DNA of 64,000 nt, from positions 1,083,530-1,147,529 of the forward strand of contig NZ_JAPHEH010000001.1 in the NCBI RefSeq assembly GCF_029607905.1, read 5' to 3'. Positions 1-64,000 of this stretch are shown here, piece after piece. The notes beneath the pieces are model-generated. The model was not told the DNA's origin. It ran no database searches and saw only the letters and a program-made list of their open reading frames with translations. The position numbers were made by a program, and so were the translations under genes. This DNA is from Thiovibrio frasassiensis. GTDB lineage: Bacteria > Desulfobacterota > Desulfobulbia > Desulfobulbales > Desulfurivibrionaceae. Every line of letters starts with the position of its first letter. Within the stretch, counting starts at the first letter, position 1.

Positions 1-296
1 AGGGGCGAAGGGCGTAAGGGTAGTTTGGGCGCAAGATGATCCTTGCCGGCCATGAGATGGGAGCATTGTTAGTCTGTTTGTCCATGATAAATTACGTTAT
101 TCTATGGCAGGATACCATATAAATAGTTTTTTATACATCCAGCATGGTGTTGTTTTTATACGAAAAAAATGACCTGTGCGCTGCTCCCTTGATTTGCTTC
201 CGTCTCCCATGGCATACCCCTTGCGTATACATCAAGACAAAGCGGCGCATGAAATGATTCTGCGCCGCCCAGGACATCCGAGACAGGAGGTCGGCC

Positions 297-494
297 ATGA
301 AGAAAACATTCCGCAGCGAAAAAAGATCCGCAGCCCCAATCCTTGCCGAGACCACTGGCAAGCTAGCCGAAACCTTCTGGTTTGTCAGCTCCTTTGTCAT
401 GTCCCTTCTCATGGGCCCTTTTGCCGCCTTGCCTGCCATCATCGCGATTTTTTCGCTGAAGATTGACGGGCCCATGCCTTTGGAACTCTCTTGA
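297..494 (+). CDS. small membrane protein, unknown function
   Basis: A 65-residue protein that I do not recognise. The ATG is preceded by AGGAGG at 285-290, a near-perfect ribosome binding site, which is the main reason to believe in it. The N-terminus is basic (about residues 1-13), and one hydrophobic stretch at about residues 27-52 looks like a single membrane span or a short hairpin. The MerR-type regulator starts 17 bp after the stop and ftsH follows, so the three are probably co-transcribed. A role in membrane quality control would be a guess from position only. Confidence 0.6.
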   Translation: MKKTFRSEKRSAAPILAETTGKLAETFWFVSSFVMSLLMGPFAALPAIIAIFSLKIDGPMPLELS

Positions 495-511
495 TTGCGG
501 AGGAACACGCC

Positions 512-916
512 ATGAACGCACCTTCCTTGACACCCGAGCCTTTTGCAAAGCCATTGCTGGCCGATGACCAGGCTGTCTTCACCATCGGCGCCGCGGCCGA
601 GATGCTGTCCGTTACCCCGCGCACCCTGCGGAGCTATGAGCAAGATGGCTTGCTTGCCCCGGTCCGGCATGGCAAGTGGCGTTATTACAGCCTGGACAAC
701 CTGAAATGGGTTTCCTGTCTGCGCAGTATGATCCACGAGCACGGGATCAGCCTGGCCGCCATCCGTAAATTGCTGCAATATACCCCCTGCTGGAACATTG
801 CCGGCTGTTCTTTTGAAAAACGCAAGCTCTGCACGGCTTTCATGTCCAGCGGTCTGGTGCCGAAAAAGATCGAGCGGCGCAGCGGATTGTCCGGCGACCA
901 GTCGATCTCTGCCTGA
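512..916 (+). CDS. MerR-family transcriptional regulator
   Basis: 134 residues from the ATG at 512, which has GCGGAGGA at 497-504; an in-frame TTG at 491 lacks such a site. Residues about 23-60 form the winged helix-turn-helix of the MerR family (FTIGAAAEMLSVTPRTLRSY, then a wing ending in WRYYS). The C-terminal third contains three cysteines (C93, C99, C107) in a C-W-x4-G-C-x7-C arrangement that could bind metal or an Fe-S cluster; this is inference. It lies directly upstream of ftsH and may control it, as HspR-like members of the family control proteostasis genes, but the sequence does not show the ligand. Confidence 0.85.
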   Translation: MNAPSLTPEPFAKPLLADDQAVFTIGAAAEMLSVTPRTLRSYEQDGLLAPVRHGKWRYYSLDNLKWVSCLRSMIHEHGISLAAIRKLLQYTPCWNIAGCSFEKRKLCTAFMSSGLVPKKIERRSGLSGDQSISA

Positions 917-978
917 TCGCTTGCGTCTTTCTCCCCGCATCGTGTACAACATGGTAAAATCCAACCCGGAGGTACCCC

Positions 979-2754
979 TTGAACCAATTTTATAAGAACC
1001 TGTCCATCTGGCTGGTCATTGCCCTGGTGGGCCTGGTGCTGGTCAATCTTTTTAGTCCCAAGGACGAGCCCGTCAATCAGATCAGCTACAACGATTTTCT
1101 CGACAGCGTCAACTCGGGCAAGGTGAGCCGGATCACCATCAGGGAAAATGTGGCCGAGGCCAAGGATCTGGTGGGCAACCGCTTTCAGACCGTGCTGCCG
1201 GACAATCTGGATCAGGTGAAGCCCTTCTTGAAAGAGGGAATTGCCCTGCGGGTGGAAAAGAAGAAAGAGCCGCACTGGCTGGCGAGTATTATCGGCTCCT
1301 GGCTACCCATGATCGTCCTGGTAGGCCTTGGCATTTATTTCATGCGTCAGCAGCAGGGCGGAGGCGGCAAGGGGTTGATGACCTTCGGCAAGAGCCGGGC
1401 CCGCCTCATCGAGGGTGAGGAGTCCAAGCTCACCTTTGCCGATGTGGCCGGGATTGAGGAGGCCCGTGAGGAGTTGGGCGAGATTGTGGATTTCCTCCGC
1501 GACCCGGGGATCTTCACCCGGGTGGGCGCCAGGATTCCCAAGGGGGTGCTGCTCTCCGGTGAGCCGGGCACGGGCAAGACCTTGCTGGCCAGGGCCATTG
1601 CCGGAGAGGCCCAGGTGCCGTTTTTCTCCATCAGCGGCTCGGATTTTGTCGAGATGTATGTGGGGGTCGGCGCCAGCCGGGTGCGGGATCTTTTCAAGGA
1701 GGCCAAGAAAAAGGCGCCCTGTATCGTTTTCATCGATGAGATCGACGCGGTGGGTCGGCAGCGCGGAGCAGGAAGCGGCGGCGGCAACGATGAGCGCGAA
1801 CAGACCCTGAACCAGCTGCTGGTCGAAATGGACGGCTTCGAGGCCAATGCGGGGGTCATCATCATCGCCGCCACCAACCGCCCCGATATCTTGGATCCGG
1901 CCCTCAAGCGGCCGGGCCGCTTCGACCGGCAGATCATCGTGCCCCTGCCCGATGTGCGGGGCAGGGAGAAGATCCTCAAGGTCCATGCCGCCAAGGTTCA
2001 GCTGGACAGTGATGTGGATATGTCCATCATTGCCAAGGGCACCCCGGGTTTTTCCGGGGCCGAGCTGGCCAACATGGTCAACGAGGCAGCCCTGATGGCG
2101 GCCCGCTTCGAGGTGGGCAAGATCTCCATGGCCCTGATGGAAAAGGCCAAGGATAAGGTGATGATGGGGGCGGAGCGCACCAGCATGATCCTCACCGCCA
2201 AGGACAAGGAGCTCACCGCCTACCACGAGGCGGGCCATGCCCTGGTCGCCCGGCTGCTGCCCGGCACCGATCCGGTGCACAAGGTGACCATCATCCCCCG
2301 GGGGAGAGCGCTGGGGTTGACCATGCAGCTGCCCACCGACGAGAAACACTCCCAGTCCAGGTCGTGGCTGCAGAACAACCTCTGTATCCTCTTGGGCGGC
2401 AGGGTGGCCGAGGAAATCGTCTTCGGCGACATTACCACCGGGGCGGGCAACGACATCGAACGGGCCACGGCCATCGCCCGGAAGATGGTGTGCGAATGGG
2501 GGATGAGCGAGGCCATCGGTCCGATGAACTTTGCCGGGCCCGATGAAATGGGGCGGAGCCGGCAGCCCTACAGCGGAGAAACCGCGGTGCGTATCGACCA
2601 GGCCGTGATCGGGTTGGTGACCGAGGCCCGGGAGACGGCGACCCGGCTGCTCAATGAAAATCGGCCGATCATGGAGGCCATGGCCAATGCGTTGCTGGAA
2701 AAGGAAACCATCAGCGGCGAGGATATTGAGCGGTTGATGGCGGCTGGGCAGTAG
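979..2754 (+). CDS. ftsH: ATP-dependent zinc metalloprotease FtsH
   Basis: Membrane-anchored AAA+ protease that degrades misfolded membrane and some cytosolic proteins as a hexamer. 591 residues from a TTG start with GGAGG at 968-972. Two membrane spans are visible (about 8-26 and 95-115) with a short periplasmic domain between. The AAA module has Walker A GEPGTGKT (194-201), Walker B ending in FIDEID (about 249-255) and an arginine-finger SRH region (RPGRFDRQ). The zinc site is HEAGH at 416-420, with a probable third ligand at D492. It is slightly short for the family because it ends soon after the protease domain and lacks the long acidic tail of enterobacterial FtsH. All catalytic residues are intact. 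Confidence 0.98.
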
Positions 2755-2778
2755 GAAGAAATAAAAGCACAATTTGTC

Positions 2779-2811
2779 GGCGGCAGAGGGGAAACTCCTG
2801 CCGCCTTTTTT
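2779..2811 (+). terminator. rho-independent terminator after ftsH
   Basis: Stem GGCGGCAG (2779-2786) pairs with CTGCCGCC (2798-2805), followed by a run of six T. It lies 25 bp past the ftsH stop and should end the small-protein/MerR/ftsH transcript. Confidence 0.85.
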
Positions 2812-2832
2812 GTTGTTCTGGGAGTATGTTCA

Positions 2833-3226
2833 TTTCTTTGCTTGCCCAAAGAAACGAACCAAAGAAAAGGCACCCGTGTCACTGGTCCCGCCGCTGGCGG
2901 GATTCCCTGTGCTCCTCGATGCTGCCGGGTCTTTGCAAACTCGCGGAGTTTATACCCGTAAGGGTGCCTCAAACAGTGCAAAGCCCTTTTTCGGCAGCCT
3001 CTCCGGTGCTCGGCTGCGTGCCAATGGGAGTCTCATCCTCCCCCATTTGTCCTGCCGCGCCTCGCAGACGGGGGCGGGGAAAAACGCTAAAACTGTTTGA
3101 GGGCGAAGCCCGAGTTTTTTAGCGTCCCGCTCCTGGCGAGAAGCAAGGGAAGCCCGAAGGGCCAGGGCTGGCTGGGGTGCCTTTTTCTTGTTTCTTCTTT
3201 TGGGCACGCAAAAGAAGAAAGAGGGC
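2833..3226. repeat. non-coding intergenic repeat element with imperfect inverted ends
   Basis: The gap between ftsH and acnB holds a roughly 390-bp block whose ends are imperfect inverted copies of each other. The left end (2833-2875) reads TTTCTTTGCTTGCCCAAAG onward, and the right end (about 3174-3226) carries its reverse complement with small indels. The interior has shorter inverted segments (CTCAAACAG near 2969 and CTGTTTGAG near 3093). Short open frames across it change frame freely and resemble spurious hypothetical proteins, so I treat it as non-coding. From memory, similar 'pyrimidine-rich box' elements are scattered between genes of many proteobacteria; I cannot check the copy number. 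Its mode of spread and its function are unknown. Confidence 0.6.
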
Positions 3227-3397
3227 GCAGCAGAAAGGCCAGCGCCTTCTTCTCCGTAATTCCTGACCGAACCATTTTTCTCTAGTCTCGGCCCTTCAGG
3301 TTCTCCTTGACAGGTCGTGTTCGGCAAGGGTAGGAATCTGGTTTGAAAAAAATTTCCGGAACAACCCGGTTTCTTATGGTGCAAGGAGGTATTTCCC

Positions 3398-5932
3398 ATG
3401 CTTGAAGCGTATCAAAAACATGTTGCCGAGCGGGCGGCCCAGGGGTTGCCCCCCCTTCCCCTTTCCGCCGACCAGACCACTTCCTTGGTTGCGCTGCTGC
3501 AAAAACCGGCGGCGGGAACGGAAGCGACCCTGCTCAATTTGATCACCAATCAGGTTCCGCCGGGTGTGGATGAGGCCTCCAAGGTCAAGGCCGAATTTCT
3601 TGCCGGCATAGCCCAGGGAAAAGTCACTTCGCCGCTCCTTGATAAGCAGGCGGCGGTGCAGCTGTTGGGCACCATGCTTGGCGGCTACAATGTGCAGCCG
3701 CTCATCGCTCTGCTCGATGATGCTGCCCTGGCCCCTGCGGCGGCGGCGGCACTTTCCGGTACCCTGCTGGTCTACGATGCCTTTCAGGAGGTGGTGGCCA
3801 AGGCGAAGAATAATCCGCATGCCAAGCAGGTGGTGGCCAACTGGGCAGAGGCGACCTGGTTCACCTCCCGGCCGCCCATGCCCGAGGAACTCACCGTTAC
3901 GGTGTTCAAGGTTCCGGGTGAGACCAACACCGACGATCTTTCTCCGGCCTCCGAGGCCTGGAGCCGCCCGGATATTCCTCTGCATGCCCAGTCCATGCTG
4001 AGCAACCGGCTTCCCGGCTCCTTGCCGGTTATCGAGGAGTTGAAGAAAAAGGGGCATCCCATCGCCTATGTGGGCGACGTGGTGGGTACCGGCTCCTCCC
4101 GCAAGTCCGGGGTGAATTCCATGCTTTGGCATATGGGGCGTGATATCCCCTATGTCCCTGCCAAGCGGACGGGCGGGGTGGTCATGGGTTCCACCATTGC
4201 GCCGATCTACTTCAACACCGCCGAAGATTCGGGCATGCTCCCCATCCAGTGCGATGTCAGCAGCCTTGAGACCGGGGACATCATCACCATCAATACCGCC
4301 ACCGGCACGATCAGCCGGGACGGGCGGATGGTTACCAGCTTCAGCCTCTCTCCGGCTACCCTGCCCGACGAGGTTCAGGCCGGCGGCCGGGTGAATCTCA
4401 TCATCGGCCGCGGCTTGACGGCCAAGGCCCGCGAGGCCCTCGGTCTCTCCCCCTCCACCCTCTTCCGGGAACCGGAGGTGCCCACGGACAGCGGCAAGGG
4501 GTACACCCTGGCCCAGAAGATGGTGGGCAAGGCGTGCAATCTCCCAGGGGTGCGGCCCGGGACATACTGCGAGCCCAAAATGGCCTCGGTGGGTTCCCAG
4601 GACACCACCGGCCCCATGACCCGCGACGAGATCAAGGAGTTGGCCTGCCTGAAATTCTCCGCCCCCCTGGTCATGCAGTCCTTCTGCCATACCGCTGCCT
4701 ACCCCAAGCCGGTGGATGTGAAGACCCACCAGACCCTGCCCGGGTTCATCAGCGAGCGGGGCGGCATCAGCCTGCGTCCGGGTGACGGGGTAGTGCATTC
4801 CTGGCTCAACCGCATGGTCCTGCCCGATACCGTGGGCACCGGCGGCGACTCCCATACCCGTTTCCCCATCGGCATCTCCTTTCCGGCCGGCTCCGGCCTG
4901 GTCGCCTTTGCCGCTGCCACCGGCTCCATGCCCCTGGTTATGCCGGAGTCGGTGCTGATCCGCTTTACGGGAAAGATGCAGCCCGGCATCACCCTGCGGG
5001 ATCTGGTCAATGCCATTCCCTATGTGGCCATCCAGAAGGGGTTGCTCACCGTGGAGAAGAAGGGCAAGAAGAACCTTTTTGCCGGCACGGTCCTTGAGAT
5101 CGAGGGGTTGCCGGACTTGGCGGTGGAACAGGCCTTCGAGTTGGCCGACGCCTCGGCGGAACGCTCCGCTGCCGCTTGCACCGTGCGGCTCAACAAGGAG
5201 CCGGTGGCCGAATTCCTCCGTTCCAACGTGGAGTTGTTGAAAAACTTGCTGACTCGCGGCTATCAGGACGGTACTGCCATCCGTAACCGGATCAAGGCCA
5301 TGGAAGCGTGGCTGGCTGCGCCCGAATTGCTGGCCCCGGATGCGAACGCCGAATACAAGGCGGTGCTGGAGATCGATCTCAACGCGATCACCGAGCCGGT
5401 GCTGGCCTGCCCCAACGACCCGGACGATGTGAAGTTGCTCTCTGCGGTGGCGGGTACACCGATAGACGAGGTTTTTGTCGGCTCCTGCATGACCAACATC
5501 GGCCATTTCCGGGCCCTGGCCAGGATTCTCGACAATGGACCCCAGGTGGCGGGCCGCCTCTGGGTGGCGCCGCCCACGCGGATGGACGAGGAGCAGCTCA
5601 AATCCGAAGGGGTGTACAGTATTCTGGCCAAGGCCGGGGCGCGCACCGAGATCCCAGGCTGTTCGCTGTGCATGGGCAATCAGGCAAGAACCCGCGACAA
5701 CGCCGTGGTCTTCTCCACTTCCACCCGCAACTTCGATAACCGCATCGGCACCTCCACCAAGGTCTTTCTGGGTTCCGCCGAGCTGGCCGCGGTCTGCGCC
5801 GTATTGGGGCGGATCCCCACCATGGCGGAATACAACACCATCCTTGGTGAGCGGGTCACCCCCAAGGCGGACGAGGTCTACCGCTACCTCAACTTCCACC
5901 GGATCGAAGGGTACGCAGGGAAAGGCTGGTAG
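3398..5932 (+). CDS. acnB: aconitate hydratase B (2-methylisocitrate dehydratase)
   Basis: Interconverts citrate and isocitrate through cis-aconitate, and in many bacteria hydrates 2-methyl-cis-aconitate. 844 residues, close to E. coli AcnB (865). The HEAT-like N-terminal domain and swivel domain precede the catalytic domains, the order that defines AcnB rather than AcnA. The three [4Fe-4S] cysteines are at C697 (SCMTN) and C755/C758 (GCSLCMGN). The ATG has AAGGAGG at 3383-3389. It appears monocistronic, with a strong terminator 20 bp downstream. The gene would serve the oxidative or reductive TCA cycle of an anaerobe. Confidence 0.97.
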
Positions 5933-5951
5933 GTTTCAGGCTGTTTGAGAA

Positions 5952-6000
5952 AAGCACAAAAAAACGGGCTTCCCTAGCGGGAGGCCCGTTTTTTTTGTGC
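5952..6000. terminator. bidirectional terminator between acnB and the diguanylate cyclase gene
   Basis: A long palindrome: GCACAAAAAAACGGGC...TCCC / GGGA...GCCCGTTTTTTTTGTGC. The GC core (5964-5989) is flanked by A-tract and T-tract arms, so it can stop transcription of acnB from the left and of the convergent cyclase gene from the right. Confidence 0.9.
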
Positions 6001-6041
6001 AGCGAAAGAGACCGTGACCTGCTCTTGATATTCTCCCCGGT

Positions 6042-7265
6042 TTACGGTTGCGCTCTTTTTAAGCGGGTTGCCGGAAATACGTTGTTTCTCCCGAGTTTTT
6101 TCGCTTCGTACATCGCCTGATCGGCAAACTCGACGAGCCAGGTGTGGTCAGCGGTGTCTTCCGGAAACAGGGCTACGCCTATGCTGACCGTGAGCGGGAT
6201 CGTGCGGCCGTCCGGAAGCCGAAAGGAATCCGCCTCGATCCTGCTGCGGATTTTCTCCGCCACATGCAGCGCTGCCGATTGCCGGGTATCCGGGAGCAGG
6301 ACAACAAATTCTTCTCCGCCATAGCGGGCCGGGCAATCACTGCTCCTGGTCTCCCTGCTCAAGATTGCGGCAATATGCCGCAGGACCTCGTCGCCGACCC
6401 CATGGCCATGGGTGTCGTTTACCTTTTTGAAATGATCTACGTCGAGCATCAGCACGGCAAGGGAGCTTTTGTGGCGTTGACTGCGAGCGCATTCCTCGGA
6501 CAGTTGTATTTGGAAAACATTGCGGGTGAATAGACCGGTCAAGGCATCGTGGCAAACCTCCGTCTCCAGCTTGCCCGCCATCTCGTAAAACGATTTGGCC
6601 AGCTCGCCGATCTCGTCGCTGTAGTCCGTCTCCATTTTCTTGAGATTGAAGTGGCCGGTGCCCAGCGCTTCGGCTGCCCGGGACAGGTGGCGGATGGGAC
6701 GGACAATATATTCGGCAAGCAGGAGTGCGAAAAGGATGGCGATCGCTGAGCCGAGGCCGAGAATAAGGGCGATCTTCCCGCTGAGGAGTCTGATTTCATT
6801 CTCGATCCCGATATGCGAGTAGGTGAGGATGGCTGTGCCCAGGTGCACCCCTGCGGCCTCGATCGGCGCCAGGGCATCCACCACGTTTTCCCCCTTCTCA
6901 TTGCGATAATGCGCGCTGATCAGTGATTGTCCCTGCTCCGGGCAAGTCCCTGCGTATTGTTCGCCGATTTTTGTAAGGTTGCTGTGCATGACGATCCGGC
7001 AATCTTCATCCACCACCATCGCCTGGGTCACATACTCCTGGGTCATGGTGTAACGGATGTAGGTGCGGAGTTCCGCCAGATCCCTGCTGATCAGTGATCT
7101 GGCGCTGACATGGGCCAGGTCATAGGCCACCGCCAAGGCGCGGCGGTGGTTTTCGTGGTGCATTGCCTCTTTCACCCGGTAGGCAATGAACAGGCCGGTG
7201 GCAAGCTGGACGCCGACAACCAGGCCGATGAGCGGAAGGATTATCTTGGCCTTGAGGGTTCGCAT
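6042..7265 (-). CDS. membrane sensor diguanylate cyclase (periplasmic sensor-HAMP-GGDEF)
   Basis: Makes cyclic di-GMP from two GTP. 407 residues with a membrane span at about 9-29, a periplasmic sensing region (about 30-160), a second span (about 162-187), a HAMP linker starting at the RPIRHLSRA segment, and a C-terminal GGDEF domain. The active-site motif GGEEF is intact at 316-320, and the product-inhibition I-site RxxD (RSSD, 307-310) sits exactly five residues upstream, so an active, feedback-inhibited enzyme is expected. The start lies 5 bp after the stop of the PhnD-like binding protein, so the two are co-transcribed and the binding protein probably delivers the signal to the periplasmic domain. 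Confidence 0.93.
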   Translation of the reverse strand: MRTLKAKIILPLIGLVVGVQLATGLFIAYRVKEAMHHENHRRALAVAYDLAHVSARSLISRDLAELRTYIRYTMTQEYVTQAMVVDEDCRIVMHSNLTKIGEQYAGTCPEQGQSLISAHYRNEKGENVVDALAPIEAAGVHLGTAILTYSHIGIENEIRLLSGKIALILGLGSAIAILFALLLAEYIVRPIRHLSRAAEALGTGHFNLKKMETDYSDEIGELAKSFYEMAGKLETEVCHDALTGLFTRNVFQIQLSEECARSQRHKSSLAVLMLDVDHFKKVNDTHGHGVGDEVLRHIAAILSRETRSSDCPARYGGEEFVVLLPDTRQSAALHVAEKIRSRIEADSFRLPDGRTIPLTVSIGVALFPEDTADHTWLVEFADQAMYEAKKLGRNNVFPATRLKRAQP

Positions 7266-7270
7266 GCAGG

Positions 7271-8197
7271 CTAGCGGGCCATGGACATAATTTTTCTGAT
7301 TTCAGCGAAGTCCTGGTCCTGAGCCTTTACAAACCCGCCGATCTCTGCGGACTCCAGGATCTCTTCGTGGTTGTTGTTTTTCAGGGTAAGGGCGGTCAGC
7401 GCCTCGTTGAGTCGGGCAATGAGCTTGGGATCGACCTCGGCGCGGGCGGCAAAGACCCAGGTGGGAATCTCCTCGGTCTCGCCGAGAATGCGCAGCTGGT
7501 TGGGCGGGAGTTCGGTTTCGGTACCCTCTTTTGATGCGTTGATATTTTTAAAGGAGTAATCGCAGATCGCGCCGGCATCGGCGGTTTTCAGAAAGACGTT
7601 GAGGGCGATGGATTCACAGCTGCCATCGTGCTTGTAGCCCCGGAGATTCGTGTCCGGGTTGATGCCCTTTGCGGTCAGCAACCGTTTTGCCGAGAGGTTT
7701 TTTGCCATGTCGTTTTCCGCGCCGAAGATGACGTACTTGCCCTTGAGATCCTCTATGCGTTGCAGGGGGCTGTCTTTGCGAACAATGATCACCCCCCGGT
7801 GCCTGCTTTCGCCTTCCGGGGTCAGTGCTTTGAGCAGCATCTTACGGTTGTAGAGGTGGCTCAAGCGCACATAGGTATGGGGTGCCTGGAAGGCGAATTC
7901 CGCCCCTCCTGCCGTGATGAGCCGTTCGAATTCCGGGAAATCCTTGGGGATGATCAGCTTGACCGGCTGGCGGAGCTGTCGCTGCAGGTAGGCCGCCAGG
8001 GGTTGATACTCTTTGAAGGTTTTGAGGATGTCGGTGCAGGGAGTGATGGCGATCTGAATCGGTCGCGGTTTGTCGGCCGCCTCCCCTGTTTGGCTCAGGG
8101 ACAAGAGCAGAAGCAGGAGAGTCAGAATGCGCCGCAGTCCTTGCGCAGAAAGCAGGGGGGGGAAGCGGAGCAAAATGGCAACCAGATATTTCTGCAT
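7271..8197 (-). CDS. PhnD-like periplasmic substrate-binding protein
   Basis: 308 residues from the ATG at 8197, chosen over an upstream in-frame start at 8302 because AAGGAG precedes it and a secretion signal follows at once. The signal region has a basic start and a hydrophobic run ending about LSQTGEAA. The mature part begins with IQIAITPC and matches the phosphate/phosphite/phosphonate-binding family (transporter fold type 2), including the stretch that reports on a bound anion. No ABC permease or ATPase gene is adjacent. Its only partner is the diguanylate cyclase 5 bp downstream, so a sensory rather than uptake role is likely. The ligand cannot be read from the sequence. Confidence 0.85.
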   Translation of the reverse strand: MQKYLVAILLRFPPLLSAQGLRRILTLLLLLLSLSQTGEAADKPRPIQIAITPCTDILKTFKEYQPLAAYLQRQLRQPVKLIIPKDFPEFERLITAGGAEFAFQAPHTYVRLSHLYNRKMLLKALTPEGESRHRGVIIVRKDSPLQRIEDLKGKYVIFGAENDMAKNLSAKRLLTAKGINPDTNLRGYKHDGSCESIALNVFLKTADAGAICDYSFKNINASKEGTETELPPNQLRILGETEEIPTWVFAARAEVDPKLIARLNEALTALTLKNNNHEEILESAEIGGFVKAQDQDFAEIRKIMSMAR

Positions 8198-8335
8198 GAG
8201 CAGTTTCTCCTTGAGTTTGAACGATTGAGCGTGTGGTTTCACCTCTCTTGCATGTTCTGCGTGGTATGACTTTATTGTGGAGAAGATGGCGAAAACATGC
8301 AATGAAATGTTCGCCGGAAATTTTTAAGGGGATAT

Positions 8336-9214
8336 TTATCGGGGCGGGGCGGCGATCTCCCAGAAGGCCAGAATTTTTTGGTTGCGCAGGTTCTTTTTCG
8401 CGGTGCAGACTCCCAGGGAGAAGGGAGCGAGTTGGGGGGAGATATCGAGTACCGTGATTTGCTCCTGAAGGGGGCTTTTTTCCAAGACCAACCCAGGCAC
8501 CACTCCTACCCCGCAGCCCAGGCTGACCATGGCGATGATCGCCTCGTTGCCCGCCACCTGGGCGTAAATGTTGGGCAGGATCTTTTTTGCGGTAAACCAG
8601 CGGTCGAGCCGCTCTCGGCCTAACCCCTGTTCGGCCACAATCACCGGGGTTTTCCGCCAGTCGATCTCCGAGTCTTCATAAATAACCGTCTCGGGAAAGG
8701 CCAGCGGTGCGATGAAGACCAGGGGCGTTTCGGTGAGCGCCATGAATTCCAGGGTGTTTGCCTGCTTGTCCGGCAGGGCGTCGATGATCACCTCTACTTC
8801 GCCGTTGCGTAACCGAGTCAGTCCTTGGGCCGCGTCGCCGGTCTGCAGCTTGATGTGCACCTCCGGGCAGGAGGAGCGGAAGCGGTCGAGGATTTCGGGC
8901 AGGATGGAGTAAGCCGCGGTGACCGAACAGTAGAGGGAGATGTCGCCGTGCAGGGTTGTATTGTCGGCCAGACTCTCTTTGAGTTCCTGCCAGCGGTCGA
9001 TGGTTTCCTCGGCATACTGCTTCATGGCCTCGCCAGCCTTGGTCAAGCGCACCGAGCGGTTGTCCCGGTCAAAGAGGCGTTCCCCCACCTCCGCCTCGAT
9101 GCGCTGGATGGTGCGGGTCAGGGCCGAGGGCGTCACATGGCAGGCGCGGCTGGTGCGGCCGAAGTGCAGGGATTCGGCCAGGTGGCGAAAGAGCTTGAGT
9201 TCCTCCATGTCCAT
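8336..9214 (-). CDS. ilvY: LysR-family regulator IlvY
   Basis: Activator of ilvC that responds to acetohydroxy acid substrates in E. coli. 292 residues from the ATG at 9214 (GGAG at 9222-9225 on the complementary strand); the open frame extends further upstream but without family similarity. The LysR winged helix-turn-helix occupies about residues 1-60 (FRHLAESLHFGRTSRACHVTPSALTR begins it). The effector domain keeps recognisable IlvY stretches: CSVTAAYS, TGDAA and a late GCGVGVVP. It is divergent from ilvC with a 131-bp intergenic region carrying a palindrome, the arrangement known in enterobacteria. Confidence 0.93.
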   Translation of the reverse strand: MDMEELKLFRHLAESLHFGRTSRACHVTPSALTRTIQRIEAEVGERLFDRDNRSVRLTKAGEAMKQYAEETIDRWQELKESLADNTTLHGDISLYCSVTAAYSILPEILDRFRSSCPEVHIKLQTGDAAQGLTRLRNGEVEVIIDALPDKQANTLEFMALTETPLVFIAPLAFPETVIYEDSEIDWRKTPVIVAEQGLGRERLDRWFTAKKILPNIYAQVAGNEAIIAMVSLGCGVGVVPGLVLEKSPLQEQITVLDISPQLAPFSLGVCTAKKNLRNQKILAFWEIAAPPR

Positions 9215-9226
9215 GGCATATCTCCA

Positions 9227-9251
9227 ATTGTTGCAATTTGCGCAATACAAT
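9227..9251. promoter_or_regulatory. probable IlvY operator
   Basis: A 25-bp imperfect palindrome, ATTGT...ACAAT, whose core TTGCAATTTGCGCAA (9231-9245) fits the LysR T-N11-A rule. It lies just upstream of the ilvC -35 box and just in front of the ilvY start, as expected for a site that both activates ilvC and autoregulates ilvY. Confidence 0.7.
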
Positions 9252-9267
9252 ATCGCGAACAAGTCAC

Positions 9268-9295
9268 TTGACGCAACAGAAAATACCGCTATGAT
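9268..9295 (+). promoter_or_regulatory. ilvC: ilvC promoter
   Basis: TTGACG (9268-9273), 16-bp spacer, TATGAT (9290-9295). This is a good sigma-70 match, 50 bp upstream of the ilvC ATG and immediately downstream of the probable IlvY site. Confidence 0.75.
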
Positions 9296-9345
9296 GGGGC
9301 GAGGTATAAGAAAAAACATATTTCCAATACGATAAGGAGAAGACA

Positions 9346-10818
9346 ATGGGAGAGAATTACTTCAACAGCCTGCCGCTGCGTTTGCAGCTTGATGAGCTTG
9401 GTCAGTGCCGCTTCATGGACTCTTCCGAGTTCAACGGGGTTAAGGCGCTCAAGGGCAAGAAAATCGTCATTGTCGGCTGCGGCGCCCAAGGGCTGCACCA
9501 GGGGTTGAATCTCCGGGACAGCGGCCTCGATGTTTCCTATGCCCTGCGCGAGGAAGCGATCAAAACCAAGCGTCAGTCCTATAAGAATGCGCACGGCAAC
9601 GGCTTTACCGTGGGCACCTTCGAGCAGTTGATCCCCAAGGCCGATCTGGTCATCAACCTCACCCCGGACAAGCAGCACACCAAGGTGGTCTCCGTTATCA
9701 TGCCGCTGATGAAGAAAGGGGCAACCCTCTCCTACTCCCACGGCTTCAACATCGTGGAAGAGGGCATGGAGATCCGCAAGGATCTCACGGTCATCATGGT
9801 TGCGCCCAAGTCCCCCGGCACCGAGGTGCGGGAGGAGTACAAGCGCGGCTTCGGCGTGCCCACCCTGATCGCGGTGCATCGTGCCAACGACCCCCAAGGC
9901 AAGGGGTGGGATCTGGCCAAGGCCTATGCCTGCGGCACCGGCGGCGACCGGGCCGGCGTCCTGGAGTCTTCCTTTGTTGCCGAGGTCAAGTCCGACCTGA
10001 TGGGCGAGCAGACCATCCTCTGCGGCATGCTCCAGGCCGGCTCCTTGCTGTGCTACGACAAGATGATCGAAAAGGGCATGGAGAGCGGCTATGCCTCCAA
10101 GCTGGTTCAGTTCGGCTGGGAGACCATTACCGAGGCCTTGAAGCACGGCGGCATCACCACCATGATGGACCGCCTCTCCAATCCGGCCAAGATCAAGGCG
10201 TTCTATCTCGCCGAGGACCTCAAGGAGATCCTGCAGCCGCTCTTTGAAAAGCATATGGACGACATCATGAGCGGCCATTTCTCCAAGACCATGATGGAAG
10301 ACTGGGCCAAGGACGACAAAAACCTCCTCAAATGGCGGGCGGCCACCGCCAAAACCGCCTTTGAGAAGTCCACCTCCACCAAGAAGAAGATCAATGATCA
10401 GGAATACTTCGATAACGGCATCCTGATGGTGGCCATGGTCAAGGCCGGGGTTGAGCTGGCCTTCGACACCATGGTCTCCGCCGGGATCAAGGAAGAGTCC
10501 GCCTACTACGAGTCGCTGCACGAGGTGCCGCTCATCGCCAATACCATCGCGCGGAAGAAGCTCTACGAGATGAACGTGGTCATCTCCGACACCGCCGAGT
10601 ACGGCTGCTACCTCTTTGCCCACGCCGCCGTGCCCATGCTGGCCAAATTCATGAAGAAGATCGACACCGATGTGATCGGCAAGGGTCTGGCCGTCAAGGA
10701 CAACGGGGTGAGCAACGTGGAGCTGGTCCAGGTCAACGAGGCGATCCGTTATACCGGGGTCGAAGAGGTCGGCGCGGAACTGCGCTCCTACATGGGAGCC
10801 ATGAAGCCCATTATCTAA
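9346..10818 (+). CDS. ilvC: ketol-acid reductoisomerase, class II (long form)
   Basis: Second step of valine/isoleucine synthesis: Mg-dependent alkyl migration and NADPH reduction of acetohydroxy acids. 490 residues, the length of enterobacterial and plant class II enzymes, against about 330 for the class I form. The N-terminal Rossmann motif is [19 protein letters not shown], and the duplicated C-terminal knotted domain carries the metal-binding acidic residues ([19 protein letters not shown] region). Recalled alignment with E. coli IlvC is close throughout. AAGGAG lies at 9331-9336, 9 nt before the ATG. The gene is alone, with its own regulator, promoter and terminator. Confidence 0.98.
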
Positions 10819-10846
10819 TTGCACCGCAAGAAAAAATGATGTCGCA

Positions 10847-10878
10847 AGGGGAGGTCCGGGAGGACTTCCCCTTTTTTT
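10847..10878 (+). terminator. rho-independent terminator after ilvC
   Basis: AGGGGAGGTCC (10847-10857) pairs with GGACTTCCCCT (10861-10871/2, one G-T pair) and is followed by seven T. Confidence 0.85.
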
Positions 10879-11113
10879 GTCCGCGGCCCGCAGGCTGGCC
10901 TAACAAAAATTGCGGTGCCCTCGGGCAACTATTTTATGATACACTCATTATATCTTTGGCGGGTGTTTGTTCGTACAATCAGCCAATACACAGAGGAGGA
11001 AAAAGAATGCGGAAACGGGCATGAATCGGGTTGGTCATGGTCTGGCAGAGCCGGAAGCAGCTTTTCCGGCCGGAGAAAAATCAAGCATAAATTCACTCAC
11101 AAGGGGGAGCCTC

Positions 11114-11455
11114 ATGAAGCTATTGAGCCTGTTTGTTAACGTTCTTCTCGTTACTCTGCTGGTATCATTTCTCGGCTGTGCCTCCACGGCAAAGCAAGAG
11201 GGAACCGGAGAGTATTTTGACGACTCGGTCATTACCGCCAAGGTAAAGGCGGAAATTTTCAACGACGCATCCCTGAAGTCCAGCGAGATCAACGTGGAAA
11301 CGTTCAAAGGCGTGGTGCAGTTGAGTGGCTTCGTCAATTCCCAGGCCGATATTAATCGGGCGGTCGCAGTTGCCCGTACCGTTAAGGGGGTCTCCTCGGT
11401 TAAGAACAACATGTTGGTTAAGCAGTCGAAGAAAAAGGTTATTGAGGGTTGCTGA
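11114..11455 (+). CDS. BON-domain lipoprotein, OsmY-like
   Basis: 113 residues from the ATG at 11114 with AAGGGGGAG at 11101-11109; longer in-frame starts run through the leader. A signal peptide ends in a lipobox, SFLGC, with the lipidated cysteine near residue 22. The remainder is one BON domain (about residues 35-105: DDSVITAKVKAEI, a central VVQLSGFV and a final KGVSSVKNN), a fold thought to bind phospholipid membranes. OsmY-type proteins act in the envelope under osmotic or other stress. The 295-bp stretch between ilvC and this gene holds the ilvC terminator and otherwise nothing I can name. Three more small envelope-stress-type genes follow. Confidence 0.88.
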   Translation: MKLLSLFVNVLLVTLLVSFLGCASTAKQEGTGEYFDDSVITAKVKAEIFNDASLKSSEINVETFKGVVQLSGFVNSQADINRAVAVARTVKGVSSVKNNMLVKQSKKKVIEGC

Positions 11456-11517
11456 GTGCGACCTCGACCGGAAACAACAGGCACCTTAAGCAGGCAGTAA
11501 CGCGGCTCTGTTTTGCG

Positions 11518-11572
11518 CCAAGTCCTACGGTGCTTTCCGAAGGGTTCTTCTGGGAAGCACAGTAGGACTTGG
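11518..11572. other. long inverted repeat in the leader between BON and small membrane gene
   Basis: Two 18-bp arms, CCAAGTCCTACGGTGCTT (11518-11535) and its reverse complement with one mismatch (11555-11572), separated by 19 nt. There is no T-tract, so it is not an ordinary terminator. It could be an RNA structure, a protein site or an inserted palindrome. Confidence 0.6.
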
Positions 11573-11644
11573 CCAGAGTAATCGACAATGTTCTGTTTGC
11601 CGGGTCCTGCTTGGGACAGGAGCTGTTTCCCGTAGGAATAAATC

Positions 11645-11705
11645 GGTGAAAACGACCGTTGATTTTTGGCCCGCCGCGCCGCACTCCACCCTTTCCGTTT
11701 TCACC
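11645..11705. other. exact 10-bp inverted repeat upstream of the lmo0937-like gene
   Basis: GGTGAAAACG (11645-11654) and CGTTTTCACC (11696-11705) are perfect complements 41 nt apart and end 25 bp before the start codon. They could close a leader stem-loop. The 275-bp gap around them has no gene. Confidence 0.4.
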
Positions 11706-11730
11706 AACAGACGAAATAAAGGAAGAGCAT

Positions 11731-11880
11731 ATGTTGCGGACGATTGCGGTGATCATGATAATTCTTTGGGCCCTGGGGTTGATCAGCAGCCACACGATGG
11801 GCGGTTTTATTCATCTCCTGCTGGTCATTGCCATTGTTGTTGTGCTGCTCAACATCATCCAGGGTCGGCGTCGCAGGTAA
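11731..11880 (+). CDS. lmo0937-family small membrane protein
   Basis: A 49-residue protein; the ATG at 11731 follows GGAAGAG. The product is two hydrophobic helices (about 1-18 and 24-43) around a glycine turn with an SSHTMGGF motif, and ends in QGRRRR. This is the pattern of the short lmo0937/DUF5670-type membrane proteins found with stress genes in many bacteria. Function is unknown; induction with the neighbouring BON protein is likely from position. Confidence 0.75.
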   Translation: MLRTIAVIMIILWALGLISSHTMGGFIHLLLVIAIVVVLLNIIQGRRRR

Positions 11881-11931
11881 CCGGCGGGAGAGGATCTTTT
11901 TTTAGTCCATTTGATAACAAAAAGGAACGAA

Positions 11932-12153
11932 ATGAAAACAAACACGGTGCTCGCCATCACGCTCATCGCCATTGGGATTCTGGCCCTTACCTATCAAGGG
12001 ATCACCTACACGACAGAAGAGAAGGTCGTCGATCTCGGTCCTATCCAGATGACGGCGGAGAAGACGAAAACGCTTCCGCTGCCGCCGATTGTGGGGGCGG
12101 TTACGCTGGTGGCCGGTATTGTTTTGTTGGTCAGGGGCGGAAAAAGCGGCTGA
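11932..12153 (+). CDS. DUF3185-like membrane protein
   Basis: 73 residues from the ATG at 11932 (AAAGGAA at 11921-11927). Two membrane helices (about 4-22 and 52-70) flank a soluble segment with the conserved-looking run TYTTEEKVVDLGPIQMTAE. I recall this as the DUF3185 pattern, often found beside BON or CsbD stress proteins. No enzymatic residues are evident. It is the third gene in a run of four small envelope genes on the same strand. Confidence 0.7.
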   Translation: MKTNTVLAITLIAIGILALTYQGITYTTEEKVVDLGPIQMTAEKTKTLPLPPIVGAVTLVAGIVLLVRGGKSG

Positions 12154-12219
12154 TGGCTACGGAATGTTGCAACAACGCAGAGATTGTTCCGCGCTTCTAT
12201 TTGGTCACAAGGTGAAACT

Positions 12220-12459
12220 ATGTGGAATCAGGATTGTTGGGCCGGCTGGGGACATGGCCCGGGGTTTGGCGGGATGATCATGATGTTGGTGTTTTGGGCG
12301 CTGATTATTGCCGGTATCGTTATGTTCGTTGACTGGATTAGAAAGAGGAAATTACCCCGCCATGGGGAGACGCCTCTGGACATTCTGAAAAAGCGTTATG
12401 CCCAGGGCGAGATCGACAAGGACGAATTCGACCGGATAAAAAAGGATCTGGAATCATAG
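12220..12459 (+). CDS. SHOCT-domain membrane protein
   Basis: 79 residues from the ATG at 12220, preceded by AAGGTGAAACT; a start at 12184 is possible but has no ribosome site. The N-terminal part is rich in Trp/Gly, followed by one membrane helix (about residues 17-39), a basic patch and a C-terminal SHOCT domain (PLDILKKRYAQGEIDKDEF). SHOCT is a short oligomerisation module at protein ends. This membrane-plus-SHOCT layout is common in metal and envelope stress loci; no specific role is shown here. Confidence 0.8.
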   Translation: MWNQDCWAGWGHGPGFGGMIMMLVFWALIIAGIVMFVDWIRKRKLPRHGETPLDILKKRYAQGEIDKDEFDRIKKDLES

Positions 12460-12514
12460 GGCCTTCGGCTTCAAGGGATTGAGCCGTGTTCCCGTCCAGA
12501 CAGCCGGGCCTGCA

Positions 12515-14317
12515 TCAGTCGGTGCCCCGCACCAGGGCGGTCAGGGTTCGCACCGTTTCCTTCATCTGTTCCGCCTGCGCGTTCAGCTCTTCCGAGGCGC
12601 TGGCCGTTTCTTCGGCAGTGGCCGCGTTCTGCTGGGTCACCGTATCCAGCTCGGTAACCGCCAGATTCACCTGGCCGACCCCGGTGGCCTGTTCCTGTGA
12701 GGCATTGGCGATCTCGCTCATCAGCATGGCAATCTTGGCGGTGCTCTCGGCTGCTTCCCGGAAAGAGAGGTTGGTGGCCGACACCAGTTTGGAGCCTGCC
12801 TGCACCTTGCTCACCGTGCCCTCGATCAGCCCGGCGGTGTTTTTTGCCGCCTCCGAGGCCCGCATGGCCAGATTGCGCACCTCGTCGGCCACCACGGCAA
12901 AGCCGGCCCCGGCTTCCCCGGCCCGGGCCGCTTCCACCGCCGCATTCAGGGCCAGCAGGTTGGTCTGGAAGGCGATCTCGTCAATGGTTTTGACGATCTT
13001 GGAGGTCTCTTCGCTGGCCTTGGCAATCTCACCCATGGACTGGGTCAGCAAGCCCATGGATTCATTGGCCGTGTCGATCACTTGTCGGGCCTCGCCCGCC
13101 AGGGTATTGGCCTGAGCGACATTGTCGGCGTTCTGTTTGGTGACGGCGGCTATTTCTTCCAGGGAGGCCGAGGTTTCCTCGATGGCGGCGGCCTGATTCC
13201 CGGCGCCGTCCGCCAGGGACTGGCTCACGGAAGAGACCTGGCCCGCCGCTGCGTTCACCTCCGTCGCGCCGTTGGTCAGCTCATCGCTGATCTGTTCCAG
13301 GGTGCCTACGATGAGCGAGGAAAGATAGGCCGCCATCAAAACGCTGAGGGCAATGACGATCAGGGCCGAGCTTGCGGTGCTGATCAGCGAGGACCTGCCC
13401 TCCTGCATATGGCTGTCCGCCAGGGCTACAAGATCCGCCCCGAGCCAGGTTTCCACCTCTTTCATCAGTTCGATTTTTTTGGTTATGGTGTCAAACCAGT
13501 GCTCCGGTTGGATGCCGAAGCCGCCCTCCAGATGTCTGTCCAGGGCGACGGTCTCCATGGCGGCAACCTCCCCCACTGCCGGGGCGGTCATCTTTTCCTT
13601 GTAAAATTCCTTGGCTTGGTCCTCGGCAAAGGCCTGAAAAGTATCGAGAAAAACCTTCTGGGCCGAGAGGATTTCCACGCATTGCCGGTACATCCCGGGG
13701 GCGAAGCTGTCGTTGGCAAAGGTGTTGCTCAGCACCGCCCGCTCGATTCCCATTCGTTCCTTGGCCTCCACAAAATTGTAGTAGGCGGTGAGGGCCTTCA
13801 TGATTTTCTGGTCCGGGCTGGTCCGGGCGATCATGGGGATGGTGCTCAGAAAGTCATGGATCACCCCGGTGTAAAAACCGATGGCCTCGGATCCGGCAAT
13901 GGCCTGGGCATCGACCTGCTGGCGGAGCGTGGTGATTGTGCCGATTCCGGCCAGCGCGGTTTGCAATTTTTCGCGCAGGGCGGGATCTGCTTTGTCGGCC
14001 TTGGAATGGGCGAGAAAATCCTGGAGCGCCGCGATCCGTTGGTCGGTTTCCCCGCGCTGGGCCGGAAGGCGGTCCGCGAATTTCAGCCCCTTGCTGCCGA
14101 GAAAACCGGCGGTCATGCCCCGCTCCTTCTGAGCTTCGTGGGCAATCTCCGTGTTGAGGGCGGCGATGGCGGCCAGCTCCTTGAGGGACTCGGCTTGCCG
14201 GAGATTGGTGTAGCTCTCGGCGCTGTTGAGGAGGAGACTGGCGACCAGAAACAGCAGAGGCAGACAAACAAGCAGCCGCAACATGCCTTTGATGGTGAGT
14301 TGTTTGACGAAATTCAT
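12515..14317 (-). CDS. methyl-accepting chemotaxis protein with NIT-like sensor domain
   Basis: 600 residues. A membrane helix (about 11-31) is followed by a large all-helical periplasmic region resembling the NIT (nitrate/nitrite-sensing) domain, with signature stretches [17 protein letters not shown] and [15 protein letters not shown] second helix is at about 310-335. The cytoplasmic signalling hairpin includes the highly conserved tip [20 protein letters not shown] followed by [13 protein letters not shown]. No HAMP domain is obvious and no C-terminal CheR-tethering pentapeptide is present. It is a lone gene on the minus strand. The ligand is an inference from fold; nitrate, nitrite or another small molecule is possible. 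Confidence 0.93.
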
Positions 14318-14440
14318 GGGCGTGGGATCCTTGTGGTCTGGTGTGCGTTTCCCCTCAACGTGATCACCGTAGCATGCCCACGAAACAACCGAACTGACTT
14401 AAGTCAAGGCTGAGTGATGTTCTCTGGAATTATCAGCATA

Positions 14441-14875
14441 TTATCGCGACTGCAGGGGAAGCCCCGCACCCTTCCAGGCGCTGATGCCGCCCCCCAGGTT
14501 ATAGATCTCCCCGTACCCCTTCCCGGAAAAATACTGGCCCACCGCATAACTGCGCCCGCCCACGGCGCAGATCAACAAAAGGGGCTGCCCGGTGGGCAGA
14601 GTCATTCTGCCTTGGGCCAGTTCGCCAAACGGCATGAGCTGCGAGCCGGCAATGGACCCCTCGTTCAGCTCCTGCGGCGAGCGGACATCCACCAGCACCA
14701 AGTCCTTGCGGCTTTCGATGAGGGCCTTGGCCTCCGGCGGGGACAGGGAGCGGAAGATGGGAGGCGCTTCTGAACCGGCAGGGACCTCTTGGTTTTCCGG
14801 CGGGTTATGGTCGGAGCAGGCGGCGGTGAGCAGAAGCAGGATCAGGACGGCGCTCAGGTGGAGATATCGTTTCAT
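14441..14875 (-). CDS. rhodanese-domain lipoprotein
   Basis: 144 residues. The N-terminus is a lipoprotein signal ending LLTAAC (lipid cysteine near residue 20), so the domain acts at the membrane surface outside the cytoplasm. The rhodanese fold occupies about 45-140, with VDVRSPQELNEGSI and the active-site loop ICAVGGRSY, whose cysteine would carry the persulfide. It is last in the yedF-cysteine desulfurase run, 16 bp behind. A role in sulfur transfer is expected from the family; the periplasmic location separates it from the two cytoplasmic partners. Confidence 0.88.
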   Translation of the reverse strand: MKRYLHLSAVLILLLLTAACSDHNPPENQEVPAGSEAPPIFRSLSPPEAKALIESRKDLVLVDVRSPQELNEGSIAGSQLMPFGELAQGRMTLPTGQPLLLICAVGGRSYAVGQYFSGKGYGEIYNLGGGISAWKGAGLPLQSR

Positions 14876-14891
14876 GGGGGGCCAATGGCTC

Positions 14892-16046
14892 TCAGGTTGT
14901 GCTGATTTGCTTTAAAGCGGCGAGCACGGTCTGGATCTCGGCTTCGGTGTTGAAAAAGCCGGGGGAAAGCCGCAGGGTGCCCTGGGGAAAGGTCCCGATG
15001 CTGCGGTGGGCCGCAGGCGCGCAATGGAGCCCGGCCCTGGCCATGATTGCGTAATTGCGGTCGAGGAGAAAGGCGAGATCGGATACGCTTTTGCCTGCCA
15101 TGGTCAGGGAAACGGCCGAGCCTCTGTTGGCGCTGGCCGCTGGCCCGTGCACGGTGATGCCTTCTATCTGGCTTAACCCCTCCAGCAGCAGCCGGGTGAG
15201 ATGCGCTTCGTGGCGCCGGATCGTTTCCCGGCCGGTTTTTTGAATAAAGGCCAAACCCGCGGCCAACCCGCCGATCCCGAGGGTATTGGGCGTTCCCGAC
15301 TCAAAACAGTCCGGCATCTGTTGCGGCTGCTCCTCGAGTTCCGAATTGCTGCCCGTGCCGCCCATCTTGAGCGGCGGGGCCATAATCCCTTCCCGGAGGA
15401 GAAAGCCGCCGGTGCCGGGGGGGCCGAATAGCCCCTTGTGCCCGGTGAAGGCGAGAAAATCGATGCCCATCCCCTCCATCTTGAGGGGGAAAACCCCGGC
15501 GGACTGCGCCGCGTCCACCATCAGCAGCGCCCCGCCCTTGCGGACCCCGATGGCGGCAAGATCGGCCATGGCACCGGTCACATTGGAGACATGGTTGATG
15601 ATGAGCAGCCGGGTTTTGTCGTGCAGGTGGTTGGGGATATCGTCCGGATCGATACCGCCGGTGATATCGGTGGGGAGAATCTCAAGGCGGATGCCCCGGG
15701 TTTTTTCCAGGTACCGCAGGGGGCGCATCACCGAGTTGTGTTCCATGCCCGTGGTCAGCACGTGGTCGCCGGGTTCGAGCAGCCCGAAAATCCCTACGTT
15801 AAGGGCCTCGGTCACATTGCTGGTGAATGCCACCCGGCTTGAGTCCGGGCAGTCGAAAAATTCGGCAATCCGTTCACGCGCTTCGAAGATCACCCGGCTG
15901 GCGGCCAGGGAAAAGCGGTGCGCCGAGCGGCCGGGGCTTAAGGAAATCTCCTGGATCAGCCGGTGCATGGCCTCTGCCACCTCCGGGGGCTTGGGAAAGG
16001 AGGTGGCGGCGTTGTCGAGATAGATGGGGGAAGATGAATCGGGCAT
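14892..16046 (-). CDS. cysteine desulfurase family protein (class V aminotransferase)
   Basis: 384 residues. PLP-dependent removal of sulfur (or selenium) from cysteine, leaving a persulfide on an active-site cysteine. The PLP lysine is in TGHKGLFGP, and the catalytic cysteine lies in the late loop ARAGLHCAPAAH. The family is the NifS/SufS-like group (start YLDNAATSFPKP) seen next to yedF in selenium-using anaerobes. It begins 27 bp after the yedF stop on the same strand. It could feed YedF, the rhodanese or Fe-S assembly; the exact acceptor cannot be read. Confidence 0.9.
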   Translation of the reverse strand: MPDSSSPIYLDNAATSFPKPPEVAEAMHRLIQEISLSPGRSAHRFSLAASRVIFEARERIAEFFDCPDSSRVAFTSNVTEALNVGIFGLLEPGDHVLTTGMEHNSVMRPLRYLEKTRGIRLEILPTDITGGIDPDDIPNHLHDKTRLLIINHVSNVTGAMADLAAIGVRKGGALLMVDAAQSAGVFPLKMEGMGIDFLAFTGHKGLFGPPGTGGFLLREGIMAPPLKMGGTGSNSELEEQPQQMPDCFESGTPNTLGIGGLAAGLAFIQKTGRETIRRHEAHLTRLLLEGLSQIEGITVHGPAASANRGSAVSLTMAGKSVSDLAFLLDRNYAIMARAGLHCAPAAHRSIGTFPQGTLRLSPGFFNTEAEIQTVLAALKQISTT

Positions 16047-16073
16047 AATGAGGGGGGAAGAGGTCTGCCGCCT

Positions 16074-16688
16074 TCAGTAGGGGCTGGCCACTTTGTTGGC
16101 CTGGGCCATGGCGTCCATGATTTCGAACATGTTGGTGACCTGGCCCACCAGCAGGGAGTCCTTGAGATGCAAAAAATCCAGGCAGGTACCGCAGGAATAA
16201 ATTTCCACCCCCAGATCGGCCAGCTCGCGAAGGGGCGCGATCAGGTCGGATTCGGAGGCGGTGATTTTCACCCCGGTGTTGTAAAAGAAGATCTTGCCGG
16301 GCAGAGGGCTGAGGCTCTTGATCGTCTTGATATAGGCCCGCATGAGGATGTTGCCCAGTGCATCGTCGCCCCTGCCCATGGTCTCGGCGGGAATGACGTA
16401 GATCAAGGCGTTGCCGGGCAGGTCGCAACGGTACTCCTCCTCCGGGGCTGGCGTCTTGGCCGCGCCTTCATCTGTACCCTTGCTGATCGTGATGTGGCGG
16501 GTCTCTCCAGAGGAGCGAACTGCCACTGCGCACCCCATGCTTTTGCCGAAGCGTTCCAGGTTGCTTTGGGCTGCCTCGTTGTCAACCAGCACCTCCACCG
16601 AGCCTTGGCTCAGAGAGTCGAGCAGCTCTTTAGCCCGGATCACGGGTTGCGGGCAGGCCAAGCCCCTGCAGTCGAGGACCGTATTCAT
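16074..16688 (-). CDS. yedF: YedF sulfurtransferase-like selenium metabolism protein
   Basis: 204 residues. The N-terminal TusA/SirA domain (1-75) has the CRGLACPQP motif whose first cysteine carries sulfur or selenium. The C-terminal DsrE-like domain (about 95-200) holds YSCGTCLDF, a second likely thiol site. This two-domain form is the TIGR03527-type YedF that co-occurs with selenium utilisation. It is immediately upstream of a cysteine desulfurase, the expected donor. No selD or selA is in the window, so selenium use by this organism remains inference. Confidence 0.9.
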   Translation of the reverse strand: MNTVLDCRGLACPQPVIRAKELLDSLSQGSVEVLVDNEAAQSNLERFGKSMGCAVAVRSSGETRHITISKGTDEGAAKTPAPEEEYRCDLPGNALIYVIPAETMGRGDDALGNILMRAYIKTIKSLSPLPGKIFFYNTGVKITASESDLIAPLRELADLGVEIYSCGTCLDFLHLKDSLLVGQVTNMFEIMDAMAQANKVASPY

Positions 16689-16708
16689 AGTGTGCCTCTG
16701 GCTACCCT

Positions 16709-17056
16709 TCAGTCGTTAAAGCTTATCTGGCTGACCAGATCGCGAATGATGTCCTGGGCGGCTGGGGCAAGCTCTGGTGCGGCGAAGCCGGTGTCGTAAA
16801 AATCAGGATTGATATCGTTGGAGCTCCACATGCTCTTGGCCTCGAAATAGAGATCCTTTTGCGAGAAATATCCCTCCGGCAGCATCATCCGCAGCCTGTA
16901 GTTCCGGTTGGTGGGAATGCGCTGCTTGCTCACCAGTTTGAGGCCGCTGGTGGTCAGATCGACGAGGTGTCCGAGGAGTTCGTTGGCGTCATCATCGTAG
17001 ACCTCAAGGTAGTAGACAAGGTGTCTGCGCTTCAGGGACCGGGTTTCATCCGCCAT
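16709..17056 (-). CDS. PilZ-domain protein, possible c-di-GMP receptor
   Basis: 115 residues, a single PilZ barrel. The second binding motif is readable as DLTTSG (D-x-T-x-x-G, Thr in place of the usual Ser). The first motif is less sure: RSLKRR near residues 6-11 contains RxxxR but slightly early, and the usual second Arg position after KRRH is not Arg. Binding of c-di-GMP is therefore likely but not certain. The gene starts 9 bp after cmk and runs 20 bp before yedF, inside the hisC-cmk operon. Three c-di-GMP turnover proteins elsewhere in the window could feed it. Confidence 0.8.
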   Translation of the reverse strand: MADETRSLKRRHLVYYLEVYDDDANELLGHLVDLTTSGLKLVSKQRIPTNRNYRLRMMLPEGYFSQKDLYFEAKSMWSSNDINPDFYDTGFAAPELAPAAQDIIRDLVSQISFND

Positions 17057-17065
17057 GCTATTCTC

Positions 17066-17746
17066 CTAGGGGGCTGGGTTGGCAATGCAGGCCAGCATGT
17101 ACTCGATGACCGCCTGAGGATTCATGCTGGAAGAATCGACAATAATCGCGTCCGCTGCGGGCTTGAGCGGGGCGTGCTCTCGCATGGAGTCATCATAGTC
17201 CCGTTTGCTGATCTGGTCCAGAATTTCCTGATAGTCAACACTTTGCCCTTTTTCCGCCAGCTGCTTTTGCCGGCGACGGGCCCGTTCCTCGGCCGAGGCG
17301 TTGAGAAAGAACTTGCAAAACGCCTTGGGGAAGACCACCGTTCCCATGTCGCGGCCCTCGGCGACAATTCCGCCCTCTTCTCCCAATTGTCGCTGCAGGG
17401 CGGTGAGCTTTTCCCGCACCAGCGGGTGGGCGGAAACCCGCGAGGCAACCATGCCCATCTCCGGGGTGCGGATGGCCTGGGAAACATCCTCGCCATTGAG
17501 CGCCACCCGCACATCCTCATCGCCGTTGGGGCTGAGGGTCAGCTCGATGGCGGCCAAACATTGTGTCAGCGATTCCGTGTCGGCCAGATCGATCCCCTGC
17601 CGTTCCAGAGCCAAGCCCACGGCCCGGTACATGGCGCCGGTGTCCAGATAGGTAAAATGGAGCTTCGCGGCCAGCCCCCGGCTGATCGTGCTTTTTCCGG
17701 CGCCCGAGGGGCCGTCGATGGTGATGATCCCCTTTGGCTCAAACAC
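17066..17746 (-). CDS. cmk: cytidylate kinase
   Basis: Phosphorylates CMP/dCMP with ATP. 226 residues. The P-loop GPSGAGKST is at about 12-20, the nucleotide-binding LDTGAMYRAV follows, and the conserved EGRDMGTVVFP and RDYDDSMRE segments complete the core. The start overlaps the hisC stop by 8 bp, so translation is coupled. Many related genomes keep cmk next to rpsA, but here rpsA is 19 kb away. Confidence 0.97.
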   Translation of the reverse strand: MFEPKGIITIDGPSGAGKSTISRGLAAKLHFTYLDTGAMYRAVGLALERQGIDLADTESLTQCLAAIELTLSPNGDEDVRVALNGEDVSQAIRTPEMGMVASRVSAHPLVREKLTALQRQLGEEGGIVAEGRDMGTVVFPKAFCKFFLNASAEERARRRQKQLAEKGQSVDYQEILDQISKRDYDDSMREHAPLKPAADAIIVDSSSMNPQAVIEYMLACIANPAP

Positions 17747-18842
17747 GCTCCACCTCGCCCAGGGCTGTGGTCAACGCCTTGATGAAGCGTTGGTTTTCCG
17801 CGGGCAGCCCCACGGTGATCCGGATATAGGTGGGGTAGCCGTAGGCGTTCATGGGCCGGACGATGACCCCTTGATGGAGCAGGGCTTCGTAGAGTTTCTT
17901 GCCGTCGGCCTTGACATCGATGAGGAAGAAATTGGTCTGGGAGGGAAAGGCGTGGCAGCCGAGTTTTTCCACCTCGCGGCTCAGCCAACTGATCCCCTCC
18001 CGGGTAAAGGCGATGGTTTTCTCGTAATGTTCGTCATCGCTCAAAGCGGCCAAGGCGCCTGCCTGGGCCGGGAGATTGACGTTGAACGGCTGCCGGACCC
18101 GGTGCAGATAGTCGGCGATATCGGCGTGCATCAAGCCGTAGCCCACCCTTAAGCCGGCCAAGCCGTAGGCCTTGGAAAAGGTGCGCAGGGCCACCACCGG
18201 CACCCGGTGTTTGAGGAAGTCCCGGGCATCGAGCCGCAGGCTCGGCTCGACAAAATCCACATACGCCTCGTCCAGGGCGACGATCACCTGATCCGGCACC
18301 TTGTCGAGAAAGGCTGCAAAGGATTCGTTGCTGAATACCGTGGCGCAGGGGTTGTTGGGGTTGTCGAGAAAGATGAGCCGGGTCTTCTCGTTGATCTGGC
18401 GCGCGATTTCGTCCAGGTCATGGTGCATGTCGACCAGGGGCACCACCCGGTTGACGCCGCCCTGGGCCTGGACCGCCTTCTGGTAGACGAGAAAGGTGGG
18501 CTGACTGGTGATCACCTCTTCGCCCGGAGCGAGAAAGGCGGCGATCAGCAGCTGGATCACTTCGTTGGAGCCGTTGCCGAAAACCAGCTGGTTGGGGGAG
18601 ACGCCGATTTTCTCGGCCAGGGCCTGGGCCAGGTAGTAGCAGCTGCCGTCGGGATAGCGGTGCAGGTTTTTCAGGCTGTCGGTCACGGCGGCAACGGCCT
18701 TGGGCGACGGGCCCAGGGCGTTTTCATTGGAGGCCAGTTTGATGGAGCCGGTGATGCCGTACTCACGCTCCAACTCTTCCAGAGGTTTGCCCGGAGGATA
18801 GGGGATGAGGCTGGCGATATTGTCGCGGACAGGGAGTTTCAT
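17739..18842 (-). CDS. hisC: histidinol-phosphate aminotransferase
   Basis: PLP enzyme of histidine synthesis: imidazole-acetol phosphate plus glutamate to histidinol phosphate. 367 residues from the ATG at 18842 (GAGGA 8 nt upstream); a GTG at 18857 would add five residues without a site. Fold-type I aminotransferase landmarks are KLASNENALGPSP, NPNNPCATVF, DEAYVDFVE and the PLP lysine in TFSKAYGLAGLR. It heads a minus-strand operon with cmk, pilZ, yedF, a cysteine desulfurase and a rhodanese, and no other his gene is nearby. Confidence 0.95.
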   Translation of the reverse strand: MKLPVRDNIASLIPYPPGKPLEELEREYGITGSIKLASNENALGPSPKAVAAVTDSLKNLHRYPDGSCYYLAQALAEKIGVSPNQLVFGNGSNEVIQLLIAAFLAPGEEVITSQPTFLVYQKAVQAQGGVNRVVPLVDMHHDLDEIARQINEKTRLIFLDNPNNPCATVFSNESFAAFLDKVPDQVIVALDEAYVDFVEPSLRLDARDFLKHRVPVVALRTFSKAYGLAGLRVGYGLMHADIADYLHRVRQPFNVNLPAQAGALAALSDDEHYEKTIAFTREGISWLSREVEKLGCHAFPSQTNFFLIDVKADGKKLYEALLHQGVIVRPMNAYGYPTYIRITVGLPAENQRFIKALTTALGEVERV

Positions 18843-18926
18843 GGGGTAAATCCTCACTTCTCGGACAGGGCCACGAAACCGGTGAGGAGTGTACGATCCC
18901 TCCCTGGACCCCGTGGCTAGTTTCTT

Positions 18927-20384
18927 TTATAATTGCGGTTTGTTCCCTGCAAGACCGAGGCGTTGTTCCAGGGCATAAGCGGCCCGGAAGATTTTTTCCT
19001 CACTAAAATGAGAAGCCTGGAGTTGGAGGCCGATGGGCAACCCGCTGCTGCTCATCCCGCAGGGCACCGACATGCCGGGCAAACCGGCCAGATTGGTGCA
19101 AATGGTCAGGATATCGGAGAGATAGACGCTCAGCGGGTCATCGATCTTTGCCCCGATTTTCCAGGCCGGCGCCGGCGTGACCGGGGAGACCAGCAGATCG
19201 CACTGGCTGAAGGCCTTGGCGTAATCTTGCACGATCAGGGTGCGGACCTGGGAAGCCTTCTTGTAGTAGGCGTCATAATAGCCGGAAGAGAGGGCGTAGG
19301 TGCCGATGATGATCCGCCGTTTTACCTCCTCGCCGAAGCCCTGGGAGCGGCTGTGGCGGTACATCTCCAGCAGCTCGTCCTGGTCATGGTCGCGGAAGCC
19401 GTATCGGACCCCGTCGTAGCGGGCCAGATTGGAGCTGGCCTCGGCCGGGGCGATGATGTAGTAGGCCGCCACCCCGTATTCGGTGTGGGGCAGCGAGATC
19501 TCCACGGTTTTACCCCCCGCCTCTTCGAGCAGGGCTATGCCCCGGCGCACGGCCTCATCCACCTCGGGGTCAAGACCGGCCCCGAAGTATTCCTTGGGGA
19601 TGCCGATGGTCAACCCCTTGCAATCGGGGGCAAGAGCCGCGGTGTAATCCGGGACCTTCTGGTTGACCGAGGTGGAATCACGCGGGTCGTAGCCGCTGAT
19701 GGCGCCCAGCATGATGGCGGCGTCGCGCACATCCTTGGCGAGCGGCCCGACCTGATCCAGGGACGAGGCATAGGCCAGCAACCCAAAGCGGGAGACCCTT
19801 CCGTAGGTGGGTTTGATCCCGACGATGCCGCAGTGGGAGGCGGGCTGGCGGATGGAGCCGCCGGTGTCCGAGCCCAGGGAGGCGATGCATTCGTCCGCCG
19901 CCACCGAGGCCGCCGAGCCGCCGCTGGAACCGCCGCAGACATGGGCGAGGTTCCAGGGATTTTTCGGTGTCCCGTAGGCGCAGTTTTCATTGGCCGAGCC
20001 CATGGCAAACTCATCCATGCTTACCTTGCCGAGGATCACCGCGCCATTGTTGCGGAGTTTTTCCACCACCGTGGCGTCGTAGGGGGGGATGAAGGGTTCA
20101 AGGATCTTGGAGCCGGCAGTGGTGCGCAGCCCTTTGGTGCAGAGGACATCCTTGATGGAGAGGGGGATGCCGCACAGGCTTCCGCCCTCGCCCCGTTGCC
20201 GCTGGGTATCCGCGGCCGCGGCTTGGGCGAGAGCGCCGTCGCGGTCCAGGGTGATATAGGCGTTGACCTTTGGTTCCACCCCGTCGATGCGGTCAAGCAC
20301 CGAACGGGTCAGCTCCAGGGAGGAGATCTCTCCGGAGGCAAGGAGATCCTGCAAGGCATGAATGGTTAAGGCGTGGAGTTCCAT
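18927..20384 (-). CDS. gatA: Asp-tRNA(Asn)/Glu-tRNA(Gln) amidotransferase subunit A
   Basis: Amidase that releases ammonia from glutamine and passes it to GatB to amidate misacylated tRNA. 485 residues, the usual length. The Ser-cisSer-Lys triad is readable: Lys in SIKDVLC, the cis-Ser in TGGSIRQPA and the nucleophile region [10 protein letters not shown]. It lies 140 bp downstream of gatC on the same strand, but a hairpin with a T-tract separates them. No gatB is in the window, so the complex is encoded at two loci. The ribosome site of the ATG at 20384 is weak. Confidence 0.97.
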
Positions 20385-20440
20385 AATGCACCGTACCGCT
20401 GCTGATTTTCCGGATGTCCGCTATTGGCGCGGAGAGCGCG

Positions 20441-20471
20441 AATAAAAACGGACCTCGGAAAGGAGGTCCGT
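20441..20471 (-). terminator. hairpin terminator or attenuator between gatC and gatA
   Basis: On the minus strand, ACGGACCTC (20471-20463) pairs with GAGGTCCGT (20456-20448) over a 6-nt loop, followed by TTTTTATT. It lies between the gatC stop and the gatA start, so it must either end a gatC transcript or act as a regulated read-through point. Confidence 0.75.
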
Positions 20472-20524
20472 AACGGGCAGGCAAACACGTATTTCGTTGC
20501 CGTTAACACTGACTGTCACGGCGT

Positions 20525-20809
20525 CTAAATAACCTTGGGCACCACGAAAGCCTCGCCGTTCTGCAGCGGACCATTGGCCAAGGCTTCTTGCTGGGGCAAG
20601 GATTCTCGGGTTTCATCTGCGCGGAAGGCATTATGGATGGCCAGGGCATGGGTCGTGGGCTGAACAGAGGTGGTGTCCAGCTCGCCCAGTTTTTCCACAT
20701 AGCTGAGAATGCCATCCAGCTGCAGGGTGGTTTTTTCCACCTCTGCTTCCGACAGGGAAAGCCGCGCCAGTTTGGCGACATATCGTACTTCTTCCGGGGT
20801 GATTTTCAT
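20525..20809 (-). CDS. gatC: Asp-tRNA(Asn)/Glu-tRNA(Gln) amidotransferase subunit C
   Basis: 94 residues from the ATG at 20809, where family similarity begins (ITPEEVRYVAKLARL); 18 further codons upstream are open but unlike GatC. GatC wraps around GatA and stabilises the GatAB complex. The C-terminal NGEAFVVPKVI is the usual end. The ribosome site is poor for both possible starts. About 210 bp upstream, to the HD-GYP gene, holds nothing I can name. Confidence 0.93.
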   Translation of the reverse strand: MKITPEEVRYVAKLARLSLSEAEVEKTTLQLDGILSYVEKLGELDTTSVQPTTHALAIHNAFRADETRESLPQQEALANGPLQNGEAFVVPKVI

Positions 20810-21024
20810 GCTCTGATTTGTAACGTATTCAGCCGGGCAAGTCAATCCCTGATGGCTTTGCAAGAGGGGATGATGAGACAGGTCCGCGATATAAATTTAA
20901 AGAAGCCAAAGTGGCCACTGTCGCCGGTGGTTTTTACTTCCTGTTGGAAGCGCGGCTGTTGCGAAGTCTGCGATTTCAACAATGCCGTGCGGGGCTTGGT
21001 CGTTTTCCCGCGAAGCCCAGAGGG

Positions 21025-22083
21025 TTAGTTTGTGCTCATTTTCGCTTGGTTCTCGAGAACCTCGGTAAAGACCCGCACCACCTCGGGGTCAAACTGGCTC
21101 CCGGCGCAGCGCCGCATTTCGGTAATGGCCGCCTTGAGCTCCAGGTTCTGTTTGTAACTGCGCTTGGAGGTCATGGCGTCATAGCTGTCCGCCACGGTGA
21201 TGATCTTGGTCAACAGGTTGATCTCATCGCCACCCAAACCGTCGGGATACCCCTTGCCGTCCATGCGTTCGTGGTGGTGGCGGACGAGGAAGAGCTCTTC
21301 TTTCATGAAGGTCAGGGGCTTGATGATGTTGGCCCCGACCTCCGGATGTTTTTTCATCAGCAGCCATTCTTCATCGGTGAGCGGCCCGGGTTTGCGGATG
21401 TAGTTGACATCCACCACCAGCTTGCCGATGTCGTGCACCTTGCAGGCCCGATCCAGGACGGTCATATCGTCCTGCCCCAACCGCATGGCCCGGCCAATCT
21501 CCATGGCATAGAGATTGACCCGGGTGGTATGGCCCGCGGTATACATGTCCTTTTCTTCCAGGGCGGTTTGCAGGGTGAGCATGGTGTTCAGGGCGGAGAT
21601 TTCCAGATTTTCGTTGTATTCTTCCAGCAGCCTGTTTTTTTCCGCCAGCTCCTTGGTTTTGTTGCGCACCTCGGTTTCCAGGTTTTCCTTGTAGGCCTTC
21701 TCCTGGAGGACGTACATCCGTTTTTCAATGGCCCGTTTGACCTTGATGTTGAAGATGTCCAGATCTTCGATGGGCTTGGGGATGAAGTCGTAGGCCCCCA
21801 GGTTGATGGCCTTGACCGCATACTCCATGGAGCCCGCGCCGGTGAGAAAGATCACCGGGATCCCGTAATTCCGCTCGTTGATGAACTTGAGGGTTTCAAA
21901 GCCGTCCAAGCCGGGCATGTTGATGTCGAGGATGATGAGATCGAAATCGCCGTTCAGGGCTGCCAGGGCATCTTCGCCGCTGGCGCAGGGTACGACCGAG
22001 TGGCCGAACATGGTGAGGATCTTGTAGACGGCCTCCCGAACCAGGGTGTCGTCGTCTGCGATGAGGATTTTTGCCTGTGCCAT
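21025..22083 (-). CDS. response regulator with HD-GYP domain (c-di-GMP phosphodiesterase)
   Basis: 352 residues from the ATG at 22083 (AAGGA about 10 nt upstream). The receiver domain spans 1-120 with phosphoacceptor D53 (ILDINMPG) and the conserved Lys in PKPIEDLD. A coiled coil (about 130-175) leads to an HD-GYP domain containing HDIGKLVV, HPEVGA, HHHERMDGKGYP and DSYDAMTS, so the metal ligands and the GYP loop are present. Such proteins hydrolyse c-di-GMP to pGpG/GMP in response to a kinase. No histidine kinase is adjacent. Confidence 0.93.
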   Translation of the reverse strand: MAQAKILIADDDTLVREAVYKILTMFGHSVVPCASGEDALAALNGDFDLIILDINMPGLDGFETLKFINERNYGIPVIFLTGAGSMEYAVKAINLGAYDFIPKPIEDLDIFNIKVKRAIEKRMYVLQEKAYKENLETEVRNKTKELAEKNRLLEEYNENLEISALNTMLTLQTALEEKDMYTAGHTTRVNLYAMEIGRAMRLGQDDMTVLDRACKVHDIGKLVVDVNYIRKPGPLTDEEWLLMKKHPEVGANIIKPLTFMKEELFLVRHHHERMDGKGYPDGLGGDEINLLTKIITVADSYDAMTSKRSYKQNLELKAAITEMRRCAGSQFDPEVVRVFTEVLENQAKMSTN

Positions 22084-22164
22084 GGTGAAGTGATCCTTAG
22101 GGGTGTGTATAACCACGGCCCGTCTGGCCGCAATGACTATCATTTTTATAACACAGAGTTTCCT

Positions 22165-23211
22165 TTAAAAAGTCCAGTGTTTTTTTGCCGTAGCCAGGGC
22201 CGCATCCAGTGCGGGTAAGGCCCTTTTTGTCTGGGTTAGGGCGGTGCATGCCGCGGGGCTGAGTTCTCCCGTTCCGGCCATTTCATGGAGGCTGGCCAGC
22301 ACGCCATCGGCAAGGCCTTGCAGAAAGTAGCCTCCCTCCAGCACCAAGACCAGCCTGCCATCGCAGAGTTCCGCGGCCAGGTCGACCATCACCTTGGTCA
22401 TGTAGGCAAAGCCGGTGGTGGTAACCGCCATGGTGCCAAGGGGGTCGGAGACATGGGTATCGTAACCGGCGGAGACCATGAGGCAGTCCGGCTTGTACTG
22501 GCGGGCCACCGGGGCAATGAGCTCGTTCATGATTCGGGCAAAGTCCTGATCGCCTTGGCCGCCTGGCAACGGGACATTGAGGGTGTAGCCCTTGCCCTTG
22601 CCCGCGCCGGTTTCCGCAAGGGAGCCGGTGCCGGGATAATACGGGTACTGGTGGGTGGAGCAGTACAGCACCTCGTCGGTGTCGTAAAAGGAGTGCTGGG
22701 TGCCGTTGCCGTGGTGCAAATCCCAGTCGAAGATGAGGATCCGCTCCATGCCGAGATGTTTCAGGCCATAGCGGGCGCCGATGGCGACATTGTTGAACAG
22801 GCAGAAACCTCTGGCGATGTCCGCTTCGGCATGATGTCCGGGGGGACGCACTAGGGCTGCGGCATTGTCGGCCTGGCCGGCGGCCACCAGTTTGAGGCCG
22901 GTGATCACCGCACCGGCGGCAAGCACCGCCGCCTCGTAGGAACGGGGCGAGGTGTGGGTATCGGGGTCCAGCGCATCGAACTGCTTGCCCGCTGTTTCGG
23001 CCACCCGTTCGATGTAAGCGGGGGTATGGTTCAGGGCCAGATCATCGTAGCCGGCAGGCTCGCATTCGGGGAAAAGATAGGCCCCAGTCTCTTCCGGCCG
23101 GGCCAAGGCCTGGTAAATGGCAGTAAGGCGCTCCGGGCTTTCCACGTGGTCGTAACCCGGATCATGTTCAAGAAAGAGCGGATCCTTCAGAACCGCGGTT
23201 TTTCGGCGCAT
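22165..23211 (-). CDS. histone deacetylase family protein (AcuC/acetylpolyamine amidohydrolase type)
   Basis: 348 residues. Zn-dependent deacetylase fold with the charge-relay histidines in RPPGHHAE, metal ligands in DWDLHHGNGTQ, and SAGYDTH and LEGGYF near the end. Bacterial members act on acetylpolyamines, acetylated acetyl-CoA synthetase or other small acetyl compounds, and the sequence does not decide which. It lies between the HD-GYP regulator and the cyclo-ligase on the same strand, with 46 bp to the latter. Confidence 0.9.
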   Translation of the reverse strand: MRRKTAVLKDPLFLEHDPGYDHVESPERLTAIYQALARPEETGAYLFPECEPAGYDDLALNHTPAYIERVAETAGKQFDALDPDTHTSPRSYEAAVLAAGAVITGLKLVAAGQADNAAALVRPPGHHAEADIARGFCLFNNVAIGARYGLKHLGMERILIFDWDLHHGNGTQHSFYDTDEVLYCSTHQYPYYPGTGSLAETGAGKGKGYTLNVPLPGGQGDQDFARIMNELIAPVARQYKPDCLMVSAGYDTHVSDPLGTMAVTTTGFAYMTKVMVDLAAELCDGRLVLVLEGGYFLQGLADGVLASLHEMAGTGELSPAACTALTQTKRALPALDAALATAKKHWTF

Positions 23212-23256
23212 GGTGTTTGTTTCCTTAATAGTGTTTTGGCCATCCAGATGACGACA

Positions 23257-23844
23257 TTATTGTTGTACACGGCTAAACTGGATGGTGCGGGTTTCGGTGA
23301 CAAGATAATCGAGCTGCTCATCGTGGTTTTTAAGGGGCACCGCCGCAACCACCTGGAGATCAAAGGCCAGGCCGATCCGCAGGGCCTGGGGCGCCGCCGT
23401 CTGGAGAAAGCGGTCATAATAGCCGCCGCCGTAACCCAGCCGTCCTCCCTTGGCGTCAAAGACGCTGCCCGGCGTCACCACCACCTCGATGGAGGCAGGG
23501 TCCACCAGGGGCAAAGATTCTAATGGTTCCGGAATGGAGCAATAGCCCGGGGCAAGATCCCGGATTATATCGGTGATGGCATAGGGCAGCAGTCGGTGTT
23601 CCGCAGGCAGGGTCAGGGGCACGCTCACCGTTACCCCCCTGTCCAGGCAATGCGTGATGAGCCCCAGGGTTTCCACTTCGCTCCGGAAGCTGACATAGGT
23701 GAAAATGGTGCGGGCAGCGGCAAATTCCGGCAGAGCGAGAAGGCGTTCGGTAATAGCCCGGCTTTTACGCTGTCTTTCTCCCGCCAAGAGGGTATCGCGG
23801 GCGGCCAATATCTTTGTCCGCAGGGTGGTTCGCTCTTCTGCCAT
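23257..23844 (-). CDS. 5-formyltetrahydrofolate cyclo-ligase family protein
   Basis: 195 residues from the ATG at 23844, preceded by AAGGAGCAATA. ATP-dependent conversion of 5-formyl-THF to 5,10-methenyl-THF, keeping the folate pool usable. The ATP-binding loop GRLGYGGGYYDRFL is complete, and the N-terminal basic stretch with RAITERLLAL matches the family. It is transcribed away from the radical SAM fusion, with 147 bp between the two starts. Confidence 0.93.
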   Translation of the reverse strand: MAEERTTLRTKILAARDTLLAGERQRKSRAITERLLALPEFAAARTIFTYVSFRSEVETLGLITHCLDRGVTVSVPLTLPAEHRLLPYAITDIIRDLAPGYCSIPEPLESLPLVDPASIEVVVTPGSVFDAKGGRLGYGGGYYDRFLQTAAPQALRIGLAFDLQVVAAVPLKNHDEQLDYLVTETRTIQFSRVQQ

Positions 23845-23991
23845 TATTGCTCCTTGTCTCAATCCCTCGGATTATAACGCAACAGCGTGCAGAGGCGAAC
23901 TTTTTTGTTTTGTGCTTTGCGCGGATTGCTGCTTTGCGGTATATTGAAGGAAATGATTAAATTCCAGACGGAAAGAGCGGGAGACGCATCC

Positions 23992-26900
23992 ATGTTTGAA
24001 GAATGGCAACGATTGGAGCAGGACGGAATCCCGGTATATGTGCAGCCGGAAAAGCCGGACTGGTTCGTGCCCGATCACCTGGCCGACTGCTTGTTGCAGG
24101 AACTGCAACAGGGGGGGAATTATGGTGCCGATAACGAGTCATCTGAAAAAGATCTTTCTCTCCGGAGACTGACGCGCCAACGACTTGTCTCCCAGCTTGG
24201 TGACGGGGCGGTTGCTCCGTACCCTGGCCGATACCCACTTCTTGCCCTGAACAGTCTGAAGGAATGCTGGTTTCACCTCACCGACCGCTGCAATCTGGCT
24301 TGTCGTCATTGTCTGTTCGGCGCTTCCCCGGCCCAGGCGGCCACCCTTACCCCGGAGGCCTTGGCCCAGGGTATCGGGGAGGCCAGAGATCTTGGTTGCA
24401 CCCTCTTCTATTTCACCGGCGGCGAACCTTTTGTCTATCAGGGGTTTGTCCCCATGGTGGCCGAGGTGCTTGCTGAGCCAGAGGTCCATGTGGTGGTGCT
24501 CAGCAATGGGTTGCTGATCCGGGAACACCTCGGCGCGCTTATATCCTTGCCCAGGGAACGATTCCATCTGCAGCTCAGCATGGATGGGCTGGCGGAGCAG
24601 CATGATGCCTTACGCGGCAAGGGCACCTTTGCCGGATTGCTGGAGAATTTGGAATTGCTCAAGGAAGCGGGTTTTCCGGTGACTCTGTCCGTGGCGGTGA
24701 ACCGGAGCAATGTTGGCGAATTGGCTGAGCTTGTCGCCTTTGCCGCCGATCGGGGGATCGATAATATCCATCTGCTCTGGCATTTTGTCCGGGGCAAGGG
24801 GAGTCTGGAGCAGTTCGTCTCCCCTGCCCAGATTCTCCCCGAGCTGATCCGGGCCCAGGAGATGGCGGAAAAATGCGGGGTGCGCATCGACAATGTGGAA
24901 ACCCTGCGCAGTCAGGTATTCAGCACCCCCTCCACTCGGCATGATCTCTCCAACACGGCTTGGGAATCACTGGCCGTGGGGCCGGACGGCATGATCTACC
25001 CCTCTCCAGCCCTGGTGGGCATGGCGGACTTGGCCTGCGGCGCTTTGGCCGATGGGTTGGAAACGGTTTGGCGCCAGAGCCCGGTGCTGGAGAAGATTCG
25101 TAAGGCAAGCCTGCTGGCAAGCGAGCGTTATCTGGCAAACCCCTTGCGTTTTTTGGTGGGCGGAGGTGATCTGGATCACAGCTACCTGGCCGGCGTTGCT
25201 CTGGTTGGGCACGATCCCTATGTGGAGTTATACAATACCCTGGCCCTTTGGCTGATCAGCAGGCAGGCCCGTCAATATCCCGTGCGCACCCAGGGGGAAA
25301 TCCTCCTGCGCATGGGCGAGGTGCGCTACGATTGCCCGGATGGTGGGCAGGAGGTGGCGCTCACCCATTGCAACTGCGTGCTCTCTCTCTCCGATGACCA
25401 AGGACACGCCATGGTGCGGGAGTTTTACGGGAGGGCCGCCATAACCGCCAACGAGGAGATCGTCAATCCCTTTGCCCCGGACCAGGCCCTGGCCAATTTT
25501 ATCCCGGCCGATTCCCGGAAGAAATCCTACGGTTGCGGCAGTCCGGTCAAGGATGCCGAGCCGCAACCCGGTGAGGTGCTGGTGGACCTGGGGAGCGGCA
25601 GCGGGGTCGAGTGCTTCATGGCCGCAGCCAAGGTGGGGCCATCCGGGCGGGTGATCGGCATCGATATGACCGAGGAGATGCTCCATCTGGCCGGGGTGGC
25701 CAAGGCAACGGTGGCGAGCCGACTGGGCTATGACAATGTGGAGTTCAAAAAAGGGTTTCTCGAAGATATTCCCCTGCCGGACACCACTGCCGATGTGGTG
25801 ATTTCCAACTGCGTGATCAATCTCAGTCCGGACAAGCGGCAAACCCTGCACGAGATCTTTCGGATTTTGAAGCCGGGCGGCAGATTGGTGGTATCCGATA
25901 TTGTCACCGACGAACCCATTCCGGTGGCGATCAAGAATAACGAGCAGTTCCGGGGCGAATGCCTGGGCGGGGCGCTCAGGCAGGAGGATCTGCTGGCTAT
26001 GCTTCGGGGGGCCGGATTTGCTGGAGTCAGCCTGATCAAGCGGTTCCCCTATCGGGTGGAAGGCGAAACCCGCTTCTATTCCCTCACCTTTCGGGCCTAT
26101 AGGCCGGAAGAGGAGCGGAAGGTCGAGGTCATCTACCGGGGCCCGTTTGCGGCGGTGTGGACGGAAAGCGGGGCGCTGCTCCTTAAGGGGGAGCGCACGC
26201 AGGTGGCCTTAAGCGAGGCGGAAAGCCTGGCGGAGTCCCTGTTTGTCCTCGATGGGCAGGGGGCGGTGACCAACCTGGCCCAGGAAAATAGCTGCTGTGC
26301 GCCATCAAGCGAGGGACCTCTGCGGCAAAGCGGCAGCTGTTGCGACACCGGGCAGAAGGAGGCGCCAAGTAAGATTATTGCCCTTCCCTCTCTGCGCCAG
26401 CCCGTTGGCGGCCGGCATCATTCCGGCTGCATGGCCTGCGGCAAGGAGATCGGCTATCTCGCCCATGAGCGGGAGGTTGCCTGCCATTATTGCGGCGGGG
26501 TCAAGAGAACCAATGCTGTCTGCGTTGAAGGCCATTACATCTGCGATGGGTGTCATCAGCAGGACGGCCTCTCCGCCATCCGGCTGCTCTGCGCTGAAAC
26601 AAAAGAACAGGATATGCTGCTTTTGTTGGATACGATCCGCCGCCATCCCGCCATCCCCCTGCATGGCCCGGAACACCATGCCATGGTCCCCGGTATTATC
26701 CTGGCCACCTACCGGAACCTCGGTGGCCAGATCAGTCGGGAAGACATCCTTACCGGCATTGAGCGGGGCAGCAAGGTGCCGGGCGGGGTCTGCGGTTTCT
26801 GGGGCAATTGCGGGGCGGCCGCCGGGGTTGGCATTGCCTTCAGCGTTCTGCTTGCGGCCACACCGCTGACTCCTAAACCCCGCCAACAGGTGCAGGAAAT

Positions 26901-27132
26901 CACTTCCCGGGTGTTGGGTGAGATCGCATTGACGCAGGGAGCGCGTTGCTGCCAGCGGGAAACGGTCACGGCCCTGCGGGAGGCCGCGCTTCTCTCCCGC
27001 CACCTTCTGCCGATATCCCTTCTGGCCGAGGCCGATTTTTTCTGTAAACAGTTTTCCACCAATCGGGAATGTATCGCTGGCCAGTGTTCCTTGTGGCCCA
27101 AGGCGGTATTACAGGTAGGGGGCCGACAATGA
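23992..27132 (+). CDS. trifunctional fusion: radical SAM enzyme, ArsM-like methyltransferase, DUF5714-like domain
   Basis: About 1046 residues from the ATG at 23992 (GGGAG 8 nt upstream; in-frame starts at 23953 and 23887 are possible). Residues 95-330 are a radical SAM domain with CNLACRHC (C100, C104, C107) and the FTGGEP motif. Residues about 500-750 resemble arsenite methyltransferase ArsM: YGCGSP (C515), DLGSGSG and IGIDMTEEML for AdoMet, SNCVINL (C607), GECLGGA (C657), then cysteine pairs at 768-769 and 783-784. Thus all three arsenic-type cysteines are kept. Residues about 808-1040 are a cysteine-rich DUF5714-like domain (GCMACGKE, CHYCGG, CGFWGNCGAA). A VTT membrane protein overlaps the stop. 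A metalloid substrate is inference. Confidence 0.85.
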   Translation: MFEEWQRLEQDGIPVYVQPEKPDWFVPDHLADCLLQELQQGGNYGADNESSEKDLSLRRLTRQRLVSQLGDGAVAPYPGRYPLLALNSLKECWFHLTDRCNLACRHCLFGASPAQAATLTPEALAQGIGEARDLGCTLFYFTGGEPFVYQGFVPMVAEVLAEPEVHVVVLSNGLLIREHLGALISLPRERFHLQLSMDGLAEQHDALRGKGTFAGLLENLELLKEAGFPVTLSVAVNRSNVGELAELVAFAADRGIDNIHLLWHFVRGKGSLEQFVSPAQILPELIRAQEMAEKCGVRIDNVETLRSQVFSTPSTRHDLSNTAWESLAVGPDGMIYPSPALVGMADLACGALADGLETVWRQSPVLEKIRKASLLASERYLANPLRFLVGGGDLDHSYLAGVALVGHDPYVELYNTLALWLISRQARQYPVRTQGEILLRMGEVRYDCPDGGQEVALTHCNCVLSLSDDQGHAMVREFYGRAAITANEEIVNPFAPDQALANFIPADSRKKSYGCGSPVKDAEPQPGEVLVDLGSGSGVECFMAAAKVGPSGRVIGIDMTEEMLHLAGVAKATVASRLGYDNVEFKKGFLEDIPLPDTTADVVISNCVINLSPDKRQTLHEIFRILKPGGRLVVSDIVTDEPIPVAIKNNEQFRGECLGGALRQEDLLAMLRGAGFAGVSLIKRFPYRVEGETRFYSLTFRAYRPEEERKVEVIYRGPFAAVWTESGALLLKGERTQVALSEAESLAESLFVLDGQGAVTNLAQENSCCAPSSEGPLRQSGSCCDTGQKEAPSKIIALPSLRQPVGGRHHSGCMACGKEIGYLAHEREVACHYCGGVKRTNAVCVEGHYICDGCHQQDGLSAIRLLCAETKEQDMLLLLDTIRRHPAIPLHGPEHHAMVPGIILATYRNLGGQISREDILTGIERGSKVPGGVCGFWGNCGAAAGVGIAFSVLLAATPLTPKPRQQVQEITSRVLGEIALTQGARCCQRETVTALREAALLSRHLLPISLLAEADFFCKQFSTNRECIAGQCSLWPKAVLQVGGRQ

Positions 27133-27818
27133 CACCGGGAAGGCATGATAAAAAAGGGGTTGGCAAGGCGGTTGTTTTTGGGTTGTTTATTACCGGCATG
27201 ATCGGACTGTTTCGCTTCAGCCCGGTGCGGGAATACATTGCCCCGGACTATCTGCAAAGCCTGGTGCATTCCTATGGCCCTTGGGGTCCGGTGGTCTTTG
27301 TGCTTCTCTATGCTGGCGGCATCTGCCTTTTTCTGCCCGCCACCATGTTCACCGGCATCGGTGCCCTGTTGTTCGGCACCTTCTACGGGTTTCTCTACAA
27401 TGAACTGGGCGCCATGCTCGGCGCCTCCATGGCTTTTTTCATCGGCCGGTACCTGGGGCGGGATTTTGCCGCAGGCTTAATCGGCGATCGGCTGAAAAAA
27501 TACGATGACCGGATCGCCGCCAACGGTTTCTCGACGGTGCTCTACCTCCGATTGGTTTTTTTCCCCTTCACCCCGCTCAATTTCGGCATGGGTCTGACCA
27601 GGGTGACCTTTCGGGAGTATTTCTTCGGTACCCTGTTCGGCATCATCGCCGGCGGCTTCGTCCTCACGTTCTTTTTTGCCACCCTGGCCGAGGTGTGGAG
27701 ATCCGGCGACTGGTGGCAGCTGCTGAGCTGGAGGACTCTTTTTTCTCTGGCCCTCTTTGTCGGCTCCTTCTTCATCCCCAGGGTGATTCAAAAAATCAAG
27801 CCCGAGGCGGCAGGCTAA
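27129..27818 (+). CDS. TVP38/TMEM64 (VTT) family membrane protein
   Basis: 229 residues; the ATG overlaps the stop of the upstream fusion (ATGA), so the two are translationally coupled. At least five hydrophobic segments are visible, with the VTT/SNARE-associated core: FLPATMFTGIGALLFG, a glycine-rich loop with FIGRYLGRD, and RLVFFPFTPLNFGMGLT. DedA/VTT proteins are membrane transporters or scramblases, and members are often linked to metal or metalloid loci. Coupling to the ArsM-like enzyme suggests export or handling of its product; this is inference. Confidence 0.9.
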   Translation: MTPGRHDKKGVGKAVVFGLFITGMIGLFRFSPVREYIAPDYLQSLVHSYGPWGPVVFVLLYAGGICLFLPATMFTGIGALLFGTFYGFLYNELGAMLGASMAFFIGRYLGRDFAAGLIGDRLKKYDDRIAANGFSTVLYLRLVFFPFTPLNFGMGLTRVTFREYFFGTLFGIIAGGFVLTFFFATLAEVWRSGDWWQLLSWRTLFSLALFVGSFFIPRVIQKIKPEAAG

Positions 27819-27834
27819 AAGAAGGAGTCGTGTC

Positions 27835-28659
27835 ATGCCTGAACTGCCTGAAGTGGAAGTGGTCTGCCGGGGCCTTGCTCCCTTGGTGCTCAAGCGGAAA
27901 ATCCTCTCGGTTTCCTTCAGCAACAAGAAGCTGCGCAAGCCGTTCCCCAGGGCCAAGATGTACCGACACGTCGAGGGCGCCTTTATTCTGGGGGTGGAGC
28001 GCCGCGCCAAATATATCCTCTTGCGCTTGACCGGCAAGGCGATCCTGCTTTTTCATCTCGGCATGACCGGTAAGATCGGCATCTTTCCCAGCGATTCTCC
28101 CCGCCGCAGGCATGATCATCTCCGCTTTTTATTGGATAACGGCAAGGAGATGCGTTTTAACGATGTGCGGAGGTTCGGCTGTGTCGAGGTGTATTCGGAA
28201 AAAGAATTGCAAGAGAGCGATCCCTTTGCCGGTTTGGGACCGGAGCCTTTTTCCGAGGATTTTTCCGCCGACTATCTGCTGGAAAAGGCCCGGGGCAAAA
28301 AAACACCGGTGAAGAGTTTTCTCATGGACAACCGGGTGGTGGTGGGGCTTGGCAATATCTACGCCAACGAAACGCTCTTTGCCGCTTGCACCCACCCGCA
28401 AACCCCGGTTCATCGTTTGTTGAAGCTGGATTGGCAGCTGATCGTCAACAAGAGTCGGCTTATCCTGAAGAAGGCGATTGCCATGGGAGGCTCCACTATC
28501 TCCGATTACGAGAACGTCAGCGGCGAGGCCGGTTATTTTCAACTGGAATTGGCGGTGTACGGACGTCAGGGGCAGCCCTGCACGCAGTGCGGTCAGCCGG
28601 TTGTCCGTACTGTCTTGGGCGGGCGGGCCACCTTTTGGTGCCCGGGGTGTCAAAAATAA
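27835..28659 (+). CDS. mutM: formamidopyrimidine-DNA glycosylase
   Basis: Removes 8-oxoguanine and formamidopyrimidines and nicks the abasic site. 274 residues. The start MPELPEVE supplies the catalytic Pro2 and Glu3. The helix-two-turn-helix contains VVGLGNIYANETLF, and the C-terminal zinc finger is C-x2-C ... C-x2-C (CTQCG and CPGC). AAGGAG lies 8 nt before the ATG. It starts 16 bp after the VTT gene on the same strand and may share its transcript. Confidence 0.97.
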   Translation: MPELPEVEVVCRGLAPLVLKRKILSVSFSNKKLRKPFPRAKMYRHVEGAFILGVERRAKYILLRLTGKAILLFHLGMTGKIGIFPSDSPRRRHDHLRFLLDNGKEMRFNDVRRFGCVEVYSEKELQESDPFAGLGPEPFSEDFSADYLLEKARGKKTPVKSFLMDNRVVVGLGNIYANETLFAACTHPQTPVHRLLKLDWQLIVNKSRLILKKAIAMGGSTISDYENVSGEAGYFQLELAVYGRQGQPCTQCGQPVVRTVLGGRATFWCPGCQK

Positions 28660-28852
28660 AGGAGCGAAGGGTTGGTTTTTTTCGGGGGGGAGATAAATTT
28701 TTTCTTTACTCGGGCGAAGAGCGGAGGTATAAGGGGGATATTTGTCACCCCTGACCGAGGGAAGAGTTGTCTGGCTGATCCAGGCGTGATCACTGCCAAA
28801 GTGTACTGCGCATTGTCGCAATTATTAAAAACACCAAGAGAGGAAGAGAACC

Positions 28853-29092
28853 ATGAAATCTGTAAAAGCAACTGTTGCCCTTGCCCTGATGCTGCTTCTT
28901 GCCACCGGCCTGATCGCTTGCAAGAAAGCTGAAGAAGCAGAAGTAGCTGCTCCCGCTGTTGAGCAGGCTGCTCCCGCTGTTGAGCCCGCCGCTCCTGTTA
29001 TGGAGCCCGCTGCTCCTGTTGCTGCACCCGAGGCTGCTGCTCCTGAGGCTGCTCCTGCTGCTGCTCCTGAGGCTGCTCCTGCTGCAAAGTAA
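28853..29092 (+). CDS. small Ala/Pro/Glu-rich lipoprotein
   Basis: 79 residues with AGAGGAAGAG just before the ATG. The signal peptide ends in a lipobox, GLIAC (Cys near residue 23). The mature part is low complexity: Lys/Glu-rich, then repeats of PAVEQAA, PAVEPAA and PEAAPAA type. Such tails may span or line the periplasm near peptidoglycan; no function is shown. A strong terminator follows, and the good ribosome site suggests high expression. The roughly 190 bp before it, after mutM, hold no gene that I can support. Confidence 0.8.
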   Translation: MKSVKATVALALMLLLATGLIACKKAEEAEVAAPAVEQAAPAVEPAAPVMEPAAPVAAPEAAAPEAAPAAAPEAAPAAK

Positions 29093-29103
29093 TTGCTGTT
29101 CCC

Positions 29104-29137
29104 CTTCCGGGCTGGGTTTTCCCAGCCCGGAAGTTTT
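29104..29137 (+). terminator. rho-independent terminator after the small lipoprotein gene
   Basis: CTTCCGGGCTGGG (29104-29116) pairs perfectly with CCCAGCCCGGAAG (29121-29133) around a TTTT loop, followed by TTTT. Confidence 0.9.
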
Positions 29138-29189
29138 CACTTTCTTCCCTCTCCCCTGCAGTTCCTCTGTTCGTTTTCAGAAATAAACG

Positions 29190-30353
29190 CTAAAGCTCCA
29201 TGACCTCCAGCAACGCCTTGGCTGCTTGGGCGAGATCCGCTGTGCTGTGGTGGCGGGTAATGGAGAACCTGAGTCGCGCGGTGCCCTCCGGCACGGTGGG
29301 CGGGCGAACAGCCGTGGCAAAGATCCTCTCTTTCCGGAGGAGTTCCGCTTTGGCCAGTGCTGCCTTGCTTTCTCCGACCTGAATGGGAATGATCTGTGAG
29401 GGACCAAGGTCCGCCAGATAGCCCCCGGCACGCAACATTCCCTTGAAATAGGCCATTTTTGCCTGCAGGTCGTGGCGCAGTTCGGGCTCCTGCTGGATAA
29501 GCTGCACCGCGGCCAGGGAGGCTGCGGCTACCGCCGGTGGTAAAGCGGTGGAAAAGACGAAGCTTCTGGCCCGATTGAGCAGATAATCGATCATCTCCCT
29601 GTTTCCTGCCACATAGGCGCCATAGCTGCCAAGGGCCTTGCCGAAGGTGCCCATGGCCAGATCCACCCCGCTGCTCACCCCGTCTTCTTCGATAATCCCG
29701 CCGCCCTTTGCGCCGAAAACTCCCGTGGCATGGGCCTCGTCCACCATGAGCAGGCAACCGAAGCGCTCCTTGATTGCCACCAGTTCACGCAGCGGGCAGC
29801 GGTCGCCGTCCATGCTGTAGATGGACTCCACCACGATCAGGGCCGTGCCGGTGCCCCGTTTTTCCATGAGTAACTCTTCGAGATGATTGAGATCGTTGTG
29901 CCGGAAACGGATCACGCGGGCGCCGGAAAGGCGGCAGCCGTCATGGATGCTGGCATGGTTCAGCCGGTCGCTGAAGACGCAATCGTGGCGATTCATCAGG
30001 GCGGGAATGATACCGGTGTTCGCCATGTAGCCGGAGCCGAAGGTGAGGGCAGCTTCCTTGCCCTTGAGCGTGGCCATTGCTTCCTCCAGCTCATGATGCA
30101 CCGCAAGGTCGCCGCTCATCAGCCGGGAAGCCCCGGATCCGGTGCCAAACCGGAGGAGGGCCTGTTGGGCGGCCGCGATGAGGGCCGGGTGTTCGGCAAG
30201 GGCCAGGTAGTCATTGGAAGAAAAATCGATCAGCTCCCGGTTTCCATCCCCGGCAAGGGTGAGCCGTCCTTTTGCCCGGGAGCTGACAGGCCGCAGGCTG
30301 CGGAGGCCCCCCTTTTCCTGTTGCTGGCTGAGCCAGGTCTTCAGATCGACCAT
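29190..30353 (-). CDS. bioF: 8-amino-7-oxononanoate synthase
   Basis: Biotin synthesis: condenses pimeloyl-ACP/CoA with alanine (PLP). 387 residues of the alpha-oxoamine synthase family. Visible landmarks are FSSNDYLALAEHPAL near the start, FGSGYMANTGI, DEAHATGVFG, and the PLP lysine in GTFGKALGSYG. Its start overlaps the end of bioB by 13 bp, giving a bioB-bioF operon. bioA, bioC and bioD are not in the window. Confidence 0.96.
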   Translation of the reverse strand: MVDLKTWLSQQQEKGGLRSLRPVSSRAKGRLTLAGDGNRELIDFSSNDYLALAEHPALIAAAQQALLRFGTGSGASRLMSGDLAVHHELEEAMATLKGKEAALTFGSGYMANTGIIPALMNRHDCVFSDRLNHASIHDGCRLSGARVIRFRHNDLNHLEELLMEKRGTGTALIVVESIYSMDGDRCPLRELVAIKERFGCLLMVDEAHATGVFGAKGGGIIEEDGVSSGVDLAMGTFGKALGSYGAYVAGNREMIDYLLNRARSFVFSTALPPAVAAASLAAVQLIQQEPELRHDLQAKMAYFKGMLRAGGYLADLGPSQIIPIQVGESKAALAKAELLRKERIFATAVRPPTVPEGTARLRFSITRHHSTADLAQAAKALLEVMEL

Positions 30354-31261
30354 AATTGGATGATATCTTCGGCAAATTTGCGGTCTGCCTCCGGGGAACG
30401 TCCCCGCTGGGTGAGATAGCCGCCGATCATCATGCCATCGGCGCCTCCCATGAAGGCGGAGCTTAAAAAATCGCTCAGGGCGGATTCGCGGCCGGCCGCT
30501 AAGCGGATGGCTGCCTGGGGCAGGATCAGACGGTAGAGGGCGATGGAGCGGAGGATTTCCGCGATGGGCATGGGCGGCAGTTCGCCGCAGGGCGTGCCGG
30601 GCAAGGGGATGAGGACATTGATGGGCACCGAGTCAATCCCGCATTCGGCCAGGGTCATGGCCATGGAGAGTCGATCCGTCTCGGATTCTCCCAAGCCGAA
30701 GATGCCGCCGCTGCAGACTGAGAGGCCGACGTTCTGAGCGGCCTTGATGGTTGCGACCCGGTCGGAGAAACTGTGGGTGGTGCAGACCTGGGGGAAGAAC
30801 TCGTTGGAGGTTTCCAGATTGTGGTGGTAACGGGAAACCCCCGCTTCTTTAAGCTGGCGGAGCTCTGCCTCGCCCAAGATGCCAAGGGAGGCGCACACCT
30901 TGATCCCCACTTCTTCCCGGATGGTGCGGATGATCTCCAGCATCTGGGGAAGATCAGCGCTGGCCAGCCCCCTGCCGCTGGTCACCAGGGAGAAACGCCC
31001 GGCCCCGTTTTTTTTGGCCTCCCGGGCAGCGGTCAGGATCTGGGCTTTGTCCAGCAGGGGATAGACCGGTGCCTCGGTTTGGTAATGGGCGGATTGCGTG
31101 CAAAAACGGCAATCTTCGCTGCACCGGCCTGATTTGGCGTTGATGATGCTGCAGAGAGAAAAGGATGTTCCGCGTCGGGCCAGCTTTGTTGCCAGGGCCT
31201 GCCCCATGAGTTCGGCCAGAGGCAGTGCTTGGAGTTCGGTGATGTCGGGCGGCTGGTTCAC
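30341..31261 (-). CDS. bioB: biotin synthase
   Basis: Radical SAM enzyme that inserts sulfur into dethiobiotin. 306 residues. The AdoMet cluster cysteines are in CSEDCRFC. The auxiliary [2Fe-2S] ligands are expected at the conserved Cys in KVCASLG, the Cys of GLSVCSGGIFG and the late arginine of the GRES motif. It has the MoaA-like TIM barrel ending in LTQRGRSPEAD. It is first in an operon with overlapping bioF. Confidence 0.96.
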   Translation of the reverse strand: MNQPPDITELQALPLAELMGQALATKLARRGTSFSLCSIINAKSGRCSEDCRFCTQSAHYQTEAPVYPLLDKAQILTAAREAKKNGAGRFSLVTSGRGLASADLPQMLEIIRTIREEVGIKVCASLGILGEAELRQLKEAGVSRYHHNLETSNEFFPQVCTTHSFSDRVATIKAAQNVGLSVCSGGIFGLGESETDRLSMAMTLAECGIDSVPINVLIPLPGTPCGELPPMPIAEILRSIALYRLILPQAAIRLAAGRESALSDFLSSAFMGGADGMMIGGYLTQRGRSPEADRKFAEDIIQLWSI

Positions 31262-31305
31262 GGGATGGCCTTGTCTTTTGAAATCAAGCAGCAGCAGGGA
31301 GAGGC

Positions 31306-32643
31306 CTATTTCAGGCCAAAAATCCCGCCCTTTTTGCCGGAAAACGACGGGGTGCGGCTCTCTGTCCTGGGCTTCCGGCTTTTCCCGGTTCTGGGCTTAC
31401 CGTGCCGGGGAGGAAGGGAAGGCTCGGGCCTGGGGGCGAGATCGGCAGGCGAGCCGCCAAGGGCTTCCTGGTAAAGCTGAAAAAAGAGCAGCCCGTCGGG
31501 GAAATAACTCTTCCGTTTCAGCCATGCAGGCCAAGTCTGCTCTGCGCCGTGGCGGACAAAAACCGGGAGGTTGACCAGCAGCGAGGTGATATCCTCTCTG
31601 GAGGCCCGCTTGACGTTGAGATGCACCAACTGGGAATCAATCTCCGCGCGGAGATTGCGGGAAAAGACAAAGGACTCGCGGCCTTCGGCAGGCAGGTGTA
31701 AGAGATTGAAGCGCGCCTGGGCCCAAGGGAGCAGGAGGGTTGCGAGCAGGAGATGTTCCGGCAGCGGGGTGCCTTCGGAATGCAAACGGTCAATCACCTG
31801 GCAGAGGGAGAAAAGCAGTTGGGTTTCCTCCGTGGGTGCTTCCGGCTCGCGACTGATAATCCCCTCATAGCAGGGGAGGAGGAGAAAGAACATCCCGCTG
31901 GCCACGGCAAGCCGGCACCAGGGAGCGCAGGCCCCACTGTTCAGATCTTTGAAAAACTCGTCCCGGACCCGGGAATCCGGGCAGAGGCGCAGGGTGTCCA
32001 GATTGGCGATAATGGCCTGCCAGGTGCGCTCTTCAATGGTAAAATTGCTTCGGGCCGCGTGGCGGATGGCCCGCATCATGCGAACGGGATCGCGGACAAT
32101 CCGCCGGTCCGGCTCCCCGACAATGCGGACAATCCGGTTGTTGAGGTCCGCCACCCCGCCGGTATAATCGATGATGGTGAAATTTTCTATTTCATAGAAC
32201 AGGGCGTTGATGGTGAGATCCCGACGGAAGGCGTCTTCCGCCTCGGAGCCGAAGGTGTTGTTGTGGGCCAGCACCTCGTCCTCTTCCCGTTCGCCTTCTT
32301 CAAACTCGCTGCGGCAGCGCAGGGTGGAAACCTCAACGATTTTGCCGCCGAAGAAAAAGACCTGAACCAAGCGAAAGCGGCGGCCGATGATGCGGCTGTT
32401 GCGAAAAAGGGTGCGCAACTGCCCGGGCCGGGCGTTGGTGCTGATGTCGAAATCCTTGGGTTTTTTGCCGAGGTAGAGATCGCGTACCGCGCCGCCCACC
32501 AAGTAGGCGGAATAGCCCGCGTCCCGGAGGCGGTGCATCACCTTCAGGGCCTCGCGGTCGATATCCTTGCGGGAGATGGGATGATCCGCCCGTGGAATAA
32601 TGAGGGGTTCCGGCAGGTCGGCCAAGTCAGTGGATGGGTCCAT
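31306..32643 (-). CDS. pcnB: poly(A) polymerase / tRNA nucleotidyltransferase family protein
   Basis: 445 residues from the ATG at 32643 (GGAAG just upstream; a TTG at 32667 is an alternative). The class II nucleotidyltransferase head has VGGAVRDLYLG followed by the catalytic aspartates in KDFDIST, then FRRDLTINALFY and a binding segment with RIVRDPVRMMRA. The basic C-terminal tail (RPEPSLPPRHGKPRTGKSRK region) is typical of bacterial PcnB. It adds poly(A) to RNA 3' ends and promotes decay. A CCA-adding role is less likely given the tail. It lies 44 bp upstream of bioB. Confidence 0.9.
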   Translation of the reverse strand: MDPSTDLADLPEPLIIPRADHPISRKDIDREALKVMHRLRDAGYSAYLVGGAVRDLYLGKKPKDFDISTNARPGQLRTLFRNSRIIGRRFRLVQVFFFGGKIVEVSTLRCRSEFEEGEREEDEVLAHNNTFGSEAEDAFRRDLTINALFYEIENFTIIDYTGGVADLNNRIVRIVGEPDRRIVRDPVRMMRAIRHAARSNFTIEERTWQAIIANLDTLRLCPDSRVRDEFFKDLNSGACAPWCRLAVASGMFFLLLPCYEGIISREPEAPTEETQLLFSLCQVIDRLHSEGTPLPEHLLLATLLLPWAQARFNLLHLPAEGRESFVFSRNLRAEIDSQLVHLNVKRASREDITSLLVNLPVFVRHGAEQTWPAWLKRKSYFPDGLLFFQLYQEALGGSPADLAPRPEPSLPPRHGKPRTGKSRKPRTESRTPSFSGKKGGIFGLK

Positions 32644-32684
32644 GGGATCTTCCGGGCAGGAGAGCAAAGTAATAATGCTCCTGC

Positions 32685-33662
32685 TTAATACGTCGCCGCA
32701 GGTTCCTTGTACATGGACTCGGCCTGCGAAACAAACTGGTCGAAAACCTCGCGGACGGTGAGGATTTCTTTGATCTTAAAGACGTTTTCTCCGGAAAAAA
32801 CGAGACCGTCTTCCATGTTGCCCTCGCAGGCTGCGGTGAGGCGGTCGCTGATGCAATACACATGGTCGCATTTTTTCAGGCATTTGTATTTGCATTCCTT
32901 GGCTTTGAGGTCGGTATGGCGCAACAGTTTTTCCACAAAGGGGGTCTTGATGGCCCGGCCCGGCAAGCCGACAGGAGACTTGATCAGGGCGATGTCTTCT
33001 TTGTGGGCATGGAGCATGGCCTGTTTGAAACTTTCCGCCACCGAACATTCCTTGGTGAGGACAAAGCGGGTGGCGATCTGGATTCCGTCCGCGCCGTATT
33101 TGTCCATCATTTCCGCCATTTCATAGCCGTTGGTGATGCCGCCGGCCGCGATCAGAGGGACCTTTTTGACCACCTTGCGGATCTCGGGGAAAAGCTCGCG
33201 CAGGGGCACGGTGGTGCCCAGATGGCCGCCGGCCTCTTTGGCCTCGACCACGATGGCCGAAGCGCCCAGTTTCTCGGCAAGCATGGCAAAGGAGGGCGAG
33301 GAAACGATGGAAACGATGGGGGTATTGGTCTCTTTGCCGATCTTGAAGATATCCCGGGAAAAACCGGCGCCGGTGACGATCATGTCAACGCCGGCATCGA
33401 TGGAGCCCTGAACCAAGGTGTAGAAATTTTTCATGGCGAACATGATGTTCACCGCGATGATCCCTTTGGTTGCTGCCTTGGCCTTGCGGATGTCAGCTTG
33501 GAGTTCCTCCACCGGAATAGCCGAGCCGCCGATGGTGCCGATGCCGCCGCATTCGGCAACAGGGATGGCCAGAGCCGAGGTAGAAACGCGAATGGACATG
33601 CCTCCCTGTACAAGAGGTACCTGGGCGGTGAACTTGCCGATGGTAAGGGGGGGTAGCTTCAT
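32685..33662 (-). CDS. NAD(P)H-dependent flavin oxidoreductase / nitronate monooxygenase family
   Basis: 325 residues, an FMN-binding TIM barrel of the FabK/2-nitropropane dioxygenase group. Landmarks are VQGGMSIRVST at the start, AVNIMFAM, VTGAGFS, EAKEAGGHLG (the GGH motif of the active site), and the phosphate-binding AAGGITNGYEMAE with DGIQIATRF. The C-terminal region has an unusual cysteine cluster (ECKYKCLKKCDHVYC) that may hold metal or Fe-S. It could be an enoyl-ACP reductase, a nitronate oxidase or something else. A strong hairpin lies in its leader. Confidence 0.85.
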   Translation of the reverse strand: MKLPPLTIGKFTAQVPLVQGGMSIRVSTSALAIPVAECGGIGTIGGSAIPVEELQADIRKAKAATKGIIAVNIMFAMKNFYTLVQGSIDAGVDMIVTGAGFSRDIFKIGKETNTPIVSIVSSPSFAMLAEKLGASAIVVEAKEAGGHLGTTVPLRELFPEIRKVVKKVPLIAAGGITNGYEMAEMMDKYGADGIQIATRFVLTKECSVAESFKQAMLHAHKEDIALIKSPVGLPGRAIKTPFVEKLLRHTDLKAKECKYKCLKKCDHVYCISDRLTAACEGNMEDGLVFSGENVFKIKEILTVREVFDQFVSQAESMYKEPAATY

Positions 33663-34118
33663 GAATGTCTGGTGCTCCGTTTAAATTGAGGAGCCGTTAC
33701 GAAATAACCATTATTGCTGGAACCATTTCGCTGCGGCTCCTTATGCCGTTCACTGTAGCGCTAGCAGTGCTTCTCGACGGCTAGGGTCGAATGTGCAAGT
33801 ATGCTTTTTTTCGTTTTTTTTGTCAAGAAAACCTGGCGGGTTCTTGAAATTAAGGAAAAAGGGCATCTCTCCGTGACGTAAACTCAAAAAAAATACAGCT
33901 GAGTAGCGGCAATTATTGAAAACGCAGCGTGTTGCGATTTCAATAAACCCTCCGGCTAAAAAAGGGGCTCTCTCACCTCGGGAGAGAAGAATTTTTGCCT
34001 TTTTTGTCGTTTTTTGGTTTAACGTAATTCTAATACAACAACTTCGCTGTGGCGCGAAGATGTACCCGATTTTTATTCTTTTCCGCAACATATATATGCG
34101 CGGACCAGGGAATGCTGC
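33663..34118. other. 455-bp intergenic region rich in inverted repeats
   Basis: No gene supported. It contains several hairpins: 33685-33742 (AGGAGCCG/CGGCTCCT with an inner ACGAAAT/ATTTCG stem) in the leader of the minus-strand flavin enzyme; a near-palindrome CACTGTAGCGCTAGCAGTG at 33751-33769; an 11-bp stem with one A-A mismatch at 33915-33944 (ATTGAAA...TTTCAAT); and TCTCTC/GAGAGA near 33969-33987 followed by T-rich runs that could end transcription on the plus strand. A small RNA cannot be excluded. Confidence 0.5.
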
Positions 34119-34703
34119 ATGCATATTCACCCAAGCCGCATCGGCTTTGACATCGACGGCGTGGTCGCCGACACCATGGAAGCCTTTATCCGTTTGGCGC
34201 GGAGCGATTATGGCGCCAGGGTGCGCCCGGAGGAGATCACCGAGTTTCAGGTGGAGGATTGTCTCGACCTGGACCCGGTGATGGTGGAGACAATCTTTGC
34301 CCGTCTGATGGAAGAGCCCATTGCCTGCGGTCTGCGGCTCATGAGTCATGCCCGACAGGTGCTGAGCCGATTTGCGGAGCACGGACCCCTTACCTTCATA
34401 ACGGCCCGCCCGCAAAAAAAGCCCATTGCCCGATGGTTGAAAAAAGAACTGGGCCCGCAGGTGTATGGGCGGGTGCGTTTGGTTGCCACCGGCGAGCACG
34501 ACAGCAAGGCTGTCCACATCCGGGAAATGGGCCTCGATTTTTTTGTGGATGACCGGGCCCAGACCTGCTTGCAGTTGGCTCGGGAGGAGGGTATTCAGCC
34601 CATTGTCTATCGGCAGCCTTGGAACCAGGGCAAACATGATCTGCCGGAGGTGGAGAGCTGGCAAACCATCCAGGCCCTCTGTTATGGGGAGGGTGCTTGG
34701 TGA
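34119..34703 (+). CDS. HAD-superfamily 5'(3')-nucleotidase-like phosphatase (NT5C type)
   Basis: 194 residues. HAD motif I is [11 protein letters not shown] (DxDG nucleophile pair), motif II is FITARP with Thr, motif III lysine lies in the KAVHIREMG region, and motif IV is FFVDDRAQT. The cap and length resemble the NT5C/YorS group of deoxyribonucleotide phosphatases. The stop overlaps the GTG start of the Nudix gene, which is followed at once by a GGDEF response regulator, so three nucleotide-related genes form one operon. The substrate is not determined. Confidence 0.85.
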
Positions 34704-35134
34704 ACCACTGCCCCGCCTGCGGTCAGGCGATCCCTGCCTATAGAAATCCGGTGCCGACGGTGGATATCATCATCCGTTTTGACTCCGGAGTTGTCTTGGT
34801 GAAGCGGAAGAATCCGCCTTGTCTCTGGGCTTTGCCCGGCGGTTTTGTGGATTACGGGGAATCGCTGGAGCAGGCGGCGGTGCGGGAAGCGTGCGAGGAA
34901 ACCGGGCTCGCGGTTCGTCTTGGCCGCCAGTTTCATACCTATTCCGATCCGGAGCGCGACCCGCGGCAGCACACGGTGAGCACGGTTTTTCTTGCCACGG
35001 CGGAAGGTGCGCCGGTGGCTGGCGATGATGCGGGCGAGGTCGCGATCTTCCAAGAGGAGTCGCTGCCGCCACTGGCCTTTGATCATGCAAGGATTTTGGG
35101 TGACTATTTTGCTGCACAACGAGTTTCCGCCTGA
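34700..35134 (+). CDS. Nudix hydrolase with N-terminal zinc-ribbon-like motif
   Basis: 144 residues from a GTG at 34700, which overlaps the stop of the upstream phosphatase (GTGA) and has GGGGAGGG just before it. The complete Nudix box [24 protein letters not shown] provides the metal-binding glutamates. A CPACG pair at the N-terminus is half of a zinc ribbon, as in NudC-like and some ADP-ribose-type members. It probably hydrolyses a nucleoside diphosphate derivative. The pairing with a 5'-nucleotidase suggests house-cleaning of nucleotides. Confidence 0.9.
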
Positions 35135-35135
35135 A

Positions 35136-36062
35136 ATGAAGACCCGTATCCTGCTCGTGGATGATGACCCGTTCATCCTCGAGATGCTGAAGGTTTCCAT
35201 GACCGCTCTTGGGCATGCCTTTGATACGGCCATGGACGGTGAGGCGGCCAAGGGTAAGCTCAAGGAAGGTGAGTTCAGCATGGTCCTCACCGATCTCACC
35301 ATGCCGCGCTGTGACGGCATGCAGCTTTTGAAGCATGTCAAGGCGGAATATCCCCAGGTTGAGGTCATTGTTATTACCGGTCATGCCGAGACCCATGGCT
35401 ATACCGATGTTATCCGGGCCGGCGCCAGCGATTTTATCACCAAGCCCTTCGGCATGGACGAGCTTGAGGCGAAGATCAGCCGGGTTATCCGCGAGCAGAC
35501 CCTGATCCGGAAACTTGAGCATCTCTCCATGTGTGACATGCTCACCGACCTCTATAACCGTCGCTGTTTCGAGTTGAAGCTGCACGAGGAGGTGCCGCGG
35601 GCCCACCGCCAGGGATATCCGGTTTTTCTGGTTCTGCTCGATGTGGACCGCTTCAAGGAGTACAACGATGAGTACGGGCATCAGGCCGGAGACCGGGTTC
35701 TCCATGATATCGGGAGAATCCTCGTGCAGTGCACCCGGGAGAATGTGGATTGGTGTTTCCGCTTCGGCGGCGATGAGTTCGCCATCATCATCCCTTATGC
35801 CAACGCCGCCCAGGTCGGGTTGGTTGCTGATCGCATCCAGGAGCGGTATGGGCATGAAGCCCGTTACGGAGTAACCAGCCTCACCATCGGCTTGGCCCAG
35901 TTTTTTCGCCGCCCGGACACTTCCTGGCCTGAGGATATCGCCGATTTGGTGGCTCGCGCCGACAAGGCGCTCTATTCCGGCAAGGCGCAAGGGGGCAATC
36001 GGGTGATTGTCGATGCCTCTTCGCCGTGTCCCGATGAGGTGGTCGGCCGGGAGATCCCCTGA
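35136..36062 (+). CDS. response regulator with GGDEF diguanylate cyclase domain
   Basis: 308 residues from the ATG at 35136, one base after the Nudix stop; upstream starts would overlap that gene deeply. The receiver domain has D9/D10-type acidic residues (VDDD) and phosphoacceptor D53 (LTDLTMPRCDG), with the Lys in ITKPFG. The GGDEF domain has an intact GGDEF motif (211-215). The inhibitory I-site position reads ENVD instead of RxxD, so product inhibition is probably lost. It would make c-di-GMP when phosphorylated by a kinase outside the window. Confidence 0.93.
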   Translation: MKTRILLVDDDPFILEMLKVSMTALGHAFDTAMDGEAAKGKLKEGEFSMVLTDLTMPRCDGMQLLKHVKAEYPQVEVIVITGHAETHGYTDVIRAGASDFITKPFGMDELEAKISRVIREQTLIRKLEHLSMCDMLTDLYNRRCFELKLHEEVPRAHRQGYPVFLVLLDVDRFKEYNDEYGHQAGDRVLHDIGRILVQCTRENVDWCFRFGGDEFAIIIPYANAAQVGLVADRIQERYGHEARYGVTSLTIGLAQFFRRPDTSWPEDIADLVARADKALYSGKAQGGNRVIVDASSPCPDEVVGREIP

Positions 36063-36233
36063 AAAAGTAAAAAAATATCGCGACTCGAAATCTCTTCCTG
36101 GCATGGCCCTTGTCCCTCCCCTTCTGTTTCTCTCCGTATCCCCTTTATTTATAGATAGTTATACGGGCATTCCTCAGGGAAATACCGTTCTCTTTTCTGC
36201 GTGCTTCTTCTCCCTCCGGTGCAGATAAAAAGT

Positions 36234-36262
36234 TTGTATTTGCCCATATTCTCTGGTATATA
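36234..36262 (+). promoter_or_regulatory. rpsA: rpsA promoter
   Basis: TTGTAT (36234-36239), 17-bp spacer, TATATA (36257-36262), 31 bp before the rpsA ATG, with AAAGGAGG at 36276-36283. The 230 bp before rpsA carry no gene. Confidence 0.65.
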
Positions 36263-36292
36263 AGCTCGATCTATTAAAGGAGGATTGTTTCC

Positions 36293-38011
36293 ATGGCAAC
36301 TAGCACAACAGCAACCAAAACGAAGTCCGATGTCGAAGTAGGGGAAATGAGCTTTGCTCAGCTTTTCGAGGAAAGCCTCAAGGTAGCGGAGGTGGGTGAA
36401 GTCGTGCCCGGTACCGTTATCGCCATGACCAACGATTATGTCGTTGTGGATATCGGCGACAAGTCGGAAAGTGACATTCACTGTTCCGAATTCAAAAACG
36501 AAAATGGCGAAATCGAGGTCAAGGTTGGCGACATCTTTGACGTCTTCGTGGAGAAGCGTGAGGCCGAAGGCGGCCTGAAGCTTTCGCGCGAAAAGGCCAT
36601 TGGCATCAAGGTCTGGGAAGACATCGCCAAGATTCAGGAAGCGGACGGCACCATCTCGGGCCGGATCGACAACCGGGTCAAGGGCGGCCTTTCCGTCGAT
36701 ATCGGCGTTCCCGCCTTCCTGCCTTACTCGCAGATCGATCTCCGACCTGTCAAGGATCTGGACAGCCTCATCGGCCAGACCTTTGAATTCAAGGTCCTCA
36801 AATACAACCGTAAGCGCAACAATGTCGTCATCTCCCGGCGCGCCATCCTCGAGGACGAGCGCAAGAAGCTGCGGGAAGACATGCAGTCCAATCTGGTGGA
36901 GGGCCAGGTGGTTACCGGTACCATCACCAATATCACCGATTACGGTGTGTTCATCGATCTGGGCGGCATGGACGGTCTCTGTCATATCACCGATCTCTCC
37001 TGGGGCCGTGTTTCCCATCCCTCCAAGCTGTTCAAGGTGGGCGAAGAGATCCAGGTCAAGATCCTCAAGTACGACCGCGAAAACGACAAGGTTTCCCTTG
37101 GCGTCAAGCAGCTCAAGGAAGATCCTTGGGCCACTGTACAGGAGCGCTACCCCATCGGCGCCAAGGCCATGGGTAAAGTGGTCTCCATCACCGATTACGG
37201 CGTCTTCGCCGAGCTGGAAGAGGGCGTTGAAGGCCTGATCCATGTTTCCGAGATGTCCTGGTCTAAGAAGACCCGGCATCCCTCCAAGATCGTCGGCGTT
37301 GGTGAGGCGGCCGAGGTGGTCATCCTCAATATCGACGTGGATGCCAAGCGCATCTCTTTGGGCATGAAGCAGCTGCAGCCCAATCCTTGGGATCTGGTCA
37401 GCGAGAATTACCCGGTGGGCTCCATTATCGAGGGCAAGATCAAGAACATCACCGACTTCGGCGTCTTCATCGGCATCGAGGAAGGCATCGATGGTCTGAT
37501 CCATGTCTCCGATCTCTCCTGGACCGAACGGATCAAGCATCCTTCCGAGAAATACGCCAAGGGTGAAACCATCCAGGCCGTGGTACTCAAGATCGACCGT
37601 GAGAACGAGCGCTTCTCTCTCGGTGTCAAGCAGCTGGAGCCGGATCCCTGGCAGGCCGCCATCGAGAAATACCCGGTGGGAACCACCGTGCAGGGCAAGA
37701 TCACCAATGTGACCGAGTTCGGCATTTTCGTGGAAGTGGAAGAGGGTATCGAAGGGTTGATCCATGTGTCCGAGATCAGTAAGGACAAGGTTGCCACCCC
37801 GGTTGGCTTGTACAATGCCGGTGATTCCGTGGAGGCCAAGGTGATCAATGTTTCTGCCAAGGATCGCAAGATCGGTCTCTCGATTAAGGCGTTGACCGAG
37901 GAGTCTTCCGAAGGCTCTTTAGAGGAATACAAGCAGAAGCAAGCCAAGAGTGGCCCGTCCACCATTGGCGACCTTTTGAAGGAAGAAATGGACAATAAGG
38001 CCCAAGAGTAA
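36293..38011 (+). CDS. rpsA: 30S ribosomal protein S1
   Basis: 572 residues with six S1 RNA-binding repeats: two degenerate N-terminal ones (about 36-105 and 118-185, ribosome-anchoring) and four canonical ones (about 202-270, 289-357, 374-443, 460-530), each with the GxVxxIxDYGVFxxLxxGxxGLxH pattern. It promotes mRNA binding and unfolding on the 30S subunit. A strong Shine-Dalgarno (AAAGGAGG) precedes the ATG. sppA and ihfB follow, recalling the enterobacterial rpsA-ihfB order with sppA inserted. Confidence 0.98.
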   Translation: MATSTTATKTKSDVEVGEMSFAQLFEESLKVAEVGEVVPGTVIAMTNDYVVVDIGDKSESDIHCSEFKNENGEIEVKVGDIFDVFVEKREAEGGLKLSREKAIGIKVWEDIAKIQEADGTISGRIDNRVKGGLSVDIGVPAFLPYSQIDLRPVKDLDSLIGQTFEFKVLKYNRKRNNVVISRRAILEDERKKLREDMQSNLVEGQVVTGTITNITDYGVFIDLGGMDGLCHITDLSWGRVSHPSKLFKVGEEIQVKILKYDRENDKVSLGVKQLKEDPWATVQERYPIGAKAMGKVVSITDYGVFAELEEGVEGLIHVSEMSWSKKTRHPSKIVGVGEAAEVVILNIDVDAKRISLGMKQLQPNPWDLVSENYPVGSIIEGKIKNITDFGVFIGIEEGIDGLIHVSDLSWTERIKHPSEKYAKGETIQAVVLKIDRENERFSLGVKQLEPDPWQAAIEKYPVGTTVQGKITNVTEFGIFVEVEEGIEGLIHVSEISKDKVATPVGLYNAGDSVEAKVINVSAKDRKIGLSIKALTEESSEGSLEEYKQKQAKSGPSTIGDLLKEEMDNKAQE

Positions 38012-38083
38012 GCGGGTTGAAGTTGTTGTTCAAGACAATGTCGTGAACGGCAGCAGGGTCATTGCCCTGCTGCGACGGCGAAA

Positions 38084-38150
38084 GGGGCCGTACCGAAAAG
38101 GGACGAAAGAGAGCAGCGTCGGTTATAGTGCTCTCTTTCGGAACGGCCCC
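38084..38150. terminator. large nested hairpin between rpsA and sppA
   Basis: Outer stem GGGGCCGT (38084-38091) with ACGGCCCC (38143-38150); inner perfect 11-bp stem CGAAAGAGAGC (38104-38114) with GCTCTCTTTCG (38130-38140). A further GCAGCAGGG/CCCTGCTGC hairpin lies at about 38050-38072. The 3' flank is TAAATTTTTATT, so termination or attenuation of rpsA transcription is likely. Confidence 0.65.
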
Positions 38151-38175
38151 TAAATTTTTATTCCGAGTTTTTGTC

Positions 38176-39096
38176 ATGTCACAAGGGTTATTCCGCCACA
38201 AGCATCCGGTTCTCACGGGATTATTGGTCCTGGGAGGTATCATGCTGTTCTTTTGGGGCGGGATAACCTTTTTTATTACCAGTCTCACCAGTCCTTCCAA
38301 GTCCGAGCTTTTCCTCAAGGAGGGAATCGGGGTTATCGAGGTTAAGGGCGTTATCCTCGAATCCGAGGAGATCCTTCAAAATCTGGTGGCCTTTCGGGAA
38401 GAACCCAAGATAAAGGCTATTGTCCTGAGGATTGACAGCCCTGGCGGGGCGGTGGGCGCTTCCCAGGAGATCTACGACGAGGTCCGGCGCACCAGTACCG
38501 TAAAGCCGGTGGTCGCTTCCATGGGTTCGGTGGCTGCCTCGGGTGGCTTGTATGTTTCCCTTGGTGCCAGCAAGATTGTCGCCAACCCCGGCACCCTGAC
38601 CGGAAGCATGGGGGTTATTCTCAAGTTTGCCAATCTTGAAGGGTTGTTTGACAAGATCGGCTACAAGAACGAGGTGGTTAAAAGCGGCAGGTTGAAAGAT
38701 ATCGGCTCCCCGTCCCGGTCCATGACCGCAGAGGAGCGGCAGATGCTGCAGGGCATGATCGATATCGTTCAGACGCAGTTCGTCCAGGCCGTTTCCGAAA
38801 GCCGCTCTTTGCCTGTGGCCGAGGTCAGAAAGATTGCCGATGGCCGTATTTTTTCCGGACAGCAGGCCAAGGAGTACGGCATGGTTGATCAGCTGGGCAA
38901 TTTCAGCGATGCGGTCATGCTGGCCGCGGAGTTGGCCGGAATGAAGGATGAGAAGATGCCGGAGCTTATCTATCCCCAGGGAGATGATTTTTCCTTCCTG
39001 CGATTGATGACCGGTAAAAAAAGTGAATCGCTGTTACAGCAGACAGGTTTATCTGGTCCGATGCTGGCTTATGAATGGACAGGGACCTTTCGATAG
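38176..39096 (+). CDS. sppA: signal peptide peptidase SppA (36K type)
   Basis: 306 residues from the ATG at 38176; a longer frame begins inside the hairpin and is rejected. One N-terminal membrane span (about 12-35) anchors a ClpP-fold serine protease of the short SppA type. The nucleophile serine is in VAASGGLYVSLGA, and the general-base lysine is in KSGRLKDIGSPSR. It degrades cleaved signal peptides in the membrane. The ribosome site is weak, so expression may depend on read-through from rpsA. Confidence 0.95.
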   Translation: MSQGLFRHKHPVLTGLLVLGGIMLFFWGGITFFITSLTSPSKSELFLKEGIGVIEVKGVILESEEILQNLVAFREEPKIKAIVLRIDSPGGAVGASQEIYDEVRRTSTVKPVVASMGSVAASGGLYVSLGASKIVANPGTLTGSMGVILKFANLEGLFDKIGYKNEVVKSGRLKDIGSPSRSMTAEERQMLQGMIDIVQTQFVQAVSESRSLPVAEVRKIADGRIFSGQQAKEYGMVDQLGNFSDAVMLAAELAGMKDEKMPELIYPQGDDFSFLRLMTGKKSESLLQQTGLSGPMLAYEWTGTFR

Positions 39097-39110
39097 GAGT
39101 GTATTAAACG

Positions 39111-39398
39111 ATGTTGAAAAGGGATTTGGTAAATGCGGTGGCCGAAGAGATGGGCGCGTATCTGAAAAAAGATGTGAGTCAGGCCGTTGATATCATGCTG
39201 GACACTATAGTGGAGGCCCTGGCTGAGGACCGTCGTGTTGAGATCCGCGGCTTTGGCAGTTTTTCCGTGCGCCAGCGCAAGGCGAGGACAACCAAGAACC
39301 CCAGGACCGGAAAGGTCATGAAGATTACCTCCCGCAAAAATCTGCATTTCACCATGAGCAAATCGCTGAAAGACGCTCTGATTCAAAACGGGAAGTAA
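39111..39398 (+). CDS. ihfB: integration host factor, beta-type HU/IHF protein
   Basis: 95 residues of the HU/IHF DNA-bending family. The beta-arm motif RNPRTGK appears as KNPRTGKV with the intercalating proline, preceded by EIRGFGSFSVRQRKAR. The position downstream of rpsA and the short acidic N-terminal helix match IhfB rather than HU. It bends DNA for recombination and sigma-54 promoters. It starts 14 bp after the sppA stop. Confidence 0.92.
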   Translation: MLKRDLVNAVAEEMGAYLKKDVSQAVDIMLDTIVEALAEDRRVEIRGFGSFSVRQRKARTTKNPRTGKVMKITSRKNLHFTMSKSLKDALIQNGK

Positions 39399-39420
39399 AC
39401 GGTCGGGCTGCACCCCCACT

Positions 39421-40029
39421 TCAAAAATGGCTGGTATCCCCCTTCCCCTGGCGAAGCACCTCGGGGGGATCGTCGATAAGCGAGACAACGGATGATGGCT
39501 CCGGGTATATTGTGCCACCGTCGATGATGATATCCACCTGCCGTCCAAACCGCGCCTCGATTTCGTATGCCTCGCTCATGGGTGGATCTTCCGGGTTCTG
39601 GATGGCGCTGGTATTGAGCATCGGGTTGCCCAGGGCTTCGATGAGCGCAAGGCAGATGGCATTGTCCGGCACCCTGATCCCCACAGTTTTTTGTCGGCTG
39701 AGCATGATCTTGGGCACCAGTTTTGCCGCCTGCAGGATAAAGGTGTAGGGGCCGGGCAGATCTTTTTTCATGATCCTGTAGCTCATGTTTGAAACATGGC
39801 AATAGGTGCTGACGTTTTTGAGGCTTGAGCACATGAAGCTGAAAGGCTGGTGTATCGGCCTCTTTTTTATTTGATGGATTCGCTTGATTGCCTTTTGATT
39901 GAACATGTCACAGCCGATGCCGTAGACGGTATCGGTGGGATAGCAGATCACCGCCCCTTTGCGCAGGGCCTCCGCGGCTTGCTGGATCAGGCGGGGTTGC
40001 GGGTTGTCCGGATTGATGGCAAGTATCAC
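39421..40029 (-). CDS. Sua5/YciO/YrdC family protein (L-threonylcarbamoyladenylate synthase-like)
   Basis: 202 residues from a GTG at 40029 with AAGGA 8 nt upstream. The frame stays open far upstream through the complement of the Ppx gene, but only this part is family-like. The double-stranded RNA/nucleotide-binding fold begins RKGAVICYPTDTVYGIGCD and continues through IKKRPIHQPFSF and LNTSAIQNPED. The length and NTSAIQ motif are closer to YciO than to the essential TsaC, so a t6A role is possible but not assured. It is convergent with ihfB, only 22 bp apart. Confidence 0.88.
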   Translation of the reverse strand: MILAINPDNPQPRLIQQAAEALRKGAVICYPTDTVYGIGCDMFNQKAIKRIHQIKKRPIHQPFSFMCSSLKNVSTYCHVSNMSYRIMKKDLPGPYTFILQAAKLVPKIMLSRQKTVGIRVPDNAICLALIEALGNPMLNTSAIQNPEDPPMSEAYEIEARFGRQVDIIIDGGTIYPEPSSVVSLIDDPPEVLRQGKGDTSHF

Positions 40030-40137
40030 GCGGCGATCCTTTTTGTGCTGGGATACGGGGCAGGCGGCAGAGGATAACCCCCTAAGGAGATTGGCATTCT
40101 TCCTGTCATATTGTACGGTACGACCCGAAAAAACGCA

Positions 40138-40176
40138 ACAGCGAAGCGGTGACAGCGAAGCGGTGACAGGGAAGCA
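40138..40176. repeat. short tandem repeat upstream of the Ppx/GppA gene
   Basis: A 14-bp unit ACAGCGAAGCGGTG is repeated at 40138-40151 and 40152-40165, then degenerates (ACAGGGAAGCAG). It ends at the ribosome-binding region of the next gene and may be a slippage product. Confidence 0.6.
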
Positions 40177-40179
40177 GCG

Positions 40180-41100
40180 ATGATCATAGCCTGCGGCATG
40201 GATATCGGGACCAACAGCTTCCGTCTCTTGGTGGCCCACGTGGCAGGGGGGCGTTTGCGTCCCCTGGCCCACGATCTTGTTACGGTCCGGCTTGGCGAGG
40301 GGCTTGCCAGTACCGGCTACCTCTCCTCGGCGGCCATGCTGCGGGGGGAAGCGGCCCTGGCGCGTTTCGTTGCAATAATGGCCCCCTATCCCGTACATCA
40401 AGTCCGGGCCTGTGCCACCCATGCCCTGCGGGCCGCGGCCAACAGTCAGGAGTTTCTGCAGCGGGTCCAATCTCTGTTCGGGTTTTCGCTGGAGGTGCTT
40501 TCCGGCGCAGAGGAAGGTCGTCTTGCTCTTTTGGGGGCATTGTCTGCCCTGCCTGAAGAACAACGGTGTTACCCTCTCGTTTTGGTGGATGTGGGGGGAG
40601 GCAGCACCGAGGTCATTCTCCAGGCCACTGCGGAGAGCGAGCCTCGGTTGATCACTCTCCCTTTGGGTGCGGTCGGCTTGAGCGAGGAGTTTGGCGCGGA
40701 TCTTTCTGGTATGCGTAAGAAGATCGGAACGATTCTGGTGCCGGTCCATGACAGTATCGCTAAGGGAGCCGGCGGCGGGGAAAAATCTCTGCTCATGGCT
40801 TCCGGGGGGACGGCAACGAGTCTGGCCGCTTTTGCCTTGGGCCTGGACCGGTATGACCCCCAGCGGGTGCAGAATTATACGATGAGTCAGGCCGCATTGA
40901 CTCGTCTGGTTGCCAGGCTTGCCGCCTATTCTCCGGGGGAGCGTAATACCCTGCCCGGCTTGGCTGAAGGGCGTGGGGAGATTATCGTCGCCGGTTCCCT
41001 GATTCTGCAGGAGGTGCAGCAGGCGTTGGCAAGCCCCGTGCTGGTGAGCGATACCGGGTTGTTGGAGGGTGTTGTCCTGAGCGGGGCCTCCGCCGGATGA
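40180..41100 (+). CDS. Ppx/GppA family phosphatase
   Basis: 306 residues. An exopolyphosphatase / guanosine pentaphosphate phosphatase fold (ASKHA) with phosphate-1 loop GMDIGTNSFRLL, phosphate-2 loop VDVGGGSTEV, and adenosine-loop-like SGGTATSLAA. Single-domain short members hydrolyse polyphosphate or pppGpp, and the sequence does not decide between them. A tandem repeat abuts its ribosome site. It is followed by guaB after 193 bp. Confidence 0.92.
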   Translation: MIIACGMDIGTNSFRLLVAHVAGGRLRPLAHDLVTVRLGEGLASTGYLSSAAMLRGEAALARFVAIMAPYPVHQVRACATHALRAAANSQEFLQRVQSLFGFSLEVLSGAEEGRLALLGALSALPEEQRCYPLVLVDVGGGSTEVILQATAESEPRLITLPLGAVGLSEEFGADLSGMRKKIGTILVPVHDSIAKGAGGGEKSLLMASGGTATSLAAFALGLDRYDPQRVQNYTMSQAALTRLVARLAAYSPGERNTLPGLAEGRGEIIVAGSLILQEVQQALASPVLVSDTGLLEGVVLSGASAG

Positions 41101-41151
41101 TCAGGCCGGCACAGGTTCGACCGGAGAAGCGGGGTCTTTGCAAACTCGTCA

Positions 41152-41181
41152 TTGACCTCCGGATTGAAAGTTTTTTATAGT
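41152..41181 (+). promoter_or_regulatory. guaB: guaB promoter
   Basis: TTGACC (41152-41157), 18-bp spacer, TATAGT (41176-41181), leaving a leader of about 105 nt before the guaB ATG. No purine riboswitch core is recognisable in the leader. Confidence 0.6.
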
Positions 41182-41293
41182 GAAGACTCTACCGTTTTTT
41201 GCTTCCCCTTTTTCGGGGTAGTGCTGAGTATTCCCAGGTTGCCTTGGCAAGCGAGGCGCATTACCTGTCATAATTATTTTTGGGAGTCCGCTG

Positions 41294-42754
41294 ATGTCAC
41301 TCGATACAATCGAACACGCCTATACCTTTGATGACTTGCTCCTGGTACCCGCCGCTTCTGAAGTGTTGCCCAACGAAGTGAGCCTGGTCACCCAGCTGAC
41401 CAAATCGATCACCTTGAATATTCCCCTGGTCAGCGCGGCCATGGATACGGTCACCGAGCACCGGGCCGCCATCACCATGGCACGGGAAGGCGGGATCGGC
41501 ATCATCCATAAGAACATGAGCGTGGAAGAACAGATCCGCGAAGTCCGTAAGGTAAAGAAATCCGAATCGGGCATGGTCATCGATCCGATCACCGTGACCG
41601 ACGGGCAGACCGTGCGGGAAGTGAACGAAATCATGCGCAACTACCGGATCTCCGGGGTCCCTGTTTTGCGGGGCACCAAGCTGGTCGGGATTGTCACCAA
41701 CCGCGACCTGCGCTTTGTTTCCGACGAAGATCTGTTGGTTCGCGAGGTCATGACCAGCAAGAATTTGGTCACCGCCAAGGTCGGCACCACTTTGGAGCAA
41801 TCCAAGGCGTTGCTCCATGAGCACCGGATCGAAAAACTCCTGGTGGTGGATGATGATGGCGACCTGCAGGGGTTGATCACCATCAAGGATATTGAAAAGG
41901 TGCGCAAATATCCCAATGCCGCCAAGGACGATCTGGGCAGACTCCGGGTGGGCGCAGCCATCGGCGTGAATTCCAGCCTGGAGCATGTGGAGAAATTGAT
42001 CAACGTCGGGGTGGATGTGGTGGTCCTTGATTCAGCGCACGGCCATTCCCGCAACATCTTGAATGCTTTGACCCGGATCAAGGATGCCTTTCCCGAGTTG
42101 CAGGTCATTGCCGGGAACGTGGCCACGGCGGAAGGGGCCGAGGCCCTGATCCGGGCGGGGGCCGATTGCGTCAAGGTCGGGGTTGGGCCCGGCTCCATCT
42201 GCACCACCCGGATCGTGGCTGGGGTTGGGGTGCCGCAGATGACCGCGATCCATAATTGTTCTCAGGCGGCGGAAAAATTCGGTATTCCGGTGATTGCCGA
42301 CGGCGGCATCAAATATTCCGGCGAGATCGCCAAGGCCATCGGCATCGGCGCCAGGGTGGTGATGATCGGCAGCCTTTTTGCCGGCACCGATGAATCCCCC
42401 GGCGAAACCTTTCTGTACCAAGGGAGAACCTACAAGGGATACCGGGGCATGGGTTCGCTCGGCGCCATGAAGCAGGGCTCCAGCGATCGCTACTTCCAGG
42501 AAGGGGTGGAAAGCCAGGCCAAATTCGTGCCCGAGGGAATCGAAGGCAAGGTCCCGTACCGGGGGCCGCTTTCCGATATGATCTATCAGCTCATGGGCGG
42601 GCTGCGATCCGGCATGGGCTATTTGGGCGCGGCGACCATCGAGGAGCTGCGCCAGAAGGCGAAGTTTGTCAAGATCACAGCCGCCGGCCTCAAGGAAAGC
42701 CATGTCCACGACGTGATCATCACCAAAGAGGCCCCGAATTATCGGATGGGCTGA
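41294..42754 (+). CDS. guaB: inosine-5'-monophosphate dehydrogenase
   Basis: Oxidises IMP to XMP, the committed step to GMP. 486 residues. A TIM barrel is interrupted by two CBS domains (about 95-210) that sense adenine/guanine nucleotides. The catalytic cysteine is in [11 protein letters not shown], and the flap carries the R-Y pair in SSDRYFQ. GGGAG lies 8 nt before the ATG. guaA follows on the same strand after 130 bp that contain an AT-rich inverted repeat. Confidence 0.98.
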
Positions 42755-42760
42755 ACGGCA

Positions 42761-42867
42761 GTTAAAAATTAAAAGTTAAAAATGAAAAGGTAGGTAATGA
42801 AAAGCGAGACGGAAAGTCGGGAAGTTGTCCTTCATTTTTCACTCTCCACTTTTCACTCTTAATTTTC
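42761..42867. repeat. AT-rich imperfect inverted repeat between guaB and guaA
   Basis: AAAATTAAAAGTTAAAAATG-type sequence at 42761-42790 is matched by an approximate reverse complement at 42830-42867 (TTTTCACTCTTAATTTT end). It could be a hairpin in the guaBA messenger or a small dispersed repeat. Confidence 0.45.
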
Positions 42868-42884
42868 TTCACCAAAGGTGAAAA

Positions 42885-44456
42885 ATGGATATCCACAGCG
42901 AAAAGATCCTGATCCTTGATTTCGGCTCCCAATACACCCAGCTCATTGCCCGGCGGGTCCGGGAGGCCGGGGTCTATTGCGAACTCTATCCCTGGGACCT
43001 GACCTCCGAGGAGATTCGGGCTTTTGCTCCCAACGGGATCATTCTTTCGGGCGGTCCGCAATCCGTGCATGAGGCGCAAACCCCCCGTGCGGCCGAGGTG
43101 GTATTTACCCTGGGGGTGCCGGTGCTCGGCATCTGTTACGGCATGCAGACCATGGCCGCCCAGTTGGGCGGCGAGGTTGAGGCGGCCAGTCATCGTGAAT
43201 ACGGCTATGCCCAGGTGCGGGCCCGCCATCACTCCCGGCTGCTGCGCGATATCGAGGATCATACCAGTCCCGAGGGGTACGGATTGCTCGACGTCTGGAT
43301 GAGCCACGGCGACCGGGTCAATCGGCTGCCCGAGGGGTTCCACGCCATCTGCGAGAGCGACAACGCGCCGCTGGCCGGAATGGGCGACGAGAGCCGCAAC
43401 TTCTACGGCCTTCAATTTCACCCGGAGGTGACCCACACCCGCCAAGGGCAGCGGATCATCGAGCGCTTTGTCCACGAGATCTGCGGCTGCAGCCGTCTCT
43501 GGACGCCGAGCAACATCATTGAGAATGCCATTGCCCAGATCCGCAGCCAGGTGGGCGAAGAGGAGGTCTTGCTGGGGCTTTCCGGGGGGGTTGATTCCTC
43601 GGTGGTTGCAGCCCTGTTGCACCGGGCCATCGGCACCCAGCTCACCTGTGTCTTCGTGGACAACGGCTTGTTGCGCTTGCATGAGGGCGATCAGGTCATG
43701 ACCACCTTTGCCAAGCACATGGGGGTGAAGGTTTTGCGGGTGGATGCGGAGCAACGCTTTCTCGACGGGCTCAAGGGCGAGGAAGACCCGGAAAAGAAAC
43801 GCAAGATCATCGGCAACACCTTCATTGAGGTTTTCGAGGAGGAGGCGGCGAAACTCGCCAATGCCAAGTGGCTGGCCCAGGGCACCATCTACCCGGATGT
43901 CATCGAGTCGGCCGGTGCGAAAAGCGGCAAGGCCAAGGTGATCAAGAGCCACCATAACGTGGGCGGGCTGCCCGAGCATATGAAGCTTGGCCTGGTGGAG
44001 CCCCTGCGCGAGTTGTTCAAGGACGAGGTCCGCACCATCGGCGTCGAATTGGGCCTGCCCTATGAGATGGTCTACCGTCATCCCTTCCCCGGGCCGGGGC
44101 TCGGGGTACGTATTTTGGGCGAGGTGCGCAAGGATTACGCCGACACCCTGCGTTTGGCCGATGATATCTTCATCGAGGAGCTGCGCAAGAACGAGCTCTA
44201 CGATAAGGTCTCCCAGGCCTTCACCGTTTTCCTCCCGATCAAATCGGTGGGGGTGGTCGGCGACAATCGGCAGTACGCCCATGTCGTCGCCTTGCGGGCC
44301 GTGGAGACCATCGATTTCATGACCGCCCGCTGGGCGCATCTTCCTTACGATTTCCTCGATCACGTCACCAGGCGCATCTGTAACGAGGTGCGCGGCATTT
44401 CCCGGGTGGTCTATGACATCACCGGCAAGCCGCCTGGAACCATCGAGTGGGAATAA
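42885..44456 (+). CDS. guaA: GMP synthase (glutamine-hydrolysing)
   Basis: Aminates XMP to GMP using glutamine and ATP. 523 residues. The class I glutamine amidotransferase domain (about 1-200) has the nucleophile in LGICYGMQ and the His/Glu pair in FHPEVTH. The ATP pyrophosphatase domain has the P-loop [11 protein letters not shown]. The dimerisation domain ends in [11 protein letters not shown], the standard C-terminus. It probably forms an operon with guaB. Confidence 0.98.
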
Positions 44457-44568
44457 CCCCAGTTGCCGCTTTACCATGCCGTTTTTTTTATGATAGCATG
44501 CAAGGTAAGATGCTTTTCTGAGGGGCACCGGATTGTTGCCGACAAATCACACAGGGAAAGGGGCTGCC

Positions 44569-45828
44569 GTGAAGGGTGGAGCAAAAGAGTTGCGGGATTT
44601 GGAGCTGGTCAATCGGCTTCTGGACAGTTTTTCCCGGATTTCCGGGGTGATCAATACCCCCCGCCTTGACTATGCTGCGCGCCTTGGCCGGATACTCGAG
44701 GTCATTCTCGAGTATCTGCGGGTGGAGCAAGGCTCCCTCATGGTCCTTGAGCGAAAAAAATACCTGGTGGTCCGGGCGGCGAGCCGGCCTGAGATTATTG
44801 GTCATGAGCAGACCATCGAGAAGGAGCGCTCCGTGGCGGCTTGGGTAGCCAGGCATCAGGAGCCCCTTTTTATCAAGGATATTGCCAAGGATAGCCGTTT
44901 TGACACCATGTGCCGCGGCAGCTATCGGCGCAATTCGCTGCTCTCCATGCCGATCCTCCATAAGGGCAAGGTGCTCGGGGTCATCAATGTCACCGATAAA
45001 ATCGGGGATCGGGATCTGCTCAAGGAGGACATCACCCGTCTTTTTGATTTCAGCAGCGTCATCCTCTCCCTCTTGGTTCAGGAAAATCTCCAGCAGGACC
45101 TCCGCCGTCAGCAGCGCATCCTCCGGGAGCGCAACAAGGAACTGCGTCATCAGGAGACCTTGCGTGCCGAACTCTCCAGTATGCTGGTCCATGACCTCAA
45201 GGGCCCCCTTTCCGAGGTGGTGGCCAACCTTGATATCCTTTCCTACACCGTTTCCGAGGAAAACCGCGAGTTTCTGGAGTCGGCCCAGATAGGGTGCGAC
45301 CGGGCGGTGCGCATGGTTTCCAATCTGGTGAGCATCGGCAAGATCGAAGACGGTAAGCTTACGCCCATCAAGGAGGTTGTCGCCCCTGGGCCCATGCTGG
45401 CTGAATGCCTGAGCAGCATCAAGGGCATGGCCAGGATCAAGGATGTGGCGCTGATCTTGGAGGTGCAAGAGGATCTGCCCCAGATTGCCCTGGACCGCAT
45501 CCTCATCTTGCGGGTATTGCAGAATCTGCTGACCAATGCTTTGGGGTATTGCCCGAGCAACACCACGATCCGTTTCGGCTGTCGTCGGGTGGTGGGCAAA
45601 AAGCAGCTTGAATTTTATGTGCAGGATCAAGGTCCTGGAATACCCGCATCGAAGCACCGCGCCATTTTTGAGAAGTACGCCAGAATTTCCAACAAGCAGG
45701 ATGCCCTGGTCGGTACCGGGCTTGGCCTCTATTTTTGCCGACTGGCTGTGGAGATTCACCGGGGCAGGATCTTCGTCGAGAGCGAGCCGGGGAAAGGGTC
45801 TCGTTTTAATTTTACCTTGCCCCTGTAA
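44569..45828 (+). CDS. GAF-domain sensor histidine kinase (cytoplasmic)
   Basis: 419 residues from the GTG at 44569 (AAAGGGG just upstream; a TTG at 44533 lacks this). A GAF domain spans about 25-175 and a coiled coil about 175-205. A HisKA domain has phosphoacceptor H208 (VHDLKGP), and the HATPase domain has N-box NLLTNALGY, G1 DQGPGIP and G2 GTGLGLYFC. There are no membrane spans, so it senses a cytoplasmic signal. The response regulator-TPR gene starts 39 bp downstream and is the likely partner. Confidence 0.93.
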   Translation: MKGGAKELRDLELVNRLLDSFSRISGVINTPRLDYAARLGRILEVILEYLRVEQGSLMVLERKKYLVVRAASRPEIIGHEQTIEKERSVAAWVARHQEPLFIKDIAKDSRFDTMCRGSYRRNSLLSMPILHKGKVLGVINVTDKIGDRDLLKEDITRLFDFSSVILSLLVQENLQQDLRRQQRILRERNKELRHQETLRAELSSMLVHDLKGPLSEVVANLDILSYTVSEENREFLESAQIGCDRAVRMVSNLVSIGKIEDGKLTPIKEVVAPGPMLAECLSSIKGMARIKDVALILEVQEDLPQIALDRILILRVLQNLLTNALGYCPSNTTIRFGCRRVVGKKQLEFYVQDQGPGIPASKHRAIFEKYARISNKQDALVGTGLGLYFCRLAVEIHRGRIFVESEPGKGSRFNFTLPL

Positions 45829-45867
45829 TACAGAGCTGATACGCGCAGCAAAGGGAAGAAAAGCAGG

Positions 45868-47031
45868 ATGAAGCTTAAAGCGCCAAAAGATATGGTTTTT
45901 CTTGTCGTGGACGACATCGACAATATGCGCCGTTCGGTCAAGGCCATGCTGAAGTTGGTCCATTTCGGCAAGGAATTTTATGAGGCGGCCAATGGGCGGG
46001 ATGCCTGGAAGCTTCTCCAGACCGAAAATATCGTCATCGATTTTATTATCTGTGATTATAACATGCCCTATATGTCGGGCACCGAGCTGCTGGGCTTGAT
46101 TCGGGCCACCAAGAAATGGCGCGATATCCCCTTTCTCATGGTCACCGCCGAAGCCAACATGGATATTGTCGCGGAAGCGGCCGAGCATGATGTTGACGCT
46201 TACATGACCAAACCCTTTGTCACCGCGACATTGGAGCAGAAGGTTATGGAGTTGCTGGGACAGATCAACAACCCCTCGCTCTTCAACCAGCTATTACTCC
46301 AGGCGCGCACCCTTGAGGAAAAGGGCGACCTCGACGGTGCCATTGCCAAAGCCACGGAGGCCGCCAAGCTCAATGACCGTTCTTCCAAACCGTATCGGGA
46401 ACTTGGGAAGCTCTTCGGGAAAAAGGGCGACCTGAAAAAAGCCCAGCTCTGCTTTGAAAAGGCGGTTGAGATCAATCGGCTCGACGTCAGTTCCTATCAT
46501 GCCCTGGGCCAGATTTATTACCGTCTCGGCAAGATGGAAATGGCCATGGAAAATTTCAACCGGGCCATGGAGATCAGTCCGAGGCATGCGGACCGGGCCA
46601 TGAATTTCGCCAAGCTGCTCATCAAGAAGAACCAGCTTCCCGAGGCGGAAAAAGTTCTGCGCCTGGTGTTGAAATCAAAGGGTAACGATATCGATTTTAA
46701 GGAAGATATTGCCGAGACCTGTATTGGTTGCGGCCTGGGGGAGCTGGCGGTTAAATGCTACCGTGAGGTGTTGAAGGCGGATCCGGAACGCATCTACCTG
46801 AACAAGAAAATCGGCATGGCCCTGTATACCGCCGGCGATCCCAATGAAGCAGTCAAGGTGATGGAAAAGGCGGCGGAGAAATCCTCCGATGATCTTGAGT
46901 TGTTTCTTACTCTGGGCAAAGCCTATTTTAATATGAAGCAGTTGGTGCGGGCCGACCAGTGGGTTTCGAAGGTGCTTCGTATTGACCCCAAACACAAGGA
47001 AGCCCGTGCCATTCTGGATAAATGTCTCTAG
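45868..47031 (+). CDS. response regulator receiver-TPR protein
   Basis: 387 residues. The receiver domain (about 8-130) keeps the acidic pair VDDIDN, phosphoacceptor D63 (ICDYNMP) and the Lys in MTKPF, and resembles CheY. From about 145 to the end come some six TPR-like helical repeats (for example AKLNDRSSKPYRELGKLFG, SSYHALGQIYYRLGKMEMA), a scaffold for protein binding rather than DNA binding. It lies between a GAF kinase and a gene it overlaps by 10 bp, so phosphorylation probably controls docking to a partner, perhaps the next gene product. Confidence 0.93.
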   Translation: MKLKAPKDMVFLVVDDIDNMRRSVKAMLKLVHFGKEFYEAANGRDAWKLLQTENIVIDFIICDYNMPYMSGTELLGLIRATKKWRDIPFLMVTAEANMDIVAEAAEHDVDAYMTKPFVTATLEQKVMELLGQINNPSLFNQLLLQARTLEEKGDLDGAIAKATEAAKLNDRSSKPYRELGKLFGKKGDLKKAQLCFEKAVEINRLDVSSYHALGQIYYRLGKMEMAMENFNRAMEISPRHADRAMNFAKLLIKKNQLPEAEKVLRLVLKSKGNDIDFKEDIAETCIGCGLGELAVKCYREVLKADPERIYLNKKIGMALYTAGDPNEAVKVMEKAAEKSSDDLELFLTLGKAYFNMKQLVRADQWVSKVLRIDPKHKEARAILDKCL

Positions 47032-49169
47032 ACCGAGCCCTCAAGTTTTCCGATAAGAAACAGGTTAATCCATCCATGGCAGCAGAATTTTCCATTCTTC
47101 TTGCTCTTCATGCCCTGAACCACGAGGGCCAGAATATCTTGGGAGAAGCCTGGGCGGATTTTCTTCTTGATCTGCGTCAGGCCCTTGCCATAAAAGGGAA
47201 AGAAGATCCTGCCAGCACCGAGGGTCTGCTGCTTTTTCATTTCTCCCAGCCGGATACCGTCGGGTTAGTGCTTCTGGAAAGCTTGTCCCGCTTAAAAAAG
47301 TTGTATGAGTGGAACGAGAACAGTGGTCCCCTGCCCCTGCAGATTGTTTTGCATCTTGAAAAAGATGGTGAACCGCCGGGTCCTGTGCACGACCCCACCG
47401 CCTCTTTCTGGGATGTTCTCCTGCGCGAACAGCCTTATGCAACCCTTCCCTTGAAACAGTATTGGGCTGAAGTTCCGTCCGGGACGAATTTGTTGTCCCA
47501 CACCTTTGCCGCGGCTGAGAACGGCTTGTATACTCTTTCCTTGTCAATTCAGGAAAGTCCGCGGATTGAGCTCTTTCCGCACCGCGCCCTTCCCCTTGCC
47601 GGCCCTCTTGCTCCCTGTTTTTATTGCGGGATGACCACCCACAAGCCTGCGGACTGTCCGGGAAAAATGTTGACCATGGCCACCCAGGGACTCTCGGTGG
47701 CAGGGTATCTGCCGTTTGAGACATTGAGCGAACTGTTTGGCAAGGCCCTGTCGGTTCAGGCTAAGCTGGCCAACACAATGGCGGCCGGGCTCACCGTCTC
47801 TGAGATCCGGCAGAGCCCGATTCTTCAGGTGTATCTTGCCTATTTTGACCTCACTCTCATTTATCAGCCCAGATTTTTGTGGAATATTGCTTTTAACACC
47901 AGCTCCAAATGGGAAGAATTGACCAAGCCGGAGATGGTCTCGGTGGACAGCCACAGCCTGCATCTTGGCCTTGATTGTCTGCGGGTTGGCCAGCACGCCC
48001 AGGCCGAGGAACTTTTTGTTGAGGAAAGCAGAAGGCCTAAGGGCAAGCAGTTTTATGCCACCATCGGTCGTGCTTTTGTCGCGTTGGAGCTCGAGCGGGA
48101 CAGCGATCTTGAGCATTTTCTGGAACATGCCGCGATCATCGCCAATTCCGACAAGGAAAAGATCTATATTTCCCTGTTGCAGTCGAGGTACTATGCCCTG
48201 CACGATGATCATTGGAAGGCAGGACATGCGCTGGATCGTGTTTTTGCAATACGCCGCGATCTTGCCGAAGGATTGTATCGGCAGGTTCAGCTTATGGTCC
48301 TCGGGGATATGGGGGATAAAGCCCTCCGCCAGCTTCGGGCCCTGGTTTCCGATCGGAAAGAGTACTTTTTGATCGCGCTTATGGATCCCCTTTTGCAGCC
48401 TGTTGTCGGCCCGGTTGAAGATCTCCTCTCGGTCCGTTTGCACGTCAAGTATCAGGAGGCCGAAGAAGCCCTGTTCAAGGCCCGGGCGGTCTGCCAGGAT
48501 CTCCAGGCCTGGTTTGCCGGGGAGGCAAGCCCCTTGGCCCTTTTGGCCGATTTAGAGGGGCTTGAAAAGCAGTTTGCCCAAGGCAGTTATTACGACCTCC
48601 TTGAGGTGGCGCACAAGGGTCAGGCGTTGTTGCGTGCCTGCTATCGGCTGCAGGAAAACGCCCTAGATGCAATGAAGACGGATATCCTCGGAATGCTCGC
48701 TGCCTGGGAGGGGTTCCGGCGTTACTGGGAGACGTATCCCTACCAATCTTTTTTTCCTAATTTTCAGGAAATTCTCCAGGCGGCTCGGGCAAAGCTCAGC
48801 GAGATAGAAGCTCTTGCCCAGCAGAACATGCATGGTCAGCTCTATTTGACTATTCAGGAGGGGCTGGCGGTGGTGCGGGGGAGTTGCGATGCCTTGAAGC
48901 CACTCTCTGCGAGGATGGCCTGGGTGAGGATTTTCTGTGACGGTGCGAAGCTTTTTGGTCGGAAATTGCTCTTGACCGAGGTTATTTTGCTGACGGGCGG
49001 GGCGTTGTTTTTCCCCTTTCTCGCCTACATGCTTGCTGACAACTCCAGTGGCATGATCGGGCTGCTGACAAATTCGTGGCTTCAGAAACAGGCCCTGCTC
49101 ATTATTACGCTGTTCGTCGCCCCGCTCATCGCACTGGGTCAGACGCTCTGGCAGATGATGGACATCTGA
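47022..49169 (+). CDS. large protein with CCHC zinc knuckle, helical repeats and C-terminal membrane anchor; unknown
   Basis: 715 residues. I do not recognise the family. The start overlaps the upstream gene by 10 bp; a second ATG at 47076 is possible. Residues about 20-190 look like a folded alpha/beta domain. Then comes a perfect CX2CX4HX4C zinc knuckle at C199-C212 (CFYCGMTTHKPADCPGK). Residues about 300-460 have TPR-like helical repeats (HSLHLGLDCLRVGQHAQAE), followed by a coiled region. Two membrane helices lie near the C-terminus (about 645-670 and 688-705), so most of the protein is probably cytoplasmic and tail-anchored. Coupling to a GAF kinase and a receiver-TPR protein points to a signalling output. 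Confidence 0.8.
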   Translation: MSLDRALKFSDKKQVNPSMAAEFSILLALHALNHEGQNILGEAWADFLLDLRQALAIKGKEDPASTEGLLLFHFSQPDTVGLVLLESLSRLKKLYEWNENSGPLPLQIVLHLEKDGEPPGPVHDPTASFWDVLLREQPYATLPLKQYWAEVPSGTNLLSHTFAAAENGLYTLSLSIQESPRIELFPHRALPLAGPLAPCFYCGMTTHKPADCPGKMLTMATQGLSVAGYLPFETLSELFGKALSVQAKLANTMAAGLTVSEIRQSPILQVYLAYFDLTLIYQPRFLWNIAFNTSSKWEELTKPEMVSVDSHSLHLGLDCLRVGQHAQAEELFVEESRRPKGKQFYATIGRAFVALELERDSDLEHFLEHAAIIANSDKEKIYISLLQSRYYALHDDHWKAGHALDRVFAIRRDLAEGLYRQVQLMVLGDMGDKALRQLRALVSDRKEYFLIALMDPLLQPVVGPVEDLLSVRLHVKYQEAEEALFKARAVCQDLQAWFAGEASPLALLADLEGLEKQFAQGSYYDLLEVAHKGQALLRACYRLQENALDAMKTDILGMLAAWEGFRRYWETYPYQSFFPNFQEILQAARAKLSEIEALAQQNMHGQLYLTIQEGLAVVRGSCDALKPLSARMAWVRIFCDGAKLFGRKLLLTEVILLTGGALFFPFLAYMLADNSSGMIGLLTNSWLQKQALLIITLFVAPLIALGQTLWQMMDI

Positions 49170-49286
49170 TTGTTTGTTTTTCCTTTTCTTGTTCCCCCGG
49201 GCCGCGATTTTCCGCTGCAATTCCTTCAGTCCTTCATCTCCGCTGCAACAATCCCTTGGAAGTTTGTCTAAAAAATCCAGAGCTGA

Positions 49287-49736
49287 TTAGAGCAAGACGA
49301 CCAGAGCGATCCCGCCCCCGATGACAGCAAGGTTGCCGGAGGCAGAGATGGCATGGAGCTTGCGAAACAGGACTCGGCTTGGGTGATCAGTGGGGGTGGT
49401 TGCGAAGGAGGGGATTTCCTTTTTTAGCGCTGCTGCTTTTGGCTCAATCACGAAGGCCTGTACTGAGCTGATAGTAAGCATGACAGCGATGATGATTGCA
49501 GAAACAGTGCGTGCGCGGCTTTTGATGCCAGCAAGACAGATGAGCGCGACAACTCCGCAAGCTAAGCCCCACAGGAAATATCCTGGGAAAAGCACGCCAA
49601 CAATGTCACCAGCCACATCTCTGTTGAAGGACTTAAAAAGGGTTGGAGTCAGGAGAAAGGTGAACAAGGATGCGCCGCCAAGCCAACACGCAATAGCCAG
49701 ACGGTACACGATTGGGGGCATCTGTTTTAGCTTCAT
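49287..49736 (-). CDS. DUF4149/TMEM205-like membrane protein
   Basis: 149 residues with GGAGGAGG just before the ATG at 49736. Four hydrophobic helices are visible (about 9-29, 43-66, 76-95, 126-149), with a charged loop containing FRKLHAISASGNL, as in the DUF4149/TMEM205-like family. Function is unknown. It is the last host gene before the integrated element, 152 bp from the left attachment repeat. Confidence 0.75.
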   Translation of the reverse strand: MKLKQMPPIVYRLAIACWLGGASLFTFLLTPTLFKSFNRDVAGDIVGVLFPGYFLWGLACGVVALICLAGIKSRARTVSAIIIAVMLTISSVQAFVIEPKAAALKKEIPSFATTPTDHPSRVLFRKLHAISASGNLAVIGGGIALVVLL

Positions 49737-49887
49737 TTTGTCCTCCTCCAGGCAGAGAGTACATCCAAAGCGGTTTTGGTATGTGATTGGCAGGATTCGA
49801 TACTTACAAGTAGGATGGGGATTGGAGACAATGGCAGCTGAACAAACACAGGGCCTGTGAACGTGTCATGAACCCCTTGGTATTTGG

Positions 49888-49938
49888 TGGTGCGCCCGAG
49901 AGGATTCGAACCTCTGACCTACGGCTTAGAAGGCCGGT
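49888..49938 (-). repeat. attL: duplicated 3' half of tRNA-Arg
   Basis: 51 bp identical to 61602-61652, covering the tRNA from the base before the anticodon stem to CCA on the minus strand. There is no 5' half, so it is not a functional tRNA. It marks the left junction. Confidence 0.93.
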
Positions 49939-49995
49939 TTTAAAATAAAATAACTTGCTGATTTTTCGTGATTTGATAAAATAAAAAATATTTAT

Positions 49996-50015
49996 TGGGA
50001 CACTCATGGGACACT
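49996..50015 (+). promoter_or_regulatory. left pair of TGGGACAC boxes, probable integrase arm sites
   Basis: TGGGACACT at 49996-50004 and 50007-50015, same orientation, exactly 11 bp apart, between attL and the integrase gene. The same pair with the same spacing occurs at the right end (61501-61520). Confidence 0.6.
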
Positions 50016-50041
50016 AGACTTCAAAAACAAGGCTTTCCATT

Positions 50042-51034
50042 ATGGCAGTTATCGAAAAAAGAGGACCCTACCAATGGCGGGTCAAAATTCGTAAAAAGGG
50101 TTGCCCCACCCAAACTATAACCAAGAAATCAAAAAAAGAAGCCGAGGCCTGGGCGCGTAAGGTTGAATCCGAAATAGAGCGCGGCGTTTTCATTTCTAGT
50201 AGCGCTGCAGAGCAAACCACAATTGCTGAGGTTCTCGACCGTTATGAAAGGGAAGTTTTTCCGCGTTTGGCCGATGGCGGGAAAAGAGAAAGCTTCCGCT
50301 TAACCCTCCTCAAAGCCCACTTTGGCCCCCTCTCTCTTGCTGCCCTGCGCAGTAACCATGTTGCGGCTTTTCGCGATCAGCGTCTCAAGCAAGTTTCTGC
50401 ACAATCAGTAAAGCACGAGTTGGGCCTTCTCAATCGAACTCTGAAATTTGCCCAAATCGACTGCGGCATCCATATTCCGCACGGTCTGCCGACCACCCAA
50501 ATCCGTATGCCCAAGTTGCCGGCCGGTCGGGATCGTCGGTTACGTGACAGCGAAGAACAGCGTCTCATTGAGGCGGCAATAGCCTGTAAAAGCAAGGAAA
50601 TTGAAAACATCATCTTGTTTGCCCTGGAAACGGCAGCGCGGCGTAGCGAGATTGCCGCCATGCGATGGGAGCACGTTGATCTCAAAAGGCGAATATGGGT
50701 CATCCCTTTTTTAGAAACGAAAAAAAGTCCCAGGACAGTTCCTCTTTCTCCAAAGGCCAAGGAAATTTTAGAAAGCCTTCCCCGTCGGATCGATGGAAGC
50801 GTCTGGGGGATGGCAGAGGACAGCATCACCCAAGCCTTTGGCCGGATATGCCAGCGGGCGGGAATTGACGACCTGCGTTTTCATGATCTTCGTCACGAAG
50901 CGACCAGTCGCCTTTTCGAGAGGCCGGGATGGGGAATAATGGAGGTGGCTAGTGTCACCGGTCACAAAACCCTTACTATGCTGAAACGCTATACCCATCT
51001 ACGCGCTGAGGATTTGGCGGTGAAGATGGGATAG
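50042..51034 (+). CDS. int: tyrosine recombinase/integrase
   Basis: 330 residues. It catalyses site-specific insertion and excision. An N-terminal SAM-like core-binding domain (about 55-140) precedes the catalytic domain. The active-site residues are readable: Arg in ETAARRSEIAAMRW, His-x-x-Arg in FHDLRHEAT, the second His in VTGHKTL, and the nucleophilic Tyr in KRYTHL. It lies 103 bp inside attL, the usual place for the integrase of an element in a tRNA gene, and probably recognises the tRNA-Arg core plus the TGGGACAC boxes. Confidence 0.95.
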   Translation: MAVIEKRGPYQWRVKIRKKGCPTQTITKKSKKEAEAWARKVESEIERGVFISSSAAEQTTIAEVLDRYEREVFPRLADGGKRESFRLTLLKAHFGPLSLAALRSNHVAAFRDQRLKQVSAQSVKHELGLLNRTLKFAQIDCGIHIPHGLPTTQIRMPKLPAGRDRRLRDSEEQRLIEAAIACKSKEIENIILFALETAARRSEIAAMRWEHVDLKRRIWVIPFLETKKSPRTVPLSPKAKEILESLPRRIDGSVWGMAEDSITQAFGRICQRAGIDDLRFHDLRHEATSRLFERPGWGIMEVASVTGHKTLTMLKRYTHLRAEDLAVKMG

Positions 51035-51082
51035 CCATTTCCTTTTAGCCTCATTTTTTACACTTTACACCGCCCTTATCAG

Positions 51083-51100
51083 TTGTTATACTTGTTATAC
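51083..51100 (+). promoter_or_regulatory. toxin-antitoxin operator/promoter
   Basis: TTGTTATAC is repeated in direct tandem (51083-51091, 51092-51100), ahead of AAGGAGG at 51114-51120 and the antitoxin ATG. The second repeat can serve as a -10 box. Tandem half-sites are typical of autoregulating ribbon-helix-helix antitoxins. Confidence 0.55.
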
Positions 51101-51126
51101 AAAAAGCATCGATAAGGAGGACGAAA

Positions 51127-51339
51127 ATGCTTGCGGTAAGACTTGAACAGGAATTGGAAGCCGAGCTCACAAAGCTTGCCGTCGCAACTGGACGCAGCAA
51201 GAGCTACTATGTAAAAGAGGCGTTGACCTCTTATCTTCAGGATCATGCAGATTATCTGCTTGCTCTTGCTGCCTTGGAGCGGCAAGAGCCGCGCACCAGT
51301 CTTGCTGATGTGAGGAAAGAACTTGGCTTGGCGCGTTGA
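51127..51339 (+). CDS. ribbon-helix-helix antitoxin (RelB/ParD-like)
   Basis: 70 residues. The N-terminal half is an RHH fold (MLAVRLEQELEAELTKLA, then GRSKSYYVKEAL), which dimerises and binds DNA. The C-terminal half (LERQEPRTSLADVRKELGL) would wrap the toxin. Its last 17 bp overlap the toxin frame, the common arrangement for coupled antitoxin-toxin pairs. It should stabilise the element in its host. Confidence 0.88.
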   Translation: MLAVRLEQELEAELTKLAVATGRSKSYYVKEALTSYLQDHADYLLALAALERQEPRTSLADVRKELGLAR

Positions 51340-51589
51340 ATTTCTTGAGAGCGCCAAACGGCAGCTAAAAAAGATCGACAGGGCTTGGCAAGAGAAGATA
51401 TTGGATTATCTTGAGGATGAGATTGCCATATTGGACGATCCTCGCACACGGGGAAAAGCCTTGGTTGGCGACAAACGTGGCCTCTGGCGATATCGAGTAG
51501 GGAATTATCGGATAATCTGCGATATCCAAGATGGAGATTTTGTAATTGCGGCAATCACAATCGGGCACCGGAAAGACATTTATAGCTGA
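51323..51589 (+). CDS. RelE/ParE-superfamily toxin
   Basis: 88 residues from a TTG at 51323 overlapping the antitoxin end. It has the RelE/ParE fold, with VEFLESAKRQLKKIDR at the start, a central PRTRGKALVGDKRGLWRYRVGNYRI, and the terminal basic AAITIGHRKDIYS. The arginines and the R-Y-R run match active RelE-type mRNA interferases, although a ParE-like gyrase target cannot be excluded. Confidence 0.9.
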   Translation: MAWRVEFLESAKRQLKKIDRAWQEKILDYLEDEIAILDDPRTRGKALVGDKRGLWRYRVGNYRIICDIQDGDFVIAAITIGHRKDIYS

Positions 51590-51627
51590 CCAGCAGACCT
51601 TGGCGAAATTATTTTTTCAGGTGAATA

Positions 51628-51900
51628 ATGATTGATATTCTTGGTTATATTAATTTTGGTTATTGGGTTTCATCTGTATTATTGTTGGGGTTCGTGATAT
51701 TTTTATGGAAAAAAAAGAATGATATTTTAATTAATTACAATAGGAAGATGCCACCGCCTGTTCTTTTTAATATTGGCATCGGCATTGCCATCGTTTCTTT
51801 TCTTATTATTACAATCTCTTCTTTGCGAGTGGCGGTTGAAAAGAAAAACGAGGCTAATGAAGCGCAACAGATTGAAGTGAGAGAAAGGCTTTTTCGATAG
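51628..51900 (+). CDS. small membrane protein, unknown
   Basis: 90 residues, markedly AT-rich compared with the host genes. Two membrane helices (about 9-28 and 45-66) flank a basic segment (WKKKNDILINYNRK). The tail is charged and helical (VEKKNEANEAQQIEVRERLF). The start has an AGGTGA-type site. It precedes another orphan gene by 13 bp. Unrecognised. Confidence 0.6.
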   Translation: MIDILGYINFGYWVSSVLLLGFVIFLWKKKNDILINYNRKMPPPVLFNIGIGIAIVSFLIITISSLRVAVEKKNEANEAQQIEVRERLFR

Positions 51901-51913
51901 AAAGGAGTAGATT

Positions 51914-52258
51914 ATGGGCCAAGAAGTCATACTCCGCAATGCTGTCCGTGAATATCTTTGTTACCAACATGAAGGCGCGAAGCGGCTTCTGGAGTTGTTT
52001 GGGGTGGTTGAAGACGCTCTGCAAAAAGGGCCGCTATCTCGGGAGCAAATAATCAAGATTATTAACCAGGGCCTTGCCGAGTCCCCAGGCTTTAGTGATC
52101 CGCAAGACCTGGAGGCCGAAATCGCTGTGCAACTTATGCGATTTCAGCGAGCAACTGGAAGGAAGATTGAAAAGGTGAATTGCGTTCGGAAAGATTACGA
52201 CACAGAGAGCTTCCCTTGTTGGGTGGCTGATATTGTATTTGCGGAAACTCAAAAGTAA
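51914..52258 (+). CDS. hypothetical protein, element cargo
   Basis: 114 residues; the ATG is preceded by AAAGGAG. Soluble and mostly helical, with an N-terminal stretch (RNAVREYLCYQHEGAKRLLEL) and a C-terminal segment with two cysteines (VNCVRKDY, FPCWVADIVF). I cannot assign it. It forms a pair with the preceding small membrane protein. The 230 bp after it hold no supported gene. Confidence 0.55.
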   Translation: MGQEVILRNAVREYLCYQHEGAKRLLELFGVVEDALQKGPLSREQIIKIINQGLAESPGFSDPQDLEAEIAVQLMRFQRATGRKIEKVNCVRKDYDTESFPCWVADIVFAETQK

Positions 52259-52489
52259 TCCGTGGTTATCCTCTCCCTTCTCTGCTTTTAAAATCTATGC
52301 CCCTTCCTTACAAGCTGAGCCGCAGGCGAGGCAGCGGAGCGTCAACAGGCTTTCCCCTGTCGGATTTTCTCCAGTTTCTTCCTCTGGCCTCCCCACAACC
52401 GCATGTCTCCCTTTTCAGGCACCGCCAAAAGCGGACTATGGCCGAAGCAATCAAGCGCGGTATGGCGCTGTCAAAGCTAACTTTCCCCC

Positions 52490-52684
52490 TTACTTCTCAG
52501 ATGAAGACTTCGCAACCGCACGATAATGCTCGTTAAGCCGTTCGAAGTACTGCTCTCCCGTGATCTTGCCGGAGAGCCAATCTTCCTGAGAGGCGATAAG
52601 CTCAGGAGGACCATTCGGCGGCTCAATTCCTTCTAAAGCTGCACTTGCCAGGGCCTGTTTGTAAGCTTCTCTGAGAGTTTCCAT
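52490..52684 (-). CDS. VbhA-like antitoxin (Fic inhibitor), no Fic partner visible
   Basis: 64 residues. The segment ASAALEGIEPP contains the (S/T)xxxEG motif by which class I Fic inhibitors block the AMP-transferase active site. The following PPELIASQEDWLSGKITGEQYFERLNEHY fits the VbhA C-terminal helices. GGAAG lies 8 nt before the ATG. A Fic protein (HPFxxGNG) would be expected beside it, but none is encoded in the element. It is either an orphan, or an immunity factor against a Fic toxin elsewhere. Confidence 0.7.
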   Translation of the reverse strand: METLREAYKQALASAALEGIEPPNGPPELIASQEDWLSGKITGEQYFERLNEHYRAVAKSSSEK

Positions 52685-52735
52685 GTCTTTTCTTCCGTGG
52701 CATCTTGGCGGTTATGTTTACTCACTACAATGTTT

Positions 52736-53482
52736 TCAATTAGGCGGCTCAGGATAAATTATCCGGCCAATCTCGCTTATGTCTCTATAGAAAATACCCT
52801 CTGTTCGAGTCAGATGATCAATCTCATTGGAAATCCCAGAGACAACCAGATCATCATTTAACTTTACACAACATTCGTAGTTGTGCCTAAAGGCAACTTT
52901 GGTAAAATTTACAGAACCGACAAAAGCTACTTCTTCATCTATTACATATAGCTTAGAATGTATGAAGAAATGTTTATCGTCTATTTTTTGATCATAGGGA
53001 GAAACAAATACTCCAAAATCAAATCTTGTGTCATATGTATAATTGAATATGCGTATTTGCTTGACTGAATTGAAAAAGAACAAAAATACTGGTGTAGTAG
53101 CAAAAGACCATAATAATTTATGGTGGTTTGTGTTGTAACCGACAACCCCAACAACAATTGAAGTAACAATCAATAGTGCAGAAAAGAGCATCCAGTCCTT
53201 TCTTCTTTTCTGGCTGTCGGTGTCTAGGTGTTGTTGTTGTGTAATAATTTTCTTATAAATTTCGCCGCGTTTTTCGACATTATTCGCCATGTCGCTCCCC
53301 GTCCGAAGCAACACCCGAACTCCTCTAGCAGTAGCGTCAAGCAACAAGTCAATATACTCAGGAGAAACATAGGGAGAAACCATCTTAATGGTTCTTTTGG
53401 CGGATTTAATACAATGATAAATATCGTCCCCTGCATTTTGCCCGATAAAAATATTATAATCACCCGTGTGGGTTGACAGCAT
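52736..53482 (-). CDS. PLD-like protein with an internal transmembrane insertion
   Basis: 248 residues. The fold is of the phospholipase D/Nuc type. The only complete catalytic motif is HSKLYVID (HxKx4D) followed by FVGSVNFT near residues 175-195. The N-terminal half (KMVSPYVSPEYIDLLLDATARGVRVLLRTG) is the usual first-lobe scaffold without an HKD motif. Between the lobes lie two hydrophobic helices (about 97-116 and 124-140). Active Nuc-like enzymes dimerise through single motifs, so activity is plausible. A role in defence or exclusion is inferred only from its cargo position. It is AT-rich, with GGGGAGAG before the ATG. Confidence 0.75.
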   Translation of the reverse strand: MLSTHTGDYNIFIGQNAGDDIYHCIKSAKRTIKMVSPYVSPEYIDLLLDATARGVRVLLRTGSDMANNVEKRGEIYKKIITQQQHLDTDSQKRRKDWMLFSALLIVTSIVVGVVGYNTNHHKLLWSFATTPVFLFFFNSVKQIRIFNYTYDTRFDFGVFVSPYDQKIDDKHFFIHSKLYVIDEEVAFVGSVNFTKVAFRHNYECCVKLNDDLVVSGISNEIDHLTRTEGIFYRDISEIGRIIYPEPPN

Positions 53483-53496
53483 ACTCTCCCCTTTTT

Positions 53497-55023
53497 CTAT
53501 TTTCCTTGTGTCTTGCCCAAGCTGCGACTCAAGGTCTGTTGGTGCTGTTTCAGCATCGTTTGGGCCGCTTCCCTAACCTTAGGTCTGACCGGTGCCAGCC
53601 GTACCATTTTTTGCGCCTGAAGAATGCCTTTTTCGATTCCGAGGGCCTGCTTTTCCAAAATCCGACGATTCTGTACCCGATCCAAAGCGCCCCTAGGCAA
53701 TTCCCCGGAAATCGGATTTCGCAATTCCCTGTATCGCTCACCGAAATTCTCCACTTCTTTGGCCAGCCGGTCAAGGAATTTGTCAGTTTCCCTATCAATC
53801 GAAACCCCTTTCATCAATCTACTATGCTGACGCAGTACGTCAAGAGCAAGCTCCTTATCAGGCTTACTGGCCTCACTTTTCTTGATCGCTTCCCGCGCAA
53901 GGGCAATATCGCGGGCCGTGCGTTGTTCCAGGCCCGCAAGATATTTCTCTCGGCTTTTCAATTCTTGTCTGGAAAGATGGATAGCAGCAGCCTTGGGCTT
54001 CGGGTTGGTCAATTCGTTTATCAGTTCCCGATATTGCAATGCCTCTCTGCCTAGGCTGCGGACAGTGCTTTCAATTTGGGTTTGCAAGTCCGGCTCGGAC
54101 TTTAAGAGCGCCCGCTTGATATTTCGTGTTTCACCCATAAGCATGGCGCGTTCTGGGCTTTTGGATTTGGTAATTTTCTTGATCTGCTCGTTAAGCCGTA
54201 TGACGGTCTCAAGAATAGCCTCCCGATGCTTCAATGCGTTTACGTCCGGTGCTGCCTTTTCCATCTGGATTCTTAGCCAGTTTTCTTTCTGCCGTAGTTT
54301 TTTTATGCCAGTGTCGATTTCCGCGCGTATCGCCGCCGTGTCCTTCGGTCTATCCCGTTGCAAGGTCGCCACATGGTCAAGGCCAACCTCCCGAAGCGCT
54401 CGGGCGAAGTGGTCACGGATCACAAACAAGTCCGCAGGGTTAAGCTTGAATTTTTTTCCACCTTCCCGGTGGTGGTTTCTCACCAGGATGTGAACGTGCG
54501 GCTTGTCCGCATCCTGGTGCAGCCCTATCAGGTAATCGTATCCCTTCGCGCCAAAATGCTCCTGAGCAACCTCGCGGGCAGCGGCCAGGGTACGGCGCCG
54601 ATTCCGTGGCGTATTGTCCGCACCGGCAGAAAAAACAATGTGCGTTACATCGCGGGGTGGGCGTTTGGTTCCCGGGTTGGCCCGTTCAAAGTCCTTAGCC
54701 CATTCCTCAAAAATCTTTTGAATATCCCCTTGCCCGCGATAGATAAAGCCACCATGATCTTCAAGTTCTATCTCCTGACTTGGGTCGATGTCCTTGCCGA
54801 TGCGCCCAATGTATTCCATGAGCAAACGAGCCTGAGAGCCTCGTGCGAAAGAAACCACCTTAACAACGGCCTCAGGTCCGCCCTGGTGAGTCGCCTTTAC
54901 GTAGTTCGGCGAGGACAGCCTGAGCCGCAAAGCCGCAGCAGCGCTGTTGTGACTTTTGCCTCCCCTCTTCGCGTGCGGGGCCTCCTGTTCGTGGTCCTCA
55001 CGCGCTCTTTCTGAGGTCTTCAA
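53497..55023 (-). CDS. relaxase, MOBP/VirD2-like
   Basis: 508 residues from a TTG that overlaps mobC by 26 bp; the true start may lie further in. The N-terminal relaxase domain has a candidate catalytic tyrosine in LLMEYIGRIG and the metal-binding three-histidine motif in LHQDADKPHVHILV. The C-terminal half (about 230-500) is long and helical with coiled coils. It would nick the element at oriT and pilot the strand through a helper's T4SS. MobC lies just upstream and the iteron/repeat region upstream of mobC is the probable oriT. Confidence 0.88.
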   Translation of the reverse strand: MKTSERAREDHEQEAPHAKRGGKSHNSAAAALRLRLSSPNYVKATHQGGPEAVVKVVSFARGSQARLLMEYIGRIGKDIDPSQEIELEDHGGFIYRGQGDIQKIFEEWAKDFERANPGTKRPPRDVTHIVFSAGADNTPRNRRRTLAAAREVAQEHFGAKGYDYLIGLHQDADKPHVHILVRNHHREGGKKFKLNPADLFVIRDHFARALREVGLDHVATLQRDRPKDTAAIRAEIDTGIKKLRQKENWLRIQMEKAAPDVNALKHREAILETVIRLNEQIKKITKSKSPERAMLMGETRNIKRALLKSEPDLQTQIESTVRSLGREALQYRELINELTNPKPKAAAIHLSRQELKSREKYLAGLEQRTARDIALAREAIKKSEASKPDKELALDVLRQHSRLMKGVSIDRETDKFLDRLAKEVENFGERYRELRNPISGELPRGALDRVQNRRILEKQALGIEKGILQAQKMVRLAPVRPKVREAAQTMLKQHQQTLSRSLGKTQGK

Positions 55024-55372
55024 TCACTGCCTCCAAGAGTTGTCGTGCCTCCCAAAATTGTCGCCGCAAATCAAAATGGACTTGGGCTAGTTCCGAGGTG
55101 TCCAGCGTGTCATGCACATTGAAGAAATGGGCAAGTTGATTGAGATTGTTCCCGGCCCTGTGAAATTCAGCCCGCAAGGCCAGGAGGTCCACCCGAAGGC
55201 CCGCCGTGTCTTCAATCCGCTGGGCGTTGTCCTGCAAATATAACTTGAGGGCGCGGCGAATTACCTGGGCAGGTTTGACATTTTCCTGCTCGGCACGTTT
55301 CAGCAAAGGCCCGGCTAAATCGTTTAGCCGGATGCTCGGCGTGGCCGAATATCCTTTTTTTGTCTGTGCCAT
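54998..55372 (-). CDS. MobC-like mobilisation accessory protein (RHH)
   Basis: 124 residues with AAAGGA 9 nt before the ATG. The N-terminal part is ribbon-helix-helix-like (SIRLNDLAGPLLKRAEQENV), and the middle has the GNNLNQLAHFFN motif characteristic of MobC/MbeC proteins that load the relaxase at oriT. It overlaps the relaxase start and is transcribed away from the iteron region, which it probably binds. Confidence 0.85.
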   Translation of the reverse strand: MAQTKKGYSATPSIRLNDLAGPLLKRAEQENVKPAQVIRRALKLYLQDNAQRIEDTAGLRVDLLALRAEFHRAGNNLNQLAHFFNVHDTLDTSELAQVHFDLRRQFWEARQLLEAVIEDLRKSA

Positions 55373-55578
55373 TTGTCTTGTCCTTTGGCCGGGTTCCCTT
55401 CAGGGAAGGCCAATCTTTTTCGGGTGCTGTCCCCCGAAAAAGCGGGAAAAAGCCGAAGGCGACACCTAATTGTGCCACAATTAGGGTATCCCGCCTTTTG
55501 AAAACAACGATCAAAAGCGTCGCTTTGAGACCACTTTTATCCTTTAGGGGGCTTTTCCTTGTGCTTTTTCAGATTGGC

Positions 55579-55675
55579 CAGACTGCTATAAGGCTATTTC
55601 AACCCGCTAGAAGGTCATTTCAACCCGCTAGAACCAAGTATCAACCCGCTAGAAGCCCAAAAGTCCCTGCTATAC
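55579..55675. repeat. 21-bp-phased iteron array, candidate oriT or control region
   Basis: Three exact 13-bp copies of CAACCCGCTAGAA start at 55600, 55621 and 55642, a period of exactly 21 bp (two helical turns). Degenerate copies sit in phase on both sides: CAGACTGCTATAA at 55579 and GTCCCTGCTATAC at 55663. The array lies 227 bp upstream of mobC in a stretch (55373-55796) that holds no gene. Confidence 0.8.
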
Positions 55676-55724
55676 CAAAAACCAAACCGATGGGTTCATC
55701 TTGTTTGGCCTGTGCGTATATTTT

Positions 55725-55833
55725 AGAAATTTTCCTGGTAGGTATGCGCATCATTCCATGAAATCCATAACCATCTAGAATTATGATATTTTTTATTCAC
55801 TTTTTCAGAATTTCCCTGGTAGGTATGCGCATC
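55725..55833. repeat. direct repeat in the mobC upstream region
   Basis: CCTGGTAGGTATGCGCATC occurs at 55734-55752 and 55815-55833, 81 bp apart, and the similarity extends left (AGAA-TTT). With the phased iterons beside it, this is the likeliest site for the origin of transfer. I do not recognise a canonical nic sequence. Confidence 0.6.
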
Positions 55834-56186
55834 CCCGGAAGAGCTTGATTGCAAGAGGCTTTCCGGGGTCTGATTCCCTGCGGTTTTCCGGTTACAGGGG
55901 GGCATGAAAGGAGGAAAGCGCGAAGGAGAAGAATTTTCCTGTTTCTTTCCGTGATAAAATGTGATGCTCCAGGGGCCGAATCCGTCACCATGTTGGCATC
56001 ATTTTTTGGGCGACTTTTTTTATGCCTCCAGTGGCAAATAAAAATACAACACCCGGAATCAGCCTTTAGGCCCGCTACCATGAATTTTTCGCAGACGGTT
56101 GGGGTCTTGCATGATTGGCACTCCTGGGGATACTGCTCAGGGAAAACGGGCTGGAACGGGACTTTTTTTTTCTTGGTGGTTGCCAT
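55797..56186 (-). CDS. cysteine-rich small protein, unknown
   Basis: 129 residues from the ATG at 56186 (GAGGA 8 nt upstream). The N-terminal half carries clustered cysteines (QECQSCKTPTVCEKF, then SGCCIFICHW) that could bind zinc or a cluster. The C-terminal half is basic and less convincing, and it reads through one of the direct repeats. The start is 12 bp after the previous gene in a tight operon, which supports translation. It might extend from the T4SS fragment's operon. Unrecognised. Confidence 0.5.
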   Translation of the reverse strand: MATTKKKKVPFQPVFPEQYPQECQSCKTPTVCEKFMVAGLKADSGCCIFICHWRHKKSRPKNDANMVTDSAPGASHFITERNRKILLLRAFLLSCPPVTGKPQGIRPRKASCNQALPGMRIPTREILKK

Positions 56187-56197
56187 ATCAAAGATCC

Positions 56198-56554
56198 TCA
56201 AAAGTAATTGAACAGCACAACAACGACACAGCCTATTGCCAGCCACTTGATAAGGCGGTCAATGGATTCACGAAGAGGAAGCACGTTTTTTTCAATTACA
56301 CTGCGCTGTTCTTCGCTAATTTCACATTTAGGCAGCCAGTGTGCTTGTATTGCCAATGCTGCCCTAAAGCCGCCGAGGCCGGCGCTCGTTGCGAGAACAA
56401 TCATAACAAAGTCAAATAGCCCAGGGCGGCCTTGAGGAACGGGCACAACCGCTTTCCAAGCGGGGGGCAATAAGACGGCGATTGTTACGCCGACAGTTAA
56501 TACAGCCATGCACAGGCCCGTCATCTTGTAATAGTTTCCGCGTGTCTGTTCCAT
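56198..56554 (-). CDS. small membrane protein downstream of trbL
   Basis: 118 residues with GGGAGA before the ATG and only 2 bp after the trbL-like stop. Three hydrophobic segments are visible (about 11-31, 45-66, 97-117), with a charged loop EISEEQRSVIEKNVLPLRESIDRL between the last two. I do not recognise it. Its position in a trbJ-K-L-like run suggests a T4SS accessory or exclusion protein. Confidence 0.65.
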   Translation of the reverse strand: MEQTRGNYYKMTGLCMAVLTVGVTIAVLLPPAWKAVVPVPQGRPGLFDFVMIVLATSAGLGGFRAALAIQAHWLPKCEISEEQRSVIEKNVLPLRESIDRLIKWLAIGCVVVVLFNYF

Positions 56555-56556
56555 GT

Positions 56557-57741
56557 CTACTCTCCCTTATAAATTCCTTTGAGTCGGCTATATGCCCGGC
56601 CAGCACCGCCCGGAAGACTTGAAAGGCCACGATCTGCTAAATTTCCAACAAATTTTCCGGCTGGCCTTATACCCCCCTTCATTCCTTGTCCCATTGCTCC
56701 AGCGACAAGCCCCATGCCTGCCGCGATCCCGGCGGTCGAGCCAGCTTGGCCACCGGAAAACATTGCCGCAAAATCTGGTGCTTTGAGGATAAGCGCGATG
56801 GAAACCAATGCCCAGAAAATGGCAAAGAAATAATCGCGGGTGAATATTTCCCGTGTTTCTTGGGCGGATGCTATCAAGCGCGCGAGGCTTTCGTTGAGGC
56901 CGAAAATGCAGATGGACATTACGATGGAAGCAAAAACGATGAGCAGGCCGTAGTTAAAGACTCCGCGCAGCCATGAGTAAAAGACAAACCGGGTTTGACT
57001 GAAGGCGGCAAAGAAAATACAGATGCCGCCCACCAGATAAAGAATATTCAGGCTGAAATATCCTATGACGATGATTGCCATAAATGCCCCATACAAAAAG
57101 GCATAGATGACCGTTAGAGTGATAACGGCAAACCACATCTTCACTTTGAGAAAATCGAGCATCCCGACGCTTGATTCAATGGCATTGGTTGCGCCGTTAA
57201 GCCTGGAAATCATTTCATCCAGAGCGTTGAAGACGCTAAAAGAATCTGTCGCGTGGTTCATGCCACCCGCAGCCAGAGCTTTTGTCGCAAAAAAATCCGC
57301 AAGACCCATAAAAAAGCCGGTGATGTGCGGAGTAAACCAACTGCTATACACATTTGATTCCAGGACGAAGCTATGTATAAAAACCACAAGAAGGATACTC
57401 ACGATCGTTTGCTTCGTGGCTTCCTTGAACCAACCCACTGCAACCCCATATCCACCCAAGACGATGTACAGGGTAACAAAGACCCTTATGAACCCACCGA
57501 ACGACTGCATAAGGGCAGGATAAACAGCGTTATGAAATTCTTGAAGCTGATCGCTCATCCTTGCAAAAAGTTCACCTGAAAAGCCCTTAAAGCTCTGCGT
57601 TGTCCCGGAATCGGCGTCGCTCTCCCCGCTCCAATCATCAGATGAAGCTGAATAACCTTCGTCAATGGCGAAGGCCGACGGCACATGTACAACCGCCACG
57701 GACAGGGAGAACAGAAGCATGAACAACAAGAAAATTCGCAT
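56557..57741 (-). CDS. trbL: TrbL/VirB6-like conjugal transfer membrane protein
   Basis: 394 residues. A signal-like first helix (about 1-25) is followed by an acidic periplasmic segment and at least six membrane spans (about 82-105, 112-130, 195-225, 228-250, 262-285, 300-325). A Gly/Ala-rich cytoplasmic tail (GGQAGSTAGIAAGMGLVAGA) is typical of TrbL/VirB6. In T4SS machines this protein forms the inner-membrane channel base. Its ATG overlaps the stop of the upstream small secreted protein (TAATG). No other core T4SS gene is present in the element apart from the trbJ/trbK-like genes. Confidence 0.85.
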   Translation of the reverse strand: MRIFLLFMLLFSLSVAVVHVPSAFAIDEGYSASSDDWSGESDADSGTTQSFKGFSGELFARMSDQLQEFHNAVYPALMQSFGGFIRVFVTLYIVLGGYGVAVGWFKEATKQTIVSILLVVFIHSFVLESNVYSSWFTPHITGFFMGLADFFATKALAAGGMNHATDSFSVFNALDEMISRLNGATNAIESSVGMLDFLKVKMWFAVITLTVIYAFLYGAFMAIIVIGYFSLNILYLVGGICIFFAAFSQTRFVFYSWLRGVFNYGLLIVFASIVMSICIFGLNESLARLIASAQETREIFTRDYFFAIFWALVSIALILKAPDFAAMFSGGQAGSTAGIAAGMGLVAGAMGQGMKGGIRPAGKFVGNLADRGLSSLPGGAGRAYSRLKGIYKGE

Positions 57742-57833
57742 TATTCCGCCCCCAATATTTTACGGAAATCCTTTCCGGTCAAATTTTGAGGGTCATATCC
57801 CTTTTTCCTTAAATCCCTTGCCGCCCACCCTTC
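57741..57833 (-). repeat. duplicated C-terminal tail, copy 1
   Basis: Encodes the last 30 residues of the trbK-position protein. At DNA level it matches 58019-58114 with scattered, mostly synonymous changes. It reads EGWAARDLRKKGY...TGKDFRKILGAE. Confidence 0.85.
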
Positions 57834-58022
57834 CTGGTTTTTGCTTTTTTGTGAGTTTTCCCCAAAAATATTCTTTTTCGGTTTTTTCTCCGGCGGTGCA
57901 GGCTGGGGCGAATCTTTCTCCTGCGTGGTGGTTTGTCCCACAGCCATGGCCGGACCGTTGGAATACGCTGCTATCATTGCCACAATCGTCAATACGAAAA
58001 TAAACTTGCGCATCATCTTCAT
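57741..58022 (-). CDS. small secreted protein in trbK position, sharing a C-terminal tail with the trbJ-like protein
   Basis: 93 residues (starts at 58022 or 58016; GGAGG precedes both). It has a signal peptide to about residue 27 (ending GPAMA), a Pro/Lys-rich linker, and a 30-residue C-terminus beginning EGWAARDLRKKGYDPQN. That tail is nearly identical to the end of the neighbouring trbJ-like protein. In IncP plasmids the gene between trbJ and trbL is trbK, the entry-exclusion protein. This product occupies that slot but lacks a lipobox cysteine. An exclusion function is inference from order. Confidence 0.75.
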   Translation of the reverse strand: MKMMRKFIFVLTIVAMIAAYSNGPAMAVGQTTTQEKDSPQPAPPEKKPKKNIFGENSQKSKNQEGWAARDLRKKGYDPQNLTGKDFRKILGAE

Positions 58023-58114
58023 TCCTCCGCATTCAATATTTTACGGAAATCCTTCCCTGTCATGTTCTGAGGGTCGTACCCCTTTTTTCTTAAATCCCTT
58101 GCTGCCCATCCCTC
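58019..58114 (-). repeat. duplicated C-terminal tail, copy 2
   Basis: Encodes the last 31 residues of the trbJ-like protein. It differs from copy 1 by Leu/Met, Gly/Asn and one extra Glu. Confidence 0.85.
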
Positions 58115-58885
58115 GGTTGATCCAGAGCCGCCGCTTTGCGTTTGCATCCGCTGTTGCATGGTTGCTTCACTTACCCCCTGGTAATTCATCAAGGCGTAGC
58201 TCTCCCCGATCTTGGCGGCTATGGCCGACATTTCCGCAAGCACCTTGAGGATTTCAGCCAGAAAACGGTTGCTCAAATCCTGGGCGTCCTTGATGTTCTC
58301 GGTCTGGTCTATCTGTTCAACCAGCCCTTCTATCGTTTTCAACCGTTGCGGCATGGTCCTTAATATTTCGTCGCTGGCCTCAATGTTGCCCCGCAAGGAG
58401 GCTTGTTTGACCTGATAAATCTGGTCAAGGTGCTTCAATTTTTCCGCGCTCTTTTTCAGGTCGCGCGGGTCCACCCAATGCGTGTCAAGAATCTTGCCCA
58501 CAGCGTAAAAGCCGTCTTCCCCAACCTCAAGGCCCGCGTCGCCAACGGAAAGCCATTTTTTGGCTGATCCTTGAATGGTGGTGGGGGTTGCTTCCAGCTT
58601 TTTCCTGACCCGCTGCAAGTCGTCAACAAGCCCCTTGGCCCGGTTGTAATTGCCCATTACTGCCCGTTGCGTCTTGTCCGCCGTGGTTTTGATCCCGCCC
58701 AAGGTGTCAACCTGCTTTTGTGCTTCGGCAAGCTGCTTTTGCGCTTCGGCAATCTGCTTGACGTAATAGGTGTACGCCTGGACATCAGTTGTTGGCATTG
58801 CAGCCCACGCAGACGGCACAGGCAGGGCGAGGGCCACCACCAGGAGAGCGCTTATTGCCTTACACAAGATAGTTACTCGCCGCAT
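58019..58885 (-). CDS. TrbJ/VirB5-like conjugal transfer protein
   Basis: 288 residues from the ATG at 58885 (GGGGGCGG upstream; a start at 58912 is possible). It has a signal peptide ending PSAWA and a long periplasmic coiled-coil body (YYVKQIAEAQKQLAEAQKQVDTL; later LKHLDQIYQVKQASL and MPQRLKTIEGLVEQ), as in TrbJ/VirB5 minor pilins that sit at the pilus tip and affect recipient choice. It ends with the tail shared with the next gene. It overlaps the DnaC-like gene by 13 bp and is followed by the trbK- and trbL-position genes, the IncP order. Confidence 0.8.
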   Translation of the reverse strand: MRRVTILCKAISALLVVALALPVPSAWAAMPTTDVQAYTYYVKQIAEAQKQLAEAQKQVDTLGGIKTTADKTQRAVMGNYNRAKGLVDDLQRVRKKLEATPTTIQGSAKKWLSVGDAGLEVGEDGFYAVGKILDTHWVDPRDLKKSAEKLKHLDQIYQVKQASLRGNIEASDEILRTMPQRLKTIEGLVEQIDQTENIKDAQDLSNRFLAEILKVLAEMSAIAAKIGESYALMNYQGVSEATMQQRMQTQSGGSGSTEGWAARDLRKKGYDPQNMTGKDFRKILNAEE

Positions 58886-59625
58886 TGCCGCCGCCCCCTG
58901 TGACTTTCCCAATAAAATTCGACCAATACCCCATGATTTTCACGGAGGCGGTCATATGCGGCACCCCCGAGATAGCTACCCATTTCTGTGGGAAGCAGGT
59001 TGGAGATTACGATGGTTGGCCGCATTGCCCGATATCGAGCATCGATCACTTGGAATAGTGTGATTTTTTCCGCCCCTGAGCCATATTGGCGACCGACTTC
59101 ATCAAGAATCAGCAGGTCTACATCGGCGAACCGCTCGATAATTTCTGTTTCTTTCTCAGATGATTGGGGGTCCCATGTAGCCCGGACGCGCTGTATTACC
59201 TCCGCGACAGTGAGAAGGAGGGAGGAATACCCTTGTTGGCTTACTTGGCGCGCTATGGCGCATGCCAGATGGTTTTTGCCTGTCCCGACATTTCCTTGCA
59301 GCACCATGCACACGCCTTTTTCATGCATTTGTTTGAAGTCATCTGCATATTTTCTACAGGAGTATAGGGCGGCTTCTTGCTCAGGTAATTCCACGCTAAA
59401 GGTGTCGAAGGTGCAGTTCGCAAAGCGAGGAGGGATTAATGTGCGTTGCAAAAGGGTCTGCAGTTGCGTATCGCGGCGGCAAGCCGGGCAACCTATCGGC
59501 GTCACAGCAAGCCATTCCTGTTTCTCCTGGTTATATACCGACCGCAACCATGGGCCGTGACTAGGGCATTCTTCATAATACTTTTCTTCTGGTGGGTCAG
59601 GGGGTTCAGATGTATTTGATGACAT
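58873..59625 (-). CDS. DnaC-like helicase loader (AAA+ ATPase)
   Basis: 250 residues from the ATG at 59625 (AAGGAG 7 nt upstream; the GTG at 59634 is too close to that site). The N-terminal region has a zinc-type arrangement (CPSHG, CPACRRD) and the C-terminal AAA+ core has Walker A GNVGTGKNHLACAI and Walker B LLILDEVG. The GKN variant is that of E. coli DnaC itself. It would load the replicative helicase on the origin. It starts inside the end of the initiator gene (20-bp overlap), the O-P arrangement of lambdoid phages. Confidence 0.9.
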   Translation of the reverse strand: MSSNTSEPPDPPEEKYYEECPSHGPWLRSVYNQEKQEWLAVTPIGCPACRRDTQLQTLLQRTLIPPRFANCTFDTFSVELPEQEAALYSCRKYADDFKQMHEKGVCMVLQGNVGTGKNHLACAIARQVSQQGYSSLLLTVAEVIQRVRATWDPQSSEKETEIIERFADVDLLILDEVGRQYGSGAEKITLFQVIDARYRAMRPTIVISNLLPTEMGSYLGGAAYDRLRENHGVLVEFYWESHRGRRQCGE

Positions 59626-60046
59626 TTTTTTCACTCCTTGCGCGTTGGTTCTTTTGGGGTAATTGATGTTTCTTTATGGTTATGCCCGCAGATTTTGCGG
59701 GGGCTCCCGCAGAATCTGCGGGGGTGGGGTGCACATTCTGCGGGGGGGTGCGCATATTTTGCGGGGGTGCAGAAACTGCGGGGGTGCATATTTTGCGGGG
59801 GTCGAAAATATAGAGAGTTGATCGGCCTGGTCTGTCTGTACGGGTAAGGATGCCTTCGTTTACAAGAGCGGCCAAGTGGCCTTGAATTGCGCGAGCGCAC
59901 ATCCTGCATTTTTGGACCAGGTGAGGATCTACCGATGGCCAGCACCGGCCATCATCATCCGCACAATCAGCCAACGCCAGAGCGACGAGTTTTTTGCCAC
60001 TCGGAAGATTTGATGCCCAAACTGCTGTCATCAGCTTGATGCTCAT
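59606..60046 (-). CDS. HTH replication initiator with origin iterons inside the gene
   Basis: 146 residues. The N-terminal half is a winged-helix DNA-binding domain like the N-terminus of phage replication initiators and RepO-type proteins (VALALADCADDDGRCWPSVD, then AIQGHLAALVNEGILTR and a wing RSTLYIF). The middle (about 82-120) is a low-complexity Pro/Ala run that is simply the translation of six GC-rich iterons. The C-terminus is basic. It is followed by an overlapping DnaC-like loader, so together they make a compact lambda-type replicon. Confidence 0.82.
   Translation of the reverse strand: MSIKLMTAVWASNLPSGKKLVALALADCADDDGRCWPSVDPHLVQKCRMCARAIQGHLAALVNEGILTRTDRPGRSTLYIFDPRKICTPAVSAPPQNMRTPPQNVHPTPADSAGAPAKSAGITIKKHQLPQKNQRARSEKNVIKYI
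59688..59801. repeat. six 16-bp iterons inside the initiator gene, candidate origin of replication
   Basis: Units of the form GCANANTNTGCGGGGG start at 59688, 59709, 59731, 59752, 59769 and 59786 (steps 21, 22, 21, 17, 17). Each core is a small palindrome (GCAGAATCTGC is perfect). An AT-rich stretch lies at about 59650-59685, downstream in the gene's direction. Position and design match the lambda origin inside gene O. Confidence 0.8.
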
Positions 60047-60056
60047 TTTCGGCTAT

Positions 60057-60347
60057 TTACTCCTGTGTGGAGGATTGGCGTTCATGTGCAATCGACTCCG
60101 CTTTAGTGGGCCTGCCACGTCGGCGGGGTATTGGTGGGCTGTCGCTGCCATCAAGGGTTGTGACCACCGCTGAAACCGGAAACATGATCCTGCTTCCGAT
60201 CCGTCGCCAGGGGATGAGAAATCTGCCTGCGCGTACTTCTTTGCGGATGTAGCAGGTTGATAAATGGATCAGTGGGGCCAGTTCCTCCACCGATAAGGTG
60301 ATCCGGTCGGGGTACATGGTGCGGATGATATCCATGGTGGTGGTCAT
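60057..60347 (-). CDS. small HTH protein, element control or replication
   Basis: 96 residues from the ATG at 60347 (GAGAGG 6 nt upstream; longer frames overlap the previous gene). A helix-turn-helix of the excisionase/MerR type is likely (LSVEELAPLIHLSTCYIRKEV, then FLIPWRRIGSRIMFPVSAV). The C-terminal tail is basic (PRRRGRPTKAES) and resembles an AT-hook. It lies between the AlpA-like gene and the initiator and may act in excision or copy control. Confidence 0.7.
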   Translation of the reverse strand: MTTTMDIIRTMYPDRITLSVEELAPLIHLSTCYIRKEVRAGRFLIPWRRIGSRIMFPVSAVVTTLDGSDSPPIPRRRGRPTKAESIAHERQSSTQE

Positions 60348-60357
60348 CGTTGGCCTC

Positions 60358-60555
60358 TCATTCTCCGTTTTGCCCGTTTGTCTGGTTGATCCAGACCTCA
60401 AGGTCGTCCAAGTGTAGCCGGATCGCACGGCCAATGCGGACGACCCGAACAGGTGGCATAGGCCTGCGGCCAGCTAGAGCGCCACGCCACCACTGTTGAG
60501 ACATTCCGGTCATGGCTGCCGCATCTTTGACTGATATAAGTTTCGCTTGTGGCAT
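60358..60555 (-). CDS. AlpA/excisionase-like DNA-binding protein
   Basis: 65 residues from the ATG at 60555 (CAGGAG upstream). Short winged HTH: LISVKDAAAMTGMSQQWWRGAL, then VRVVRIGRAIRLHLDDLEVWI, the pattern of AlpA-like and Xis-like proteins that control excision. It is the first gene of the long leftward operon and faces the CI-like repressor gene. Confidence 0.8.
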   Translation of the reverse strand: MPQAKLISVKDAAAMTGMSQQWWRGALAGRRPMPPVRVVRIGRAIRLHLDDLEVWINQTNGQNGE

Positions 60556-60667
60556 TAGCACACTCCTGTATAATGAGAACATAAGATATGTATCCTGGTA
60601 AGATAATATATACATTGATAATAATATGCAATGATAAAATTACTATATTTTCTAGTGGGGATAAATC
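60556..60667. promoter_or_regulatory. divergent control region between the AlpA-like and CI-like genes
   Basis: 112 bp, strongly AT-rich, between divergent starts. It contains CATTGATA and CAATGATA boxes around 60614-60634 and TATA-like segments on both strands (for example TATAAT at 60569-60574 on the plus strand). It is a probable lysogeny-style switch with overlapping promoters and repressor sites; exact operators are not resolved. Confidence 0.55.
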
Positions 60668-61102
60668 GTGGATGCTGACAATATTCTCGACAGAATGATC
60701 GGGGCAATCGGCGGAAAAACTCAAGGAGACTTGGGCAAGATATTAGGGATTTCGCAGACGAGCATCTCTTTGGCAAAAAGGAAGGGCAAGGTTCCTCCTG
60801 AGTGGTTTCTGAAGCTTAGCACGGAAAAGAGGCTTAACCCCAACTGGCTTCTTACAGGGCAGGGGCTAATGCATATTCCAGAGCGGATAACAGTTGATGC
60901 CGATTTACTAAAAGACGTGATTATGGCTGTGGAGAGCTTTCTGGAACTGGCAAAGAATCATAATTTGGGGATGACCCAAGAAATAAAAGTGAAATGGATA
61001 GTGGCTTTTTATGAAGATTTTTTAGAAGAAAAAAATGCGGGCATTCAGCGGGAGAATATTGAAGAAGAAATCCATCATAAAATGGGGAGGATTTTGATAT
61101 GA
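60668..61102 (+). CDS. CI-like repressor (HTH domain protein)
   Basis: 144 residues from a GTG at 60668 (GGGGA upstream). The N-terminal domain is the bacteriophage CI-type helix-turn-helix (IGGKTQGDLGKILGISQTSISLAKRKG, then PPEWFLKLSTEKRLNPNWLLTGQG). The rest (about 75-144) is helical and acidic and lacks the Ser-Lys LexA-type peptidase, so induction by RecA cleavage is unlikely. It probably keeps the leftward operon silent while integrated. Confidence 0.85.
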   Translation: MDADNILDRMIGAIGGKTQGDLGKILGISQTSISLAKRKGKVPPEWFLKLSTEKRLNPNWLLTGQGLMHIPERITVDADLLKDVIMAVESFLELAKNHNLGMTQEIKVKWIVAFYEDFLEEKNAGIQRENIEEEIHHKMGRILI

Positions 61103-61416
61103 GCAGATTGAGCGAGATTGAATTAAACAAAGAAAAATATCAGTTTCATTTAGACCCCATGCTTCCTAAGACAGTCACATATTGTATTATTGCTTTATGG
61201 ATACTGGTAATTGGTCAATGGATTTGGTTTTTTTGGGGGAAAAAAACACCATTTGATGTTTGGTTATTTGGTGTTTATATCTTCATTACTTTTCTCGTTG
61301 CGGGGTTGACATTGCTCCACTGGTACCGCCTCAAACATAACTATAATTTTACCAAGAACATTGCCAAAAGAGATTTTAGAAAGGCGCTTGCAAAGAAGAC
61401 AATCGGAAAAGGTTAG
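61099..61416 (+). CDS. two-helix membrane protein downstream of the repressor
   Basis: 105 residues; the ATG overlaps the repressor stop (ATGA), so expression is coupled. Two hydrophobic helices (about 28-47 and 55-76) and a basic C-terminus (NIAKRDFRKALAKKTIG). AT-rich. It could be an antirepressor partner, a superinfection-exclusion protein or cargo; it is unrecognised. Confidence 0.65.
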   Translation: MSRLSEIELNKEKYQFHLDPMLPKTVTYCIIALWILVIGQWIWFFWGKKTPFDVWLFGVYIFITFLVAGLTLLHWYRLKHNYNFTKNIAKRDFRKALAKKTIGKG

Positions 61417-61500
61417 GCGGAGAGAGATGAAAGCTTTGGGCTCCAGGCGGGACAGTGAAAAATAGAACAAAAAAACGCATTAAAGAACTTGTGATTTCCT

Positions 61501-61520
61501 TGGGACACATTTGGGACACT
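61501..61520 (+). promoter_or_regulatory. right pair of TGGGACAC boxes, probable integrase arm sites
   Basis: TGGGACAC at 61501-61508 and 61512-61519, 11 bp apart and in the same orientation as the left pair, 82 bp inside attR. Confidence 0.6.
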
Positions 61521-61555
61521 GAGTTGCAAAAAATGAGGATTTCCGGCCTAAAACG

Positions 61556-61588
61556 AAAAAATCCGACTAGCAACTAACTTGTCGGATT
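61556..61588 (-). terminator. terminator for tRNA-Arg, supplied by the element
   Basis: On the minus strand, AATCCGAC (61588-61581) pairs with GTCGGATT (61567-61560) and is followed by TTTTT. It begins 14 bp after the tRNA 3' end and lies inside the integrated element. Confidence 0.75.
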
Positions 61589-61601
61589 CATGTTGTTTTA
61601 T

Positions 61602-61652
61602 TGGTGCGCCCGAGAGGATTCGAACCTCTGACCTACGGCTTAGAAGGCCGGT
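61602..61652 (-). repeat. attR within the intact tRNA-Arg gene
   Basis: 51 bp identical to 49888-49938, running from CCA to the base before the anticodon stem. Confidence 0.93.
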
Positions 61653-61678
61653 GCTCTATCCGGCTGAGCTACGGGCGC
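61602..61678 (-). tRNA. tRNA-Arg (anticodon UCU), CCA encoded
   Basis: 77 nt. Acceptor GCGCCCG/CGGGCGC, D-stem GCTC/GAGC, anticodon loop CTTCTAA giving UCU (reads AGA, and AGG by wobble), T-arm AGAGG-TTCGAAT-CCTCT, then ACCA. The first anticodon-stem pair is a C-U mismatch (positions 27-43); the remaining four pairs are intact. It is the target of the integrated element. Confidence 0.95.
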
Positions 61679-61690
61679 CCATGTGCGACG

Positions 61691-61719
61691 ATATTAGAAC
61701 GATCGGGCCAAGAAAGCAA
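61691..61719 (-). promoter_or_regulatory. tRNA-Arg promoter
   Basis: On the minus strand, TTGCTT (61719-61714), 17-bp spacer, TAATAT (61696-61691), with the tRNA 5' end 12 nt further on. Confidence 0.7.
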
Positions 61720-61753
61720 TACCGTTTTCGTCCCGGCCTCCTGCGTCTGGCTC

Positions 61754-64000
61754 TTACTCTTTTTTCGGAACCTCTTTCCAGACCGGGCCTTTGGCGGTAT
61801 CGAGCACTTCGATCCCCTTGTCCGCTAATTCCTGCCGTACCCCGTCTGCCTTGGGCCAATCCTTTTGTTTGCGCGCCTCTTCCCGATCTCGGATCAGTTT
61901 GTCGATTTCCGGCGCCAGGGGGCATTCTTCCAGCTTCATTATGCGAAGTACGGAATTGATCCGCCGCAGGGTTTCCAGAATATAGTCTTTTTGCTCGCGG
62001 TCCAGGAGCCCTTGGCTCAAGATCGGGTTGGTCTTTTTAACAAAATCGAACAACGCGGCAAAGGCTTTGGAAACGTTCAGGTCATCGTCCATGGCTGCAA
62101 AAAAACGGTCCTCCATGTCGGAGAGATAGGAGGCAACCTCCGGGTGGGGCAATCCCGGCGGCAGACAGAGCAGCTTGCCGATAAAGCCGTCAAGGCGGCG
62201 GAGGTTTTTGCGGGCTGCGTCCAGGCTGCGGAAGGAGAAATTGATCGGTTTCCGGTAATGGGTGCGGATCAGGAAATAGCGCATCTCCCGGCCGGTGTAC
62301 CCCTTGGCCAACACATCCCGCAGGGTGATGATATTCTGGTTGTCCGCGGACATCTTTTTGCCGTCCACCAGCAGCAGTTCGCTGTGCAGCCAGAAATTCG
62401 CCAGGGGTTTGCCGGTGAGCGCCTCGGCAATGGCATTCTCATTCTCGTGGTGCGGGAACAGCAGATCGCGGCCACTGGTGTGGATATCCATGGTTTCGCC
62501 GAGCAGATCCAGGGTCATGGCGGCGCATTCGATGTGCCAGCCGGGACGCATGTTCCCCCAGTCGGTGGAAAAGAAGATGCCGCTTTTCAGCTCGCTCAAG
62601 GTTGAACGCTTGAGCAGGGTGAAATCAACCGGATTTTCCTTTTCATAGTCGTCCAGATCAACGGTTTTACCGACTTGGATCTTGCTGAGGTCCACCCCGG
62701 AAAGCTTGCCGTACTTGGCAAATTTTGAGATGTCGAAATAGATGGAACCGTGTTTTTCGTAAGCGTACCCTTTATCGACCAGTTTCTGTGCCAGAGCGAT
62801 CATCCCCGCCACATGCTCGGAGGCTCTGGGGTACCCGGTGGCTTCCTCCACCTCCAGTGCAGCAATGTCCTCGTTGAAAGCTTGAATGTATCTCCCGGTG
62901 AACTCCTCAAGTGTCTCTTTTGCACGTTGTGCGCCCTGAATGGTATTGTCGTCCAGGTCGGTGAAGTTCATATAGAATCTGACCTGATACCCTTTAAGCG
63001 TCAGGACACGATGCACGAGATCTGCAACGATAAAGCGACGACAATGGGCCAGATGGGCCAGTTCGTGGGCGGTGGGGCCGCAGGCGTAAAAGGTCACGGT
63101 GTTCTGGACCAGGGACTTAAACACCTCTTTTTTCCTGGAGATGGTATTGAAAAAACGCAGTTCCGCCAGTTGGGATTCCTCGGTTTCTTGTTTGCTGAAA
63201 AGCTCGGTGCTCAGATACTTTTCGCCGCCATCGGGGAAGATCGCCACCAACACCCCTTCCTTCAACTGGGCGCCGCGGGTCAGGGCTGCGGACATGGCGG
63301 CCCCGGAACTCATTCCGGCAAAAATCCCTTCTTTTCTGGCGAGCAGACGGACCGAGGTAAAGGCCTCTTCGTCCGGGATGTTGATGATCTGGAAGGGAAG
63401 TTTTTTGTCGAAGATCCCGGGGGTATAGGACTCCTTCATGTTCTTGAGCCCCTGCAGCTTGTGGCCGAGAAAGGGTTCCACCGCCGTGATGCGGACCTCG
63501 GGATGGAACTCGGCAAAATACTTGCACAACCCCATGACCGTGCCGGAGGTGCCCAGGGTGGCGATGATATCCGTCACCTTGCCTTCGGTTTGTTCCCAGA
63601 TCTCTGGGCCGGTGGTCTTGTAATGGGTCAGCCAGTTCGCGGTATTGTTGAACTGGTCGGTCAGGAAATAGCGATCCGGATACTGCCGGGCCAGGGCATA
63701 GGCCTGCTCAATGGCCCCATCGGTGCCGCGTTTGCCGGGAGTCAGGAGAATCTCGGCGCCAAAGGCCTGCATGATCTTGCGGCGCTCGATACTCGCCGAT
63801 TCCGGCATGATCAGCTGGCATTTATACCCCTTGACCGCGCAGACCATGGCCAGACCGATACCGGTGTTGCCGCTGGTGGCCTCAAGGACGATCTTGTCCG
63901 GGGTCAGTTCGCCATCGGCCTCGGCGGTTTCGATCATGTTCAGGGCAACCCGGTCTTTGACCGAGCCGCCGGGGTTAAAGGCCTCAAGCTTGGCGTAAAT
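61754..64000 (-). CDS. cysteine synthase-cysteinyl-tRNA synthetase fusion (5' end outside the window)
   Basis: Over 748 residues; the frame stays open to the window edge, where the sequence still reads as CysK (KLEAFNPGGSVKDRVALN with the PLP lysine). The N-terminal part is O-acetylserine sulfhydrylase with the substrate loop TSGNTGIGLA and the PLP-phosphate loop GTSGTVMG. After a linker (ISRKKEVFKSLV) comes a class I CysRS with zinc ligands in YACGPT, GWHIECAAM and PHHENE. The signature motifs are altered: HLAH for HIGH-type and KMSAD for KMSKS. Making cysteine and loading it on tRNA in one chain suggests channelling. This is one gene, not a frame artefact. Confidence 0.92.
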   Translation of the reverse strand: MYAKLEAFNPGGSVKDRVALNMIETAEADGELTPDKIVLEATSGNTGIGLAMVCAVKGYKCQLIMPESASIERRKIMQAFGAEILLTPGKRGTDGAIEQAYALARQYPDRYFLTDQFNNTANWLTHYKTTGPEIWEQTEGKVTDIIATLGTSGTVMGLCKYFAEFHPEVRITAVEPFLGHKLQGLKNMKESYTPGIFDKKLPFQIINIPDEEAFTSVRLLARKEGIFAGMSSGAAMSAALTRGAQLKEGVLVAIFPDGGEKYLSTELFSKQETEESQLAELRFFNTISRKKEVFKSLVQNTVTFYACGPTAHELAHLAHCRRFIVADLVHRVLTLKGYQVRFYMNFTDLDDNTIQGAQRAKETLEEFTGRYIQAFNEDIAALEVEEATGYPRASEHVAGMIALAQKLVDKGYAYEKHGSIYFDISKFAKYGKLSGVDLSKIQVGKTVDLDDYEKENPVDFTLLKRSTLSELKSGIFFSTDWGNMRPGWHIECAAMTLDLLGETMDIHTSGRDLLFPHHENENAIAEALTGKPLANFWLHSELLLVDGKKMSADNQNIITLRDVLAKGYTGREMRYFLIRTHYRKPINFSFRSLDAARKNLRRLDGFIGKLLCLPPGLPHPEVASYLSDMEDRFFAAMDDDLNVSKAFAALFDFVKKTNPILSQGLLDREQKDYILETLRRINSVLRIMKLEECPLAPEIDKLIRDREEARKQKDWPKADGVRQELADKGIEVLDTAKGPVWKEVPKKE

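Follow-up and report, generated by a model that had tools for sequence, protein, structure and literature searches.

A three-domain gene in Thiovibrio frasassiensis

The window analysed here, 64,000 nucleotides of the Thiovibrio frasassiensis genome, carries a single open reading frame in which a radical SAM domain is followed by an ArsM-type methyltransferase and then by a cysteine-rich DUF5714 end, with the gene for a VTT membrane protein overlapping it by ATGA (Table 1). The frame runs from an ATG to a TGA stop at 27130-27132 and stays open upstream as far as a GTG at 23887; the start at 23992 is favoured because homologues align from residues 1-5. The motifs, cysteines, domains and gene overlap described in a first-pass annotation of this DNA are all present where it placed them, and its claim of three domains in one frame is borne out by Pfam matches above the curated cut-offs for Radical_SAM, Methyltransf_31 and DUF5714.

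Table 1. Features of the fusion gene and its downstream neighbour (positions are those of the window).
Feature	Position	Strand	Residues or length	Basis
rSAM-ArsM-DUF5714 fusion gene	23992..27132	+	1046 aa	Open frame and translation
Radical SAM core	24277..24741	+	96-250	PF04055, 81.6 bits (cut-off 29.5)
CNLACRHC, CX3CX2C motif for the AdoMet [4Fe-4S] cluster	24289..24312	+	100-107	Invariant in 43 homologues
Degenerate SPASM region, cluster cysteines lost	24949..25266	+	about 320-425	Aligned with L151 and standalone rSAM/SPASM homologues
Motif in the C-terminal tail of the radical SAM domain	25333..25377	+	Cys448 to HCNC462	Both cysteines invariant in 43 fusions
ArsM-type methyltransferase domain	25384..26301	+	about 465-770	NF008823 (231 bits), tree, fold matches
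Cys515 (CmArsM Cys72), in YGCGSP	25534..25536	+	515	Aligned with 4kw7/4fr0
Cys607 (CmArsM Cys174), in SNCVINLS	25810..25812	+	607	Aligned with 4kw7/4fr0
Cys657 (CmArsM Cys224), in GECLGGAL	25960..25962	+	657	Aligned with 4kw7/4fr0
Cysteine pairs at the methyltransferase end	26293..26343	+	768/769 and 783/784	43-homologue alignment
Cys-rich Zn-ribbon-like hairpin and DUF5714 helical bundle	26404..27093	+	805-1034	PF18978 and predicted model
VTT (TVP38/TMEM64, DedA-like) membrane protein gene	27129..27818	+	229 aa	PF09335, 72.2 bits (cut-off 33.9)

Of 395 Desulfobacterota genomes, 34 carry the three-domain frame, most of them as a single chain; it also recurs in named MAGs, with identity falling to about 40%. 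Such recurrence rules out both an accidental frame and an assembly error. Cys100/104/107, 448, 462, 515, 541, 607 and 657 are invariant across a 43-sequence alignment, and the conserved layout, the invariant cysteines in all three parts and the arsenic-specific context led us to reject a generic radical SAM protein or RiPP maturase fused by chance. No domain of the fusion reaches any whole-protein cut-off in an NCBIfam profile search, and the predicted model of the full-length chain is weak (pLDDT 62).

The methyltransferase belongs among arsenite methyltransferases

The central part matches Methyltransf_31 at 109.3 bits (cut-off 27) and the arsenite methyltransferase model NF008823 with an E-value of 1.7e-68, a match that falls short of the 263-bit whole-protein cut-off of that model. 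Related standalone ArsMs likewise score below this cut-off. Arsenite methyltransferases (ArsM/AS3MT) take the first five places among its PDB sequence matches and the first 13 among its fold matches, and the three arsenic-binding cysteines of ArsM align with Cys515, Cys607 and Cys657, so that a better fit to non-metalloid methyltransferases without these cysteines, which would have told against the first-pass annotation, was tested for and not found. In the tree, the methyltransferases of the fusions form a clade (support 100) inside a larger clade (99) with the ArsMs of ArsS-bearing genomes, and 50 generic ArsMs all fall outside it.

From these residues and relationships the domain would be expected to methylate As(III) with AdoMet. 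A fourth ArsM cysteine, CmArsM Cys44, is missing in every fusion examined, the LCC of related ArsMs being replaced by I-N, and this loss, a point absent from the first-pass annotation, leaves room for a substrate other than As(III) itself. At the end of the domain, Cys768 is kept in 39 of 43 homologues and Cys769 in 41 of 43, and the pair 783/784 in about half.

A radical SAM part of SPASM descent

The N-terminal part belongs to the radical SAM superfamily by both motif and profile, and its CX3CX2C and GGEP motifs, with further residues of the core, do not vary in the 43-sequence alignment. The auxiliary-cluster cysteines that follow the core in the SPASM subfamily are not found: YPC has become YPS and GGGC has become GGGD in the aligned fusions, with other changes, while a related fusion, L151, retains the cysteines. 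This loss, in fusions whose radical SAM relatives keep SPASM cysteines, was likewise not noted at first pass. Judged by its sequence, the domain is of SPASM descent and is not an ArsS. The fusion frames match the ArsS model TIGR04167 at about 60 bits and over its first ~150 positions only, ArsS forms a separate clade in the radical SAM tree, and profile scores and tree together rule out a diverged ArsS. No ArsS scores above the 300-bit cut-off of TIGR04167 in the T. frasassiensis genome itself (best E 1.5e-13).

Closer relatives are standalone rSAM/SPASM proteins, which score 163-181 bits against the fusion profile, whereas other SPASM proteins reach at most 127 bits and ArsS scores 34-60. Their operons, in genomes that lack ArsS, contain TIGR04169 and TIGR04283 and in one case TIGR04282 too, and they share with the fusion a homologous core and the Cys...[H/Y]xC tail motif formed by Cys448 and Cys462. 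They differ in being separate genes that keep some SPASM cysteines and have no ArsM or DUF5714 fused; those at L188-L190 reach no NCBIfam equivalog. How the fusion and standalone clades join is not settled by the radical SAM tree. The L151 protein (genome G016, 828 aa) has the same order of rSAM/SPASM and ArsM domains in one chain, in a genome with TIGR04282 and TIGR04283, but differs from the fusion in the window in keeping its SPASM and LCC cysteines and in having no DUF5714; as its ArsM groups with those of ArsS-bearing genomes, it may be an independent fusion.

The cysteine-rich DUF5714 end

PF18978 (DUF5714) is matched over residues 863-1034 at 198.7 bits (cut-off 26.2), and wherever this part is present Cys813/816/831/834/844/851/854/934/940/986/987/1018/1027/1032 are invariant in the 43-sequence alignment. 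L050 and L054 are naturally occurring forms without DUF5714, resembling the fusion cut off at about residue 795. The predicted model of this end (pLDDT 78.8, pTM 0.74) gave no Foldseek match at an E-value of 0.001 or better, and the best VIA-align Z, 4.8 for PrpD, lies at noise level for helical bundles, so that no fold is assigned. A DUF5714-type Cys-rich domain is also found in the metal-binding double selenoprotein MbdU, whose model (NF045648) matches residues 780-1036 at 127.8 bits, well short of its cut-off of 600. Unlike MbdU, the protein in the window has Cys throughout and no Sec, and a selenoprotein reading, suggested by the MbdU and ArsM-UU models, is ruled out by the lack of an in-frame TGA. 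DUF5714 was also seen adjoining a molybdenum hydroxylase cluster. It is unmentioned in the literature searched, a search beyond whose reach most subscription papers lie.

Arsenosugar-associated genes accompany the fusion

Co-occurrence was surveyed in the 395 Desulfobacterota genomes, of which 34 carry the fusion, 119 carry ArsS and 243 carry neither. TIGR04283 scores above its cut-off in 29/34 fusion genomes, 98/119 ArsS genomes and 41/243 genomes with neither (fusion versus neither, Fisher p = 9e-15; within-family stratified exact p = 2e-5), and TIGR04282 is present in 33/34 fusion genomes versus 12 of 50 sampled genomes with neither (p = 5e-12). The co-occurrence with both families by which an arsenosugar cluster is recognised thus holds for the fusion, although the word 'arsenosugar' in the names of TIGR04282, TIGR04283 and TIGR04169 comes from NCBI annotation, seemingly founded on their link to ArsS. 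In T. frasassiensis the two glycosyltransferase genes lie side by side outside the window (G000:C1:803445-804681) and thus not beside the fusion; fusion genomes G228 and G371 are without TIGR04283.

The fusion and ArsS are nearly exclusive of one another, ArsS being found in one of the 34 fusion genomes versus 118 of the 361 others (p = 6e-5), and the exclusion holds within TIGR04283 genomes (p = 1e-13, with TIGR04283 taken at a looser E of 1e-42). Between 41 and 43 TIGR04283 genomes carry neither ArsS nor the fusion, and a standalone rSAM homologue is present in some of these only. Gene order tells a similar story: on one strand, L122 reads GT283-GT282-FUSION-VTT-MerA and L203 reads GT282-GT283-VTT-MerA-ArsS-ArsM, and L154 has the order ArsM-ArsS-MerA-VTT. 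In some loci, then, the fusion fills the ArsS and ArsM slot of an otherwise similar operon.

The product of the downstream gene is a VTT_dom protein, and the coupling of the two genes proposed at first pass reflects a real link, with VTT genes in the flanks of 12/39 fusion loci but of 0/52 loci with a generic ArsM. ArsS loci share this link: VTT occurs at 8/20 of them, which rules out a partner unique to the fusion, and the close relatives L044, L045 and L051 have the fusion without a downstream VTT gene. VTT is therefore a recurrent cluster partner of both fusion and ArsS systems, with a putative role in transport. The tie to arsenosugar-associated genes across genomes, together with the ArsM tree, backs the earlier comparison with the arsenosugar pathway and the idea that arsenic methylation and an AdoMet-radical step are combined in one protein.

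A proposed pathway and its alternatives

ArsS adenosylates arsenic (PMC12159101), and in Synechocystis SsArsS and SsArsM together carry out the first steps of arsenosugar synthesis (PMC8552651). The fusion resembles this pair in its same-clade ArsM, its radical SAM partner, its operon slot and its associated TIGR04282, TIGR04283, VTT and MerA-like genes; it differs in being one chain and not two, in its non-TIGR04167 radical SAM part, in its extra DUF5714 and in lacking a Cys44-type cysteine. Assignment of the fusion to an arsenosugar-type pathway is well supported, and we consider it probable (roughly 0.65) that the fusion is the core enzyme of such an organoarsenic pathway, standing in for separate ArsM and ArsS. 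Because it would replace the two separate starter enzymes of arsenosugar synthesis, it is probably a second, independently assembled route to a C-As bond.

By homology and conserved residues, As(III) or methylarsenite would be held by Cys515/607/657 and methylated with AdoMet. The methylated As(III) would then reach the radical SAM part by intramolecular or short-range transfer, and there a [4Fe-4S] cluster on Cys100/104/107 may cleave a second AdoMet and join a radical group to arsenic; the genome context points to this step, and the group is most likely 5'-deoxyadenosyl, as in ArsS. More speculatively, Cys448, Cys462, the 768/769 pair and DUF5714 (986/987 and the Zn-ribbon cysteines) might bind, pass on or reduce the trivalent arsenical. 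The TIGR04282 and TIGR04283 glycosyltransferases would complete the glycoside, with VTT and, in other genomes, the associated MerA-like flavoprotein presumably serving in transport or redox. A fuller version, which we hold tentatively and at somewhat less than even odds, is that one chain performs successive arsenic methylations and then forms a C-As bond through a second AdoMet radical, using a SPASM-descended lineage independent of ArsS and ArsL and DUF5714 as a built-in third module (arsenical carrier, reductant or processing enzyme) that would keep toxic trivalent intermediates from ever leaving the protein, and that its product may be a new organoarsenical.

The same class of pathway could instead move another fragment of AdoMet, such as 3-amino-3-carboxypropyl, to give a new organoarsenical that is not an arsenosugar precursor. 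ArsL, an arsenic-directed radical SAM enzyme of the arsinothricin cluster, moves this group (PMC8552651), the radical SAM domain of the fusion is not orthologous to ArsS, and its ArsM part also fits the arsinothricin ArsM model, below cut-off. We nevertheless think this unlikely, since ArsL and ArsM, for all that they too pair a radical SAM enzyme with an ArsM on arsenic, are separate proteins from a cluster, arsQML, without glycosyltransferases (PMC8552651), whereas the partners of the fusion are those of ArsS, with which it is mutually exclusive, and include two glycosyltransferases.

Among solved structures, the RiPP maturases SkfB and SuiB come nearest in fold to the radical SAM part. This raises the prospect of a methyltransferase for detoxification with a radical SAM domain that either acts on a protein or peptide or is catalytically dead; RiPP-maturase descent, seen in the PqqD-like N-terminus of relatives and the SPASM remnant, would then be the telling feature and the association with arsenic glycosylation incidental. 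L151, which matches PqqD and comes close to the SPASM cut-off, and the SPASM cysteines gone from the fusions fit such a reading; the invariant core residues make loss of catalysis unlikely, a non-systematic look beside the loci examined showed no precursor-peptide gene, and the glycosyltransferase and ArsS-replacement patterns are left unaccounted for, so that we regard this reading as quite improbable. There is only a slim chance that the arsenic label is wrong and that the substrate is another soft element or a thiol (Se, Sb, Hg or Te), with the MerA-like and VTT neighbours engaged in general metal handling. A MerA-like flavoprotein does flank 12/39 fusion loci and 1/52 controls, and DUF5714 occurs in the MbdU and molybdenum hydroxylase settings; yet at 372 bits the flavoprotein falls short of the MerA cut-off of 454 and is also found beside ArsS (4/20 loci), and the methyltransferase keeps the cysteine triad and motifs of ArsM and groups within the ArsMs of ArsS-bearing genomes.

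Implications

Desulfobacterota are a largely anaerobic phylum, and no report of arsenosugars from them was found in the literature searched. ArsS and ArsL are the only arsenic-directed radical SAM enzymes named as forming C-As bonds in the literature consulted, and no match combining arsM, radical SAM and fusion was found, which is weak evidence of novelty as most subscription papers lay outside the reach of the search. If the core-enzyme reading is correct, the fusion would represent a third arsenic-directed radical SAM lineage beside ArsS and ArsL, joined to its own methyltransferase, in Desulfobacterota, and would provide a one-gene test system for the coupling of methylation and radical transfer on arsenic. 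It would also give DUF5714 its first functional setting and offer a genetic marker of organoarsenic synthesis for anoxic sediments in which an ArsS search would come up empty.

Domain make-up and spread of the fusion

The first-pass annotation described a radical SAM enzyme, an ArsM-like methyltransferase and a DUF5714-like region in one chain, coupled to a VTT (TVP38/TMEM64, DedA-like) membrane protein, and the 1046-residue frame, its three domains and the ATGA overlap are all present. Among NCBIfam models, the methyltransferase part matches arsenite methyltransferase best (E 1.7e-68; its 231 bits fall short of the whole-protein threshold, 263), and Cys515, Cys607 and Cys657 align with Cys72, Cys174 and Cys224 of the reference enzyme CmArsM, which have As-ligand roles (PMC3877260).

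Features of the window (domains by fusion residue; the last two rows read by eye)
Feature	Position	Strand	Remark
Radical SAM-ArsM-DUF5714 fusion gene	23992-27132	+	One 1046-aa chain, open frame
Radical SAM core	residues 96-250		Pfam, well over cut-off
Class I methyltransferase	residues 526-672		Pfam, well over cut-off
DUF5714	residues 863-1034		Pfam, well over cut-off
VTT protein gene	27129-27818	+	229 aa; ATGA overlap with fusion gene
Consecutive integrase, relaxase-like, VirB6/TrbL-like, VirB5-like and DnaC/IstB-like frames	~50042-59634		Looks like an integrated conjugative element (candidate)
Cysteine synthase (CysK/CysM-like) and cysteinyl-tRNA synthetase	61754-63937	-	Reads as a single chain, 727-aa frame

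The gene is single-copy in its own genome. The fusion recurs in 34 of 395 Desulfobacterota genomes, where a few copies are split or incomplete, and also in named MAGs, one of them Planctomycetota. Across a 43-sequence alignment of fusion homologues, 164 positions show conservation of 97% or more, including all radical SAM and ArsM catalytic cysteines and 14 DUF5714 cysteines. Natural variants show the modular make-up: the chain stops after ArsM at loci L050 (780 aa) and L054 (783 aa), DUF5714 occupies a second, adjoining ORF in genomes G156 and G218 (a true split or a frameshift), and G016 (locus L151) has radical SAM/SPASM and ArsM only. This last protein (828 aa; G016:C26:11467-28198, minus strand 7992-10475) differs from the window type in keeping the SPASM and LCC cysteines and lacking DUF5714; its ArsM part groups with ArsMs of genomes bearing ArsS (TIGR04167, the arsenosugar radical SAM enzyme), so radical SAM and ArsM may have become fused on two separate occasions.

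DUF5714 is also encoded by itself close to unrelated clusters, which makes it a general accessory. At L155 and L156 (G252, G208), a standalone gene (268-272 aa) adjoins molybdenum hydroxylase, AMP-ligase-like and methyltransferase genes, together forming a DVU_1551-1557-like cluster; L142 (G029:C2:168580-187648) has an additional 230-aa DUF5714 gene immediately upstream of the fusion (6990-7682 after re-orientation).

Genomic context and probable replacement of ArsS

Distant fusions are flanked by a VTT gene, a MerA-like flavoprotein and two glycosyltransferases over cut-off, named by NCBI 'TIGR04282/TIGR04283 family arsenosugar biosynthesis glycosyltransferase'. VTT, MerA-like and glycosyltransferase genes flank 12, 12 and 10 of 39 fusion loci, 8, 4 and 5 of 20 ArsS loci, and 0, 1 and 0 of 52 generic ArsM loci; the fusion neighbourhood is therefore of the ArsS type, not that of ArsM at large. 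Gene order is TIGR04283-TIGR04282-fusion-VTT-MerA at L122 and TIGR04282-TIGR04283-VTT-MerA-ArsS-ArsM at L203. The window's genome carries both glycosyltransferases remote from the fusion, 5 bases apart (G000:C1:803445-804681). Three close relatives (L044, L045, L051) lack the downstream VTT gene, L044 having a different VTT and MerA-like pair upstream.

Over cut-off, ArsS is found in 119 of the 395 genomes, the fusion in 34 and both in one (p = 6e-5). TIGR04283 passes its cut-off in 82% of genomes with ArsS and 85% of those with the fusion, against 17% of the remainder. To allow for the non-independence of genomes within a family, this comparison was repeated inside families holding both states, giving 11 where 4.7 were expected (p = 2e-5); the clearest family, f45, has TIGR04283 in 3/3 fusion genomes, 1/1 ArsS genome and 0/8 with neither. 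TIGR04282 is found in 33 of the 34 fusion genomes versus 12 of 50 sampled genomes with neither. TIGR04283 also occurs in 43 genomes with neither (e.g. G036, G053, G131, G184), only some of which carry a standalone radical SAM/SPASM homologue, so this glycosyltransferase may work with further radical SAM enzymes or serve a different purpose.

Ancestry of the two catalytic parts

In a 103-row ArsM tree (quick method, SH-aLRT support only), the ArsM domains of fusions group as a single clade (100), nested in a clade (99) with ArsMs from ArsS-bearing genomes and Nitrospinota, many of the latter adjoining VTT; the 50 generic ArsMs fall outside. That the radical SAM domain is ArsS itself was ruled out, ArsS scoring only 34-60 bits with the fusion radical SAM profile. 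That profile gives 222 bits for the L151 protein, 163-181 for standalone proteins of ~520 aa and at most 127 for other SPASM proteins. Three such standalone radical SAM/SPASM proteins (L188-L190), which reach no NCBIfam equivalog cut-off, lie in genomes without ArsS. Their operons include TIGR04169 ('arsenosugar biosynthesis-associated peroxidase-like protein'), as well as TIGR04283 and TIGR04282 wherever the contig extends far enough. The profile-score gap and a common tail motif ending [H/Y]xC (Cys448...Cys462 in the window protein) are evidence for kinship between fusion and standalone proteins, sisterhood not being settled by the tree; SPASM cysteines are lost in the fusion clade only.

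Proposed chemistry

Independent genomic evidence, which the sequence alone could not give, supports most of the first-pass proposal of methylation followed by radical transfer; it consists of the context and the ArsS replacement pattern. The fusion would methylate As(III) or methylarsenite, and the methylated arsenic would then gain a radical group derived from AdoMet. Since the fusion stands in for ArsS, which adenosylates arsenic (PMC12159101), this group is most likely 5'-deoxyadenosyl. The VTT protein may export the product, as the first-pass annotation also proposed. The Cys44-type cysteine is lost in the fusions examined (LCC to I-N), a real difference from ArsM. Cys44 is reported to act at the same step as CmArsM Cys72. 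CmArsM C72A keeps MMA(III) methylation and loses that of As(III) (PMC3877260). It follows that the enzyme either works on methylarsenite or uses a different cysteine of its own in the Cys44 role. The structure predicted for DUF5714, in which a Cys-rich hairpin leads into a helical bundle, gave no confident fold match; our guess is that this domain holds or reduces the arsenical. As one fused chain, the window protein is probably a non-orthologous substitute for the ArsM and ArsS pair.
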